NCBI GenBank assembly: GCA_029564595.1
Contig: JAKQPS010000195.1
Span: 1 to 44,335 of the forward strand
Direction: 5' to 3'
Length of the DNA stretch: 44,335 nucleotides
Origin: a bacterium
Lineage (GTDB): Bacteria; UBP15; UBA6099
The position numbers and the translations under genes are program-made. Shown here piece after piece: positions 1 to 44,335 of the stretch. The notes beneath the pieces are model-generated. The model had not been told where the DNA came from. It did not search any database and worked only from the letters and a program-made list of their open reading frames with translations. Position 1 is the stretch's first letter, and each line of letters starts with the position of its first letter.

Positions 1-12
1 CGGGTTCCGCGC

Positions 13-43
13 TATAATTCCAACGGCGGACAACGCTGTGGAG
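13..43 (+). promoter_or_regulatory. -10 box and ribosome site of the ADP-ribosylglycohydrolase gene
   Basis: A perfect TATAAT lies at 13-18 and a GGAG ribosome site at 40-43, five bases before the ATG at 49. The -35 region is cut by the window edge. The same GCTATAATT context recurs before other genes here. Confidence 0.6.
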
Positions 44-48
44 AAAAT

Positions 49-1353
49 ATGGCCTCGAACATAGAAGATTCGAAAATCGGAGCGACTATGGGACTTGCGG
101 TCGGGGACGCGCTTGGCGCTCCCGTCGAAGGCGCAAAACCGGGCGCGATAAAAAGCGCATTCCGCCGAGTCTGCGACTTCGTCGATCCGGCGGACATGCT
201 CGCCGACGAGAAAATCTATAAATGGCGAAAACCGGGGCTTTACACGGACGAGACGCAACAGGCTCTGGCGCTGCTTGATTCGCTGCTTCTGGACAAAGGG
301 CTTAACCCCGAAAAAGCCGCCGCGCGGCTGGCCGACCTGTCTCGCGGCGCGGAATTCCGGCACGGCGTCTACCGTGGCGCAAGCGGCGCTCTGATGAAAT
401 CCGCCACCGCTCTCCGGCAAGGCGCAGACTGGTCATTGTCCAGCCTCGACACCGACAGCAATGGGGCCGCCGCCCGCGTCGCTCCCGTCGCAGTCTACTT
501 TCACGGCAACCCCGGAGCCGTTGCCGACAACGCCGCCAAATCCGCCCTCTTCACTCACCGCAACTTCGTAGGCGTCGCGGCGGCGGCGGCGGTCGCGCGC
601 GCGGTCTATCTCCTGCTCGACATGGAAGAGCTTGAGCCGCGAGACCGCCCGGCCTTCGTCTCGCAACTGGCCGCCCTGTGCGCCGAAGACGAGGAAATGA
701 TAGCTGACAGATATGGCGCGCATCTGTTCGACTTCGACGCGGAAACCCGGACGTTTCTCAGCTCGACCCTATACGGCCTTGCCGAACGAGTCGGCGGCCC
801 GCCCGCGGAGACTGCCGACTGGATCGCGGCAAACGCTTCCCGCCGCTCGCGCGCCATCATCTCCCGCCCATCCGCGCCTGCCGCCGCCGCTTCCGTCATC
901 TTCGCCGTGTGTCTGGCCGTCCGCCACAGCGCCTCGTTCGAGGACGCTCTGGTGGAAGCCGTGAACGCAGGAGGCGACTCGGACGCCGTAGGCGCAATGA
1001 CAGGCGCGATGTCCGGCGCTCTCCACGGCTTCTCCTCCATCCCGGAAAGATGGCTCAAAGGGCTTGCCAACCGTAAACAGTTGACGGCGCGCGCGCAGTC
1101 GCTCGCTTCCGGCAAATGGATGAAATCCAAACTCGAAGACCTTTACGAGCTTGAATACGGCCTGACCCGCCGCGAACACGAGGAACGGCTCGCCCGCATG
1201 AGAAAAGCCGGCGTCGAATTCCCTGATAATAAATCCGCTCCCGCAGCTTTTTCCGAACCGATCCCGACGGATGAAAAATTCGACCGCAAAAAGTTCAGGC
1301 GCGAACAAAGCCGTCTCAAAAGATGGGCGTCCTACGCGCCTGCCGATGAATAA
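49..1353 (+). CDS. ADP-ribosylglycohydrolase (DraG-like) family protein
   Basis: Probable hydrolase of ADP-ribose linkages, such as mono-ADP-ribosyl groups on proteins or ADP-ribosylated small molecules. It has no signal peptide, so it should be cytoplasmic. It shows the family signatures in order: GLAVGDALGAPVE at residues 15-27, YTDET at 65-69 (the position of the acidic metal ligands), and GGDSDAVGA at 308-316 with Asp310 and Asp312 as expected Mg/Mn ligands. The family core is usually about 300 residues; this protein is 434 residues and ends in a Lys/Arg/Glu-rich extension of unknown role. The start is fixed by the GGAG site five bases upstream. It appears monocistronic, followed by a hairpin at 1380-1411. 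The true substrate cannot be told from sequence; no ADP-ribosyltransferase partner is nearby. Confidence 0.85.
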   Translation: MASNIEDSKIGATMGLAVGDALGAPVEGAKPGAIKSAFRRVCDFVDPADMLADEKIYKWRKPGLYTDETQQALALLDSLLLDKGLNPEKAAARLADLSRGAEFRHGVYRGASGALMKSATALRQGADWSLSSLDTDSNGAAARVAPVAVYFHGNPGAVADNAAKSALFTHRNFVGVAAAAAVARAVYLLLDMEELEPRDRPAFVSQLAALCAEDEEMIADRYGAHLFDFDAETRTFLSSTLYGLAERVGGPPAETADWIAANASRRSRAIISRPSAPAAAASVIFAVCLAVRHSASFEDALVEAVNAGGDSDAVGAMTGAMSGALHGFSSIPERWLKGLANRKQLTARAQSLASGKWMKSKLEDLYELEYGLTRREHEERLARMRKAGVEFPDNKSAPAAFSEPIPTDEKFDRKKFRREQSRLKRWASYAPADE

Positions 1354-1379
1354 GACAATCGGATAATAAGCCCGAATCC

Positions 1380-1411
1380 TAGCCCGGATTTTCACGTGAA
1401 ACTCCGGGCTA
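1380..1411. terminator. Bidirectional hairpin between convergent genes
   Basis: TAGCCCGGA pairs with TCCGGGCTA around a TTTTCACGTGAAAC centre, lying between two converging genes (ends at 1353 and 1424). It probably terminates both. The ends and centre resemble the terminal hairpins of the ~175-bp repeat family found at 3469, 11149, 19302 and 19738, so it may be an internally deleted remnant of that element. Confidence 0.55.
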
Positions 1412-1423
1412 ATAATGTTTGTC

Positions 1424-2362
1424 TCAGCGGTCGCCGAGCGCGGATTTGAACGTGTTTCGGTTGCGCTCGTGCCATGCGTACCACTGTTCCGCCAGATCGC
1501 CTTTGTCGCGAGAAAAGCGCTCCCCGGATATTTTTTCCAGAGATACTATGGCGGCGTCGACGAGGATGCTTGCGCCTGAGAACTCGCCGCCTATGCCCGA
1601 ATTGAAGCGTTGTCCGCCGCCGGTGACGACGAACAGGACAAGCGCGTCAGCCGATTCCCGGCAGGGCAGCGAGCCGAGCAGTTCGATGATGTCGCCGGCG
1701 GCGAGCAAGCGCGACTCCGCGCCAAGCGCCTCCGCCAGCGCCGGGACCGCGGCTGTTCCGAGCGACAGGACGCTCTTTTTCGCCGCTGCCGACGCGTGAT
1801 AGTCGTAGCTGTTCAGCCACTCGGCGACAAGCTCCGCCGCGGCTCTGGCATTCTTCTTGGCGGCGTCCTCTTTGACCGAGACCGCGACCGGGTTCGACAT
1901 CGCCGAGCCGTTCCAAGCGCCGGGCGTGTTCGGCCTCGAAACATATTCCGCCGATATCGAGTATGTTTTGCCTTCCTCGAACGAGAAACACTGCGAAAGG
2001 TCAAACGCGCGCAGACCGTGATATTCGCCGGGACGGAACGGAACAACCGCGCCGGGGGCCGGAGGGATTCGAGGCGGGCACGCCGACCGTTGGGGCGCTC
2101 CCCCTTCGTCTTTCACAACAAAGAACAGCCCCGCGCCGTCGGACGCGCCGGGCGAAAAGAAATGAGGCGGCACAAGCAACTCGGCGCTTCCCGCGTTCTC
2201 TACTTCGCAACTTATCTTCACAGGCTCGCCGACGTTTACGCTCTCGGGCGTCAGCAGCTTCGCGACCGCCGACACGTTTTGCGCCGCCGCCGGGACGCAT
2301 AGCGCCGCCGCCATTGCGAACGCCGCCGTCACAGCCGCCGATTTCATGTGTTTTGTTTTCAT
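1424..2362 (-). CDS. Secreted protein with Ig-like N-domain and HEAT-like C-domain
   Basis: A 312-residue exported protein of unknown function. The N-terminus is a classic signal peptide: Lys-rich start, an Ala-rich hydrophobic stretch at about residues 8-26, and cleavage near AAAQ. Residues ~35-165 look like a beta-sandwich (phrases such as VNVGEPVKISCEVENAG and a YSISAEYV strand). Residues ~175-250 contain helical HEAT-like repeats (PALAEALG, DIIELLGSL), and a Trp-rich tail follows. The start at 2362 has a GGAG site 9-12 bases upstream and a TATAAT at 2392-2397 on this strand. An internal Met6 is an alternative start. The closest description is a periplasmic scaffold or protein-binding role, which is inference only. 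Confidence 0.7.
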   Translation of the reverse strand: MKTKHMKSAAVTAAFAMAAALCVPAAAQNVSAVAKLLTPESVNVGEPVKISCEVENAGSAELLVPPHFFSPGASDGAGLFFVVKDEGGAPQRSACPPRIPPAPGAVVPFRPGEYHGLRAFDLSQCFSFEEGKTYSISAEYVSRPNTPGAWNGSAMSNPVAVSVKEDAAKKNARAAAELVAEWLNSYDYHASAAAKKSVLSLGTAAVPALAEALGAESRLLAAGDIIELLGSLPCRESADALVLFVVTGGGQRFNSGIGGEFSGASILVDAAIVSLEKISGERFSRDKGDLAEQWYAWHERNRNTFKSALGDR

Positions 2363-2391
2363 TTCGCGCTCCGTTTTCTACTTGTTCGCCA

Positions 2392-2397
2392 ATTATA
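2392..2397 (-). promoter_or_regulatory. -10 box for the secreted HEAT-like gene
   Basis: On the minus strand this reads TATAAT within CGCTATAATT, about 30 bases before the start codon at 2362. A GGAG ribosome site lies between them. Confidence 0.5.
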
Positions 2398-2487
2398 GCG
2401 CCATCTGATAACTTCCGCCGCTGTCCGCAGCGCGCGCGCCGCTGTCCGGTTTTAAAGAATATGATGCGTTTTCGCGCCGGATGCGTG

Positions 2488-2493
2488 TAAAAT
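2488..2493 (+). promoter_or_regulatory. -10 box very close to the start codon of the EEP gene
   Basis: TAAAAT ends only six bases before the ATG at 2500, and there is no convincing ribosome site between. If this is the promoter, transcription would begin at or next to the A of the start codon (leaderless mRNA). Confidence 0.4.
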
Positions 2494-2499
2494 AGCGCC

Positions 2500-3330
2500 A
2501 TGAAAACTCGAACGCTCATAATATTCAGTTTCATCGTCATCCTCGCCGCGAGGCCCCTCTCTGCGGCGGAAAGCCATACGACCTATTTTTCCGCCAATAT
2601 CCTTTACTGCGACCTGCAGGCGGGGGAAAAGCGAGACGACTACGCGAGCCGCAGAGAGGCGCTCATCGCTCTGCTGGCGGAGATGAAGCCTGACATCGTC
2701 GGCATTCAGGAAGCGTCCGTCTGCAAAATCTACGGCCATCCTTCCGGCGACGACACGATAAAGGAAATTGCGCTCGGCCTGAAGAAGCGGGGATTGAACT
2801 ACGGAGCGTCGTTCTGGGAATCCGAGAGAGTCGGTTCGCTGTGGATAGAAGGACTGGCTTTCATGTGGAATAGAGAAACCGTCGCGCTCGACAAGGCCAA
2901 TATCAAGTGCCGGCATCTTGAAACGTCATACCAACGCAGCGGCGCTCTTATACAAAAGTCCCTTTGCCGGGCGGACGCGACGGCGAAGGACGGCGGCGCT
3001 CCCCTGCGCGTCTACAACACCCACTTCGAAGCGTACAAAAGCGACGCGCGGATAAAGCAGTCTCTTGAAGTGGCCGCCATTCTGCGAGAAGAGTCGGCGG
3101 ACCCGAACGCGCGCGCGCTTTTCGGCGGCGATCTCAACAGCCGCGACATGAGCGGAACCTACGAGGCTGAAGGGTTTAAAACAGTCGCCGCGGACCGCGT
3201 GGACTACGTGTTCTCGATCGGCATCTCTGACGAAGACATACGCGCAGAGATTGTCCCCCTGCACTCCTTGCCTGAAGCGTCGGACATCTCAGACCACAAC
3301 GGCATCCTTGTCACAATCCGCAACAGATGA
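2500..3330 (+). CDS. Secreted endonuclease/exonuclease/phosphatase-family hydrolase
   Basis: A 276-residue member of the EEP (DNase I-like/sphingomyelinase-like) superfamily of Mg-dependent phosphodiesterases. A signal peptide occupies about residues 1-22 (hydrophobic, cleavage near LSAAES). Catalytic signatures are in the family order: SANILYCD at ~30, IQEAS with metal ligand Glu71, GGDLNSR with Asp211 and Asn213, and the closing SDHNG with Asp265-His266. All key residues are present, so it should be active outside the cytoplasm. The substrate could be nucleic acid, phospholipid or a phosphorylated sugar; the sequence does not decide. The gene stands alone between a minus-strand gene and repeat A. 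Confidence 0.85.
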   Translation: MKTRTLIIFSFIVILAARPLSAAESHTTYFSANILYCDLQAGEKRDDYASRREALIALLAEMKPDIVGIQEASVCKIYGHPSGDDTIKEIALGLKKRGLNYGASFWESERVGSLWIEGLAFMWNRETVALDKANIKCRHLETSYQRSGALIQKSLCRADATAKDGGAPLRVYNTHFEAYKSDARIKQSLEVAAILREESADPNARALFGGDLNSRDMSGTYEAEGFKTVAADRVDYVFSIGISDEDIRAEIVPLHSLPEASDISDHNGILVTIRNR

Positions 3331-3378
3331 CGCCGCCACTGAAGAAATAACGGAACGAAGTTGTGTGGGCCGGCATGG

Positions 3379-3395
3379 GCGACCCGGCGGGTCGC
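3379..3395. repeat. GCGACCC/GGGTCGC palindrome
   Basis: GCGACCC-GGC-GGGTCGC, a short perfect hairpin in the 3331-3468 gap. A closely related GGGCGACCC/GGGTCGCCC palindrome sits at 29143-29163. No other feature is evident in this GC-rich gap. Confidence 0.5.
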
Positions 3396-3468
3396 GCGAA
3401 TGCGGGCGCGCGGGGGAAAGCGCGATGGCTTTTTTCGCGCGGGCGGATGTCGCGCGCGGCGGTTGCTC

Positions 3469-3643
3469 CGCATTATTCACCAATGCGGGCCGAAATCGAA
3501 GAAAGGGATGAGATACGAGGCGAATCGAGCGAGAACGAGGGAGCATGCTGTTTCGTATGTAACCGAGTTCGAGTCGATGATTCAACGACGTATATCGCCC
3601 TTTATTCGATTTCTCGGATTTTTCTCGTGAAAAATCCGTGTTA
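3469..3643 (+). repeat. MITE-like interspersed repeat, copy A
   Basis: About 175 bp, one of four same-orientation copies (also 11149, 19302 and 19738). It contains the shared blocks ATCGAAGAAAGGGATGAGAT, GAGCATGCTGTTTCGTATG and CCCTTTATTCGATTTC. The left block GAAATCGAAGAAAGGG can pair with the right block CCCTTTATTCGATTTC at 15 of 16 positions, and an apical stem forms at GCATGC...GTATGT. It lies between a stop and the ilvD-like promoter. Confidence 0.75.
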
Positions 3644-3648
3644 CAGGT

Positions 3649-3654
3649 TAAAAT
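3649..3654 (+). promoter_or_regulatory. Candidate -10 box for the ilvD-like gene
   Basis: TAAAAT immediately downstream of repeat A, about 55 bases before the ATG at 3710. No strong ribosome site precedes that ATG, so the assignment is tentative. Confidence 0.3.
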
Positions 3655-3709
3655 TCAACGTGCGGGCTGAATCGGCCCGAAATTCTACGAAAGCTGCGTT
3701 GTCTCCAAC

Positions 3710-5443
3710 ATGAAGAAAAAGGATTCGCTGAAAAATCCGGAAGCCGCCGACACGACATACAGGGAAGGACTTATGCGCGGCGCCGGGTTCGGCGCGCGGG
3801 AGTTGAGCCGCCCGGTGGTGGCGATAGCTAACTCGTGGACTGAGGCGAATCCGGGCCACGCGCATTTGCGCGAGCTTGCGGCGCATGTGAAAGCGGGCGT
3901 TTGGGCGGCGGGCGGAACTCCCGTCGAGTTCAACACCATCGCGCCCTGCGACGGCATCGCTCAGGGCGAAGGCATGCGCTCCGTGTTGCCGTCCCGCGAC
4001 ATCATAGCGGCGAGCGCGGAACTGATGTGCCGCGCGCACAGGTTCGACGCGCTCGTGGCGGTGGCCTCTTGCGACAAGATTATTCCGGGGATGCTGATGG
4101 CGGCGGCGCGGCTGAACCTGCCGACGGTTTTCCTTACCGGCGGCACGATGTATCCGGCGCGGGTGAGAGGCGAGACGCTTGTGGCGTGCGACATCAAGGA
4201 AGCCATCGGGCGCGCGAAAGCGGGGGCGATTTCGGCGGCTCATTTTGAAGAGATACGGGACAACGTGTGCCACGGCGCGGGAGCCTGCTCGATGATGGGA
4301 ACAGCCAACACGATGGCGTGTCTGGTCGAAGCGATGGGGTTGTCGCTGCCGGGAGCGGCGGCGGGGCCTGCGCTCTCCGCGCACCGGACTAGGCTGGCGA
4401 AAGCTACCGGAACGGCAATCATGCGGGCGGTCTCGGCGGGGCTGAGGTTCAGGGACGTTGCGGGGGCGGCGGCGTTGTCGAACGCCATGAGGGTTCTGGC
4501 GGCGCTGGGCGGCTCGACTAACGCCGTCCTTCACCTTCTGGCGCTCGCGGGCGAACTGGGCTTGCCTCTGGAACTGTCAGACTTCGACAAGGTCAGCCGG
4601 AACACTCCTCTGCTGGCAAAATGCAAACCGGCGTCGTCGGTCAATCTGCTGGATTTCCACGAAGCGGGCGGCGTTCCGGCGCTGATGAAAGAGTTGCTGA
4701 GGGCGGGCATGTTGGAAGGCGGGGCGAAAGCGGCGGAGGCGAGGTCGATGGCCGAACGGCTGCGCGCGGCTCCCTGCCCGGACGGCGCGGTCATCAGAAG
4801 CGCGGACGACCCGCTCGCTCCCGAAGGCGGAATTGCCGCGCTGTACGGCTCTCTGGCCCCTCTCGGCGCGGTGGTCAAACAGAGCGCGGTCCATCCGGCC
4901 ATGCTCAGGCACAGCGGCCCGGCGGTCTGCTTCGACTCTGAGGAGGACGTCCGCGACAGGTTGCTGTCCGGCAAAGTGAAGCGCGGCGACGTGCTGGTGA
5001 TACGATACGAAGGGCCGAGGGGCGGGCCGGGGATGCGCGAGATGTCCATCCCGGCGGCGATACTCGTCGGCATGGGGCTGGGGGACAGCGTGGCGATGGT
5101 CACCGACGGCAGGTACAGCGGGGCGACGCGCGGGCCGTGCATAGGACATGTGGCCCCGGAAGCGGCCGCCGGAGGGCCTATCGCGGCGGTCAGGGACGGC
5201 GACATAATTGACATCGACATACCGTCGAGGCGGCTCGACCTGAGGGTTGCCCCGGCGCTTATAAAAAAACGGCTGGCGGAATCGAAACCGCCCGCGCGTC
5301 CGCTCCCCGCCGGATGGCTGGCGGTCTACCGCGAGCTTGCCTGCGGGGCCGAGAGAGGCGCGGCCTTGCTTCCGCCGTCCGCCTCCCGCGCGACTTCACT
5401 TCCCCAGAATTCCAATCCCCGGAAACGGAGACCGAAAAAATGA
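3710..5443 (+). CDS. ilvD: IlvD/Edd family dehydratase, probably dihydroxy-acid dehydratase
   Basis: A 577-residue iron-sulfur dehydratase. Dihydroxy-acid dehydratase catalyses a late step of valine, isoleucine and CoA-precursor synthesis; sister families dehydrate sugar acids. Cysteines expected at the cluster are Cys80 ([11 protein letters not shown]), Cys121 ([10 protein letters not shown]) and Cys193 ([12 protein letters not shown]). The NPGH sequence replaces the TPCN cysteine of [2Fe-2S] types, so a [4Fe-4S] methanogen/E. coli-like type is likelier. The C-domain has [15 protein letters not shown] and GHVAPEAA as in true family members. [11 protein letters not shown] and [10 protein letters not shown] favour dihydroxy-acid dehydratase, while [10 protein letters not shown] leans slightly to sugar-acid enzymes. 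No other ilv gene is present. The stop overlaps the next gene's start (ATGA). Confidence 0.75.
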
Positions 5444-6057
5444 AAGACATATACTTCGGACGCGAGGACGCCAAACTGCACGGAGTGATATCGATATCGG
5501 ACGCGCCGGGCGCTCCGGGCGTCGTCATCTGCCACCCGCACCCCCAGTTCGGCGGCTCTATGGACAACAATGTAGTGCTCGGCCTCGAAGCCGCTCTATC
5601 CGACGCGGATTACACCACTCTGAGGTTCAACTTCCGGGGCGTCGGGCGCAGCGGCGGCGCGTACGGCGGCGGCGACGCTGAGATGGACGACGTCATCCGC
5701 GCTATCGACCTGCTCGCCGCCGACTCCTCCGTCGGGGCCATATACGCCGCCGGATACTCTTTCGGCGCGATGGTCGCCCTTAAGGCCGCTCTCGGCGACG
5801 ACCGTGTCTCCGCCCTCGTCGGCGTCGCCCCCCCCACCTCTCTCGGCTCGTTCGATTTCCTGAGCGGAAACACAAAACCCCTGCTGATGATAACTGGCGC
5901 GCAAGACGAATACTGCGACGCTTCCCTGCTCAAGCAATATGTAAAACCCGTCTCGGACAAGCTTGAAACAATATCCGGCGCGGACCATTTTTTCATCGGC
6001 CACGAGAACCGCGCCGGCGATATCGCCGTTCAATTCCTGTCCGCCCTGCCCCGGTGA
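5440..6057 (+). CDS. Small alpha/beta hydrolase (CHPHP type)
   Basis: A 205-residue cytoplasmic alpha/beta-hydrolase resembling the COG2945-type family. The oxyanion region reads [16 protein letters not shown] near residues 29-44. The nucleophile elbow GYSFGA places Ser107 as catalytic; the later acid is in GAQDEYCD and the His in GADHFF. Substrate unknown. The start is chosen at 5440 rather than the longer upstream frame because the ATG overlaps the dehydratase stop as ATGA and has GGAG nine bases before it. The pair is therefore translationally coupled and probably one operon. Confidence 0.8.
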
Positions 6058-6188
6058 ACGCTAATATTGCCGGAATGCCGAAACATAAATAATGACTTTG
6101 ATAACAGCATATTCTATTTGTTTTAAGCCTTTTTTATGAGCGCGGTCTTCGGCTAAAACCATTATTGAATTCAGAAATATTGGTTCCA

Positions 6189-6213
6189 CGTTGCCAAGGA
6201 GACCTTGGCAACG
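6189..6213. repeat. Perfect 11-bp-stem hairpin
   Basis: CGTTGCCAAGG-AGA-CCTTGGCAACG. It lies 130 bases after the hydrolase stop without a clear T-tract, so it could be a processing or protein-binding site or a weak terminator. Confidence 0.45.
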
Positions 6214-6249
6214 ATGAGTAAGATCAGCAAAAAATAATTTGGAACTTTG

Positions 6250-6402
6250 GATTGCGGCGATTCATCGCCGCTCTGCCTTTGCCGGGAATTCATTCCCGGC
6301 TCCCCGCGTAGAACGCAACCACCGATTCCCGCCGCCAATCGCGAAAAAAGGGGACTGGCAGCGCGCTTCTTTTGCGATGCCTGTACCCTCTTTTCGCCAT
6401 GG
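6250..6402 (+). repeat. Palindromic interspersed repeat family 2, full copy
   Basis: Begins with GCGGCGATTCATCGCCGC, then CCGGGAATTCATTCCCGG, a CGATTCCCGCCGCC block, and the tail GCGATGCCTGTACCCTCTTT. A second nearly full copy is at 33450-33600; partial copies are at 32141, 32408 and 33311. All have the same orientation. The rest of the 6058-6666 gap is AT-rich; nothing else recognisable was seen except TAAAAT near 6620 that may serve the next gene. Confidence 0.7.
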
Positions 6403-6666
6403 AGTACTTTCCAATGATTAGCGTAGAACTTGCAAACTATCAGTAGCATGAGCAAGTTCATGTTTTATGTGATTAGACACATTATTAGATGATTCAACCC
6501 GCTGCCAAGCGTGCCACGAACAAAGTTCTTTCCTTTGTGCGTGATGCTTTTTCAGCAACTTATAAATAAAAACCTTCAATTAATTCTTTGCACAGTGGCG
6601 ACATATTTCTATATGATGATAAAATATCCGCAGATATTTGACGACGCACAACGGCGGTGAACGCGC

Positions 6667-8736
6667 ATGGCGAAGCCTGTCATTTTTGCCGCATCGGCGG
6701 CATTGGTGTTTATAGCTCTAATAGCGGCTTTCCCCCGCGGCGCTGCGGCGCGGAGCGGCGACTCATCTTTTTCGCTGCCTAGCTGGAGCGTCGAGGCGAA
6801 TCAAAGGGATTGCGAGACTGTTCTTAGAGTCAAAGAATTGAGCGCGACGCTGGAACGCATGAGGAAACTGAAACTCGCATATACTCCGCCATGCGAAAGG
6901 ATTGGCTCGTTGCTGTCAGGCGATCTGCTTATGGAGGAATTCAAAGCGGAAAATCCCAAACAGAAGCTGGAAGCGCTGTCTGAGATTTATTATAAATTCA
7001 CAATGAAAGAAATTAAATACGACCTCAAAGAGATACGGCCTTTTTTCATCTTCGTGAAAGGGTTCTATGATCCGGCGACAAAGGATATCTTCATAGTTCA
7101 AGACGACCCTTTTGCGAGAATAATGAAGGAAATGGCGCTAGGAGAAAAACAGATTGATTTCAACAAGGCGATGAAGTTGGCTGAAGCAAAGCCGGATTTC
7201 AGAGAAGAAGAAATAACGCTGATACACGAGATGACGCACTCGCTACAGGACTACTATTACGACCTGTCGGACATGGATGACTTCGCGGAAGGCAACTCAG
7301 ACATCAAGCTGGCGTTTGATTCCATAATCGAAGGAGACGCAAGCTGGGTGGGAACGGAGTACGAGGCTCACGCGAAGGGATACGGCCAATCAAGCATACC
7401 CAGTTACAAGAAGATTATGGATATCATCCGCGGGATGGGCAAAGACAGAACAGGTTATGAGGAGGAGTACGGCGACGATGAAAAAATGACTGACATTTTT
7501 AATGAAACTTTGGGGAGTTTCGTGGCGTTCCCGTACATACAGGGACAGGCGTTCATGCAGGAAGTAAGGCGAAAGAACGGCTACGAAGCTTTCGAGGAAA
7601 TATTTTTGGATCCGCCGATGTCATCAGAGCAGATAATCCATCCTGAGAAATATTTCGTTGAAAGGGACCAGCCTGTTGAAATCGATTTGTCGTCCGCCGC
7701 GGATTATCTAACGAAGAAACATGACAAAGTTCGAGTTGCGCATTCAGACACTCTTGGGGAGTTCGGCATGAGTTCGATGCTCCAAGCGGTGTTGCCTCTG
7801 GCGAAAGCGCTCGAGGTTTCAGAAGGATGGGACGGCGACCGTTATTTAGGCTTCTACGACAGGCGGGGAGCCATGCAGCTTGTCTGGTTCACCGTTTGGG
7901 ACACCGAAGAGGCGGCGGAGAGATTCAAGAAGGTTTATCAGAACTATTCCATCGAGAGAAATGTGTCGGTGAAATATGAAAAGCGGGCTGGAATCAACGG
8001 AAGCCTTTTCGACGCGATATGGGGAAAGCTCTATATAGAGAGAAGAGGCAATGAAGTGGCGATAGTCGATTTGTTCAGCGTTGAGTCCGACATAGAGGAG
8101 TTTATACGGGAATTATGGGCCTGCGACAGATACGAGCTTGCGCCGTGGAAGAGAGAAATCAAGCCGTTTGAAAATAGAACGCTCGCGATGCCGCCGAGAA
8201 GGGCGGCTTCCTATGTCAGCCGCGCGGAGGTTCTCTCAAATAACGGATACGGCGGAGCCGCGATGGACACTTTGGACATCCTCAGGAGCATGGGCGCGAC
8301 GCCCGCCGGCGATGAACTGAAAAGCGCTTCAATATACGGCAAGCACGGCGACCATCAGGCCGGCATCGAAATCCTGTCTTCATCGCGGGAAACTGACTAT
8401 GCGGACTCGGACAGGAAAAAACTAGGCGCTCTGAAAGTCGCCCTCTATTTGGCGATTGGAGACGCTGATGGGGCTTTCGATTCCCTTGTTTCTCTTTACA
8501 ATTCTCTTGGCGACATGAAACATGCGGTTAGAGCATTGTTCGCCGAGCCTTGCAAATCCATGAAGAAAAATGAGTCGATGTTGGCGGACGTTCTTTATGA
8601 CATCGCGGTCTGGCGGCTCGATGAAAACGATCCCTCAAGCGCCTCTCCCGCAATTTCAATGGCGGCGGAACTTCTGCCGCGAGACGCGCAGATTTCTCAA
8701 CTCAACAAAGAAGTGGACGCGATGCTCGGATTTTGA
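6667..8736 (+). CDS. Secreted HEMTH metallopeptidase-like protein with helical C-domain
   Basis: A 689-residue exported protein. The signal peptide spans ~1-28 (hydrophobic core, cleavage near GAAARS). A gluzincin-like zinc motif HEMTH lies at 187-191. An EGDA with Glu222 follows 31 residues after the motif, the usual place for the third ligand in many HEXXH families. Residues ~520-689 are helical, with TPR-like pairs (AEVLSNNGYGGAAMDTLDIL, GKHGDHQAGIEILSSS). The catalytic Glu188 is present, so activity is plausible. I do not recognise a named family. The start ATG has GGTGA six bases upstream. It stands alone between two repeat-bearing gaps. A role in protein or wall turnover is inference. 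Confidence 0.65.
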   Translation: MAKPVIFAASAALVFIALIAAFPRGAAARSGDSSFSLPSWSVEANQRDCETVLRVKELSATLERMRKLKLAYTPPCERIGSLLSGDLLMEEFKAENPKQKLEALSEIYYKFTMKEIKYDLKEIRPFFIFVKGFYDPATKDIFIVQDDPFARIMKEMALGEKQIDFNKAMKLAEAKPDFREEEITLIHEMTHSLQDYYYDLSDMDDFAEGNSDIKLAFDSIIEGDASWVGTEYEAHAKGYGQSSIPSYKKIMDIIRGMGKDRTGYEEEYGDDEKMTDIFNETLGSFVAFPYIQGQAFMQEVRRKNGYEAFEEIFLDPPMSSEQIIHPEKYFVERDQPVEIDLSSAADYLTKKHDKVRVAHSDTLGEFGMSSMLQAVLPLAKALEVSEGWDGDRYLGFYDRRGAMQLVWFTVWDTEEAAERFKKVYQNYSIERNVSVKYEKRAGINGSLFDAIWGKLYIERRGNEVAIVDLFSVESDIEEFIRELWACDRYELAPWKREIKPFENRTLAMPPRRAASYVSRAEVLSNNGYGGAAMDTLDILRSMGATPAGDELKSASIYGKHGDHQAGIEILSSSRETDYADSDRKKLGALKVALYLAIGDADGAFDSLVSLYNSLGDMKHAVRALFAEPCKSMKKNESMLADVLYDIAVWRLDENDPSSASPAISMAAELLPRDAQISQLNKEVDAMLGF

Positions 8737-8790
8737 GAAACAGCGATTCAGAATAATGATTCCGAAAACAACGCAAATGTCGGGTCGGCG

Positions 8791-8826
8791 CGCTAACCCT
8801 CATTTTTCACTATCCGTGTTAATTGC
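8791..8826 (+). repeat. Remnant of the MITE-like family (fused ends)
   Basis: GCTAACCCTCATTTTTCAC is followed directly by TATCCGTGTTAA, that is, the left and right ends of the ~175-bp family with the middle missing. The 8737-9006 gap otherwise holds only the promoter at 8946. Confidence 0.5.
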
Positions 8827-8945
8827 TTCGGCTCTCTTCCCTCTTGTCCGTCTCTGAAATATCTGCTCGAAAACCTGTCGCGCAGCCGAATCCGGAGCCT
8901 GCGCTCGGTCTTTGCGGGCATTTTGAGACAGGCGCGAAGAACCGA

Positions 8946-8956
8946 TATAATATAAT
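8946..8956 (+). promoter_or_regulatory. Double -10 box upstream of the glycosidase-like gene
   Basis: TATAATATAAT gives two overlapping consensus -10 boxes about 50 bases before the ATG at 9007. Confidence 0.5.
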
Positions 8957-9006
8957 TCAGTTATTTGGGCAAAATGGCATAACTATTCGAAACGAGAGTC
9001 ATAACA

Positions 9007-11115
9007 ATGATGATAAAAGCAAAATTGCTCGTTGTCATGTTAATCGCGGCGGCGGCGGCTGGGGCGATGGCGGGAGAAGAACCGGGGAGTTTGACGCAGA
9101 GGCATCCTTGGCTTGCGGACGCTTCTTCTCTGGGGCAGTCATTCGATTACGAGGCCGGGATTCCGCCGAAGACCCGCCGGGGGGCGCTGGGCGTCGGCAA
9201 CGGGCTGGCGTTCGCTCTCATCGGGCTGGACATGCCGCAGAACGCCACATCGAACATGATCGGGCCGGACTACGAGACGGGCGAAAAGTGGTTCGGTCCG
9301 GTGTCCCACTCGCTGGAGGCGGGGGGTGTCCCGCTTGCGCCACGCTCAAGCCGCCTGTACCGCGTCCGGAGGACTAACGTGTCGGTGGTCGAGGAGGATT
9401 TCGGCGGGCTTGTGTTGCGGACGGTCGTGTTCGCGCCGACGGGCATCCCGGCGATAGTTAGGCTTGCGGAGATTGAAAACGTCGGCAAGGAAACGGCGCA
9501 GGACGTCGCTCTGACTGTCCGCGCGAGCGCGGGGGGCGGCGATTCGCGCGCTGAAGGAGCCGCGTTGCGGTTCGTCTACGACGGCAAGGCGATGACGGTC
9601 TCGTTTGCGGACGGCGCGGGCGAGGCGGCGGCAGGGGCGCTGCGCAGGGTCATCGGCGACATCCCGCCCGGCGGCAGGGGGGTGGCGACGACCGTCGCGG
9701 CTTTCTCGCTGGAGGGCGCGCCGGCTCCTTCTGTCACGGACGACCCCGAACTGCTTCTTGAGCGGGTTCGAGAGGAATGGGCCGCATGGCTTGAAGGCTC
9801 TATGTCCGTGAAGTCCTCGGACGCCCGGCTGGCGGATTTCTTCGAGAACACTCTGGTAATGCTTAAAACGCAACAGTCCGCCGCCAACGGGGCGGTGGCG
9901 GTGATGTCGAGGTACTCCGGGGCTTGGTGCAGGGACGCCTACAGCCCGATAAGGCTCTTTCTGCTGGCGGGCAAGTTCGAGGAGGCGCGCGCCGCCGCCT
10001 CTTTCTACGACAGGGCATCCCGGCTCGTCGGCTTCAGAAACAGGTATCCGGCAAACCTCGACCTGTCTGCGGCCCCGGACGAATTCGACTGGGATTCCAT
10101 CCGGCCTCAACAGGGCGACGACCCGAACATATTGATTCTGCACATATACAACGTGTGGCGCGCCGGAGCGGCGGACGACGATTACATCCGCGGCCACTAC
10201 GGGTTCATGCGCCGCAACCTGACTTCTCAATTCGACGCGGAATGCCGTCTGCCCTTCCACGGTGACGAGACGTATCAGGTATACGTGATGATGCAGACAG
10301 GCGCGCCGATGAGCGATTTTTACTCTGTGGACACGAATTTCTGGCATGTCGCGGCGGCGGAAGCGATGTCTGAGATAGCGGCCGCGCTCGGCCTCGAAGA
10401 GGACGCGCGAACGTTCGCCGCCCGCGCCGCCGCCTGCCGCGCCCTCACGGACGCGCACTACTGGAACGACTCCGAAGGATACTACGTCCCGTTCGTGAAA
10501 AAGGACTCGCTCTCGCCCGCTGATTCTCCTTTCGGCGACATAAACTTCAATGCGCTGTGGATGGGATACGGCGCGCCGTCCGACGAGAAGCTGCGGCGCA
10601 ACGCGCTCGCGACGGCAAAAAAACTAATGAACAAAACAGGCGGCGTGAAAACAAGCTCCCGCGTGTCCACTTTCACAGGCATGCTGCCCGGCTACCTGCT
10701 TTACAACCTCAAAGCGCTTGGGCTGACGCCGCAGGCGGACCTCGCCTTCGACAGCCTCTTCAACGGCTCCATGAGCAAGACCGGAGAGTTCGCCGAAGCC
10801 TACGGAGCAAACAACAGATGGATGGATTACACGACGCATCCGAACGTGCTCCGCCCGTGGGAGACGGCCATCAACGCGGAAGCCGTGTTGTATTATTTGA
10901 CCGGGTTCAGATACGACCATCGCTCCAAACGGGCGGCGCTGTCTCCCAGCCTGCCTCCGGGAGTCGGATTCGTCGCAGTCGAGAACCTTCGCGCCGGGCA
11001 AAACCGGTTGTCAGTTTACATAACCGCGAAAGACGACGGACAACTGGAAGTTGAAGCGCGCGCCACCGGCGAGCCGGGTTTCACAGTCGAAATGACTCCC
11101 ACGAACCAAGATTAA
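9007..11115 (+). CDS. Secreted six-hairpin (alpha/alpha barrel) glycosidase-like protein
   Basis: A 702-residue exported protein. The signal peptide is ~1-22 (hydrophobic Ala run, AMAGEE cleavage). An N-terminal beta-rich domain (~30-260) precedes a helical barrel domain (~270-660), the layout of GH15/63/65-type and amylo-alpha-1,6-glucosidase-like enzymes. Supporting phrases are SGAWCRDAYSPIRLFLLAG (~304-322), YRYDH-like FRYDHRS near the end, and a Trp-rich NNRWMDYTTHPNVLRPWE stretch. Catalytic acids cannot be assigned with confidence. It probably cleaves an alpha-linked glycan outside the cytoplasm. It appears monocistronic, followed by repeat B. Confidence 0.65.
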   Translation: MMIKAKLLVVMLIAAAAAGAMAGEEPGSLTQRHPWLADASSLGQSFDYEAGIPPKTRRGALGVGNGLAFALIGLDMPQNATSNMIGPDYETGEKWFGPVSHSLEAGGVPLAPRSSRLYRVRRTNVSVVEEDFGGLVLRTVVFAPTGIPAIVRLAEIENVGKETAQDVALTVRASAGGGDSRAEGAALRFVYDGKAMTVSFADGAGEAAAGALRRVIGDIPPGGRGVATTVAAFSLEGAPAPSVTDDPELLLERVREEWAAWLEGSMSVKSSDARLADFFENTLVMLKTQQSAANGAVAVMSRYSGAWCRDAYSPIRLFLLAGKFEEARAAASFYDRASRLVGFRNRYPANLDLSAAPDEFDWDSIRPQQGDDPNILILHIYNVWRAGAADDDYIRGHYGFMRRNLTSQFDAECRLPFHGDETYQVYVMMQTGAPMSDFYSVDTNFWHVAAAEAMSEIAAALGLEEDARTFAARAAACRALTDAHYWNDSEGYYVPFVKKDSLSPADSPFGDINFNALWMGYGAPSDEKLRRNALATAKKLMNKTGGVKTSSRVSTFTGMLPGYLLYNLKALGLTPQADLAFDSLFNGSMSKTGEFAEAYGANNRWMDYTTHPNVLRPWETAINAEAVLYYLTGFRYDHRSKRAALSPSLPPGVGFVAVENLRAGQNRLSVYITAKDDGQLEVEARATGEPGFTVEMTPTNQD

Positions 11116-11148
11116 GCCGCCGCGCGCGACGCTCCGCGCAAATTTATC

Positions 11149-11309
11149 GCGCATTTTTCATCAATGCGGGATGAAATCGAAGAATGCGACGAGATAAGAG
11201 CCAAATCGAGCGAGAACGAGAGAGCATGCTTTTTGTGTGTGCCCGAGTTCAAGTCGATTATTCAACGACGCAGATCGCCCTTTATTCGATTTCCCGTGAT
11301 TTTCAAATG
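11149..11309 (+). repeat. MITE-like interspersed repeat, copy B (diverged)
   Basis: Same family and orientation as copy A, more diverged. Its apical stem reads GCATGC/GTGTGC, which still pairs (with G-U) although it differs from the other copies. Fills most of the 11116-11367 gap. Confidence 0.7.
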
Positions 11310-11354
11310 TTTCCCTTGACTAATAATCTTCTTTTCTTCAATCCACATATACGT

Positions 11355-11360
11355 TAAAAT
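11355..11360 (+). promoter_or_regulatory. -10 box seven bases before the AI-2E-type gene start
   Basis: TAAAAT precedes ATG 11368 by seven bases with no ribosome site between, suggesting a leaderless transcript. Confidence 0.4.
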
Positions 11361-11367
11361 CATCCTC

Positions 11368-12480
11368 ATGGAAACCAATAAGCAGGAACTATTCGCGGCG
11401 AAGTTGAGAACGGTGTTGTTGTGGGCGCTGGCTACTGGCGCGCTGTTCGTTTTTGTGTTCAAGGTAAGAACCGTAATCGGATATTTCGCGACAGCCGGAA
11501 TTTTAGCTTATTTGCTGCATCCCGCTGTCATGTGGCTGAGCAAAAGGAAAATCCCCCTGTGGGCGGCGGCGTTAGGGTCTTTTGCGGTTTTGGCGGGCAT
11601 ATCCGCGTTGATTGTCGCGCTTGCGGCTCCGCCTATTATCAACCAATTCAATGAGCTTGGAGAGAAGCTTCCAGAATACATTGAGTCTGCCGGGCCTGCT
11701 TTCGAACGGGTGAAAACCGCTGTGGAAGCCGCCGACCTGCCGTTCGACATGGAAGCGGTCGCAAAAGATGCGGCAGAGAGCGCCAAAAACAAGGCCGCTG
11801 AGACCGCAGCGCAAATTTTTAAAAGCGTTTCGGGGTTCTTAGGCGCAATGGCGGCTCTTGTCATCGTTCCCATTCTCCTTTTCTATTTTCTCGCCGACGG
11901 CCCGCGCCTTTGGAAAAGCGTTGTCTCTTACATACCTCCGGCTTCCCGCCCAGAATTTGAATCCGTGATGTCTCGCATTAACATAGCCATAGGCGGCTTC
12001 ATCCGGAGCCAGTTGAAGCTTTGCCTCATCATGGGAATAATGACAACCGTCACGATGATGATACCGTTCCCAAAATATGCGCTGATTTTTGGACTTATTG
12101 CGGGAATCACCGAGTTCATTCCTTATGTAGGGCCTATTTTGGCCCTGCTTGCGCCTTTGGCCATCGCGTGTTTTTCACCTTTGTGGAAACTAATTTACGT
12201 GCTTGTGGCTTTCCTTGTTCTGCAATTCCTTGAAGGCAATGTTATCGCTCCAAAAGTTATTGGCAAAGATGTCGGTTTGCACCCGGCGGTAATAATTTTC
12301 GTGTTGATGTGCGGCGGCCAGATCGCCGGACTCGCCGGTATGATAGCAGCCATCCCCGCCGCTGTTATCCTCAATGTCCTGTGGCAGTATTTCTATGTTG
12401 AGAAGTATCTGTCCATTGCGGAAGGCAAGGAAATGTCCAGTTCTGAGCAGGTTGTCAAACAGGCCGGAAATGACAAGTAA
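11368..12480 (+). CDS. AI-2E family (PerM/YdiK-type) membrane transporter
   Basis: A 370-residue inner-membrane protein. Hydrophobic segments cluster at ~13-90 (three helices), ~150-175, ~205-330 (several helices). A soluble amphipathic stretch (~95-145) sits between the first and second groups, the usual layout of this family. Family-typical motifs are VIVPILLFYFLADG, ITEFIPYVGPILALL and EGNVIAPKVIGKDVGLHP. Members have been linked to autoinducer-2 or Na+/H+ transport, but most substrates are unknown. The length matches the family (~350). The gene is alone, between repeat B and a minus-strand cheW. Confidence 0.88.
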   Translation: METNKQELFAAKLRTVLLWALATGALFVFVFKVRTVIGYFATAGILAYLLHPAVMWLSKRKIPLWAAALGSFAVLAGISALIVALAAPPIINQFNELGEKLPEYIESAGPAFERVKTAVEAADLPFDMEAVAKDAAESAKNKAAETAAQIFKSVSGFLGAMAALVIVPILLFYFLADGPRLWKSVVSYIPPASRPEFESVMSRINIAIGGFIRSQLKLCLIMGIMTTVTMMIPFPKYALIFGLIAGITEFIPYVGPILALLAPLAIACFSPLWKLIYVLVAFLVLQFLEGNVIAPKVIGKDVGLHPAVIIFVLMCGGQIAGLAGMIAAIPAAVILNVLWQYFYVEKYLSIAEGKEMSSSEQVVKQAGNDK

Positions 12481-12641
12481 AAACATCATATCAAGAAATC
12501 AGGGACATGTCGGTTATTATAAATATGCTTTATTTTATTATGTTTATCTTTCATTTTAACCAGTGAAAAACGATGATTTGACCAAGCTGAAAAATCTTTG
12601 ATACGAAAGCATCGAAAATATGGTCGCGAAGCGCAATAGCG

Positions 12642-13121
12642 TTACGTTAGCGATTTGAGGTCTTCTGCTTCGACTTCAGAGAAAATCTTGTCCGCATCCA
12701 AAATGATGATCAGGCTGTCATGCTTCCTCGCCACTCCGCGAATGAATTTGTTGTCCATTCCCGCCTTGCCGATGCGCGGGACTCCGCCTATGTTTTCAGG
12801 CTCTATCTGAAAGACCTCTTTTACGGAATCCACTATCATTCCGACGATCAAGCCGTTGTCGAGTTCGACGAGTATGATGCGTGTTTCCTTGGTGTGTTCT
12901 TTCTGGGGCATGCCGAATCTTTTTCGGAGGTCCACAACAGGAATAATAACGCCCCTGAGATTGAAAACGCCTTCAAGAAAATCCGGCATTCCGGGAATCG
13001 TTGTCGTTTCCTTAACGCGTTCCACGCTGTTGACTCTCATCACATCGACAGCAAAGAGTTCTCGGTCGATTGTGAAGCTGACGAACTGGTGATTATTAGT
13101 AGATTTTTTTAATTTTTCCAT
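12642..13121 (-). CDS. cheW: CheW-like chemotaxis coupling protein
   Basis: A 159-residue single CheW domain. It would dock methyl-accepting receptors to the CheA kinase. Family signatures are FTIDRELFAVDVMRV near the N-terminus, VFNLRGVIIPVVDLRKRFG in the middle, MIVDSVKEV, and RGVARKHDSLIIILDADKIF at the end. The start at 13121 fits the family length; the frame stays open upstream to 13220, but those extra residues are not CheW-like. GGAGG lies about 13 bases before the ATG. It is co-directional with the fibronectin protein and flagellin upstream; no cheA or receptor is in the window. Confidence 0.9.
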   Translation of the reverse strand: MEKLKKSTNNHQFVSFTIDRELFAVDVMRVNSVERVKETTTIPGMPDFLEGVFNLRGVIIPVVDLRKRFGMPQKEHTKETRIILVELDNGLIVGMIVDSVKEVFQIEPENIGGVPRIGKAGMDNKFIRGVARKHDSLIIILDADKIFSEVEAEDLKSLT

Positions 13122-13273
13122 TAGAGGAAAAATGACCTCCGGCAGAAGTGTGCGGAGCGCGGCGTTGAGCGCTCGCGTTGTGATGTGCGGACGTGTGTTA
13201 AAAAAACGCCGGTACCACATCTTTATTTTTGTTCACGCCGCAGACTCAGCGGCGATTGCTTTCCTTGCAAGTC

Positions 13274-16200
13274 TTACGGCGCGCACTGGGCTGGATTCGC
13301 CTCGGCGTTCATCAAGTAGTAGGTTTTTAGAACGAAAAAGTCCTTGATGTCCACTATGCAGTCGCCGTTGAAGTCGGCGGTCGCTGTGAAACCCGTCTGG
13401 CCGCATTCCAGCCCATAGTTCTCTTTGATGGCGCGGAAATCGTGCATATTCACAATGCCGTCGCAATTAGAATCCGCTATGGTAGGCCCGCCGGGGCCTA
13501 TCGGTTGCAGCGCTGGAGAAAGCAGCGTGAATCCGCTCGACGCCAGAGTCAGGTTCGACTTAAGTTCGAGATATGCCACTCCCCCGGAGAACGGCGTGGT
13601 GTGCGGGTAGCCCGTTCCTTCTTCAACCACCAATCTTACTTTGAACAGATCAGACGGAGAAGCTGATTCATACACTATTGTAAACGAGCCGTCAGACGAT
13701 GTGTAGCCTGTGGCGACCACTGTGTCGGCGGGAACGCTCACCAGTTGTATTTCCATACAGGCGACTCCTACGAGCGCGTATCCGCTGGATGTCTGCTGCT
13801 CGACATCCCTCACCAGCAGAGAGCTTGTCACTCCTTTGGTTCCGTAAATGCCGACAGCCGGCGAGGAAGCTTCGCTCAACTGCCCTGCGCCGTCCGCCGC
13901 CTCCACGTAATATGTGTACTGCGTTCCCGGCGTCAGGCCGGAATCCGCGTAGAACGGGGCCGATATCAGAGATGTGTTGAGTTTCTCCGCTTCCTCTGCC
14001 ACGCAGTCGGCTGAGCGATAGATATTATATCCCGCGAGATCTCCCGCAATCAGAGAACCGTCCGAGTTGGTCGTCGGCGCCGTCCACGATATGGAGGCGG
14101 ACGTCCCGCTTCCCGTCATAATCACCGAAAGGCCCGTCGGCGGCGAAGGCGGGAAATCCGGCACGACGCCGGGCGTTCCCGCCGCCTCGTTGGAGTATTC
14201 GCTGACGTTCGGCGGGTCGGAACTGTCGATGGATTCGAGCACATAGTAATACGAGGTCCCGTTCGTCACGTTGGTGTCGAGATATTCAAGCGTGTTCGGC
14301 GGAATGATTTCGGCCGTCAGTTTGCCGTACATCGAGCCTGAAATGAAGCTGCGGTACAGATAATAGCCTTGCAGGTCCGTCAGCGGAGTGTAGTCCTCGT
14401 TGAAGAGAGGTTTCGTCCATCTGACAAGGACTTGGCCATCTCCCGAAACCGTGTTCACGCTCTCCGGGGGCAGCGGAATCGCGTCGTCCGCGTTTCTAGG
14501 CGTTGCCGATACCTGTGACGACGGAACGCTCTGGTTGCCGGCGCTGTCCACTGCGACGACCGCATAGTAATAAGGTGTTCCCTCAATAAGTTGATATGAA
14601 TCCACATATGAAGTGGCGGAAGGCGGAATCAGCCCGTTTATCACTCCGTCCACCTGATTCGGCGTGGTGTCGTAAATGCCTGAGAACGTGCCGCGAACGA
14701 CATTGTAGCCCGCGAGGTCGGTAAGCGGCGCTCCGCTCGAACTTGTCGTCGGGGCCGTCCATGTTATCGTCACATATTCGTTTCCCGGCGTCGGGGATGC
14801 ATCGCCCGCAATCGCCGAAATCCCCGTCGGCTCCTCAGGCGGCCACAAGTCTTGGAACCGGATATGTTTCTTCACTGAGTTCGTGTCTTCGTTAAGGTTG
14901 GACGAACTGTCCCTTGCCCGGACGATGAAATACACATATTCGTTATGCCGCAACCCGGTCACTATATGGCTTGTCGTTCCTGTCACCGTATAGTGCGGGG
15001 CGGACATGTTGAATCCGTTCGTTGTCGACGCCTGATAGATATTGTAGTAAACCGGGGCGGAGCGGTCGGAGGCCGCGGTCCATTCCAGCTTCACCGCTCC
15101 GTTTTCGTCGTAAATCGACAACTTGCTGATACCCGCGAAAGCCGGAGCCGTCTGGTCTGTGGGGGTGGCGGAGAATTCGAGCGCCGCCGTGCTTGTCTCA
15201 TTCGCGTACACGCTGGAGTCCATAGCAGTGACGACGACATACACCGGTTCGTCGTCGTCCAGCCCGGTCAGGTGATATGCGGTCGTTGCGGCTGCCTGCC
15301 GATCCGGCGGCGCGTTAAAATTCTGTCCTCCGGGGGTGTCGGACAGATACACGTTGTAGTACACCGGAGTCGAGCGATCCGTCGCCGCCGACCATGACAG
15401 CACAAGTTCTCCTCCCGCTGTTGAATCTACCGCGCTCTGCAGCCCCGTCCACGTCGGCGGCGTCTGGTCGGTCGGCATCGCCGACAGCGTTGCCGTGTTG
15501 GTTTCGATGTTCGATCTACCGTCTTTGGCTCGAACTCCGAAGTAATACGTCGTCCCGTTCGTCAGCGATGTCACATTGTATGCCAGCGCCTGCGTCGAAG
15601 CGTGTAGCGACGACGCGTTGAACAAAACCGTTGGCGCAGAATTGGTCGATTTGTAGATGTTATAAACGATGGGCGTTGTCGGGTCCGTCGCGGCGTTCCA
15701 TTCCAGCCTGACTTCTCCGCCCTCTGTCGTGTCTTCCGCCGTTTGTAATCCGGCGAAGGCTGGCGGCGCGAAGTCGTTAGGAACCGCTCCTTTTACGACA
15801 TTGTTGGTTTCCGTGTTTCCGAACGCGTCTCTCGCGCGGATTATAAAATAAGTGTAAATCCCGTTCGTCAGGCCTGACACGGTGGCGGTCGCGCCGGTGG
15901 CCGTCTGCTTCACCCCGCCCGCGATTATTGTCGCCGGAGTTGAACTTGAACTGTAATAAATCAGGTAGTCTACAGGCGGCGAGTTGTCCGTCGCCGGGGT
16001 CCATGTTAGATTTATCGCTCCGTATGTCTGCGCGTCGGCGGCCGTTTTCGCGCCGTCGAACAAAGGCGCGGATGTGTCAACCGGCGTCGCCGTCCTGACA
16101 ACAGTGTTGCCGTCCGCGTTGCCGTTGTTGTCTCTGGCCCGCACCGAGAATGAGTGGATGACTCCGTTGGTCAGGCCCGTCATGGTGTATGGACGCGTGG

Positions 16201-19200
16201 AAACGATTACGGTCGGCGTCGAGTAGTTTATCGGGTCGCCTCCCGTCGAGTAGTAGATGAGATATTTTATCGGCGTCGACTGGTCGGTCGCGGGTGTCCA
16301 ATCAAGTTGAACCGCCCCTCCGGCTCCCGTGTTCGCCGCGCTTGTCAATCCAGCAAACACCGGCGGCGTCGAATCCGTCGGCGTCGCGGAACGCTCTTCC
16401 GTATTGACGCTCGACACCCCGCCCGAATCCACTGCCCTGACCACCACATAATAAAGCGTCCCGTTCACCAGTCCGGTGATGGACGCGCTTAATGCCTGCG
16501 TAGTCGTTTTCGGCGTTGTGAAGTTCTGGCCTCCGGATGTCGTCGCCACGTAAACGTTGTAAGTTATGGGAACCGACGGATCGGCAGCAGCCGACCACGA
16601 TGCCGTCAGCGTCCCGCCAGTTCCTGCGTCCACCAAGTCCTCAATCCCCGCGAACACCGGCGCAACTCCGTCGTTCGGCTTGGCCGATTTGTTCACAGTA
16701 TTCTTTTCTTCCCTCTTGCCGGGGTCCATCGCCCGCACGACGAAGTAATACGTCGTTCCGTTCGTCAGTCCGGTCACGACCACTCCCGTCGCGTTCTCGG
16801 TCGTGTATGCGGGCGTGGCGAACACCGTCACTGTCTGGGTGGCCATGTAGATGTTGTATGTTATCGGAGCCGAATCGTCCGTCGCCGCAGTCCATGACAG
16901 TTGAATCTCTCCGCCGCTTCCGGTTGCCGCTGCCGACGCAAGCCCGGTGAACACAGGGTTAGCGCCGTCCGTCGGCACGCACTTCGTGTAGCCTCCGATG
17001 CTCGCGTTCGGAAATACCGCCGCCTCGGAGCCGCCGTAGTTGCCGGCTGCGTCCATCGCCTTGGCCACGAAGAAATACTCCTGCCCCATTGTCAGCCCTT
17101 CGACGTCGTGCCTCGTCACGTCCTCGCCCTGCGTATATGGCGGAGACACGAAGTCGAAGTGTTCCTCGCCGTATTCCGTCGCGGTGAAAACCTCGTATGT
17201 TATCGGGAACGAGTTGTCCAGCGCAGCTTGCCAGCCCACCTGTATCGTGTCGCCTTCCCCCTTGTCGAGACAGAAGTTCACCCCTTCGAACACAGGCGGT
17301 ATCGCGTCTGTGGGCGTCACCGTGAACTCCACAGTGTTGGTTTCCCTGTTCCCCTCTTTGTCCTCCGCTCGCACGGCGAAGGTATAGGCCACATTGTTGG
17401 TCAGTCCGGAAATTACCGCCTCTTCGGCGGTCGTCACGAAAGTTTGCGGATTGTTATAGTCGAGGATGGCTCCGCCTTGGTTGTAAAAAATGTAATACTT
17501 TATGGGTTGCGAATTGTCCGTCGCCGCAGTCCAAGTCAGTTGAACCGAAGCCCCGCTTTCCATGTCGGCGGCGGCTCCGAGTCCGGCGAACGTCGGCGCC
17601 ACCGCGTCCGTCGGCGTGACGCTCAGTTCGACGGTGTTTCCATCGTTAAGCCCGCCTTTGTCCCTCGCCCTCACCGCAAAATAATACACGGTGTTGTTCT
17701 GCATGCCGGTCACTGTGTATGTGGTGACTCCCGACACAGAGAATGTCGGGTGCGACCAGTTGTACGCGCCGGACGCCCCGGCGGCGAATATATCGTATGT
17801 TATCGGGTGCGGCGGGCTGGTGTTGTCCGTCGCCGCCGCCCACGTCAGCGTCGCTTCCCCGCCCTGCCCCGTGTCGACCGCCGTTGAGATGCCCGCGAAG
17901 ACCGGGGCCTCCCCGTCGGTGAGCGTCACCGTCACATAGTTTGTGTTCTCATCCTCGTTGGCGAGCGGAGACGCGTCCGCCGCTCGCACAATGAAGTATA
18001 TCGTCTCCCCGTACAGCAGCGCGGGATCCGTTATCTCCACCGAACCGGAGTCCGTGGTGGTTGCGAAAGGCGTTCCTAAATCGAACTCTTCCGGCTCCAG
18101 CGCGGCATAAATGTTATATGTTATCGGCGGATTCGCGTCTGTCGCCGCTTCCCATTCGAGAATCACCCCGGGGTCCGGCGCGTTCTCCGCGTCCGTGGCC
18201 GCCGTCACTCCGCCGAACAACGGCGGATACGTGTCAGTGTCCGCTATGAACGTCAGCGAGTCGTCGTCATTGTATTGCAATAAATACGGGCCTTCGTCCT
18301 CCGGCCCCGGCACGATCGACACAAGCCCCTTCGGCCCGAACGTCTCAAACGTCAGCGGCGTCCCGGCTATCTCTTGATACTGGGGGTTTACAGCGTACAG
18401 CTTTTTCTGCGTTGTCGACACGATGTAAAGGTTCTTCGTCTGCGGATGATACGCGATGTCGGTTATGTTTGAAATGCCCGAAGGGCTGATCACCTGAATC
18501 GCCTCGTTCGAATTTCCGTCTATGACTGTCGCCACGCCCGCAGGATGCATCACGTATATCAGGTTGTCCTCTTCGTTCACCACTATCTTGTCCGGCGACG
18601 AAAAAACCTGAATCCGCACTATGAAGTTGTTCGTCGTTCCGTTGTATATGTAAACTTCGCCCCGGATGTTGTCGGACACATATATCTTGCCGGTAGTCTC
18701 GTTTACGGCCACCCCTCGAGGCGAGGTCAACTCGTTTCCCATCAGCGTCGCGACGGTTGCGTAGGTGTCCGCGTTCATCACCGTCACCAGTTGGGAGCCG
18801 GGCCGCGCCACGTACACCCTCTTGGCCGCCGTGTTCACCGCGATTCCTCTCGGAGACCCGCCCATCGATATCGGAGCTTCCATCAGCCCGGAATTTATGT
18901 CATATATGTAAAGCTTCAGATCGTTCAGCCCCGTAATGAACGCCTTTGGGGAAACCGGGTCGTTATACACCGCCACTTCCCACGGGTACGAGCCGGAGCC
19001 GGTGTCGATGTAATCGACCGAGGGCGGGTCGAACTCCATTCGCACAAGCCTGCTGCTTGCCGGGAGCGTCAAGAAAGCCTGTCCCAACGCGCCGTCGTCA
19101 TACATCGCCCCGTCGTTTACCGTCCCGGTCAAAGAGCCGGCCGATCCCACTTCTGTCACTTCGGCGATCGCGGGAGCCGCGCAGACCAATAGCGCGGCTA

Positions 19201-19258
19201 TGCCGCTGATGACGGCCGCCCGAATTCGTCTTCCTGTTTTTAGGTTGCGGAAAATCAA
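13274..19258 (-). CDS. Giant secreted fibronectin-type-III/dockerin surface protein
   Basis: About 1,994 residues. A signal peptide with an Arg/Lys-rich start and the core VISGIAALLVCAAPAIA ends near residue 32. Residues ~50-335 form a YVTN/NHL-like propeller (VYVARPGSQLVTVMNADTYA, IYVSDNIRGEVYIYNG). Eleven fibronectin-like repeats of ~100 residues follow (~341-1467), each with a PP/AP-F-G opening, W-AATD and Y-VRA-D. Three more of a second type (AGYNVYRS style) run to ~1806. Then come a carboxypeptidase-regulatory-like domain and a dockerin-type pair of Ca loops (DSNCDGIVNMHDF, DFNGDCIVDIKDF). It likely forms an extracellular adhesin or scaffold. The frame is open to a TTG at 19318, but that lies inside repeat C; TTG 19258 has AAAGGA eight bases before it. 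Confidence 0.82.
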   Translation of the reverse strand: MIFRNLKTGRRIRAAVISGIAALLVCAAPAIAEVTEVGSAGSLTGTVNDGAMYDDGALGQAFLTLPASSRLVRMEFDPPSVDYIDTGSGSYPWEVAVYNDPVSPKAFITGLNDLKLYIYDINSGLMEAPISMGGSPRGIAVNTAAKRVYVARPGSQLVTVMNADTYATVATLMGNELTSPRGVAVNETTGKIYVSDNIRGEVYIYNGTTNNFIVRIQVFSSPDKIVVNEEDNLIYVMHPAGVATVIDGNSNEAIQVISPSGISNITDIAYHPQTKNLYIVSTTQKKLYAVNPQYQEIAGTPLTFETFGPKGLVSIVPGPEDEGPYLLQYNDDDSLTFIADTDTYPPLFGGVTAATDAENAPDPGVILEWEAATDANPPITYNIYAALEPEEFDLGTPFATTTDSGSVEITDPALLYGETIYFIVRAADASPLANEDENTNYVTVTLTDGEAPVFAGISTAVDTGQGGEATLTWAAATDNTSPPHPITYDIFAAGASGAYNWSHPTFSVSGVTTYTVTGMQNNTVYYFAVRARDKGGLNDGNTVELSVTPTDAVAPTFAGLGAAADMESGASVQLTWTAATDNSQPIKYYIFYNQGGAILDYNNPQTFVTTAEEAVISGLTNNVAYTFAVRAEDKEGNRETNTVEFTVTPTDAIPPVFEGVNFCLDKGEGDTIQVGWQAALDNSFPITYEVFTATEYGEEHFDFVSPPYTQGEDVTRHDVEGLTMGQEYFFVAKAMDAAGNYGGSEAAVFPNASIGGYTKCVPTDGANPVFTGLASAAATGSGGEIQLSWTAATDDSAPITYNIYMATQTVTVFATPAYTTENATGVVVTGLTNGTTYYFVVRAMDPGKREEKNTVNKSAKPNDGVAPVFAGIEDLVDAGTGGTLTASWSAAADPSVPITYNVYVATTSGGQNFTTPKTTTQALSASITGLVNGTLYYVVVRAVDSGGVSSVNTEERSATPTDSTPPVFAGLTSAANTGAGGAVQLDWTPATDQSTPIKYLIYYSTGGDPINYSTPTVIVSTRPYTMTGLTNGVIHSFSVRARDNNGNADGNTVVRTATPVDTSAPLFDGAKTAADAQTYGAINLTWTPATDNSPPVDYLIYYSSSSTPATIIAGGVKQTATGATATVSGLTNGIYTYFIIRARDAFGNTETNNVVKGAVPNDFAPPAFAGLQTAEDTTEGGEVRLEWNAATDPTTPIVYNIYKSTNSAPTVLFNASSLHASTQALAYNVTSLTNGTTYYFGVRAKDGRSNIETNTATLSAMPTDQTPPTWTGLQSAVDSTAGGELVLSWSAATDRSTPVYYNVYLSDTPGGQNFNAPPDRQAAATTAYHLTGLDDDEPVYVVVTAMDSSVYANETSTAALEFSATPTDQTAPAFAGISKLSIYDENGAVKLEWTAASDRSAPVYYNIYQASTTNGFNMSAPHYTVTGTTSHIVTGLRHNEYVYFIVRARDSSSNLNEDTNSVKKHIRFQDLWPPEEPTGISAIAGDASPTPGNEYVTITWTAPTTSSSGAPLTDLAGYNVVRGTFSGIYDTTPNQVDGVINGLIPPSATSYVDSYQLIEGTPYYYAVVAVDSAGNQSVPSSQVSATPRNADDAIPLPPESVNTVSGDGQVLVRWTKPLFNEDYTPLTDLQGYYLYRSFISGSMYGKLTAEIIPPNTLEYLDTNVTNGTSYYYVLESIDSSDPPNVSEYSNEAAGTPGVVPDFPPSPPTGLSVIMTGSGTSASISWTAPTTNSDGSLIAGDLAGYNIYRSADCVAEEAEKLNTSLISAPFYADSGLTPGTQYTYYVEAADGAGQLSEASSPAVGIYGTKGVTSSLLVRDVEQQTSSGYALVGVACMEIQLVSVPADTVVATGYTSSDGSFTIVYESASPSDLFKVRLVVEEGTGYPHTTPFSGGVAYLELKSNLTLASSGFTLLSPALQPIGPGGPTIADSNCDGIVNMHDFRAIKENYGLECGQTGFTATADFNGDCIVDIKDFFVLKTYYLMNAEANPAQCAP

Positions 19259-19301
19259 GTCCTTTTTCCTTTCGCGCGCGGCGAGTCCGCCGGCGGCTTC
19301 A

Positions 19302-19476
19302 CCCGCTTTTTTCACCAATGCGGGTTGAAATCGAAGAAAGGGATGAGATGTCGGCGAATCGAGCGGGAACGAGGGAGCATACTGTTTCGTATGCGGCCAA
19401 GTTCGAGCCGATGACTCAACGACGTAAACCGCCCTTTATTTGATTTCCCGGATTTTCCCCGTGAAAAATCCGGGTT
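19302..19476 (+). repeat. MITE-like interspersed repeat, copy C
   Basis: Full family member. The right end, reversed, reads TTAACCCGGATTTTTCAC, matching the left end of copy D (TAACCCGCATTTTTCAC) as a terminal inverted repeat. The apical stem is a perfect GCATAC/GTATGC. It lies just upstream of the fibronectin gene. Confidence 0.75.
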
Positions 19477-19589
19477 AATCCCGCTAGGTTCTCCCCTTTG
19501 CGCCTGACCGGGCTGTCTTCGGCTTTCTCATAAAACGCCCATACGCAAACCCGCCGACTGTCCCGGGTTTGTCCCGCGCCGATACAGCG

Positions 19590-19665
19590 CCTCTTTTCCG
19601 ACTATTAAATTATAACATATTGAATTATTTCTGTTGAATAATTTTATTAAATGTCAAATCCTTAA
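19590..19665 (-). promoter_or_regulatory. AT-rich patch with candidate promoter for the fibronectin gene
   Basis: A sharply AT-rich stretch between copies C and D. On the minus strand it holds TTGACA (19652-19657) and TATAAT (19609-19614), but they are too far apart to form one standard promoter. Confidence 0.3.
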
Positions 19666-19737
19666 GCGCCGCTCAACCAGAGAAACCGGGCTTGTGCCGT
19701 CATAATCCTGTCGCCGTCATTCGGGAGAAAACCCTAA

Positions 19738-19914
19738 CCCGCATTTTTCACCAATGCGGGTTGAAAGCGAAGAAAGGGATGAGATGTCGGCGAATCGAGC
19801 GAGAACAAGGGAGCATACTGTTTCGTATGTGACGGCAGTTCGAGTCGATGATTCAACGACGTATATCGCCCTTTATTCGATTTCTCGGTTTTTTCCCGTG
19901 AAAAATCCGTGCTA
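19738..19914 (+). repeat. MITE-like interspersed repeat, copy D
   Basis: Best-preserved copy, from CCCGCATTTTTCACCAATG to GTGAAAAATCCGTGCTAA. The left end also forms its own hairpin CCCGCATT...AATGCGGG. It sits directly after the flagellin stop, so it may double as its terminator. Confidence 0.75.
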
Positions 19915-19934
19915 AGTCGCGCCCCGTCCGGCCG

Positions 19935-21086
19935 TCAACCGACTTTGCTTCCCACGCTTTGCAGTGTCATCCCAACCAGATCCAGCGCCGTCTGTCCGCT
20001 CATGTTTGCTATTCTTGTTGTGTCTATTCCGGTCTGGTTCAATAACTGGCTCTTGGTGTAGTCCACTATCTCTCTTGCCATGTCCGTGTCTTCTATCCTA
20101 GACCTGCTGGCCTCGACGTTTATCACCTCGGCCATATTGTCATTTATAATATGCTCGATTCGGTTAATCATCGTTCCCGTGTCGGCGCGCCTGTTATTAA
20201 GGCTGTCCAACGCGTTGTCCAGAGAATTGATCGAGGCCTGCGCAAGCGCCGTCGAAGTGAACGAGGCCGACACTCCGAGCGCAAATGAGGACACTTCGAA
20301 CATCCCCAGCCTCACCACCTGCGTGTTCTCGTCGTTGTCCGCCCCTATCTGCCCTCTGTCCTTTTCTTCCGGCTCAACTGGCGGCTCATTAAAAAAGACT
20401 CCGTAATTCAATGGGGCCCCTGCACGCTCGTTGTCAATTATTATCGTCCACTGCCCCGGAGCCGGGTCAGTAATAGTGAAACTCTCCTCGTCCCATCCTC
20501 CTGAGCCTGCATATCCCGCCCAGCCTGAATAGTTCACGGATGTCGCGCTTGTTATTGCTGGCGCCGAAACGGTCCCGCCCCCGCCCAGATAGGCGGTCAC
20601 TCCGGGCGCTCCGTACGTAGCATACAGATATCCGAACGCCTCCGTCCCGTCGGGGGAAAGCAAGTTGAAATCCGGAAAATCATCCGTCCCATCAAACCAA
20701 CAGCCATTTATCTCCACCACTCCGGCTATAGCCATCGAAGCCAAGTCAACAGATATGTACACCTGACCGGGATGCACAAGAGCAACTAATCCGCCCGGAA
20801 CCTCGCTGAAACCCGGACCGAAAACTCTCATTCCGTTAAATTTCACCGTCGTGTTGATTTGGTTTATCTGATTCACCAGAGACCCGGCTTCGGCCTGCAT
20901 TTTCTGTCTGTCATCCGCCGTTAGCGTCGCTTCGTTCGCCGCGCGCACCGCCAGTTCGCGTATCCTGTTGATACAGTCGTTTACCTCAGCCATCGCCGCG
21001 TCTCTCAATTGCAGATAACTGACGCAGTCCTGCGCGTTCTGGTTGGCCGTCGTCAGCCCTCCCGTCCGCGCCTTCATAGATGTCAA
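19935..21086 (-). CDS. fliC: Flagellin, main part (N-terminus displaced by a frameshift)
   Basis: This 383-residue frame is a flagellin lacking its first ~48 residues. It holds the rest of the N-terminal D0/D1 helices (TSMKARTGGLTTANQNAQD, INRIRELAVRAANEA) and the full C-terminal helix pair (SRIEDTDMAREIVDYTKSQL, ending in NMSGQTALDLVGMTLQSVG). Between them, residues ~110-235 form a variable domain ending in TITDPAPGQWTIIIDNE, which resembles pre-peptidase C-terminal (PPC) beta-sandwich domains. The frame begins at a TTG that overlaps the upstream stop (TTGA). One missing base restores fusion with the 21083-21229 fragment. Flagellin polymerises into the filament after export by the flagellar type III system; without the N-terminal helix it could not. 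Confidence 0.85.
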   Translation of the reverse strand: MTSMKARTGGLTTANQNAQDCVSYLQLRDAAMAEVNDCINRIRELAVRAANEATLTADDRQKMQAEAGSLVNQINQINTTVKFNGMRVFGPGFSEVPGGLVALVHPGQVYISVDLASMAIAGVVEINGCWFDGTDDFPDFNLLSPDGTEAFGYLYATYGAPGVTAYLGGGGTVSAPAITSATSVNYSGWAGYAGSGGWDEESFTITDPAPGQWTIIIDNERAGAPLNYGVFFNEPPVEPEEKDRGQIGADNDENTQVVRLGMFEVSSFALGVSASFTSTALAQASINSLDNALDSLNNRRADTGTMINRIEHIINDNMAEVINVEASRSRIEDTDMAREIVDYTKSQLLNQTGIDTTRIANMSGQTALDLVGMTLQSVGSKVG

Positions 21087-21229
21087 TATGCAAGTCCGCT
21101 CGGATCGTCCGCACCCCGGTTCACCTGTAGCCCGGAAGACAGCTTTTCGGCTCCTCCGTTTAGCTTGAGCCCTGTCGCCCTCAGTTGATTGTTGCCTATC
21201 ATGGAGCTGATGTTTGTGTTTACACGCAT
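21083..21229 (-). pseudogene. fliC: Flagellin N-terminal fragment, frameshifted from the main frame
   Basis: Forty-eight codons from ATG 21229 with an excellent AGGAGG seven bases upstream. It encodes MRVNTNISSMIGNN, LKLNGGAEKLSSGLQVNR and GADDPSGLA, the canonical flagellin N-terminus. It then hits TGA at 21083-21085 after GLAY. Adding one base near 21088-21092 (making GLAILTSMKAR) joins it to the main frame. This may be a true mutation, a programmed or phase-variable shift, or a read error. No long homopolymer is present at the site. Confidence 0.85.
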
Positions 21230-21669
21230 CTCATTTCCTCCTGATTTCGTCGCTCCGGCATCCTTGACGGAGGATCATCTGTCCGGGCTATTGCGCAATT
21301 ATTGACACGCGCAACATCAATCCCTCTCAGGCTCGCACAACGCACATCCGCCGCGCATGCCCGCGATCAGAAACGCTTATTGCCCGGCCATGCCCGCATC
21401 ACGCTCCGCTGCGCGATTCCCGCGAACACGCTTTTCCCCTTTTTCCTTCTCTGTCATCTTTAATCGACATAAAAGCCACGCGACTTAACACCGCCTCCAA
21501 AATATTTGCTCTATTGCTCTATTATTTTCTCCGGCCGCTTCGCTTTTTCTTTCGGCCCCGCCTCTCGCTCACGCTTTGCGTTTGACTACGCCCCCGCTTC
21601 TTATATATCCTTATTGTCGCGGGCGTCCGCGCTCCGCCTCACTTCTATTATTGCGAGGTCTTTATCCCT
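21230..21669. other. Intergenic gap between divergent flagellin and PIG-L genes
   Basis: Holds the flagellin leader (minus) and the PIG-L promoter (plus). A short palindrome ATTGCGCAAT lies near 21292. A TTGCTCTA duplication followed by TATTAT lies near 21511-21530, a possible -10. I found no clear sigma-28 or sigma-54 promoter for flagellin. Confidence 0.35.
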
Positions 21670-22389
21670 ATGAAAAACCAACGAGTTCTCGTCGTCGCGG
21701 CCCATCCCGACGATGCCGATTTCTACTGCGGCGGCGCTGTCGCCTTCTGGATTTCCAAAGGAGCAACGGTCCACTACGTAATCTGCACAGACGGCGCCAT
21801 CGGCGCGGACTCCGCGGACGTCGTCCCCGCAGAGCTTGCCGCCCTCAGAAAAAAGGAACAGTCCGACGCCAATGCCGCCCTCGGAGTCCGTCAAACCGTC
21901 TGGCTCGACTATCCGGACTTCTCCCTCCCCGCCGGCGAACAACTCCGCAAAGACATCGCTCGCCAAATCCGTCGCTTCAAACCTCACATCCTCGCCACCT
22001 TCGACCCGTGGCTCCGCTACGAACTCCACCCCGACCACACCGTCGCCGGTCGCGAAACCATCTACGCCCGCCTCGCCGCCAGACTCCCTCTCCGCTACCC
22101 CGACCTAAATGACGAAGGGCTCCTCTCTTGGCCCGTCGAACGCCTTTTCCTATTTAAAACGGATAATCCAAACACTTGGATAGACACCGAAGACTTCATC
22201 AAAACTAAATTCAATACTCTCAAATGCCACGCCTCCCAGTTCAAAGAACTCGCTTCCGACGACACCTTCGGCCTTTCTCTCCTCAAACAACTCTCCAAAC
22301 GCCATCCTGAGACAGGCCGCATCGCCGAACCGTTTAGAAATATTCCTCTGGAAGGTTTAGAAGGTCTTATGAATTACATCTCTCTCTAA
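21670..22389 (+). CDS. PIG-L (LmbE-like) family deacetylase
   Basis: A 239-residue zinc-dependent N-acetylglucosaminide-type deacetylase. The signature AHPDDADF gives His12, Asp14 and Asp15, and HPDH at 120-123 provides the second metal His. Family members remove N-acetyl groups from GlcNAc-containing lipids, thiols or glycans. No signal peptide, so cytoplasmic. Length is normal. The next gene starts 25 bases after its stop, suggesting an operon with the esterase. The 3' part becomes less GC-rich, a trend that continues downstream. Confidence 0.87.
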   Translation: MKNQRVLVVAAHPDDADFYCGGAVAFWISKGATVHYVICTDGAIGADSADVVPAELAALRKKEQSDANAALGVRQTVWLDYPDFSLPAGEQLRKDIARQIRRFKPHILATFDPWLRYELHPDHTVAGRETIYARLAARLPLRYPDLNDEGLLSWPVERLFLFKTDNPNTWIDTEDFIKTKFNTLKCHASQFKELASDDTFGLSLLKQLSKRHPETGRIAEPFRNIPLEGLEGLMNYISL

Positions 22390-22414
22390 TCTTTCGTCTG
22401 AAAGCAGGCTCATT

Positions 22415-24706
22415 ATGAAATTTCATTCGTTATTGCTTCTTTTCTCCTTGCTTTTATTAGCTTTTTTCTCTATTTCCTCCAATTGTGCTCTTTGTAATAT
22501 TTCTATTCAAGATTTCTACGCTTATGATTCCTCTGCTCCTTTAAATCCGAAATTGTCCGTTCTAGAAGAATCTCTCGACTATTCTCTCTACCGTGTCGAA
22601 TATGATAGCGTTTGGGGCCGCCGCGTTCCCGCTCTCTATATGGTTCCGAAGAAATGTGGCCATCCTAATCCGGCAATTGTATTCGGACATGGTTTTACAG
22701 GAAAAAAAGAGGATATGCGTAAATATCTATCCCTGCTTTCCGAAAAATGCTACTGTGCTATCTCGATTGATATGTGGTATCATGGCGAACGCAACATCGC
22801 AAATAAGAAAATGTACAGCAAACATCTCTACCAGATGCGAGAAGGCCTCGCCGGCTCAGTTGTCGATCTTCGCCGTGCCGTGGACTTTCTTGAGACAAGA
22901 AGCGACGAGGTTGACCACTCACGCATTTCCTATCTCGGCGGCAGTATGGGGGGCATACTGGGCGCTCTCTTGGCCGGGGTGGAATCCCGCATTAAATGCC
23001 CTGTTCTTGTCGTTGGGGGGGCAGATTGGTCATATCTGGTCAAGAATAGCATCGTCGTTCAGGTTGACCTCTCTAGCGACGGCATGTCCAGAAGTCTCGC
23101 CGATTCGGCCAGACGCATCCTCGCTCCTGTCGATCCTATCAACACCGTCCAACTAATATCACCCCGCCCCCTCCTAATGATTAACGCCAAACACGATATC
23201 CTTGTTAACCCTGCCTCCAATAAAAAAATGTTCCTTCGCGCCAAAGCGCCCCGCAGAATCGTCTGGTTTGCATCCGGTCACGGCGTGCCCGAAGATGAAA
23301 CAATGGATATTGTCATTGATTGGTATGATAAGTATCTACGCAATGACCATGTGCCGGATTTCTATTCCACCAATGAAGGATGGAAAACCGAAGCAGTCAA
23401 TATCGACATGTCCGCACAACTGCCTCCCGTGTCTGACTCCTTTCCTCTGTCCGAGTATCTTGCTTACGACCGCGACCTCCCGCTTATCAGCCTAAGAGAC
23501 CCGATACCCTCATCCGACCCCTTCGTGTCCAAATTCGCAATATCGTTTCAAGGGGTGCGGGATCGCATGGTTTCCGGTGTCCTTAACATACCCTCACAAG
23601 GTTCCGCGCCTTTTCCTGTCGCTGTCTTCATACATGATATCGGCGACAGTCCCTCTAATCTCGATATGCTTGTGGACACTCTTGCCCGCATCGGCTACGC
23701 TTCCGTATCCATAGACTCCTACCAGTTCACGGATAAGGCGTCTGACCCTCTTGCTGCCATGTCAAACGGCCCTTTTAATGCTAGAAATCTTTATGTACAA
23801 ACAATTCAGGACAATCTAAGGCTTATAGATTTTCTTGAAAAGCTAAACACTGTCACCACAAGCGGCATGACCTTCATCGGAATGGGTTCAGGAGCCTCTA
23901 TCGCTCTCTCTGCATCCTTTTTAGACACCAGAATACAGAAGGTGGTCTCAATAGAAACGCCAACTGATTTATTAAAGTATAATATTTTAAAGTTATACAA
24001 TAGGGTCACTGTTTTTCATTCTTGGTCGAACGAAAGCTATTCCCGCAATGCTTTTGCGCCTGTTGATCCTTTAAACCTCATTAATAGCTCCTCAAGCGCT
24101 TCTATTCTGTTTATCAGAAAGGATAAATCGAATGAAAACGAATTTATGAACACCTTGTCCATGTTTAGAAACGTTCCCGGCGCTTTTTATGTTCCGAACA
24201 CGTCATCAGATACTACTTCAGGTGAATCTGACATCGGAAGCGCGCTTGCCGCTATCGCTTCGTTCATTACTGACGCTCACATTAAAGAACCATCTGATTC
24301 TGTTTCTTATTTGCATAATATTGCCTTTGTGTCCATCAATACCGCTGTAGAGCCTCATATATCATCCGTTCACGGATCCGTTTCTCATACCTGCTCTGTT
24401 TCCAATATTAACGCCAATTTGTCTGACTCTCTCGTCTCATCCCTAATGATTATCAACGCGAGAATCGATTGCGCGACCGATTCAGCCAAAACCGTGATCG
24501 CTGCCGTGTCCAGCATGAACAAACATGTTTCTTATATCCAGCTTTATGATAATGGACAAAATGGCGATAATGCTGCAGGCGACAATATATTTACCGGCTC
24601 ATACAAAATTCCTTCTTCAGATTATGAGTCCTTTAATATAAGGGTCGGCGGCGTTACAAATAGCTGGTATCCAATGGTTGAGAAAACCATATCAAGCGCT
24701 CATTGA
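22415..24706 (+). CDS. Secreted double alpha/beta-hydrolase (esterase-like) protein
   Basis: A 763-residue exported protein (signal peptide ~1-24). Domain 1 (~60-315) resembles acetyl-xylan-esterase/dienelactone-hydrolase types, with GGSMGG (Ser177), KHDILVNP (Asp261) and GHGVPEDE (His289), a complete triad. Domain 2 (~370-620) repeats the fold, but its elbow reads GMGSGA, with Gly491 where the nucleophile Ser should be, so it is probably inactive. The C-terminal ~110 residues hold DNGQNGDNAAGDNIFTG, like a Ca-binding beta-sandwich surface module. It probably deacylates extracellular polysaccharide, which fits its deacetylase neighbour. The GC content is clearly lower than in flanking housekeeping genes, hinting at transfer. 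Confidence 0.75.
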   Translation: MKFHSLLLLFSLLLLAFFSISSNCALCNISIQDFYAYDSSAPLNPKLSVLEESLDYSLYRVEYDSVWGRRVPALYMVPKKCGHPNPAIVFGHGFTGKKEDMRKYLSLLSEKCYCAISIDMWYHGERNIANKKMYSKHLYQMREGLAGSVVDLRRAVDFLETRSDEVDHSRISYLGGSMGGILGALLAGVESRIKCPVLVVGGADWSYLVKNSIVVQVDLSSDGMSRSLADSARRILAPVDPINTVQLISPRPLLMINAKHDILVNPASNKKMFLRAKAPRRIVWFASGHGVPEDETMDIVIDWYDKYLRNDHVPDFYSTNEGWKTEAVNIDMSAQLPPVSDSFPLSEYLAYDRDLPLISLRDPIPSSDPFVSKFAISFQGVRDRMVSGVLNIPSQGSAPFPVAVFIHDIGDSPSNLDMLVDTLARIGYASVSIDSYQFTDKASDPLAAMSNGPFNARNLYVQTIQDNLRLIDFLEKLNTVTTSGMTFIGMGSGASIALSASFLDTRIQKVVSIETPTDLLKYNILKLYNRVTVFHSWSNESYSRNAFAPVDPLNLINSSSSASILFIRKDKSNENEFMNTLSMFRNVPGAFYVPNTSSDTTSGESDIGSALAAIASFITDAHIKEPSDSVSYLHNIAFVSINTAVEPHISSVHGSVSHTCSVSNINANLSDSLVSSLMIINARIDCATDSAKTVIAAVSSMNKHVSYIQLYDNGQNGDNAAGDNIFTGSYKIPSSDYESFNIRVGGVTNSWYPMVEKTISSAH

Positions 24707-24716
24707 GTTTCAATTC

Positions 24717-25199
24717 ATGGTTATTGAGCTTAAAGACATAGCTGATTCAGACATCCCCATAATCAACAGATGGCTGACTCTTGAGCATGTAATACGACGC
24801 TGGGGCAATGTGGCATTTGAAGACCTGCCTACGCAAGGTCTTGGCAATGCAGTCATCGTTTGCGACGGTCTGCCCGTCGGCTATATCCAGTGGCAACATC
24901 CTAGTAGAAGCGAACTGGACACAGCGGGCTTGTACGATATCCCAACTGATATTGTCGACATTGATATATTCATTGGCGAAATCTCTATGCTCAGACGTGG
25001 AATAGGGCATTGCGCTGTCCGATGTCTCATCGAACGGATTAATCATCAATTCAGCACGCCTATCGTTTATATGGCATGTGCTGCGATAGACAACTCGGCG
25101 TCTATTGGAATGTTCGAAAAGGCCGGATTCAAACAAGACCGCGTATTTGACGATGCTCCTGACGGCGGGCTTCATGTTCTTTTGCTTTATCGGTCATAA
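24717..25199 (+). CDS. GNAT acetyltransferase resembling AAC(6')-type enzymes
   Basis: A 160-residue acetyl-CoA-dependent N-acetyltransferase. It resembles aminoglycoside 6'-acetyltransferases in layout: INRWLTLEHVIRRWG near the N-terminus, GLPVGYIQWQH in the middle, the acetyl-CoA loop SMLRRGIGHCAVRCL (~98-112), and DNSASIGMFEKAGF (~131-144). Siderophore- or other small-molecule acetylation is equally possible. The start at 24717 is ten bases after the esterase stop; a longer frame from 24678 would overlap that gene. The same lower GC suggests the two travel together. Confidence 0.72.
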   Translation: MVIELKDIADSDIPIINRWLTLEHVIRRWGNVAFEDLPTQGLGNAVIVCDGLPVGYIQWQHPSRSELDTAGLYDIPTDIVDIDIFIGEISMLRRGIGHCAVRCLIERINHQFSTPIVYMACAAIDNSASIGMFEKAGFKQDRVFDDAPDGGLHVLLLYRS

Positions 25200-25395
25200 T
25201 TGTAAATATATCAATGAAATAGCATATAATAATACAATCATAGTGATATCCACTTCTACCAAAAACATGTTTTTTATTCTCTTTTGTAACGATAATTACA
25301 TTGTTAAGTAGCGTATGGACAGTTATGTCAAATCGCAGATTGATTTGTCCAGATTATATATCTATAAATTTCTTGTTCTTTCCAGCAAGTTTCTT

Positions 25396-25405
25396 GTTTT
25401 AATAT
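25396..25405 (+). promoter_or_regulatory. Candidate -10 in the AT-rich gap after the GNAT gene
   Basis: TTAATATAAT, with the word AATCGCAGAT on both sides (about 25332 and 25412), suggesting a promoter with a repeated operator-like word. The 25200-25443 gap is AT-rich with no other recognisable feature. Confidence 0.25.
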
Positions 25406-25443
25406 AATCTAATCGCAGATAAGTCGATTTAGGACACACTGTC

Positions 25444-25617
25444 ATGAAGTCCGTCAACGCGCTCAAAAACAGCATTGGACACTTCCCTTTCGCATCAGTT
25501 TTGAGACCGGTTCAGTCGTCTAAATCTGATTGGACAATCGTCGCGATGCGAGAAAACAGCAAGAAAAAACGTCCATCCCGCTACACAGAAAATGTCCTTA
25601 TATGGCTTGATTGTTAA
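25444..25617 (+). CDS. Possible 57-residue basic small protein
   Basis: An open frame from ATG to TAA encoding a Lys/Arg-rich peptide (RENSKKKRPSRYTENV near the end). It ends by overlapping the 3' end of thiL on the other strand by four bases. It follows a candidate promoter, but no ribosome site is clear and I recognise no family. It may be chance. Confidence 0.2.
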   Translation: MKSVNALKNSIGHFPFASVLRPVQSSKSDWTIVAMRENSKKKRPSRYTENVLIWLDC

Positions 25618-26633
25618 AAATGAAGGAATGAGGCTTCCGGCCATGGAAGTATTTCTCCGGAGGAAGAAACAAGTGTGATGCCGCGTTCGCGCGAAACAAT
25701 TTCGCCTATCCTTGTAGCGCGTGTTCCGGCAGATTCGATATTTCGTTCTAAATCGTCAACTTTTGAGGCGGACGCGGTTATCAGCAGATTAAAATCCTCT
25801 CCGCCGCGAACGGCGAAAGAGGCAAAAGAGACATCCGAGCGTCTTGCCCACGCGCGGAGATCAGGCGATGTGGGTATTTTTTCCTCATAAATAACCGCGC
25901 CTACGCCGGATCTGGCTGTGAGACGCGGCAAATCCACCGCAAGGCCGTCGCTGAGATCCATCATTGCCGTCGGAGCAAGAGACGCAGAAGCGGCCAGACC
26001 CGCTGCAAGCGAAGGTTCTGGAGCAAGGTGGCGGTTGATAAGTCGCTTCATAAAAGGAATAGTGATTTCGGATTTCGGAAACAAACTAAGTATCTGTAGC
26101 CCCGCCGCACTGTCTCCGCACGTGTCTGTGACAAGAATTATATCGCCGGGAGCCGCGCCTTTGCGAAGGATCGCGCGATTTTTGCGCGCTCGGCCCAGCA
26201 TGGCGATATTGACAATAGCCCTGTCCGAGCGCACAGTGTCGCCTCCCGCAATGACGACGCCGTATCTTTCACAAGCGGCGGCGATGCCTTCATAAAGAGA
26301 TTTTATGAAGTATTCCCTCGCGCGGGGCCTTGCGCCGACGGAGACGACAGCCGCAGTAGGCTTGCCGCCCATCGCCGCGATGTCGCTGACGCTTGCCGCA
26401 ATCGCTTTCCAGCCCACTTGATAGGGAGATGCCCATTCAAGGTTGAAGTGAACGCCCTCGACCAGCAGGTCGGTTGTCACGAGAGTCTCGGAATCGTCCG
26501 CGCTCTCGCAGAGCGCCGCCGCGTCGTCTCCTATCCCGACGCGCACCGGCGGCCCCGGCGGGCCGAGGATGGTTTTGATGCGCTCTATCAGCGCGTCCTC
26601 GCCGGGTTGTTCTTTGCCGCGTTTTCCGGCCAT
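25614..26633 (-). CDS. thiL: Thiamine-monophosphate kinase
   Basis: A 339-residue cytoplasmic kinase that phosphorylates thiamine monophosphate to the active diphosphate using ATP. Signatures are VGIGDDAAAL with Asp36-Asp37, VTTDLLVEGVHF, KAIAASVSDIAAMGG (~94-108), IAGGDTVRS, and the C-domain MMDLSDGLAVDLPRL. Length and order match ThiL of the PurM/AIR-synthase superfamily. The start ATG follows a purine-rich GAGAG stretch rather than a strong ribosome site. It is divergent from tsaE. Confidence 0.93.
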   Translation of the reverse strand: MAGKRGKEQPGEDALIERIKTILGPPGPPVRVGIGDDAAALCESADDSETLVTTDLLVEGVHFNLEWASPYQVGWKAIAASVSDIAAMGGKPTAAVVSVGARPRAREYFIKSLYEGIAAACERYGVVIAGGDTVRSDRAIVNIAMLGRARKNRAILRKGAAPGDIILVTDTCGDSAAGLQILSLFPKSEITIPFMKRLINRHLAPEPSLAAGLAASASLAPTAMMDLSDGLAVDLPRLTARSGVGAVIYEEKIPTSPDLRAWARRSDVSFASFAVRGGEDFNLLITASASKVDDLERNIESAGTRATRIGEIVSRERGITLVSSSGEILPWPEASFLHF

Positions 26634-26782
26634 CTGCGCGCGCTCTCTCTGTTCCGGGCTTCCAGTCCGCGTGCCGCCGTCAGCCCTTTTTCGCGCCTGC
26701 AGCGTCCTTCGGCGCGTCCATGTATTCTACATCAAAACCCCCCCGCTGAACACACCCGCCGCGACGCGCTTCGCGCGCCTGT

Positions 26783-26848
26783 TTAAAAGGAACCGTTTTG
26801 TTGCTATATTATTGCCGCGCGGCGTTCATCGTCGCGCGGTTCGGAGGG
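26783..26848 (+). promoter_or_regulatory. Promoter and ribosome site of the tsaE-tsaB operon
   Basis: TATATT at 26805-26810, and CGGAGG about five bases before the GTG at 26853. The rest of the thiL-tsaE gap (26634-26782) shows no clear feature. Confidence 0.45.
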
Positions 26849-26852
26849 CGCG

Positions 26853-27356
26853 GTGGAATTGCGGATTATCGCCGACATAGAAACGGTCTCGGCGGCGGAA
26901 ACCGAGGAGCTTGGGCGGCTCATAGGAGAGGCGCTCGAACGCGGCGCGTTCATCGCCCTCGAAGGCGACCTCGGCGGCGGCAAAACCACTTTCACGCGCG
27001 GCCTCGCGCGCGGCCTCGGCATCGCCTCCAACGTCACCAGCCCCACATTCCAACTCGTCCGCGAATACGAAGGCCGAATCGCCCTTTTCCACTTCGATTT
27101 CTATCGTCTCGAAACCGCCTCTGAGCTTGTGGATTTGGACATTGGCTACTGCCTCGGCGCGGGCGTAGTCGTGGCGGAGTGGGCGGACAGGTTTCCGCCT
27201 CCCGAATCGGACTCTCTTCTGAGGCTCAGGTTCGACTGGGCGGGCGAGAGCCGAAGGCGCATCCGCCTCGAAGCATGCCCCCGCGCCGCCGCCGCCCTCG
27301 AAAAATCGGACTCCCTCCGGCTCAGGCTGTCCGCGCCGCCCGGAGGCGAACAATGA
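26853..27356 (+). CDS. tsaE: tRNA threonylcarbamoyladenosine biosynthesis ATPase TsaE
   Basis: A 167-residue P-loop ATPase that supports the TsaB-TsaD complex making t6A at position 37 of ANN-decoding tRNAs. Walker A is GDLGGGKTT (38-46), differing from the usual GAGKT by one Gly. Then come the family TSPTF motif, HFDFYRL (~71-77) and AEWADRFP (~110-117). The GTG start has CGGAGG just upstream. It overlaps tsaB by ATGA. Confidence 0.92.
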   Translation: MELRIIADIETVSAAETEELGRLIGEALERGAFIALEGDLGGGKTTFTRGLARGLGIASNVTSPTFQLVREYEGRIALFHFDFYRLETASELVDLDIGYCLGAGVVVAEWADRFPPPESDSLLRLRFDWAGESRRRIRLEACPRAAAALEKSDSLRLRLSAPPGGEQ

Positions 27357-28051
27357 AAATCCTCGGCATAAGCACATCCGGCTCGACCTGCGGCGCGGCC
27401 CTGATGCGCGACGGCGTCATACTCGGCTGCGACTCATTCCCCGGCGCTCGCAAATGTTCCGAAGAGCTGATTCCCCGCATGGAGCGCCTTCTTTCCTCCA
27501 ACGGCCTCGACTTGCGCTCTCCGGACATGTTCGCCATCGACATCGGCCCCGGCGGCATGACCGGGTTGAAAATCGGCATCGTCACGATTAGAACCCTTTC
27601 TCAAGTCCTTTCCATCCCCATCTCTCCGGTATCGTCGCTCGAAGCGCTCGCCCGCTCCGCCCCCGAAGACGCCGCCCTTGTGATGCCGGCCCTGCCCTGT
27701 ACGAAGTCCACCTTTTACGCCGCCCTGTTCCGCCGCGCTCCCGGCTCCCTGCCAGAACGCCTCTCGCCGGACGCCCTGCTTGATCCCGGCTCGCTACCCT
27801 CGCTACTCTCCGCCGCGCCCGGCGACCAGCCCCTCCACATCGTCGGAGACGCCCCCGACGCCCTCCGCGCCTCCCTCTCCTCGCTCATCGGCCCCAGCGC
27901 CCTCTTCCGCGACCCCGCCGACTCCCGCCCGACCGCCGTCGCTGTCTGTGAAATCGCCGCCTCCGGCCCCGCCCCCTCCCGATTCTCCGACATCCTTCCG
28001 AACTATCTGTGCGTCACTGCGGCGGAGAACAACTTCGGCATAAAAGTCTGA
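27353..28051 (+). CDS. tsaB: tRNA threonylcarbamoyladenosine biosynthesis protein TsaB
   Basis: A 232-residue ASKHA-fold scaffold that binds TsaD in t6A synthesis. It opens with ILGISTSGSTCGAAL and has DIGPGGMTGLKIG (~62-74), a variant of the usual DIGPGSFTGLR, followed by SSLEALA. The start at 27353 overlaps the tsaE stop as ATGA and has GGAGG six bases upstream, so a longer in-frame reading from 27179 is not used. The tsaE-tsaB order is common; tsaD is not in the window. Confidence 0.9.
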   Translation: MKILGISTSGSTCGAALMRDGVILGCDSFPGARKCSEELIPRMERLLSSNGLDLRSPDMFAIDIGPGGMTGLKIGIVTIRTLSQVLSIPISPVSSLEALARSAPEDAALVMPALPCTKSTFYAALFRRAPGSLPERLSPDALLDPGSLPSLLSAAPGDQPLHIVGDAPDALRASLSSLIGPSALFRDPADSRPTAVAVCEIAASGPAPSRFSDILPNYLCVTAAENNFGIKV

Positions 28052-28116
28052 CCCGGCTCTTGTAAACCTTCACTGTTTTTCAAATCCGAAAAACATCCCT
28101 CCTTCCCCTCTTGTGC

Positions 28117-28163
28117 TATAATTCCGGCGTCGCAACCGCGCGACAGCCGCTTGTTCCGGGAGG
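28117..28163 (+). promoter_or_regulatory. Promoter and ribosome site for the Nif3-like gene
   Basis: TATAAT at 28117-28122 inside GTGCTATAATTCC, and GGGAGG at 28158-28163, ten bases before ATG 28174. Confidence 0.6.
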
Positions 28164-28173
28164 ACGACTCGAC

Positions 28174-28947
28174 ATGGTAAAAAGAGACGAACTGATAACC
28201 TTCATCGACGATTGCTTCGGACGGGAATTCCGCGCCAAAGCTAAACGCAAAGACAACTACGTCAACGGCGTTCAGATAAGAGGTCGCGCCGACGTGAAAA
28301 AAGTCGCTCTCGGCGTCAGCGCAAGCCTAGACTTCCTCAAACTATGCCGCAAATCAGGCGCGGACCTCGTCATCATCCATCACGGCATCGGCCTAGACGG
28401 GCTGGATCACCACATATCCCCGCTTCTCAAAAACAGGCTCCGCGAGCTTATCGACGGCGATATGACGCTCCTCGCGTTCCACTATATGCTCGACGCGCAC
28501 CCCGTTTTCGGCAACAACGCCCAAATCATCGAAAAAGCCGGCGCCCGCATCGTCGCCCCCTTCCACGAAGATTGGGGCTTCGTCGGCGAACTCCCCTCCC
28601 CCCTCCCCCTAGACTCCGTCATTGCCACCCTCTCCCGCGTCTTCGGCTCAGACCCCGTACTCTTCCGCAACGGCCCCAAACGCGTCAGAAGAATCGGAAC
28701 CGTCAGCGGCGGCGGCGCTCCCAGAATGTCCAACATTGCCGAAATTATCGACTCCGGCGTCGACCTCTACCTCACAGGCGAAGCCAAAGAAGAAATCCCC
28801 GCCATCTCTAAGGAAATCAAAATCAACTACGCCGCCTTCGGTCATTACAACACCGAAAAATTCGGCGTCACCGCCCTCGGCGACTTGATAAAAAAACAAT
28901 ATCCCGCCCTCGACGTCCGCTTCTTAGACGTCCCTTGCCCCCTCTGA
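28174..28947 (+). CDS. Nif3/YbgI-like dinuclear metal-binding protein
   Basis: A 257-residue cytoplasmic protein of the Nif3-like (GTP cyclohydrolase I type 2/NIF3) family. Metal-binding signatures are NGVQI (~31), VIIHHGIGLDG (~67-77), FHYMLDAHPVFGNN (~103-116) and the terminal GHYNTEKFGV (~227-236), with TGEAKEE just before. The family is widespread but its reaction is not settled. The short bacterial form is intact. Start set by the strong ribosome site rather than the longer frame from 28111. Codons are strongly C-ended, like its neighbours. Confidence 0.9.
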   Translation: MVKRDELITFIDDCFGREFRAKAKRKDNYVNGVQIRGRADVKKVALGVSASLDFLKLCRKSGADLVIIHHGIGLDGLDHHISPLLKNRLRELIDGDMTLLAFHYMLDAHPVFGNNAQIIEKAGARIVAPFHEDWGFVGELPSPLPLDSVIATLSRVFGSDPVLFRNGPKRVRRIGTVSGGGAPRMSNIAEIIDSGVDLYLTGEAKEEIPAISKEIKINYAAFGHYNTEKFGVTALGDLIKKQYPALDVRFLDVPCPL

Positions 28948-28997
28948 AAGCGCCTCCGGCGGCCAAAGAGAAAAGACCAAGAGATAAAAGCCAAAGA

Positions 28998-29031
28998 CCA
29001 AAGAGAAACTTTTGAAAAAGTTTCTCTTTGG
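28998..29031. terminator. Long A/T-centred palindrome after the Nif3-like gene
   Basis: CCAAAGAGAAACTTTT-G-AAAAAGTTTCTCTTTGG, a near-perfect 34-bp palindrome about 50 bases after the stop. It likely terminates transcription and resembles the palindromes at 29308, 32290, 32575 and 40501. Confidence 0.55.
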
Positions 29032-29056
29032 AATCTCTTCAAAACGTTTCAATGGT

Positions 29057-29095
29057 CGTCGGGAGAGAATCGCTGCCGCGCTTCTTCTCCCGACG
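29057..29095. repeat. CGTCGGGAGA hairpin
   Basis: CGTCGGGAGA pairs perfectly with TCTCCCGACG across a 19-base loop. Function unknown. Confidence 0.45.
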
Positions 29096-29142
29096 CCCCA
29101 TGTAAATCATTTGGAAATAGATGCCTATTAGCTATCCTATCC

Positions 29143-29163
29143 GGGCGACCCGACGGGTCGCCC
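29143..29163. repeat. GGGCGACCC/GGGTCGCCC palindrome
   Basis: Perfect 9-bp arms around GAC; a related palindrome is at 3379-3395. Confidence 0.5.
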
Positions 29164-29307
29164 CTACAATTCTTTTGTTTCAATATCATTTATGAAGAAG
29201 TTTCCTCTGAAAACATCTTTCCCAATATCCTTTCACATGAGCGCGGCGGAGCGAAGGCGCGAACGCGCCCGCTTCGCCGCGCGCAAGGAAACATTTTGAA
29301 AGGGATT

Positions 29308-29341
29308 TTAAGGGAAAACTTTTTCAAAAGTTTTCCCTTAA
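29308..29341. terminator. Long A/T-centred palindrome before the FliK-like gene
   Basis: TTAAGGGAAAACTTTT-TC-AAAAGTTTTCCCTTAA, a perfect 34-base palindrome with the same ACTTTT/AAAAGT core as 28998-29031. It could insulate the flagellar set from upstream transcription. Confidence 0.5.
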
Positions 29342-29447
29342 CACACAGTTTCTTTCCTCATTGTGTGAAGTTCGGCGCGGTTTCTGCCGTAGATATAGTA
29401 TGCGGACGACGCGCGCGGATGGTCGCGCGCGCGCTTTCGGAGTCGAT

Positions 29448-31508
29448 ATGACAGGAATGTTGTCTTTCAACGATGTGCGCGTGGCCGACCTGAAAGTCTC
29501 GTCGAGCGACCTTGCTGCGGCGCGCTCTTCGGGCGGCTCTCAATTCTATCAGGCCCGCGTCATCGATTTTCAGGATGGCAAGGCCCTGCTCGAAATCAAC
29601 GGCCGCACAGTCGTCGCCGAATCGAACGTGCCTCTTTCCCTTCACGGCGAGTTCAAGCTCTCCGTCAAAGGGTTCGACTCTTCAGGCCGCACCGTTCTTC
29701 AAGTGGTGGGCGCTGTCGAGGAAGGCTCGTCCTCCATCCGCCCCCTGTCAAACGCGATGATCTCGTCCCGGCTCATGGGATTCGACCTGCCCGAACACGC
29801 CGCCGCCCCGGAAGCCGCCCGCTCCCTGCTCCAATACGGAGTCCCCGTCACCAAGCCCAACATGGAATCCATGCTCTCCGCCCTGCCCCAGAACGCCTCC
29901 CGCCCCATTATCGAGTTCGCCGCCTCCCTCATCGCCGAAAACCTCCCGCTCTCGCGTGAACTTGTTCAGCTTCTCCCTTCTCTGGCATCCCAACTCGACT
30001 CCATTCCGGCGGACATGAAATCCGTCGGCGACGCCGCGTTGCGCGCTTCGGGCGCTCTGCCGACGGACACTGCCGCAACCACAAAAATATCCGCCGAACT
30101 GGCCGCGCTCATCGCCCCGAACGGCGAAGACCCCGCAGAGATCGCCGCCCGTCTTCCGGACTTCGTTAAAGCCTTCATCAATTCCGCCGAATCGCGGCTT
30201 GCCGCTCTCATCGAATCGGGCGTCGCCCCGGCTGACGCCTCTGCGTCGGCCCGCGCCGCTTTGGTCGAATCTCTCGCCTCCATGCTCTCGCTCGTAAGCG
30301 GCTCCGCGGACGCCGTGCCGGAACACGTCGCGCGCGCCCTGCAAACCCTCATGGCAAAAATCAACGCCGCTCCGGCTCCCGCGTCGGACCCCGCTCAAAC
30401 ATCGGCTTTAGAGACAATTAAATCCTCCCTGAGCGATTCTATGGCAAAGGCCCTGTCGCCGGACACTCCACCCGCGCTTCAAGCCGCCGCCGTCCGCTCC
30501 GCCGTCGCTATGGCTCTGGCGCAAACCCTCGCGTCCCAGCCGCAACCCAGCGCCGCCGACGGCGCGACCGTAACCCTCCCCGCCCCTTCCGCCTCTCTAG
30601 CAGACTTCGCCGCCCTCCCAGCCTCTCTCAAAAACGCTCTCTCGCTCTTCGAACAATTCGCCTCCCAACAACCCCCCATTTCCTCTCCGGACGCCGCCCG
30701 CGACGCGCTCCCGAACGCGCTAGCCCGCCTCGCCCCTCTGCTCAACTTCAACTTCGACTCCACAACCTCGCCCGCCGTCAAACAGTTCGTCGAATCTGCC
30801 GCCGAATGGGCCAGACTAGCAGCTATGCCGGATTCCCGAAACACGCCCGAACTCGCCGCCGCTACAGAAAAACTCGCCGACATCGTCCGCAACCCCGCCC
30901 TCAAAATGGAAATAGACTCCCTTGACCGCCAACTGCGCGACCTGCCCGACTTCCGCGCCGCCCTCTCCCGCGCCGCCACCGCCACCCAAAACGAACTGCC
31001 CGCTCAGGCCCTTCGTTCTCTCTCTCTCTCCCTCCAATCCGCCAACCTCGCAAACCTCGCCCATCACACCGGCTCCGCCCCTCTCGAATCTCACGTCGCC
31101 TTCTTCCCCATCCGCGTCGACGACCACGTCGAAATCGGCAAACTCAAAATATACCGCCGTCAGGACGAATCACGCGACCGCCGCCCCTCTTCCCCCGCCA
31201 AACCTCTCAACCCCTTCGACGCCCGTCTCGTCCTCATTCTCGACACCGAATTCCTCGGCCTCACTTCCATCTCTCTCAACACTTTCCCCAATAAGTCCGT
31301 CAAATGCGACATCGACGTTCAGGACGCCCGGCGCGCCCGGGCTCTCGAAAAAAATGCCGACGAACTTCGCGACGCCCTCAAAAACACCGCCTACGAAAAC
31401 AACTCCGTCAATATCCGCGTCCGCAGAAGAAAAAATCCCGCCGCCTCCGACCCGGATTCCCCCTCCAATGACGCTCATAACGTCTTCTCCGTCGATATGA
31501 GGATCTAA
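29448..31508 (+). CDS. fliK: FliK-like flagellar hook-length control protein
   Basis: A 686-residue cytoplasmic or secreted protein. The N-terminal ~100 residues are compact (LSFNDVRVADLKVS, KALLEINGRTVV). A long low-complexity Ala/Pro/Ser-rich helical middle (~110-560) acts as ruler-like spacer. The C-terminal ~110 residues hold the folded switch-like domain (HVEIGKLKIYRR, LVLILDTEFLGLTSISL, CDIDVQD), as in FliK hook-control C-domains. FliK measures hook length and signals FlhB to change export substrates. The start at 29448 has GGAG six bases upstream. Its stop overlaps a 61-codon frame (TAATG), which in turn overlaps a FlhB-like gene, so the three appear coupled. Confidence 0.75.
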   Translation: MTGMLSFNDVRVADLKVSSSDLAAARSSGGSQFYQARVIDFQDGKALLEINGRTVVAESNVPLSLHGEFKLSVKGFDSSGRTVLQVVGAVEEGSSSIRPLSNAMISSRLMGFDLPEHAAAPEAARSLLQYGVPVTKPNMESMLSALPQNASRPIIEFAASLIAENLPLSRELVQLLPSLASQLDSIPADMKSVGDAALRASGALPTDTAATTKISAELAALIAPNGEDPAEIAARLPDFVKAFINSAESRLAALIESGVAPADASASARAALVESLASMLSLVSGSADAVPEHVARALQTLMAKINAAPAPASDPAQTSALETIKSSLSDSMAKALSPDTPPALQAAAVRSAVAMALAQTLASQPQPSAADGATVTLPAPSASLADFAALPASLKNALSLFEQFASQQPPISSPDAARDALPNALARLAPLLNFNFDSTTSPAVKQFVESAAEWARLAAMPDSRNTPELAAATEKLADIVRNPALKMEIDSLDRQLRDLPDFRAALSRAATATQNELPAQALRSLSLSLQSANLANLAHHTGSAPLESHVAFFPIRVDDHVEIGKLKIYRRQDESRDRRPSSPAKPLNPFDARLVLILDTEFLGLTSISLNTFPNKSVKCDIDVQDARRARALEKNADELRDALKNTAYENNSVNIRVRRRKNPAASDPDSPSNDAHNVFSVDMRI

Positions 31509-31693
31509 TGTTCTTCTTCATTCCTTCCAACCCATTACGCGCCTCACACCCAGACGACCTCGCGACTCTCCCCTTCCTTCCCTTCCACTTCCTCGAAAAT
31601 CTCCTTTCGGCTTTCTGGCTGTTCGCAAATTTCCTCTTAAACATTGGCTGTTTTGTGTTTGCGAAACCATCATGGGGACAGTTCCGGCTATGA
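31508..31693 (+). CDS. Possible 61-residue hydrophobic small protein between fliK and flhB-like
   Basis: Starts within the FliK stop (TAATG), with GAGGA five bases upstream, and ends within the next start (ATGA at 31690). It is Phe/Leu-rich, with a likely membrane segment FLENLLSAFWLFANFLLNIG (~28-47). I recognise no family. The neat overlaps on both sides favour real translation or a coupling leader, but chance remains possible. Confidence 0.4.
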   Translation: MFFFIPSNPLRASHPDDLATLPFLPFHFLENLLSAFWLFANFLLNIGCFVFAKPSWGQFRL

Positions 31694-31983
31694 GCGAAGA
31701 CAAAGAACAAACATTCCGGAAAAAAGCCGCCGCTCTCTCTTACGACAAAGACCGCGACGTCGCCCCCAAAGTGACCGCCGCCGGAAAAGGCTACGTCGCC
31801 GAACGCATCATCGAACTCGCCCGCGAACACGGCATCCCACTCCACGAAGACCGCTCCCTCGTCGAAGTCCTCGTTAAACTCGATCTCGGCGACACCATCC
31901 CATACGAACTCTATCAAGTCGTCGCCGAAACCCTCGCCTTCATCTACCGCGTCGAACGCCGCGCCCGCAAAGGCCAACTCTGA
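31690..31983 (+). CDS. Stand-alone FlhB C-terminal-domain protein (EscU/YscU/HrcU type)
   Basis: A 97-residue homologue of the cytoplasmic C-domain of the export switch FlhB. It begins at ALSYDKDRDVAPKVTAAGKG, continues with RIIELAREHGIPLHEDRSL, and ends with IPYELYQVVAETLAFIYRVE, matching FlhB in order. The autocleavage NPTH and all membrane helices are missing, so it looks like the post-cleavage fragment made as a separate protein. Such FlhB-like proteins next to FliK are known in several phyla and are thought to act in hook-to-filament switching. The start overlaps the upstream small frame by ATGA; ATG 31672 is an alternative. Confidence 0.85.
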   Translation: MSEDKEQTFRKKAAALSYDKDRDVAPKVTAAGKGYVAERIIELAREHGIPLHEDRSLVEVLVKLDLGDTIPYELYQVVAETLAFIYRVERRARKGQL

Positions 31984-32030
31984 TTCGCTTATAGTTAGTT
32001 GTTCCTGAAAACCGATAATAGATTTCCACA

Positions 32031-32065
32031 AAATAAACCACAAAGTCACGAAGTCACAAAAAAGA
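32031..32065 (+). repeat. Left arm of the ACCACAAAG hairpin repeat
   Basis: AAACCACAAAGTCACGAAGTC matches the left arms of the two repeats at 43769 and 43908; the right arm is absent here. Confidence 0.45.
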
Positions 32066-32140
32066 CTTAGCCCGCCTTTCCCTCGTAAAAACTTCGGGTT
32101 ATGGCTGACAATAACTCCGGCCCGCCACACATGAGAAACA

Positions 32141-32196
32141 CGGGGACTGACAACGCGCTTTCTGCGGCTGCCTGTACCCGCTTTTCGCTGCCACGG
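32141..32196 (+). repeat. Family 2 repeat, right-end fragment
   Basis: Matches the 3' third of the 6250-6402 repeat (GGGGACTG, GCCTGTACCC, CTTTTCGC). It is joined at its right to the double-hairpin repeat. Confidence 0.5.
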
Positions 32197-32202
32197 CAAC
32201 CC

Positions 32203-32325
32203 CCTCCTCTAAAATTCAGAAGCCGGTTTTTGCCATGAACGAAGTTCAGCAAAAACCGGCGTCCAAGAGTTTTTTTGGAAGGGGCGCAGGGAAACCTATT
32301 TTTTGCAAAAAATGGTTTCCCAGCA
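32203..32325 (+). repeat. Double-hairpin repeat, copy 1
   Basis: Nearly identical to 32489-32610. Hairpin 1: GCCGGTTTTTGC...GCAAAAACCGGC with nested TGAAC/GTTCA. Hairpin 2: GGGAAACC...GGTTTCCC around ATTTTTTGCAAAAAAT. Each is a strong secondary structure. Confidence 0.75.
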
Positions 32326-32407
32326 CACTCATAAAACCAAAAACAACTTTTAATCAAACTCACATTTACCCTATTTCGGATTTTATGCTTTTTTTTATCT
32401 TAATTTT

Positions 32408-32490
32408 GATTGCGGCGATTCGCCGCTTTGCCTTTGCCGGGAATTCATTCCCGGCCCCCATATAGGACGGGAACGCCGATTCCCGCCGCC
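32408..32490 (+). repeat. Family 2 repeat, left-end fragment
   Basis: GCGGCGATTCGCCGC and CCGGGAATTCATTCCCGG through the GATTCCCGCCGCC block, then directly joined to copy 2 of the double-hairpin repeat. Confidence 0.6.
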
Positions 32491-32610
32491 CTCCTCTCAA
32501 ATTTAGGAGCCGGTTTTTGCCATGAACGAAGTTCAGCAAAAACCGGCGTCCAAGAGTTTTTTGGAAGGGGCGCGGGGAAACCTATTTTTGCAAAAAATGG
32601 TTTCCCCGCA
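32489..32610 (+). repeat. Double-hairpin repeat, copy 2
   Basis: Second copy, 288 bases after the first, with a few substitutions that mostly keep pairing (CAGGGAAACC to CGGGGAAACC, with TTCCCAG to TTCCCCG). Confidence 0.75.
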
Positions 32611-32662
32611 TACCACCACAAACTATTAACACCATTGGGAACACCGTGCGCCGTTTCCCTGT

Positions 32663-32668
32663 TATAAT
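32663..32668 (+). promoter_or_regulatory. -10 box of the rubrerythrin gene
   Basis: TATAAT, about 50 bases before ATG 32720. CGGAGG at 32702-32707 follows. Confidence 0.55.
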
Positions 32669-32719
32669 CCCCATGTCGGCCGCATGACGGCCTATCACAA
32701 ACGGAGGATTGCCACTGAA

Positions 32720-33217
32720 ATGTCAAATACCGATAACAACCTGAAAGAAGCGTTCGCCGGCGAATCACAAGCCAACAGGAAATACCTCGCGTTCGCAAAA
32801 AAAGCCGATCAGGAAGGATTCCCGCAAGCAGCCAGACTCTTCAGAGCCGCTGCGGAAGCCGAAACAGTTCACGCCCACGCCCACCTGCGCGCCCTCAAAG
32901 GCATAGGCTCCACCAAGGATAACCTTCTCGAAGCAGTAAACGGCGAAACTCACGAGTTCAAATCAATGTACCCTCCCATGATCGAAACCGCCAAGGCAGA
33001 AGGCAACAAACAAGCCGAAATCTCCTTCTCCTACGCCAACGCCGTCGAACAAATCCACGCCGGACTCTTCCAGAAACTACTCGACACGCTCGATTCAGCA
33101 CACGAAAACTCTCCTTATTTCGTATGCCCTGTCTGTGGGTTCACTTCTGAAAACGCCGCGCCGGACACTTGCCCCGTCTGCTCGGCCAAAGGCGAAAAGT
33201 TTATTAAAATAGATTAG
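32720..33217 (+). CDS. Rubrerythrin
   Basis: A 165-residue cytoplasmic diiron protein that reduces hydrogen peroxide in anaerobes and microaerophiles. The N-terminal four-helix domain has LKEAFAGESQANRKYLAF (~8-25), AEAETVHAHAH (~49-59) and the second Glu/His set at ~76-118 (EAVNGETHEF, EQIHAGLF). The C-terminal rubredoxin-like knuckle is CPVCGF...CPVC. Length is slightly shorter than classical rubrerythrin (~190) but complete. ATG 32720 is preferred, since the family begins just before the AFAGES helix; ATG 32684 is an alternative. It is flanked on both sides by repeat clusters. Confidence 0.92.
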   Translation: MSNTDNNLKEAFAGESQANRKYLAFAKKADQEGFPQAARLFRAAAEAETVHAHAHLRALKGIGSTKDNLLEAVNGETHEFKSMYPPMIETAKAEGNKQAEISFSYANAVEQIHAGLFQKLLDTLDSAHENSPYFVCPVCGFTSENAAPDTCPVCSAKGEKFIKID

Positions 33218-33310
33218 TTTTTCCGTCTTTCGGTTTTGCGCATCAAGCGCGCGGCTCTTTAACGACTTGCACTTACCCGAAGCCAGCATTAAATATCGGG
33301 CCGCTTAATT

Positions 33311-33370
33311 TGCATCGCGGCGATTAATCGCCGCTCTGCCTTTGCGGGCATTCATTCCCGGCCCCCGTAT
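33311..33370 (+). repeat. Family 2 repeat, left-end fragment
   Basis: GCGGCGATTAATCGCCGC, a perfect 18-bp palindrome, followed by CATTCATTCCCGGC. Confidence 0.6.
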
Positions 33371-33449
33371 TGAGAAATAATACGGGTTGCGCTCACAATC
33401 TCCTTCCTGACTATGCCTAAAGATCAGTCAAAAACAATGCGTTATTTTG

Positions 33450-33600
33450 TATTGCGGCGATTAATCGCCGCTCTGCCTTTGTCGGGAATCTATTCCCGGC
33501 TCCCATGTAGAGCGGTAACGCCGATTCCCGCCGCCATTTGCGAAAAAAAAGGACTGGCAATGCGCTTCTTTTGCGACGCCTGTACCCTCTTTTCTCCACT
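33450..33600 (+). repeat. Palindromic interspersed repeat family 2, nearly full copy
   Basis: Matches 6250-6402 along its whole length, with GCGGCGATTAATCGCCGC, GATTCCCGCCGCC and GCCTGTACCC. It is the last GC-rich element before the AT-rich island. Confidence 0.7.
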
Positions 33601-33737
33601 CGCACAACTATCCCCAATCCGCCATTATGATTCGGATGCGATTGTTCAGAGCGGATGAAATGCAAGACTTAAGGCGCGTTTATTTACATTGAATAGAACT
33701 TTAGGTTCATGAATAAAAATAATGCGGCGGCAACTAA

Positions 33738-33770
33738 GCAGTTCCCTGCTATAAAAATCGCCCCGGTTCG
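33738..33770 (-). repeat. Island-edge 33-bp motif, inverted copy
   Basis: On the minus strand it reads GAACCGGGGCGATT, then an 11-12-base spacer, then GAACTGC. Plus-strand copies lie at 39888-39920 and 40962-40994. The three bracket the AT-rich island. Confidence 0.55.
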
Positions 33771-33775
33771 TCTGC

Positions 33776-35961
33776 TCTATCAACGAATCCTGCATTATTA
33801 CCGATGTCTCCGCCCAGACATCTCCTCATTCCAAACAAGCGCCACTATTATTGTTTTCCGTAATTTTTCGCTTATATTCTATCTGTTTTCTATCTTTTCT
33901 TCTCTTTCTTTCTCGAATGTCTTATTTGTCATTATATTGCGTCTATTGCCTAAATCCATGTTCATATACTCCCTCACATGACCATATCGCCATTTTCATG
34001 CTTAGCGTATTCTAATTTCTTCCTTCGTCTTCTCTAAAATTGCTTTTTCAACTATCTTTCATCCTCCTAATACTTCTCTCCGTTTTTTACTGCAATTTTT
34101 ATATTATTCCAACTGTCCACTTGAATGCAATACGCTATTTTTTCCTTTATTGTTGCCATTTTATATTCGCTACCTCTGTCCAGCCTCGTCCATCTTTCTT
34201 ATTTATCTTCTTCATTTGCATCTTGCGTTCATTGTTGCGCTATTCATTTCCTTCCATATATTTCGGTTTTATTGTGCTTATTTTATATGTTTCTTATCCA
34301 TTAAAATAACTATTTCATATTCCCTCCTAATTTCTGCGCCATTATTATTATTCTTTATATATTATTATTCTAGTCAGTATATCTCATATTTTATCTGTTT
34401 ATCTTTGTTATTCTTTATTTTACTTTGTCTATTGTGCTGCGTGTCCGTTCTAAATTTTAGCAGACATAATTTATTACCTTTATTTATTATGTTTTTTTCT
34501 TAATGCTATATTTCGCACATATAGCATGGCCATACTATTGAGTCGCCTCATTATTTAATCTGCGTTCTCTGTTTATTCCTTTAATGAAGCATATTTCTTA
34601 GCTACACGTCAAAATAGTTCCGTAAACGACTTTTCCAGACATTTTGCTTCTTCATGACCCGTTTTTTATTATGACCACATTGAGGTCACACTTCATAATC
34701 TGATTCTTATGCCTCCTATAATAAATCATGCCATATCCACATCTTCACATTGGCTCGGGCCTTTCCTGCTTGCACAAAGCTCAATGCCCCTACTTTTAAA
34801 ACTATTCTATTTTGCTTATCCATATTATAGTTTGCTCTCAAGTTTCTGATCGAAGAGCATACTCATGTAACAATGGAATTTTTTTCAAGACTTAACTTTT
34901 AGACGCCACTTTTCTAAGTTCGGCTTTTTCCTTTGCCAGTAACAACACCATCGACTACCGGCAAATAGACACGCGCTTTTATTTTTGACTGCGTTTATCG
35001 TGTTCATCTCAAAAATATTGTACATTTCAAAAGCTTTTCTTGTTTTGCGAACCTAAAACCACTACTTTTTACCAAAATGAAGACATATCATGATTCAATA
35101 ATATTAAAACGTCTATGAATGACTGAAAATTCGCCCTGCGCAAAACAAACAAACCATATTATTGCGGGTTCATGCCTTTTCGTCTTATTTCAAAGCTCTT
35201 TTTCCTTCCTTTTGATATTATTGCTATTTTCATTTATAATTTCCTTTATGCAATGATTAAATATATCTGCCTATATGTCACAATGATTACATTTATTAAT
35301 ATGTCGCATTACTTTTGTGTTTTAATTTTAGTCGATTTTCATTTATTGATGTTTTTTATGTTTTGTTTTGCAATTATCCTGTTATGCGCTTGTTCTGATT
35401 ATTTAAGCTCTCACTATTTGCACACCTTCACAATGTCTTCAAATTCTTGTTCATCAATACGCTTTTTTCCTTTATCTTTAAGCTTCCGGCCAAATAGAAA
35501 TTTGTCGTGTCAACACAAACAAGCAATAATGTGCGCGCCAATAACGCAATAGCGCAATGTGCTTGCCATATGGCGTGGCTGTCTTTTTCTCTTCCTGCCT
35601 TTTCCTTCGTTACTAAGCTTGTTTTCGCCTATTCCTTGCTTGTCATGCAAAATGCCGCGAAATGCACAAAACCGACATCTTGCGCTCGACCTCTACTAAT
35701 TTGCTCTTTTTCTTGTTTTAACCACCGTTTTTCCACCTTTTCTGATCTGACAATCTATGCAAAACGACAAAAACGTTTTTGTATTTAAAAATGTGGTTTT
35801 CCAAATCCGGCAATATCAACACGCAACTTATAAAATGATGGCGTGACCAAAATAATTCTTTATTATTAGCTATATTTATCTAATATGTCTTGCCATGTAC
35901 AATGCATAAATGTTTTGGCAGCCTATATTTACAGATACGTGATATTGTATATAATATACTT
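33776..35961. other. T-rich, G-poor apparently non-coding DNA
   Basis: About 2.2 kb in which the plus strand is visibly rich in T, then C and A, and poor in G (runs such as TTTTCTTCTCTTTCTTTC). Several plus-strand frames of 90-126 codons exist, but they encode only Phe/Leu/Ile/Ser-rich sequence with no motif, ribosome site or family likeness, as expected when purine-rich stop codons are rare. No gene is supported. It ends at the recombinase promoter. Confidence 0.6.
35950..35955 (+). promoter_or_regulatory. -10 box six bases before the recombinase ATG
   Basis: TATAAT inside the palindrome ATATTGTATATAATAT. The ATG at 35962 follows without a ribosome site, so the transcript may be leaderless. 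The palindrome could also be a binding site for the recombinase. Confidence 0.45.
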
Positions 35962-36882
35962 ATGAACCTTAAAGAAGCTATATGTTTATTCCTTTCTGAC
36001 CTCAAGCGGAAAGGTTACTCCTCTAAAACTGTCAAAGCCTACGAATTCGACCTCGGAAAACTTTCTGATTTCCTTTCAGGCCAATCCAACATGCCGGACA
36101 CCGCAATCCCGGTGTCCAGCATCAACACTAACGATCTCAGGCGTTGGGCAGACCTCTGCTTGGACAACAACAATACACCCCGGACACTTTCTCGTAAGAT
36201 GGCAACCTGTAAATCTTTCTTTAGATTCCTTGTAATCGAAAGCATTGTTGAGATAAATCCCGCAGACAGGGTTTCACTGCCAAAAACGCCTAAAAAACCG
36301 CCCTCTGCATTGTCTCAAGACGAGATTAGACAGCTAATCAACGCCCCTGTCCCTGAAGAGAGAGACTATCTTCGCAACAAGGCTATTCTATTATTAATGT
36401 ACAGCGCGGGCCTGCGCGTAAGCGAAATTGTGTCTATGAAGATGGAGCAGTTGCTGCTGGAGCGTCAGGCAGTGCGGGTGAGGGGGAAGGGGGCCAAGGA
36501 TCGCATCCTGCCCCTTGCCGACTCCTCTAGAAAGGCTATAATCGACTATTTCTTGGAAAGGGAGAAGAAACTCCCTAACTCAATAGACCCCAAGGCTCCC
36601 GCTTTTATTACCTCGAAAGGCGAGCCTTTAACTGTTAGAATGATTCAATATATGGTATATAAATATGGTAAAACAGCAGCTATACCCCTACATGTTCATC
36701 CGCATCTTATTCGACATTCTATCGCCACCCACCTCATCGAGGAGGGATGCAGCGTTGAGGCGGTAAGACAAACTCTAGGACATGAGGATCTCGCAACAAC
36801 GTCAATTTACTTAAAAGCCTCCTCAAAATTTTTAAAAGACGAACATCAAAAGTATAACCCGTCCGATAAACTTTCAGAATAA
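35962..36882 (+). CDS. XerC/D-like tyrosine recombinase
   Basis: A 306-residue site-specific recombinase, the usual Xer length. The N-terminal SAM-like core-binding domain (~1-90) includes FLSDLKRKGYSSKTVKAYEFDL and LSRKMATCKSFFRFL. The catalytic domain is complete: Arg152 in SAGLRVSE, the Lys hairpin VRGKGAKDR, His248 and Arg251 in HLIRHSIATHL, His274 in LGHEDL and nucleophile Tyr283 in SIYLKAS. It could resolve chromosome dimers at a dif-like site or move a genetic element. It sits alone inside the AT-rich island, with palindromes on both sides. Its GC content is higher than the DNA around it, so it is the only clearly conserved gene between 33.7 and 38.2 kb. Confidence 0.92.
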   Translation: MNLKEAICLFLSDLKRKGYSSKTVKAYEFDLGKLSDFLSGQSNMPDTAIPVSSINTNDLRRWADLCLDNNNTPRTLSRKMATCKSFFRFLVIESIVEINPADRVSLPKTPKKPPSALSQDEIRQLINAPVPEERDYLRNKAILLLMYSAGLRVSEIVSMKMEQLLLERQAVRVRGKGAKDRILPLADSSRKAIIDYFLEREKKLPNSIDPKAPAFITSKGEPLTVRMIQYMVYKYGKTAAIPLHVHPHLIRHSIATHLIEEGCSVEAVRQTLGHEDLATTSIYLKASSKFLKDEHQKYNPSDKLSE

Positions 36883-38180
36883 ATTATCGATAAATAATAA
36901 TAAAACGCAATTAAAACATAATATTGTTTACAAAATTATTGTTTTACCACCTCATATCGCTCACCTAGCAAAAATAACACGCTTAATCTAATCAAGAAAA
37001 TAGCCCATTCTGTCTCTCTTCTCGGCGGCATAAACTAGGGAGGCCATATTTCATAAAATTCAACAAATGTTTGAAACGCCTTTTCATCGTGTAATAATTT
37101 GTACAAGTTTGTCTTCTAATTCATGTGCTTAATATTATTATTTATGTCTTGTTAATCGATAACAATCAGGATGTAATAAATCATTTATTATACAGCAGTC
37201 TAAAAATATATCATCAAATAATCGGCTTATATATCGCTACTATTTAGATTGTTAATATTTTCGGCCACGCACAATATATTGCGAGTATTTATATTTTTTA
37301 TCACACAGTAAATTTTAGAAAACACAACACAAACGCAAGGGTGTTTGTTTTGTGTGTTTTTATGATTTCATGATTTTGCCATTTCAAACCACGCTATCTC
37401 TACACTTTTTTATTAGTCCTGAAACAGTCGCGAAACAGTCGAAAAAAGCTAGCTAATTTGCTCGATTGCCATGCTTCATGGATGCCGCGCGGCCAAAATA
37501 TTCTTTCTACGATAGCAATATTTATGGACACGGCGTAGGATGCGATAAATCTGCGTCGGCTTTGGGCGCACATTTTAGATCCGGCTGATATTTCGATCCC
37601 TACATACAAAAATAGGGTTGGCGATGTTTTGACCACCGCCATCCCCCGACTTTTCTGATATCCGATGTCCTGTCATCAGATTAATCTTGAGCAGGGGTCC
37701 TTCGGAGCTTCTTCAGCCCCGGGTGCTGGATAATCCGATCTTCGCGCTCAAAAAGTCCGCTGGGAAAGATGCGTCGCAAAGTATTTTTGGTCTCAGCCGC
37801 GCAGTATAATAGCGGGACAGAAAGATGCGGCTCCACTAGCTGAAGCTCCGTGTTGATAAAAACGATTGCTTCTTTGTTATTGTGGCCGTCAAGACGGCGA
37901 TATATCCGAAAATTGCTTCACAAGTCCGCATTTGCCGTTTTCGCCAGCGGATTCGGCGCAAGCGCGCAGTGCGGGAGCCGGGACCGCCTTGTGTTGCATC
38001 CATACTGATTGCATTCCGGGACTGTTTAGAACAGTAATTCTATATATCATAGAATTAAAAAGAATAATTAGATTTTAAAAGGGGGTTGTCTTGAATTAAG
38101 TTAAGTGATAAGCTTATAAACATTACAAAATGATTTAAAAGGTTGTTATAGTTTGCAAAATGAATAATTTGAATTTTTTG
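36883..38180. other. AT-rich DNA downstream of the recombinase
   Basis: About 1.3 kb without a supported gene. It holds an inverted repeat at 36913-36945 and TTTTGTGTGTTTTTATG near 37345. A more GC-balanced patch (37400-38000) has a minus-strand frame of 80 codons (37400-37642) containing LYVGIEIS, faintly like the start of IS110-type transposases, too weak to call. Confidence 0.4.
36913..36945. repeat. Imperfect inverted repeat after the recombinase
   Basis: AAAACATAATA...TTATTGTTTT around TTGTTTACAAAA, 30 bases after the stop. It is either a terminator or a dif-like recombinase site. Confidence 0.35.
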
Positions 38181-38209
38181 TTGACAGATGAATATTAAAA
38201 ATATAATAT
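38181..38209 (+). promoter_or_regulatory. Strong promoter of the HTH operon
   Basis: TTGACA at 38181-38186 and TAATAT at 38204-38209 (17-base spacing), with TATAAT two bases earlier. A second -10-like TAAAAT is at 38226. AGAGG lies just upstream of ATG 38257. Confidence 0.6.
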
Positions 38210-38256
38210 AGTTTTTAAGATGCGTTAAAATACATAATAGAGAGGAAAAGTGACCG

Positions 38257-38451
38257 ATGGAAGAATTCTATACGGTCAGAGAAATCGCAGAAATCCTCAA
38301 AGTGAATAAAGTCACCGTGCAGAGGTGGTGCAAGACGAAAGATCTGCCGGCGGTGAAGATCGGCAAGTCATACAGGGTAGAGAAGAACGACTTTGAGGAA
38401 TGGTACACGAAGAAAAAGGGAGAGCCGTTTCAGGGTTCTCTGAAGTTCTGA
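38257..38451 (+). CDS. Excisionase-like helix-turn-helix DNA-binding protein
   Basis: A 64-residue MerR-like/Xis-type domain: YTVREIAEILKVNKVTVQRW (helix-turn-helix), PAVKIGKSYRVEKNDFEEWY (wing and recognition end). Such proteins act as recombination directionality factors or small regulators. It lies 1.4 kb from the tyrosine recombinase and opens a three-gene set with the next two. Which role it plays here is inference. Confidence 0.82.
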   Translation: MEEFYTVREIAEILKVNKVTVQRWCKTKDLPAVKIGKSYRVEKNDFEEWYTKKKGEPFQGSLKF

Positions 38452-38515
38452 GTGGGCCGGTGACAATCTGGCAAAAGCGGAGATAAGAGAAAAAGAAAGA
38501 GGGACTTCTTCGAGG

Positions 38516-39184
38516 ATGGAAGAAGCGCTGACACTGAAGGAGATAGCGAATCGGCTGGGAACGCCCGAATCGAATTTGAGGTATTACCGAAACCGGATCG
38601 GCGATTTTCTGCCGTCTGTGGGCAAGGGCAGGAGAAGAAGATATCTGCCGGAGTCTATGGAAATATTCCGGCGAACGGTCGAGATGGTTCAGGAAGGCGT
38701 GTCGCTCGACCGGGTGTACAGGAATCTGGCGGCGGAAAGACCGATAGAGGCGGACACTGCGGGCGCGATTACGCAAGAGGCTCTCGCGGAGGATTTATCT
38801 AAAAAAATTGCTGAAAAAATCGCTATTTCCGGTTTATCAAAGAGCGATGCCGAAAGCGGCGCAATTCAAAAGCAATATATGGAAGAACTTGTCGGACGGC
38901 TGGAAGAAGCGGTTGGCCGACTGGGAATGAGAATCGAAGAAACGGCCGGGTATGGAGCGGGAGAATCGGAAGAACCGTTTAAGGCGGAGATTTCCCGGCT
39001 GATCATAGAGGTCGAAGAAAAAAGAGCTGAACTAAAGGAATTAAGAGAAGATTTGAGAAAGAAGGACGCGATAATCGAGCGGCAGAAAGAACAGTTGCTC
39101 GAAGCGCGAAGCGGAAGGCTAAACATAGAGAAGGAATTGACCGAAATAAGGGCAATTCTGGAGAGAGCGTCGTCCGGAAGATAG
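38516..39184 (+). CDS. MerR-like HTH protein with long coiled coil
   Basis: A 222-residue protein. The N-terminal ~70 residues are a MerR-type winged HTH (LTLKEIANRLGTPESNLRYY, RRRRYLPESMEIFRRTVEMV). The rest is charged helical sequence with a coiled coil at ~155-215 (IEVEEKRAELKELREDL, ERQKEQLLEARSG). The RacA-like plan, MerR HTH plus coiled coil, is known in chromosome-anchoring and partition proteins; a perfect parS lies 1 kb downstream. That link is inference. It has no ligand-binding Cys as in metal-sensing MerR. A GAGGG lies about 13 bases upstream. Confidence 0.7.
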   Translation: MEEALTLKEIANRLGTPESNLRYYRNRIGDFLPSVGKGRRRRYLPESMEIFRRTVEMVQEGVSLDRVYRNLAAERPIEADTAGAITQEALAEDLSKKIAEKIAISGLSKSDAESGAIQKQYMEELVGRLEEAVGRLGMRIEETAGYGAGESEEPFKAEISRLIIEVEEKRAELKELREDLRKKDAIIERQKEQLLEARSGRLNIEKELTEIRAILERASSGR

Positions 39185-39216
39185 CGCCGGATGAGCGCCG
39201 AACAGGGGAAAATTGA

Positions 39217-39717
39217 GTGGAAAGGCCCAAACCGCCCAGACCTGATAGAGTGCGCGACATAAACAGCGGCAGCACATGGGGATGGGTTGATCACAGACTG
39301 GAATGGTGGCTCGAGGACCTCACACAAGAGGAGGTTCTTTTATATTTTTACCTGATAATGAAAAGCGATCGCAACGGTTGTTCGTGGTGTTCGACGCGCG
39401 AGATGCAGAAAAGGCTCAAAATGGGGCCGTCCACAATCATCCGCGCCCGCCAGATGTTGGAAGAACGCGGCTTGATCGCCGCCGAAAAAGACGAACTCAG
39501 CCAGAGATATATATATCAGGTGATGTCGTTGCCGATACAGGAAAACGAACGGCTGCAGATACCGATGATAAAGAAGGGGCGGCCGGCGAAAAAAAGCGGC
39601 TCAAAATCAAGCAAAAATGAAGCCGTCGCCCAAACGCCCGCTCCTGATTCCTCTCCCGATCCCGAAGCAGGCAAACGGTATCTGGATGAAATCATGGGAA
39701 GACTTAGCAGGCCGTAA
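39217..39717 (+). CDS. Winged-HTH (replication-initiator/DnaD-like or HTH_36) protein
   Basis: A 166-residue protein. Residues ~20-105 carry a winged helix (LTQEEVLLYFYLIMKSDRNG, STREMQKRLKMGPSTIIRA, RQMLEERGLIAAEKDE), as in HTH_36 and plasmid replication-type proteins. The C-terminal ~60 residues are basic and Pro/Ser-rich, ending in a small helix (KRYLDEIMGRL). The GTG start has AGGGGA eight bases upstream and lies 32 bases after the preceding stop, so it is in the same operon. Confidence 0.7.
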   Translation: MERPKPPRPDRVRDINSGSTWGWVDHRLEWWLEDLTQEEVLLYFYLIMKSDRNGCSWCSTREMQKRLKMGPSTIIRARQMLEERGLIAAEKDELSQRYIYQVMSLPIQENERLQIPMIKKGRPAKKSGSKSSKNEAVAQTPAPDSSPDPEAGKRYLDEIMGRLSRP

Positions 39718-39887
39718 CGTCCGGAACTCTCTCTTTATCCCAACACTCCAACATTCCATCATGCCAATGCTTAGATGAATTTTCATTGATTTTGCGAGGA
39801 ACCTTCTTTTGCAACGTAATAAACAGTTTCTTGCGTCCTTTCTAACCTGAAAAACCGTTTTATCCCATATTCGCCGATAGAGCAGGC

Positions 39888-39920
39888 GAACCGGGGCGAT
39901 TGCTCAGAGTGACGAACTGC
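39888..39920 (+). repeat. Island-edge 33-bp motif, plus copy 1
   Basis: GAACCGGGGCGATT, 12 bases, GAACTGC. Pairs as an inverted copy with 33738-33770. Confidence 0.55.
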
Positions 39921-39926
39921 ATTGTT

Positions 39927-39960
39927 GCCGCCTCATTTATGTTTCGCAGAGGCGGTTTTG
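39927..39960 (+). terminator. Likely terminator of the HTH operon
   Basis: GCCGCCTC pairs with GAGGCGG, followed by TTTT. It lies about 210 bases after the last stop. The remaining 39718-40200 gap shows no gene. Confidence 0.45.
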
Positions 39961-40210
39961 CCCCGCCCGAAATGATGGCGTTGTTGAGCGCGGAACCCGC
40001 GCTACTGCGCTAAAATGCATATTTGAGCGTCGCTTTTTTATTCCCGCGAACAATCATTTCTAATCCCAGATACTATAATGATTTTTAAATGGTTTTACCT
40101 GTCGCGCGCCACAACGGGGTGTGGGCGGCCACCCGGCACAATGGGTAGAATCATATAATACTCCGCACAACATCCGTATCAATAGAAAACCTAGTGTTTC
40201 AAAATTAAAT

Positions 40211-40226
40211 TGTTTCACGTGAAACA
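40211..40226. promoter_or_regulatory. Perfect parS (ParB-binding) palindrome
   Basis: TGTTTCACGTGAAACA, an exact match to the canonical 16-bp chromosomal parS. It lies in an AT-rich non-coding stretch and its symmetry extends slightly into A/T flanks. ParB-CTP clamps would load here and, with ParA or SMC, move the replicon. No parA or parB is in the window. Confidence 0.8.
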
Positions 40227-40268
40227 AATTTCAGTAAAAATAGATTTTTATATCGGTTTCTGATATTA

Positions 40269-40283
40269 ACAGTATTTAACTGT
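40269..40283. repeat. ACAGT/ACTGT palindrome near parS
   Basis: ACAGT-ATTTA-ACTGT, 43 bases from parS; it may be a protein site or chance. Confidence 0.25.
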
Positions 40284-40352
40284 GATTGACTATATGTGCA
40301 TATACATTGCGCGCAGCTTTGTTGCTGTTTTGCTCTATCGGGGGGGCGGTTT

Positions 40353-40538
40353 TTATAAATCAAAAAGATCGCTTTTAGCGGCCAATAGTGAGGATGTCTT
40401 GAGAATTAAACCGGTTTCGTCAATGGGGAATACGGCTTCGTAAAATTCGCCGATAGCGTCGAATATTCTTAACTTTGACCAAACAAGATGGCTCGAGCCG
40501 TTTTGAAAAGGTTTTTTGTAAAAAACAACCTTTTTCAA
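40353..40538 (-). pseudogene. Possible C-terminal gene remnant
   Basis: A 61-codon minus-strand frame whose latter two-thirds look protein-like (SKLRIFDAIGEFYEAVFPID, ETGLILKTSSLLAAKSDLFD), while its start is in a palindrome. It may be the tail of a lost gene. I recognise no family. Confidence 0.25.
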
Positions 40539-40540
40539 AG
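40501..40540. repeat. A/T-centred palindrome
   Basis: TTTTGAAAAGG...CCTTTTTCAAA around TTTTTTGTAAAAAA, similar in plan to the palindromes at 28998, 29308 and 32290. Confidence 0.5.
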
Positions 40541-40961
40541 GGTTTTTTCCAAATCACCAAAGGCAAGAAACAGTTTTGAACGGCTTTTCTGGTTGAAATA
40601 GCAGTTTCAGCCCTGATTGTGTTCCGATAGCCTGTCTTCAAGCGCTTCCGTTTGTCTGACGGGGGTCGGCATTTCTGAAAGAGATCGTCATTAGACTGCG
40701 ACAGAACATAGCAACAAATGATAATCGTGTAATGATATTATTTTCGATATCCGAAAAACATTGGCGCCATCATATTTGATTCAAGCCCGGAACAGTATTG
40801 CGCGCAAAATACTTGCTCTGTTGTGTATTTTGTCAGCCTTTGCGTCTCCGCGACTTATAAGTAATCATCCGACTCAGGTCGTTTTCATTGCCATTGCTGA
40901 CCCGTGCCAACCCGATCTTCCACTGTGTTTAGATAATCCCGAATTCGTCGTCGGAGCCGTC

Positions 40962-40994
40962 AAACCGGGGCGATTGTTCTTAACGGCGAACTGC
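40962..40994 (+). repeat. Island-edge 33-bp motif, plus copy 2
   Basis: AAACCGGGGCGATT, 12 bases, GAACTGC. It lies inside a 93-codon frame (40761-41042) that has no other support. Confidence 0.55.
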
Positions 40995-41384
40995 TTCTCG
41001 CCCCAAAACACAGCTTGGGGGCGCCACCCTCTTTGTTCATGATTCCTATGTTCTATTCACTGCAAAAACGAGCCTTGAGTTCAGCGTTTCATCCGATCTG
41101 AATACCAGCGCCCCATTCCTGTCTAAGCATTCGAGTTGAATAGCTTATAAGGCGGTCCGCCGCAGGTCTTCTCCTTAGAAAGGAGGAGCCTCTAGAGACG
41201 AAAGAATTGGTGTCTGGTTGTATCTGCTATTCCCATCTCATAAAATTTGCCTGTTTAAGGACAGCGGCGGCAGCCGCAGCTTTTCGTATTAAATCAAAAA
41301 AGAGAATGGTTTTATTTCTTTTATTTCTTTTATTTTAAATACAGGGCAAAAACGTTATCCGTGAGAATCGGAATGTTACCGTGT

Positions 41385-41530
41385 GGAAACAGGGGCGCCT
41401 CCGGGGGGAAGCGGAGCGCTTCTGGCGGGAAAGGGCGCTTCACGAGAGAACCAGCGCTTCCGGGGAGAAGCAGCACAAAGGGGGCGTTACCCGCAAGAAA
41501 CAGCGTTTCTCCAGAGAAGCGCCTATTCCG
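41385..41530 (+). repeat. Degenerate tandem mini-hairpin array
   Basis: About seven units of roughly 19-24 bases (one near 30), each starting GAARC/GAAAC and carrying GCGCTTC or GCGTTTC, for example GAACCAGCGCTTCCGGGGA and GAAACAGCGTTTCTCCAGA. Several units fold on themselves (GAAGCG-GAG-CGCTTC, GAAAC-AGC-GTTTC). The surrounding 41043-42012 gap shows no supported gene; a CTCCTT/AAGGAG hairpin is near 41172. Confidence 0.5.
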
Positions 41531-42012
41531 AAATGAAACCGAGCTAATTCAACCGGGAACTGGTTATTGTAAAAAGACCATTTCTTAATATGATATTCAT
41601 TGCAATAAACGCAATCAAACGGCGTTGGACGAAGAAGGAAAGGAGAGTTATAAGACATCGCAAGGGAGACTTTAATACAATTTATGGGCAAATGGCGAAG
41701 AACGGGAAGGAGAGAATAAGCGAATTGTCCCAGTAGCCATCTTGAATTGCGAGGATTGGGAATTTCTGTCGGGGAGCCGTGTTTTGGACGCTTAATCAGG
41801 CTGTATCTGGCGCGCGGAGCAGGCGGGAGGGGCGTCAAGCATGGGCTTTGAAGAGGCTTAAAAGGGGTTTTTCGGCGGGCATTTCGCGGCGAGGCAAAGC
41901 TCATTTTCGCGAGCGGGCGGGATTTTTAAACTTGTACACGGAAGGTCGGGCGCGCGCGAAACAGGCGGCGGCGACGGCGGCAAAAAACCTGCCGGAATAA
42001 GTCCGGGGACGC

Positions 42013-42043
42013 TTGACTTTTGAGGCTGGTAAAGTATTATAAT
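42013..42043 (+). promoter_or_regulatory. Promoter of the TolB-like gene
   Basis: TTGACT at 42013-42018 and TATAAT at 42038-42043 (19-base spacing; overlapping TATTAT gives 16). The ATG at 42056 is 12 bases beyond, leaving a very short leader. Confidence 0.6.
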
Positions 42044-42055
42044 AACAATCGATTT

Positions 42056-43183
42056 ATGAGAAAAATCAGAATGATAAAAGCGATGGCGATGGCGACGATT
42101 TTGGCGGCGCAGGCGGCGGTTTGGGGCGGGTCTGCGGAGTGCGCGGAGGCGCGCGCGGGCGTTGCGCCGCCAGCCGCGGCAAGGCGGGGCGCGATCGACA
42201 TGCCCCGTTGGAGCCCGGACGGGGGCAAGGCCGCTTTCGTTTACGCGCTGGGCGGCGGCTCCGACGTCTACACCGTCGATGCCGACGGAACGGGCCTGAT
42301 GAACATTTCCCGCAGCCCGGGCAGAAACACGAACCCGGTGTGGAGCCCGGATGGCAAGTGGCTGCTGTTCACGTCCGACCGCAACAAGCAGACGGACATC
42401 TGCAAGGCGGACAGGGACGGCGGGCAGGTGGAGTGCTGGAAGAATCCGGGGGACGACATGTGGCCGGCGTGGAGCCCGGATGGGGCGACCATCGCTTACT
42501 GCAACTATGCCACCGGCGAGTCGCTTGTCTATCTGATGGACAGCGGGGGCGGGAACCGGCAACTGCTGCACGACGAGCGGGCGAGCCATCCCGCGTTTTC
42601 GTCCGACGGAAAAAAACTGGCGATGACGGCAAGCGGCAACCTGTTGGTGTACGACCTGAAGAGCCGCAAGAGCAAGAACATAACGAAGGCGCTGTTGGAA
42701 GGCTGGGTGGTGGAAGACACCATGCCCGTCTGGGCCCCAAGAGGCAACCGTATCGCCTTCATCGGCAAATATGAGGGATATGCGTCTGAGCTATACACGA
42801 TCGATTCAGACGGCGGCAAGGTGCGCCGCATATCTGAGACTCTGTATGAGAATTTCCTGCCCGCGTGGGAGCCTAAGAGCAAGGGCATCGCGTATTCGGC
42901 GTATGTGGCCGGGCGGCTGCCGGAGATATTCGTTTCCGAGCCTGAATCGCCTGTGAAGAAGCGGCTTACCGACAACTATGTCATCGAGATGGACCCGCGT
43001 TTTTCTCCGGACGGGAAGAAAATCCTCTTTGTGGCGCGCATAGGAACGAATACGGATATGTACATAATGGACGCGGAAGGCAAAACCGAGCCTGAAAAGT
43101 TTCTCAAAGAAGGGCTTCCGACGGTCGAGCAGATGAGAAAAAAAGCCGAAGCGGCTAGAAAGCGGAAAGCGGCCACTCAATAA
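42056..43183 (+). CDS. Secreted TolB-like PD40 beta-propeller protein
   Basis: A 375-residue exported protein. Signal peptide ~1-30 (basic start, Ala/Met-rich core, AECAEA cleavage). Six or more PD40/WD40-like blades carry the W/F-SPDG signature (RWSPDGGKAAFVY, VWSPDGKWLLFTSDR, AWSPDGATIAYC, AFSSDGKKLAM, RFSPDGKKILFVAR). It resembles the C-domain of TolB without the TolB N-domain, so a periplasmic protein-binding or peptidase-accessory propeller is likelier than true TolB. The C-terminus is a charged helix (EQMRKKAEAARKRK). The start is placed after the promoter, not at the longer frame from 42020 that would overlap it. Confidence 0.8.
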   Translation: MRKIRMIKAMAMATILAAQAAVWGGSAECAEARAGVAPPAAARRGAIDMPRWSPDGGKAAFVYALGGGSDVYTVDADGTGLMNISRSPGRNTNPVWSPDGKWLLFTSDRNKQTDICKADRDGGQVECWKNPGDDMWPAWSPDGATIAYCNYATGESLVYLMDSGGGNRQLLHDERASHPAFSSDGKKLAMTASGNLLVYDLKSRKSKNITKALLEGWVVEDTMPVWAPRGNRIAFIGKYEGYASELYTIDSDGGKVRRISETLYENFLPAWEPKSKGIAYSAYVAGRLPEIFVSEPESPVKKRLTDNYVIEMDPRFSPDGKKILFVARIGTNTDMYIMDAEGKTEPEKFLKEGLPTVEQMRKKAEAARKRKAATQ

Positions 43184-43375
43184 CCTATGACCGCTGCATA
43201 TACGGACAAGAAGCAAGGACAATAGCGCAACGCAATTGCTGAGCGCGCAAAAAACATAGCAACAAAAGAAATATATTGAAATGCCGACAATCTGTTTCGG
43301 AATAACAGACAAGGCGGCTTGTCCGGAAAAGTAGCAAAAAACAGGTCGTGTACGGACGAAAACGCGAAAGGGGCA

Positions 43376-43654
43376 ATGGACATGGAAGCGGCCGGAGCCA
43401 AAAGAGAACTGACGGGACAAGAGTTTGAGATCCGTTACAACATAAAGGGCAAGGGTGTTCTCGACGGAATATTCGGCGAATTCACGCCTGACCGGGGCCG
43501 CGTCATGCTAAAACAGCCTAAGCGAGACCGCGAGGTCGTGCTGGCAATCGAATATGAATCCCCGGAACAGTACGGAAGGATGCTCAAAACGCTGTGCGAA
43601 TGGTTAAAAAGCGAAGAGAAATTCTGCGAACTTGAAAACCTGATGCTTTATTGA
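43376..43654 (+). CDS. Small protein of unknown function
   Basis: A 92-residue soluble protein that I do not recognise. It shows alternating beta-like segments (FEIRYNIKGKGVLDGIFGEF, GRVMLKQPKRDREVVLAIEY) and a C-terminal helix (EQYGRMLKTLCEWLKSEE). The codon pattern is like a real gene. AAAGGGG lies a few bases before ATG 43376. The 43184-43375 gap shows nothing else. Confidence 0.6.
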   Translation: MDMEAAGAKRELTGQEFEIRYNIKGKGVLDGIFGEFTPDRGRVMLKQPKRDREVVLAIEYESPEQYGRMLKTLCEWLKSEEKFCELENLMLY

Positions 43655-43768
43655 ATACCGTAACAAGCGCGCAAGTCAAACAAAAACAAGAATTCCAAAA
43701 TTAGATAAATATGGGTTTGATGAAAAGATGATTTTGGTTTAGTGTTTTTGTGTGCGGGGAAATCTTCG

Positions 43769-43886
43769 AATAGATGAACCACAAAGACACGAAGACGCAA
43801 AGAGGGGATTTTATCAGGGCGAAGAGTTTATTGGTAATGTATTCCCTTGGTGGCTTTGTGTCTTAGTGGTAAATGGTAGTAGAGAT
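43769..43886. repeat. ACCACAAAG hairpin repeat, copy 1
   Basis: Left arm ACCACAAAGACACGAAG and right arm CTTTGTGTCTTAGTGGT, near-perfect complements around a ~40-base loop, ending AAATGGTAGTAGAGAT. This kind of hairpin is seen in many unrelated bacterial genomes. Confidence 0.7.
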
Positions 43887-43907
43887 AAGACTTCAAGCAG
43901 ACCACGG

Positions 43908-44014
43908 AATAGATGAACCACAAAGACACGAAGCCACAAAGCGCTAATTCTTTAGGCATTGATAAAGTATTCCCTTAGTGGCTTTGTGTCTTAGTGGTAA
44001 ATGGTAGTAGAGAT
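43908..44014. repeat. ACCACAAAG hairpin repeat, copy 2
   Basis: Same arms as copy 1, with GAAGCCACAAAG paired to CTTAGTGGC and a different loop. The loop differs while the arms are kept. Confidence 0.7.
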
Positions 44015-44151
44015 TGCCGGATGTCAAAATGTTGACAGAGGCAGGCGTCTTGAATTATTATCGGGGAGTAAAAAGCCGATGATAAGAAAAAGCAGGACTA
44101 CGGAAGCGTTGCGGCGGGATTGTATCATCTGTGAAAGCGAGGGGAGCGCGG

Positions 44152-44335
44152 GTGGCGTTCGAGAAGTATTCTTACAACGGGGCGAACGTTCTGACGGACT
44201 TCGACGCTAACAACAACGCGACTGCCAGATACGCTATGAACGGGGTGGACGGGCTGCTCTACGTTCAGCGGGGGATGAAGAAGTATTTCTATCACACGAA
44301 CCATCTCGGCAGCGTTGTGGCGATCACGGACGAGG
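44152..44335 (+). CDS. RHS-repeat protein fragment, cut by the window end
   Basis: A frame from GTG 44152 (GAGGGGA eight bases upstream) to the window edge, encoding YSYNGANVLTDF, ARYAMNGVDGLLYVQRG and YFYHTNHLGSVVAITDE, the classic end of the RHS/YD-repeat core. RHS proteins are large surface or toxin-delivery shells. Here the frame opens at 44086, so the thousands of bases of upstream repeats are absent: a 5'-truncated orphan tip or silent cassette. The variable C-terminal part lies outside the window. Confidence 0.65.
   Translation, partial: MAFEKYSYNGANVLTDFDANNNATARYAMNGVDGLLYVQRGMKKYFYHTNHLGSVVAITDE

What the first reader, a model, noticed from the sequence alone, without database searches (positions are those of the whole stretch)
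40211..40226. Perfect canonical parS without parAB nearby
TGTTTCACGTGAAACA is the exact ParB site. Chromosomal parS sites cluster near oriC, but this one lies beside an Xer recombinase and a RacA-like MerR/coiled-coil gene. It may mark an origin-proximal region, an integrated plasmid, or a centromere-like locus.
Basis: partly seen in the sequence, partly recalled or inferred. Interest (0 to 1): 0.55.

Follow-up and report, generated by a model that had tools for sequence, protein, structure and literature searches.

The report
Conserved chromosomal ParB-binding site, outlying
The window holds a genuine, conserved docking site for the ParB chromosome-segregation protein, on a different assembled piece from the gene for its likely ParB partner; such sites are a known kind, but here it sits beside an uncharacterised cluster of DNA-binding and recombinase genes.

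Summary
In detail: a perfect 16-base parS lies at 40211-40226. About 0.0008 perfect copies are expected by chance in this 4.4 Mb genome; it has two. The other lies at the expected place, between rsmG and two tandem parB genes on contig C59, so ParB exists in the genome. Both C59 ParBs keep the residues that read parS; a third ParB, on contig C111, does not.

The window site looks functional by conservation. In a same-genus genome it sits in a roughly 140 bp island of 92% identity inside intergenic DNA that otherwise does not align. In a genome of another family the only parS again lies beside the same four-gene cassette (Xer-like recombinase, excisionase-like HTH, MerR/coiled coil, initiator-like winged helix), at its other end, on a contig carrying acpS and dxs/uppS, hence probably chromosomal.

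GC skew switches from minus to plus about 2 kb from the site, the strongest such switch in 1.6 Mb sampled. Origin proximity is likely but unproven. RacA and XerC/D identities are not supported.

Best reading: an outlying chromosomal ParB nucleation and condensin-loading site, a new member of a known kind. What the cassette does is open.

The parts
40211..40226 (.). perfect parS (ParB nucleation site)
40173..40315 (.). conserved intergenic island around parS: 92% over 147 columns with G001:C337; 30-column windows at 0.83-1.00 identity from 40173 to 40305, flanks at 0.2-0.6
35956..36882 (+). Xer-like tyrosine recombinase (Phage_integrase, SAM-like N-terminus); below XerC and XerD equivalog cut-offs; ortholog G005 C112:58021-58998 (56% identity)
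38257..38451 (+). 64-aa HTH_17 / excisionase-family DNA-binding protein; very similar reading frame in the G005 cassette (read by eye)
38516..39184 (+). MerR_1 HTH with a charged, presumably coiled-coil C-terminus; ortholog in G005 (50% in the alignment)
39217..39717 (+). HTH_36 winged helix resembling DnaD-like loaders and phage O-like replication initiators; ortholog in G005 (43%)
36883..38256 (.). 1.4 kb AT-rich non-coding gap (GC 0.37) inside the cassette; GC skew switches from minus to plus at about 37.5-38.5 kb
33221..35889 (.). 2.7 kb AT-rich, pyrimidine-rich stretch (GC 0.37, GC skew -0.26, AT skew -0.23) before the recombinase
42059..43183 (+). PD40 (TolB-like) beta-propeller gene; ortholog next to parS in G001 (99%) and 12 kb from parS in G005 (54%)

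Best explanation
The site is a genuine chromosomal parS lying apart from the parB genes. ParB made from the rsmG-linked tandem genes on contig C59 (ParB1 and/or ParB2) binds it as a dimer, clamps with CTP, slides onto neighbouring DNA and loads SMC condensin. The region is thereby organised and segregated early, as a second nucleation point beside the one at rsmG-parB. Shown here: the perfect site, its conservation, and a genome with ParBs whose contact residues are of the parS-reading type. Inferred from the family: binding, spreading, SMC loading and segregation. Likely but unproven: that the site lies near the replication origin.
For: Perfect site, 0.0008 expected per genome. Second perfect site between rsmG and parB1 on C59. 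ParB1 keeps 7 of 7 parS contacts listed in PMC7383237 (Q162, G170, K171, S172, R173, N178, R204) plus G201; ParB2 keeps 6 of 7 plus G201 (residues; list). Conserved island around the site in G001, with unalignable flanks. In G005, another family, the only parS in the genome at up to 1 mismatch lies 1.0 kb upstream of the orthologous recombinase, on a contig with acpS and a dxs/uppS gene. Skew switches at C36:38.5 kb (-0.44 to +0.20) and C59:51 kb (-0.26 to +0.29) are the two largest in 1.60 Mb at 20 kb arms.
Against: In G005 the only ParB-family hit is the ParB3 type, which lacks most parS-reading residues; unless ParB1/2 lies in an assembly gap there, that parS has no obvious reader. No parS at up to 1 mismatch was found in G002, G004 or G006 (67-80% complete). 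The island is seen in one relative only. The right-hand skew arm of C36 is only about 6 kb long. No DnaA-box cluster lies near the site. SMC was not searched for. No binding data exist.
Confidence: 0.8

Rival explanations
1. The cassette and parS are the replication and segregation core of a second replicon (chromid) or of a plasmid that integrated long ago: the winged helix initiates, the recombinase resolves dimers or integrated it, parS is its centromere.
For: Recombinase, excisionase-like HTH and initiator-like winged helix together; origin-like skew switch separate from that at C59; the 30.6-41 kb stretch gives no non-repeat match in the listed rows for G001, G002 or G003 except the parS island (that list was cut at its end).
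Against: Neighbours are ordinary chromosomal-type genes (ilvD, flagellin, AIR-synthase family, FlhB) and the G005 contig carries acpS, clp and dxs/uppS. No ParB or AAA_31 hit on the contig. The winged-helix protein finds nothing in 72,556 plasmid or 50,697 phage records. Absence from relatives coincides with contig ends (G003:C48 starts inside FliK; G001:C337 ends 378 bases past parS). Chromids can carry core genes, so this is not excluded.
Confidence: 0.1
2. The window holds the true chromosomal origin, and C59 (dnaA, gidA, parB) is elsewhere on the chromosome.
For: Strongest skew switch of the sample, at 38-38.5 kb in raw and four-fold-site measures; AT-rich non-coding DNA beside it.
Against: Only 6 DnaA-box-like matches (up to 1 mismatch) in 44 kb, with no cluster. 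C59 shows its own switch beside rsmG-parB. In G005 the dnaA contig, not the parS contig, has a DnaA-box cluster and a local switch.
Confidence: 0.12
3. A chance palindrome, or a decayed relic with no present role.
For: No ParB gene on the contig; only one same-genus relative shows the site.
Against: 0.0008 expected per genome; conserved island; same neighbourhood in another family.
Confidence: 0.04
4. The reader of this site is ParB3 (C111 type), encoded next to a BY-kinase, not ParB1/2.
For: In G005 ParB3 is the only ParB hit and lies 50 kb from the only parS, on one contig.
Against: ParB3 keeps 2 of 7 parS-contact residues (G170, R204) and has I162, D172, V173, A178, K179, K184, E201 (alignment; list).
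Confidence: 0.12

Closest known systems
Chromosomal parS of the ParABS (Spo0J/ParB) system
   Same: Identical 16-bp palindrome; ParBs with parS-type contact residues in the genome; second copy beside rsmG-parB
   Different: Lies on another contig from parB; no soj-type parA found beside any parB
Noc binding sites (NBS) of Bacillus
   Same: Read by the same protein family; TIGR04285 (Noc) is the top NCBIfam hit of ParB1, ParB2 and ParB3, all below its cut-off
   Different: The site is parS, not NBS (NBS letters recalled); ParB1/2 have R173 and G201, not Q173 and R201
ParB-parS without ParA, with the BY-kinase CpsD (Streptococcus pneumoniae)
   Same: ParB-parS present; a BY-kinase linked to a ParB (here by gene order only)
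   Different: Here the link is gene adjacency with a divergent ParB3; no interaction shown
RacA
   Same: N-terminal MerR-type HTH plus a presumably coiled-coil tail
   Different: No RacA match in Pfam, NCBIfam or PDB sequence searches

Membership tests
Chromosomal parS | 16-bp consensus palindrome | tested here: met
   0 mismatches
Chromosomal parS | a cognate ParB with parS-reading residues in the genome | tested here: met
   ParB1 7 of 7, ParB2 6 of 7 contacts
Chromosomal parS | conservation in relatives | tested here: met
   G001 island and G005 neighbourhood; no site found in G002, G004, G006, and G003 has only the rsmG site (all incomplete)
Chromosomal parS | origin-proximal position | tested here: inconclusive
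   skew switch but separate contigs and a short right arm
Chromosomal parS | ParB binding in vivo | not testable with these tools
   needs ChIP-seq
ParABS | ParA ATPase next to ParB | tested here: not met
   no AAA_31 hit on C59; the only one beside a ParB in G000 is the BY-kinase on C111; best G000 score 59.7 bits; hits elsewhere were not classified, so a ParA away from parB is not excluded
XerC/XerD-dif | score above the equivalog cut-off | tested here: not met
   XerC 249.3 of 335.15, XerD 234.4 of 329.6; the C24:40788 gene passes XerD (344.9)
RacA | match to a RacA family or structure | tested here: not met
Integrated plasmid | partition genes on the element | tested here: not met
   no ParB hit on C36, no AAA_31 hit on C36
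Integrated plasmid | similarity to known plasmids | tested here: not met
   winged-helix protein only

The most novel reading that the evidence does not exclude
The conserved cassette (Xer-like recombinase, excisionase-like HTH, MerR/coiled coil, initiator-like winged helix) with its adjoining parS and skew switch is a domesticated replicon core that now acts as a second origin or centromere module in the chromosome of this small phylum.
Probability: 0.12. Interest if true: 0.75.

Novelty: new member of a known kind. Interest (0 to 1): 0.35.

Why it matters
It shows that a phylum represented here by only 7 genomes has ParB-parS, with a parS apart from parB that is kept with the same four-gene cassette in two families. 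If the cassette acts in replication or segregation it would tie a recombinase and an initiator-like protein to a bacterial centromere.

Tried and rejected
RacA homology: no family or structure match. XerC/D identity: below both cut-offs. RNA genes and tRNAs in the window: none. DnaA-box cluster at the site: none. Plasmid, phage and viral-contig relatives of the winged-helix protein: none. The GTDB contig scan with the MerR pair gave 4 loci: G005's own record and 3 Desulfohalobiaceae MerR domains (45-52% over up to about 80 residues), not pursued. Structure of the winged-helix protein: mean pLDDT 58.3, core blocks about 74-93; Foldseek gave generic winged helices, none at E<=0.001. The gidA search was empty in 5 of 5 relatives but had no positive control, so it shows nothing alone. 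Skew results against my reading: with 12 kb arms C57:93500 outranks C59, and in raw skew the C59 places rank fifth and eighth and lie at 39.5 and 55 kb, not at parS. Literature searches for distant or orphan parS and for parS with chromid or Xer terms (listings and abstract openings only) gave nothing on this locus.

Full report
Observation. The 16-base palindrome at 40211-40226 matches the parS consensus without mismatch and lies in intergenic DNA. Under a dinucleotide model 0.0008 perfect copies are expected in the 4,395,446-base genome. The genome has two perfect copies and one with 2 mismatches. The window is the whole of contig C36, so the distance to loci on other contigs cannot be measured.

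Where ParB is. TIGR00180 finds four ParB-family genes: two in tandem on C59 (ParB1, ParB2), one on C111 (ParB3) and one on C173. The second perfect parS lies between rsmG and parB1 on C59, and the 2-mismatch site lies in gidA. dnaA is on C59, about 13 kb from the parB pair. Using the parS contacts listed by Jalal et al. (PMC7383237, passages read) and the numbering fixed by the Noc alignment, ParB1 keeps 7 of 7, ParB2 6 of 7 and ParB3 2 of 7. So ParB1/2 are the likely readers of the window site. No soj-type ParA stands beside any of the three; the best AAA_31 score in this genome is 59.7 bits. ParB-parS without ParA is known in pneumococcus and S. aureus (PMC7333895, passages read).

Conservation. 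The phylum has 7 genomes in the collection. At up to 1 mismatch, G001, G003 and G005 have one parS each and G002, G004 and G006 have none. The G001 site is the window's counterpart: it lies beside the TolB-like ortholog (99%), in an island aligned at 92% over 147 columns. Thirty-column identity is 0.83-1.00 from 40173 to 40305 and falls to 0.2-0.6 outside. The G003 site is the rsmG one. In G005, of another family, the single parS lies 1.0 kb upstream of the recombinase ortholog, and recombinase, HTH_17, MerR and winged-helix genes follow in the same order. In the window parS is at the other end, 0.5 kb past the winged-helix gene. ilvD, TolB-like and PIG-L-type genes are also shared by the two contigs. 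No ortholog of the cassette was found in the other five relatives, but contig ends fall at the gap in G001 and G003.

Neighbours. The recombinase is below the XerC and XerD cut-offs, while a separate gene on C24 passes XerD. The MerR protein has no RacA match. The winged-helix protein scores best against DnaD-like loaders and replication initiators in PHROGs (top five E 1.5e-8 to 4.6e-6), which suggests but does not show a replication role.

Origin proximity. In 18 contigs (1,598,588 bases) the two largest minus-to-plus switches of four-fold-site GC skew with 20 kb arms are C36:38.5 kb and C59:51 kb, about 1-2 kb from the two parS. The window's left arm is negative for most genes on both strands (one exception at 25614-26633), so it reflects strand more than coding direction. 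Caveats: the right arm is 6 kb, skew is patchy elsewhere (C57 scores 0.51), with 12 kb arms C57 outranks C59, and raw skew ranks C59 lower. The contigs beyond C36 and C59 were those whose numbers had turned up in earlier searches, not a random draw. Two such switches on one single-origin chromosome need rearrangement or a second replicon to explain them. No DnaA-box cluster lies near the site.

Is it a second replicon? The G005 contig carries ACPS, Clp and a dxs/uppS gene, which argues for the main chromosome. Together with the lack of plasmid or phage relatives of the winged-helix protein this makes the chromid reading a minority one.

Unresolved. G005 has a perfect parS but only a ParB3-type hit. 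Either its rsmG-parB segment is missing from the assembly, or ParB3 reads parS despite its altered residues.

Verdict. A real, conserved, outlying chromosomal parS: a new member of a known kind. The linked cassette is the part worth following.

Noticed in passing
L039 (G000:C111) 7815-10883; L073 9038-12900; L159, L160, L161: A divergent ParB (ParB3) follows directly after a Wzz/BY-kinase gene (with a tyrosine-rich C-terminus in the copies printed for G000, G002, G003 and G006) in 5 of 5 genomes where the upstream side is on the contig (G000, G002, G003, G005, G006; the G002 ParB frame is). In pneumococcus the BY-kinase CpsD interacts with ParB (PMC4574921, passages read). One search (listing and abstract openings only) showed no paper on such a gene pair.
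   Followed up: partly
L038 8198-9837; L042 5924-7563: Two tandem parB genes follow rsmG in G000 and G003, with parS in front and no parA beside them.
   Followed up: partly
window 33610-33790, 39870-39940, 40930-41140: Copies of a dispersed repeat, with many relatives in C59 and in same-genus genomes, flank the cassette in inverted orientation.
   Followed up: no
window 33709-35889: Pyrimidine-rich AT-rich stretch without convincing genes.
   Followed up: no
L078 3494-6148: G005 has one open frame joining undecaprenyl diphosphate synthase and DXP synthase.
   Followed up: no
window 13274-19318 (-): 2014-aa protein with fibronectin type III repeats.
   Followed up: no
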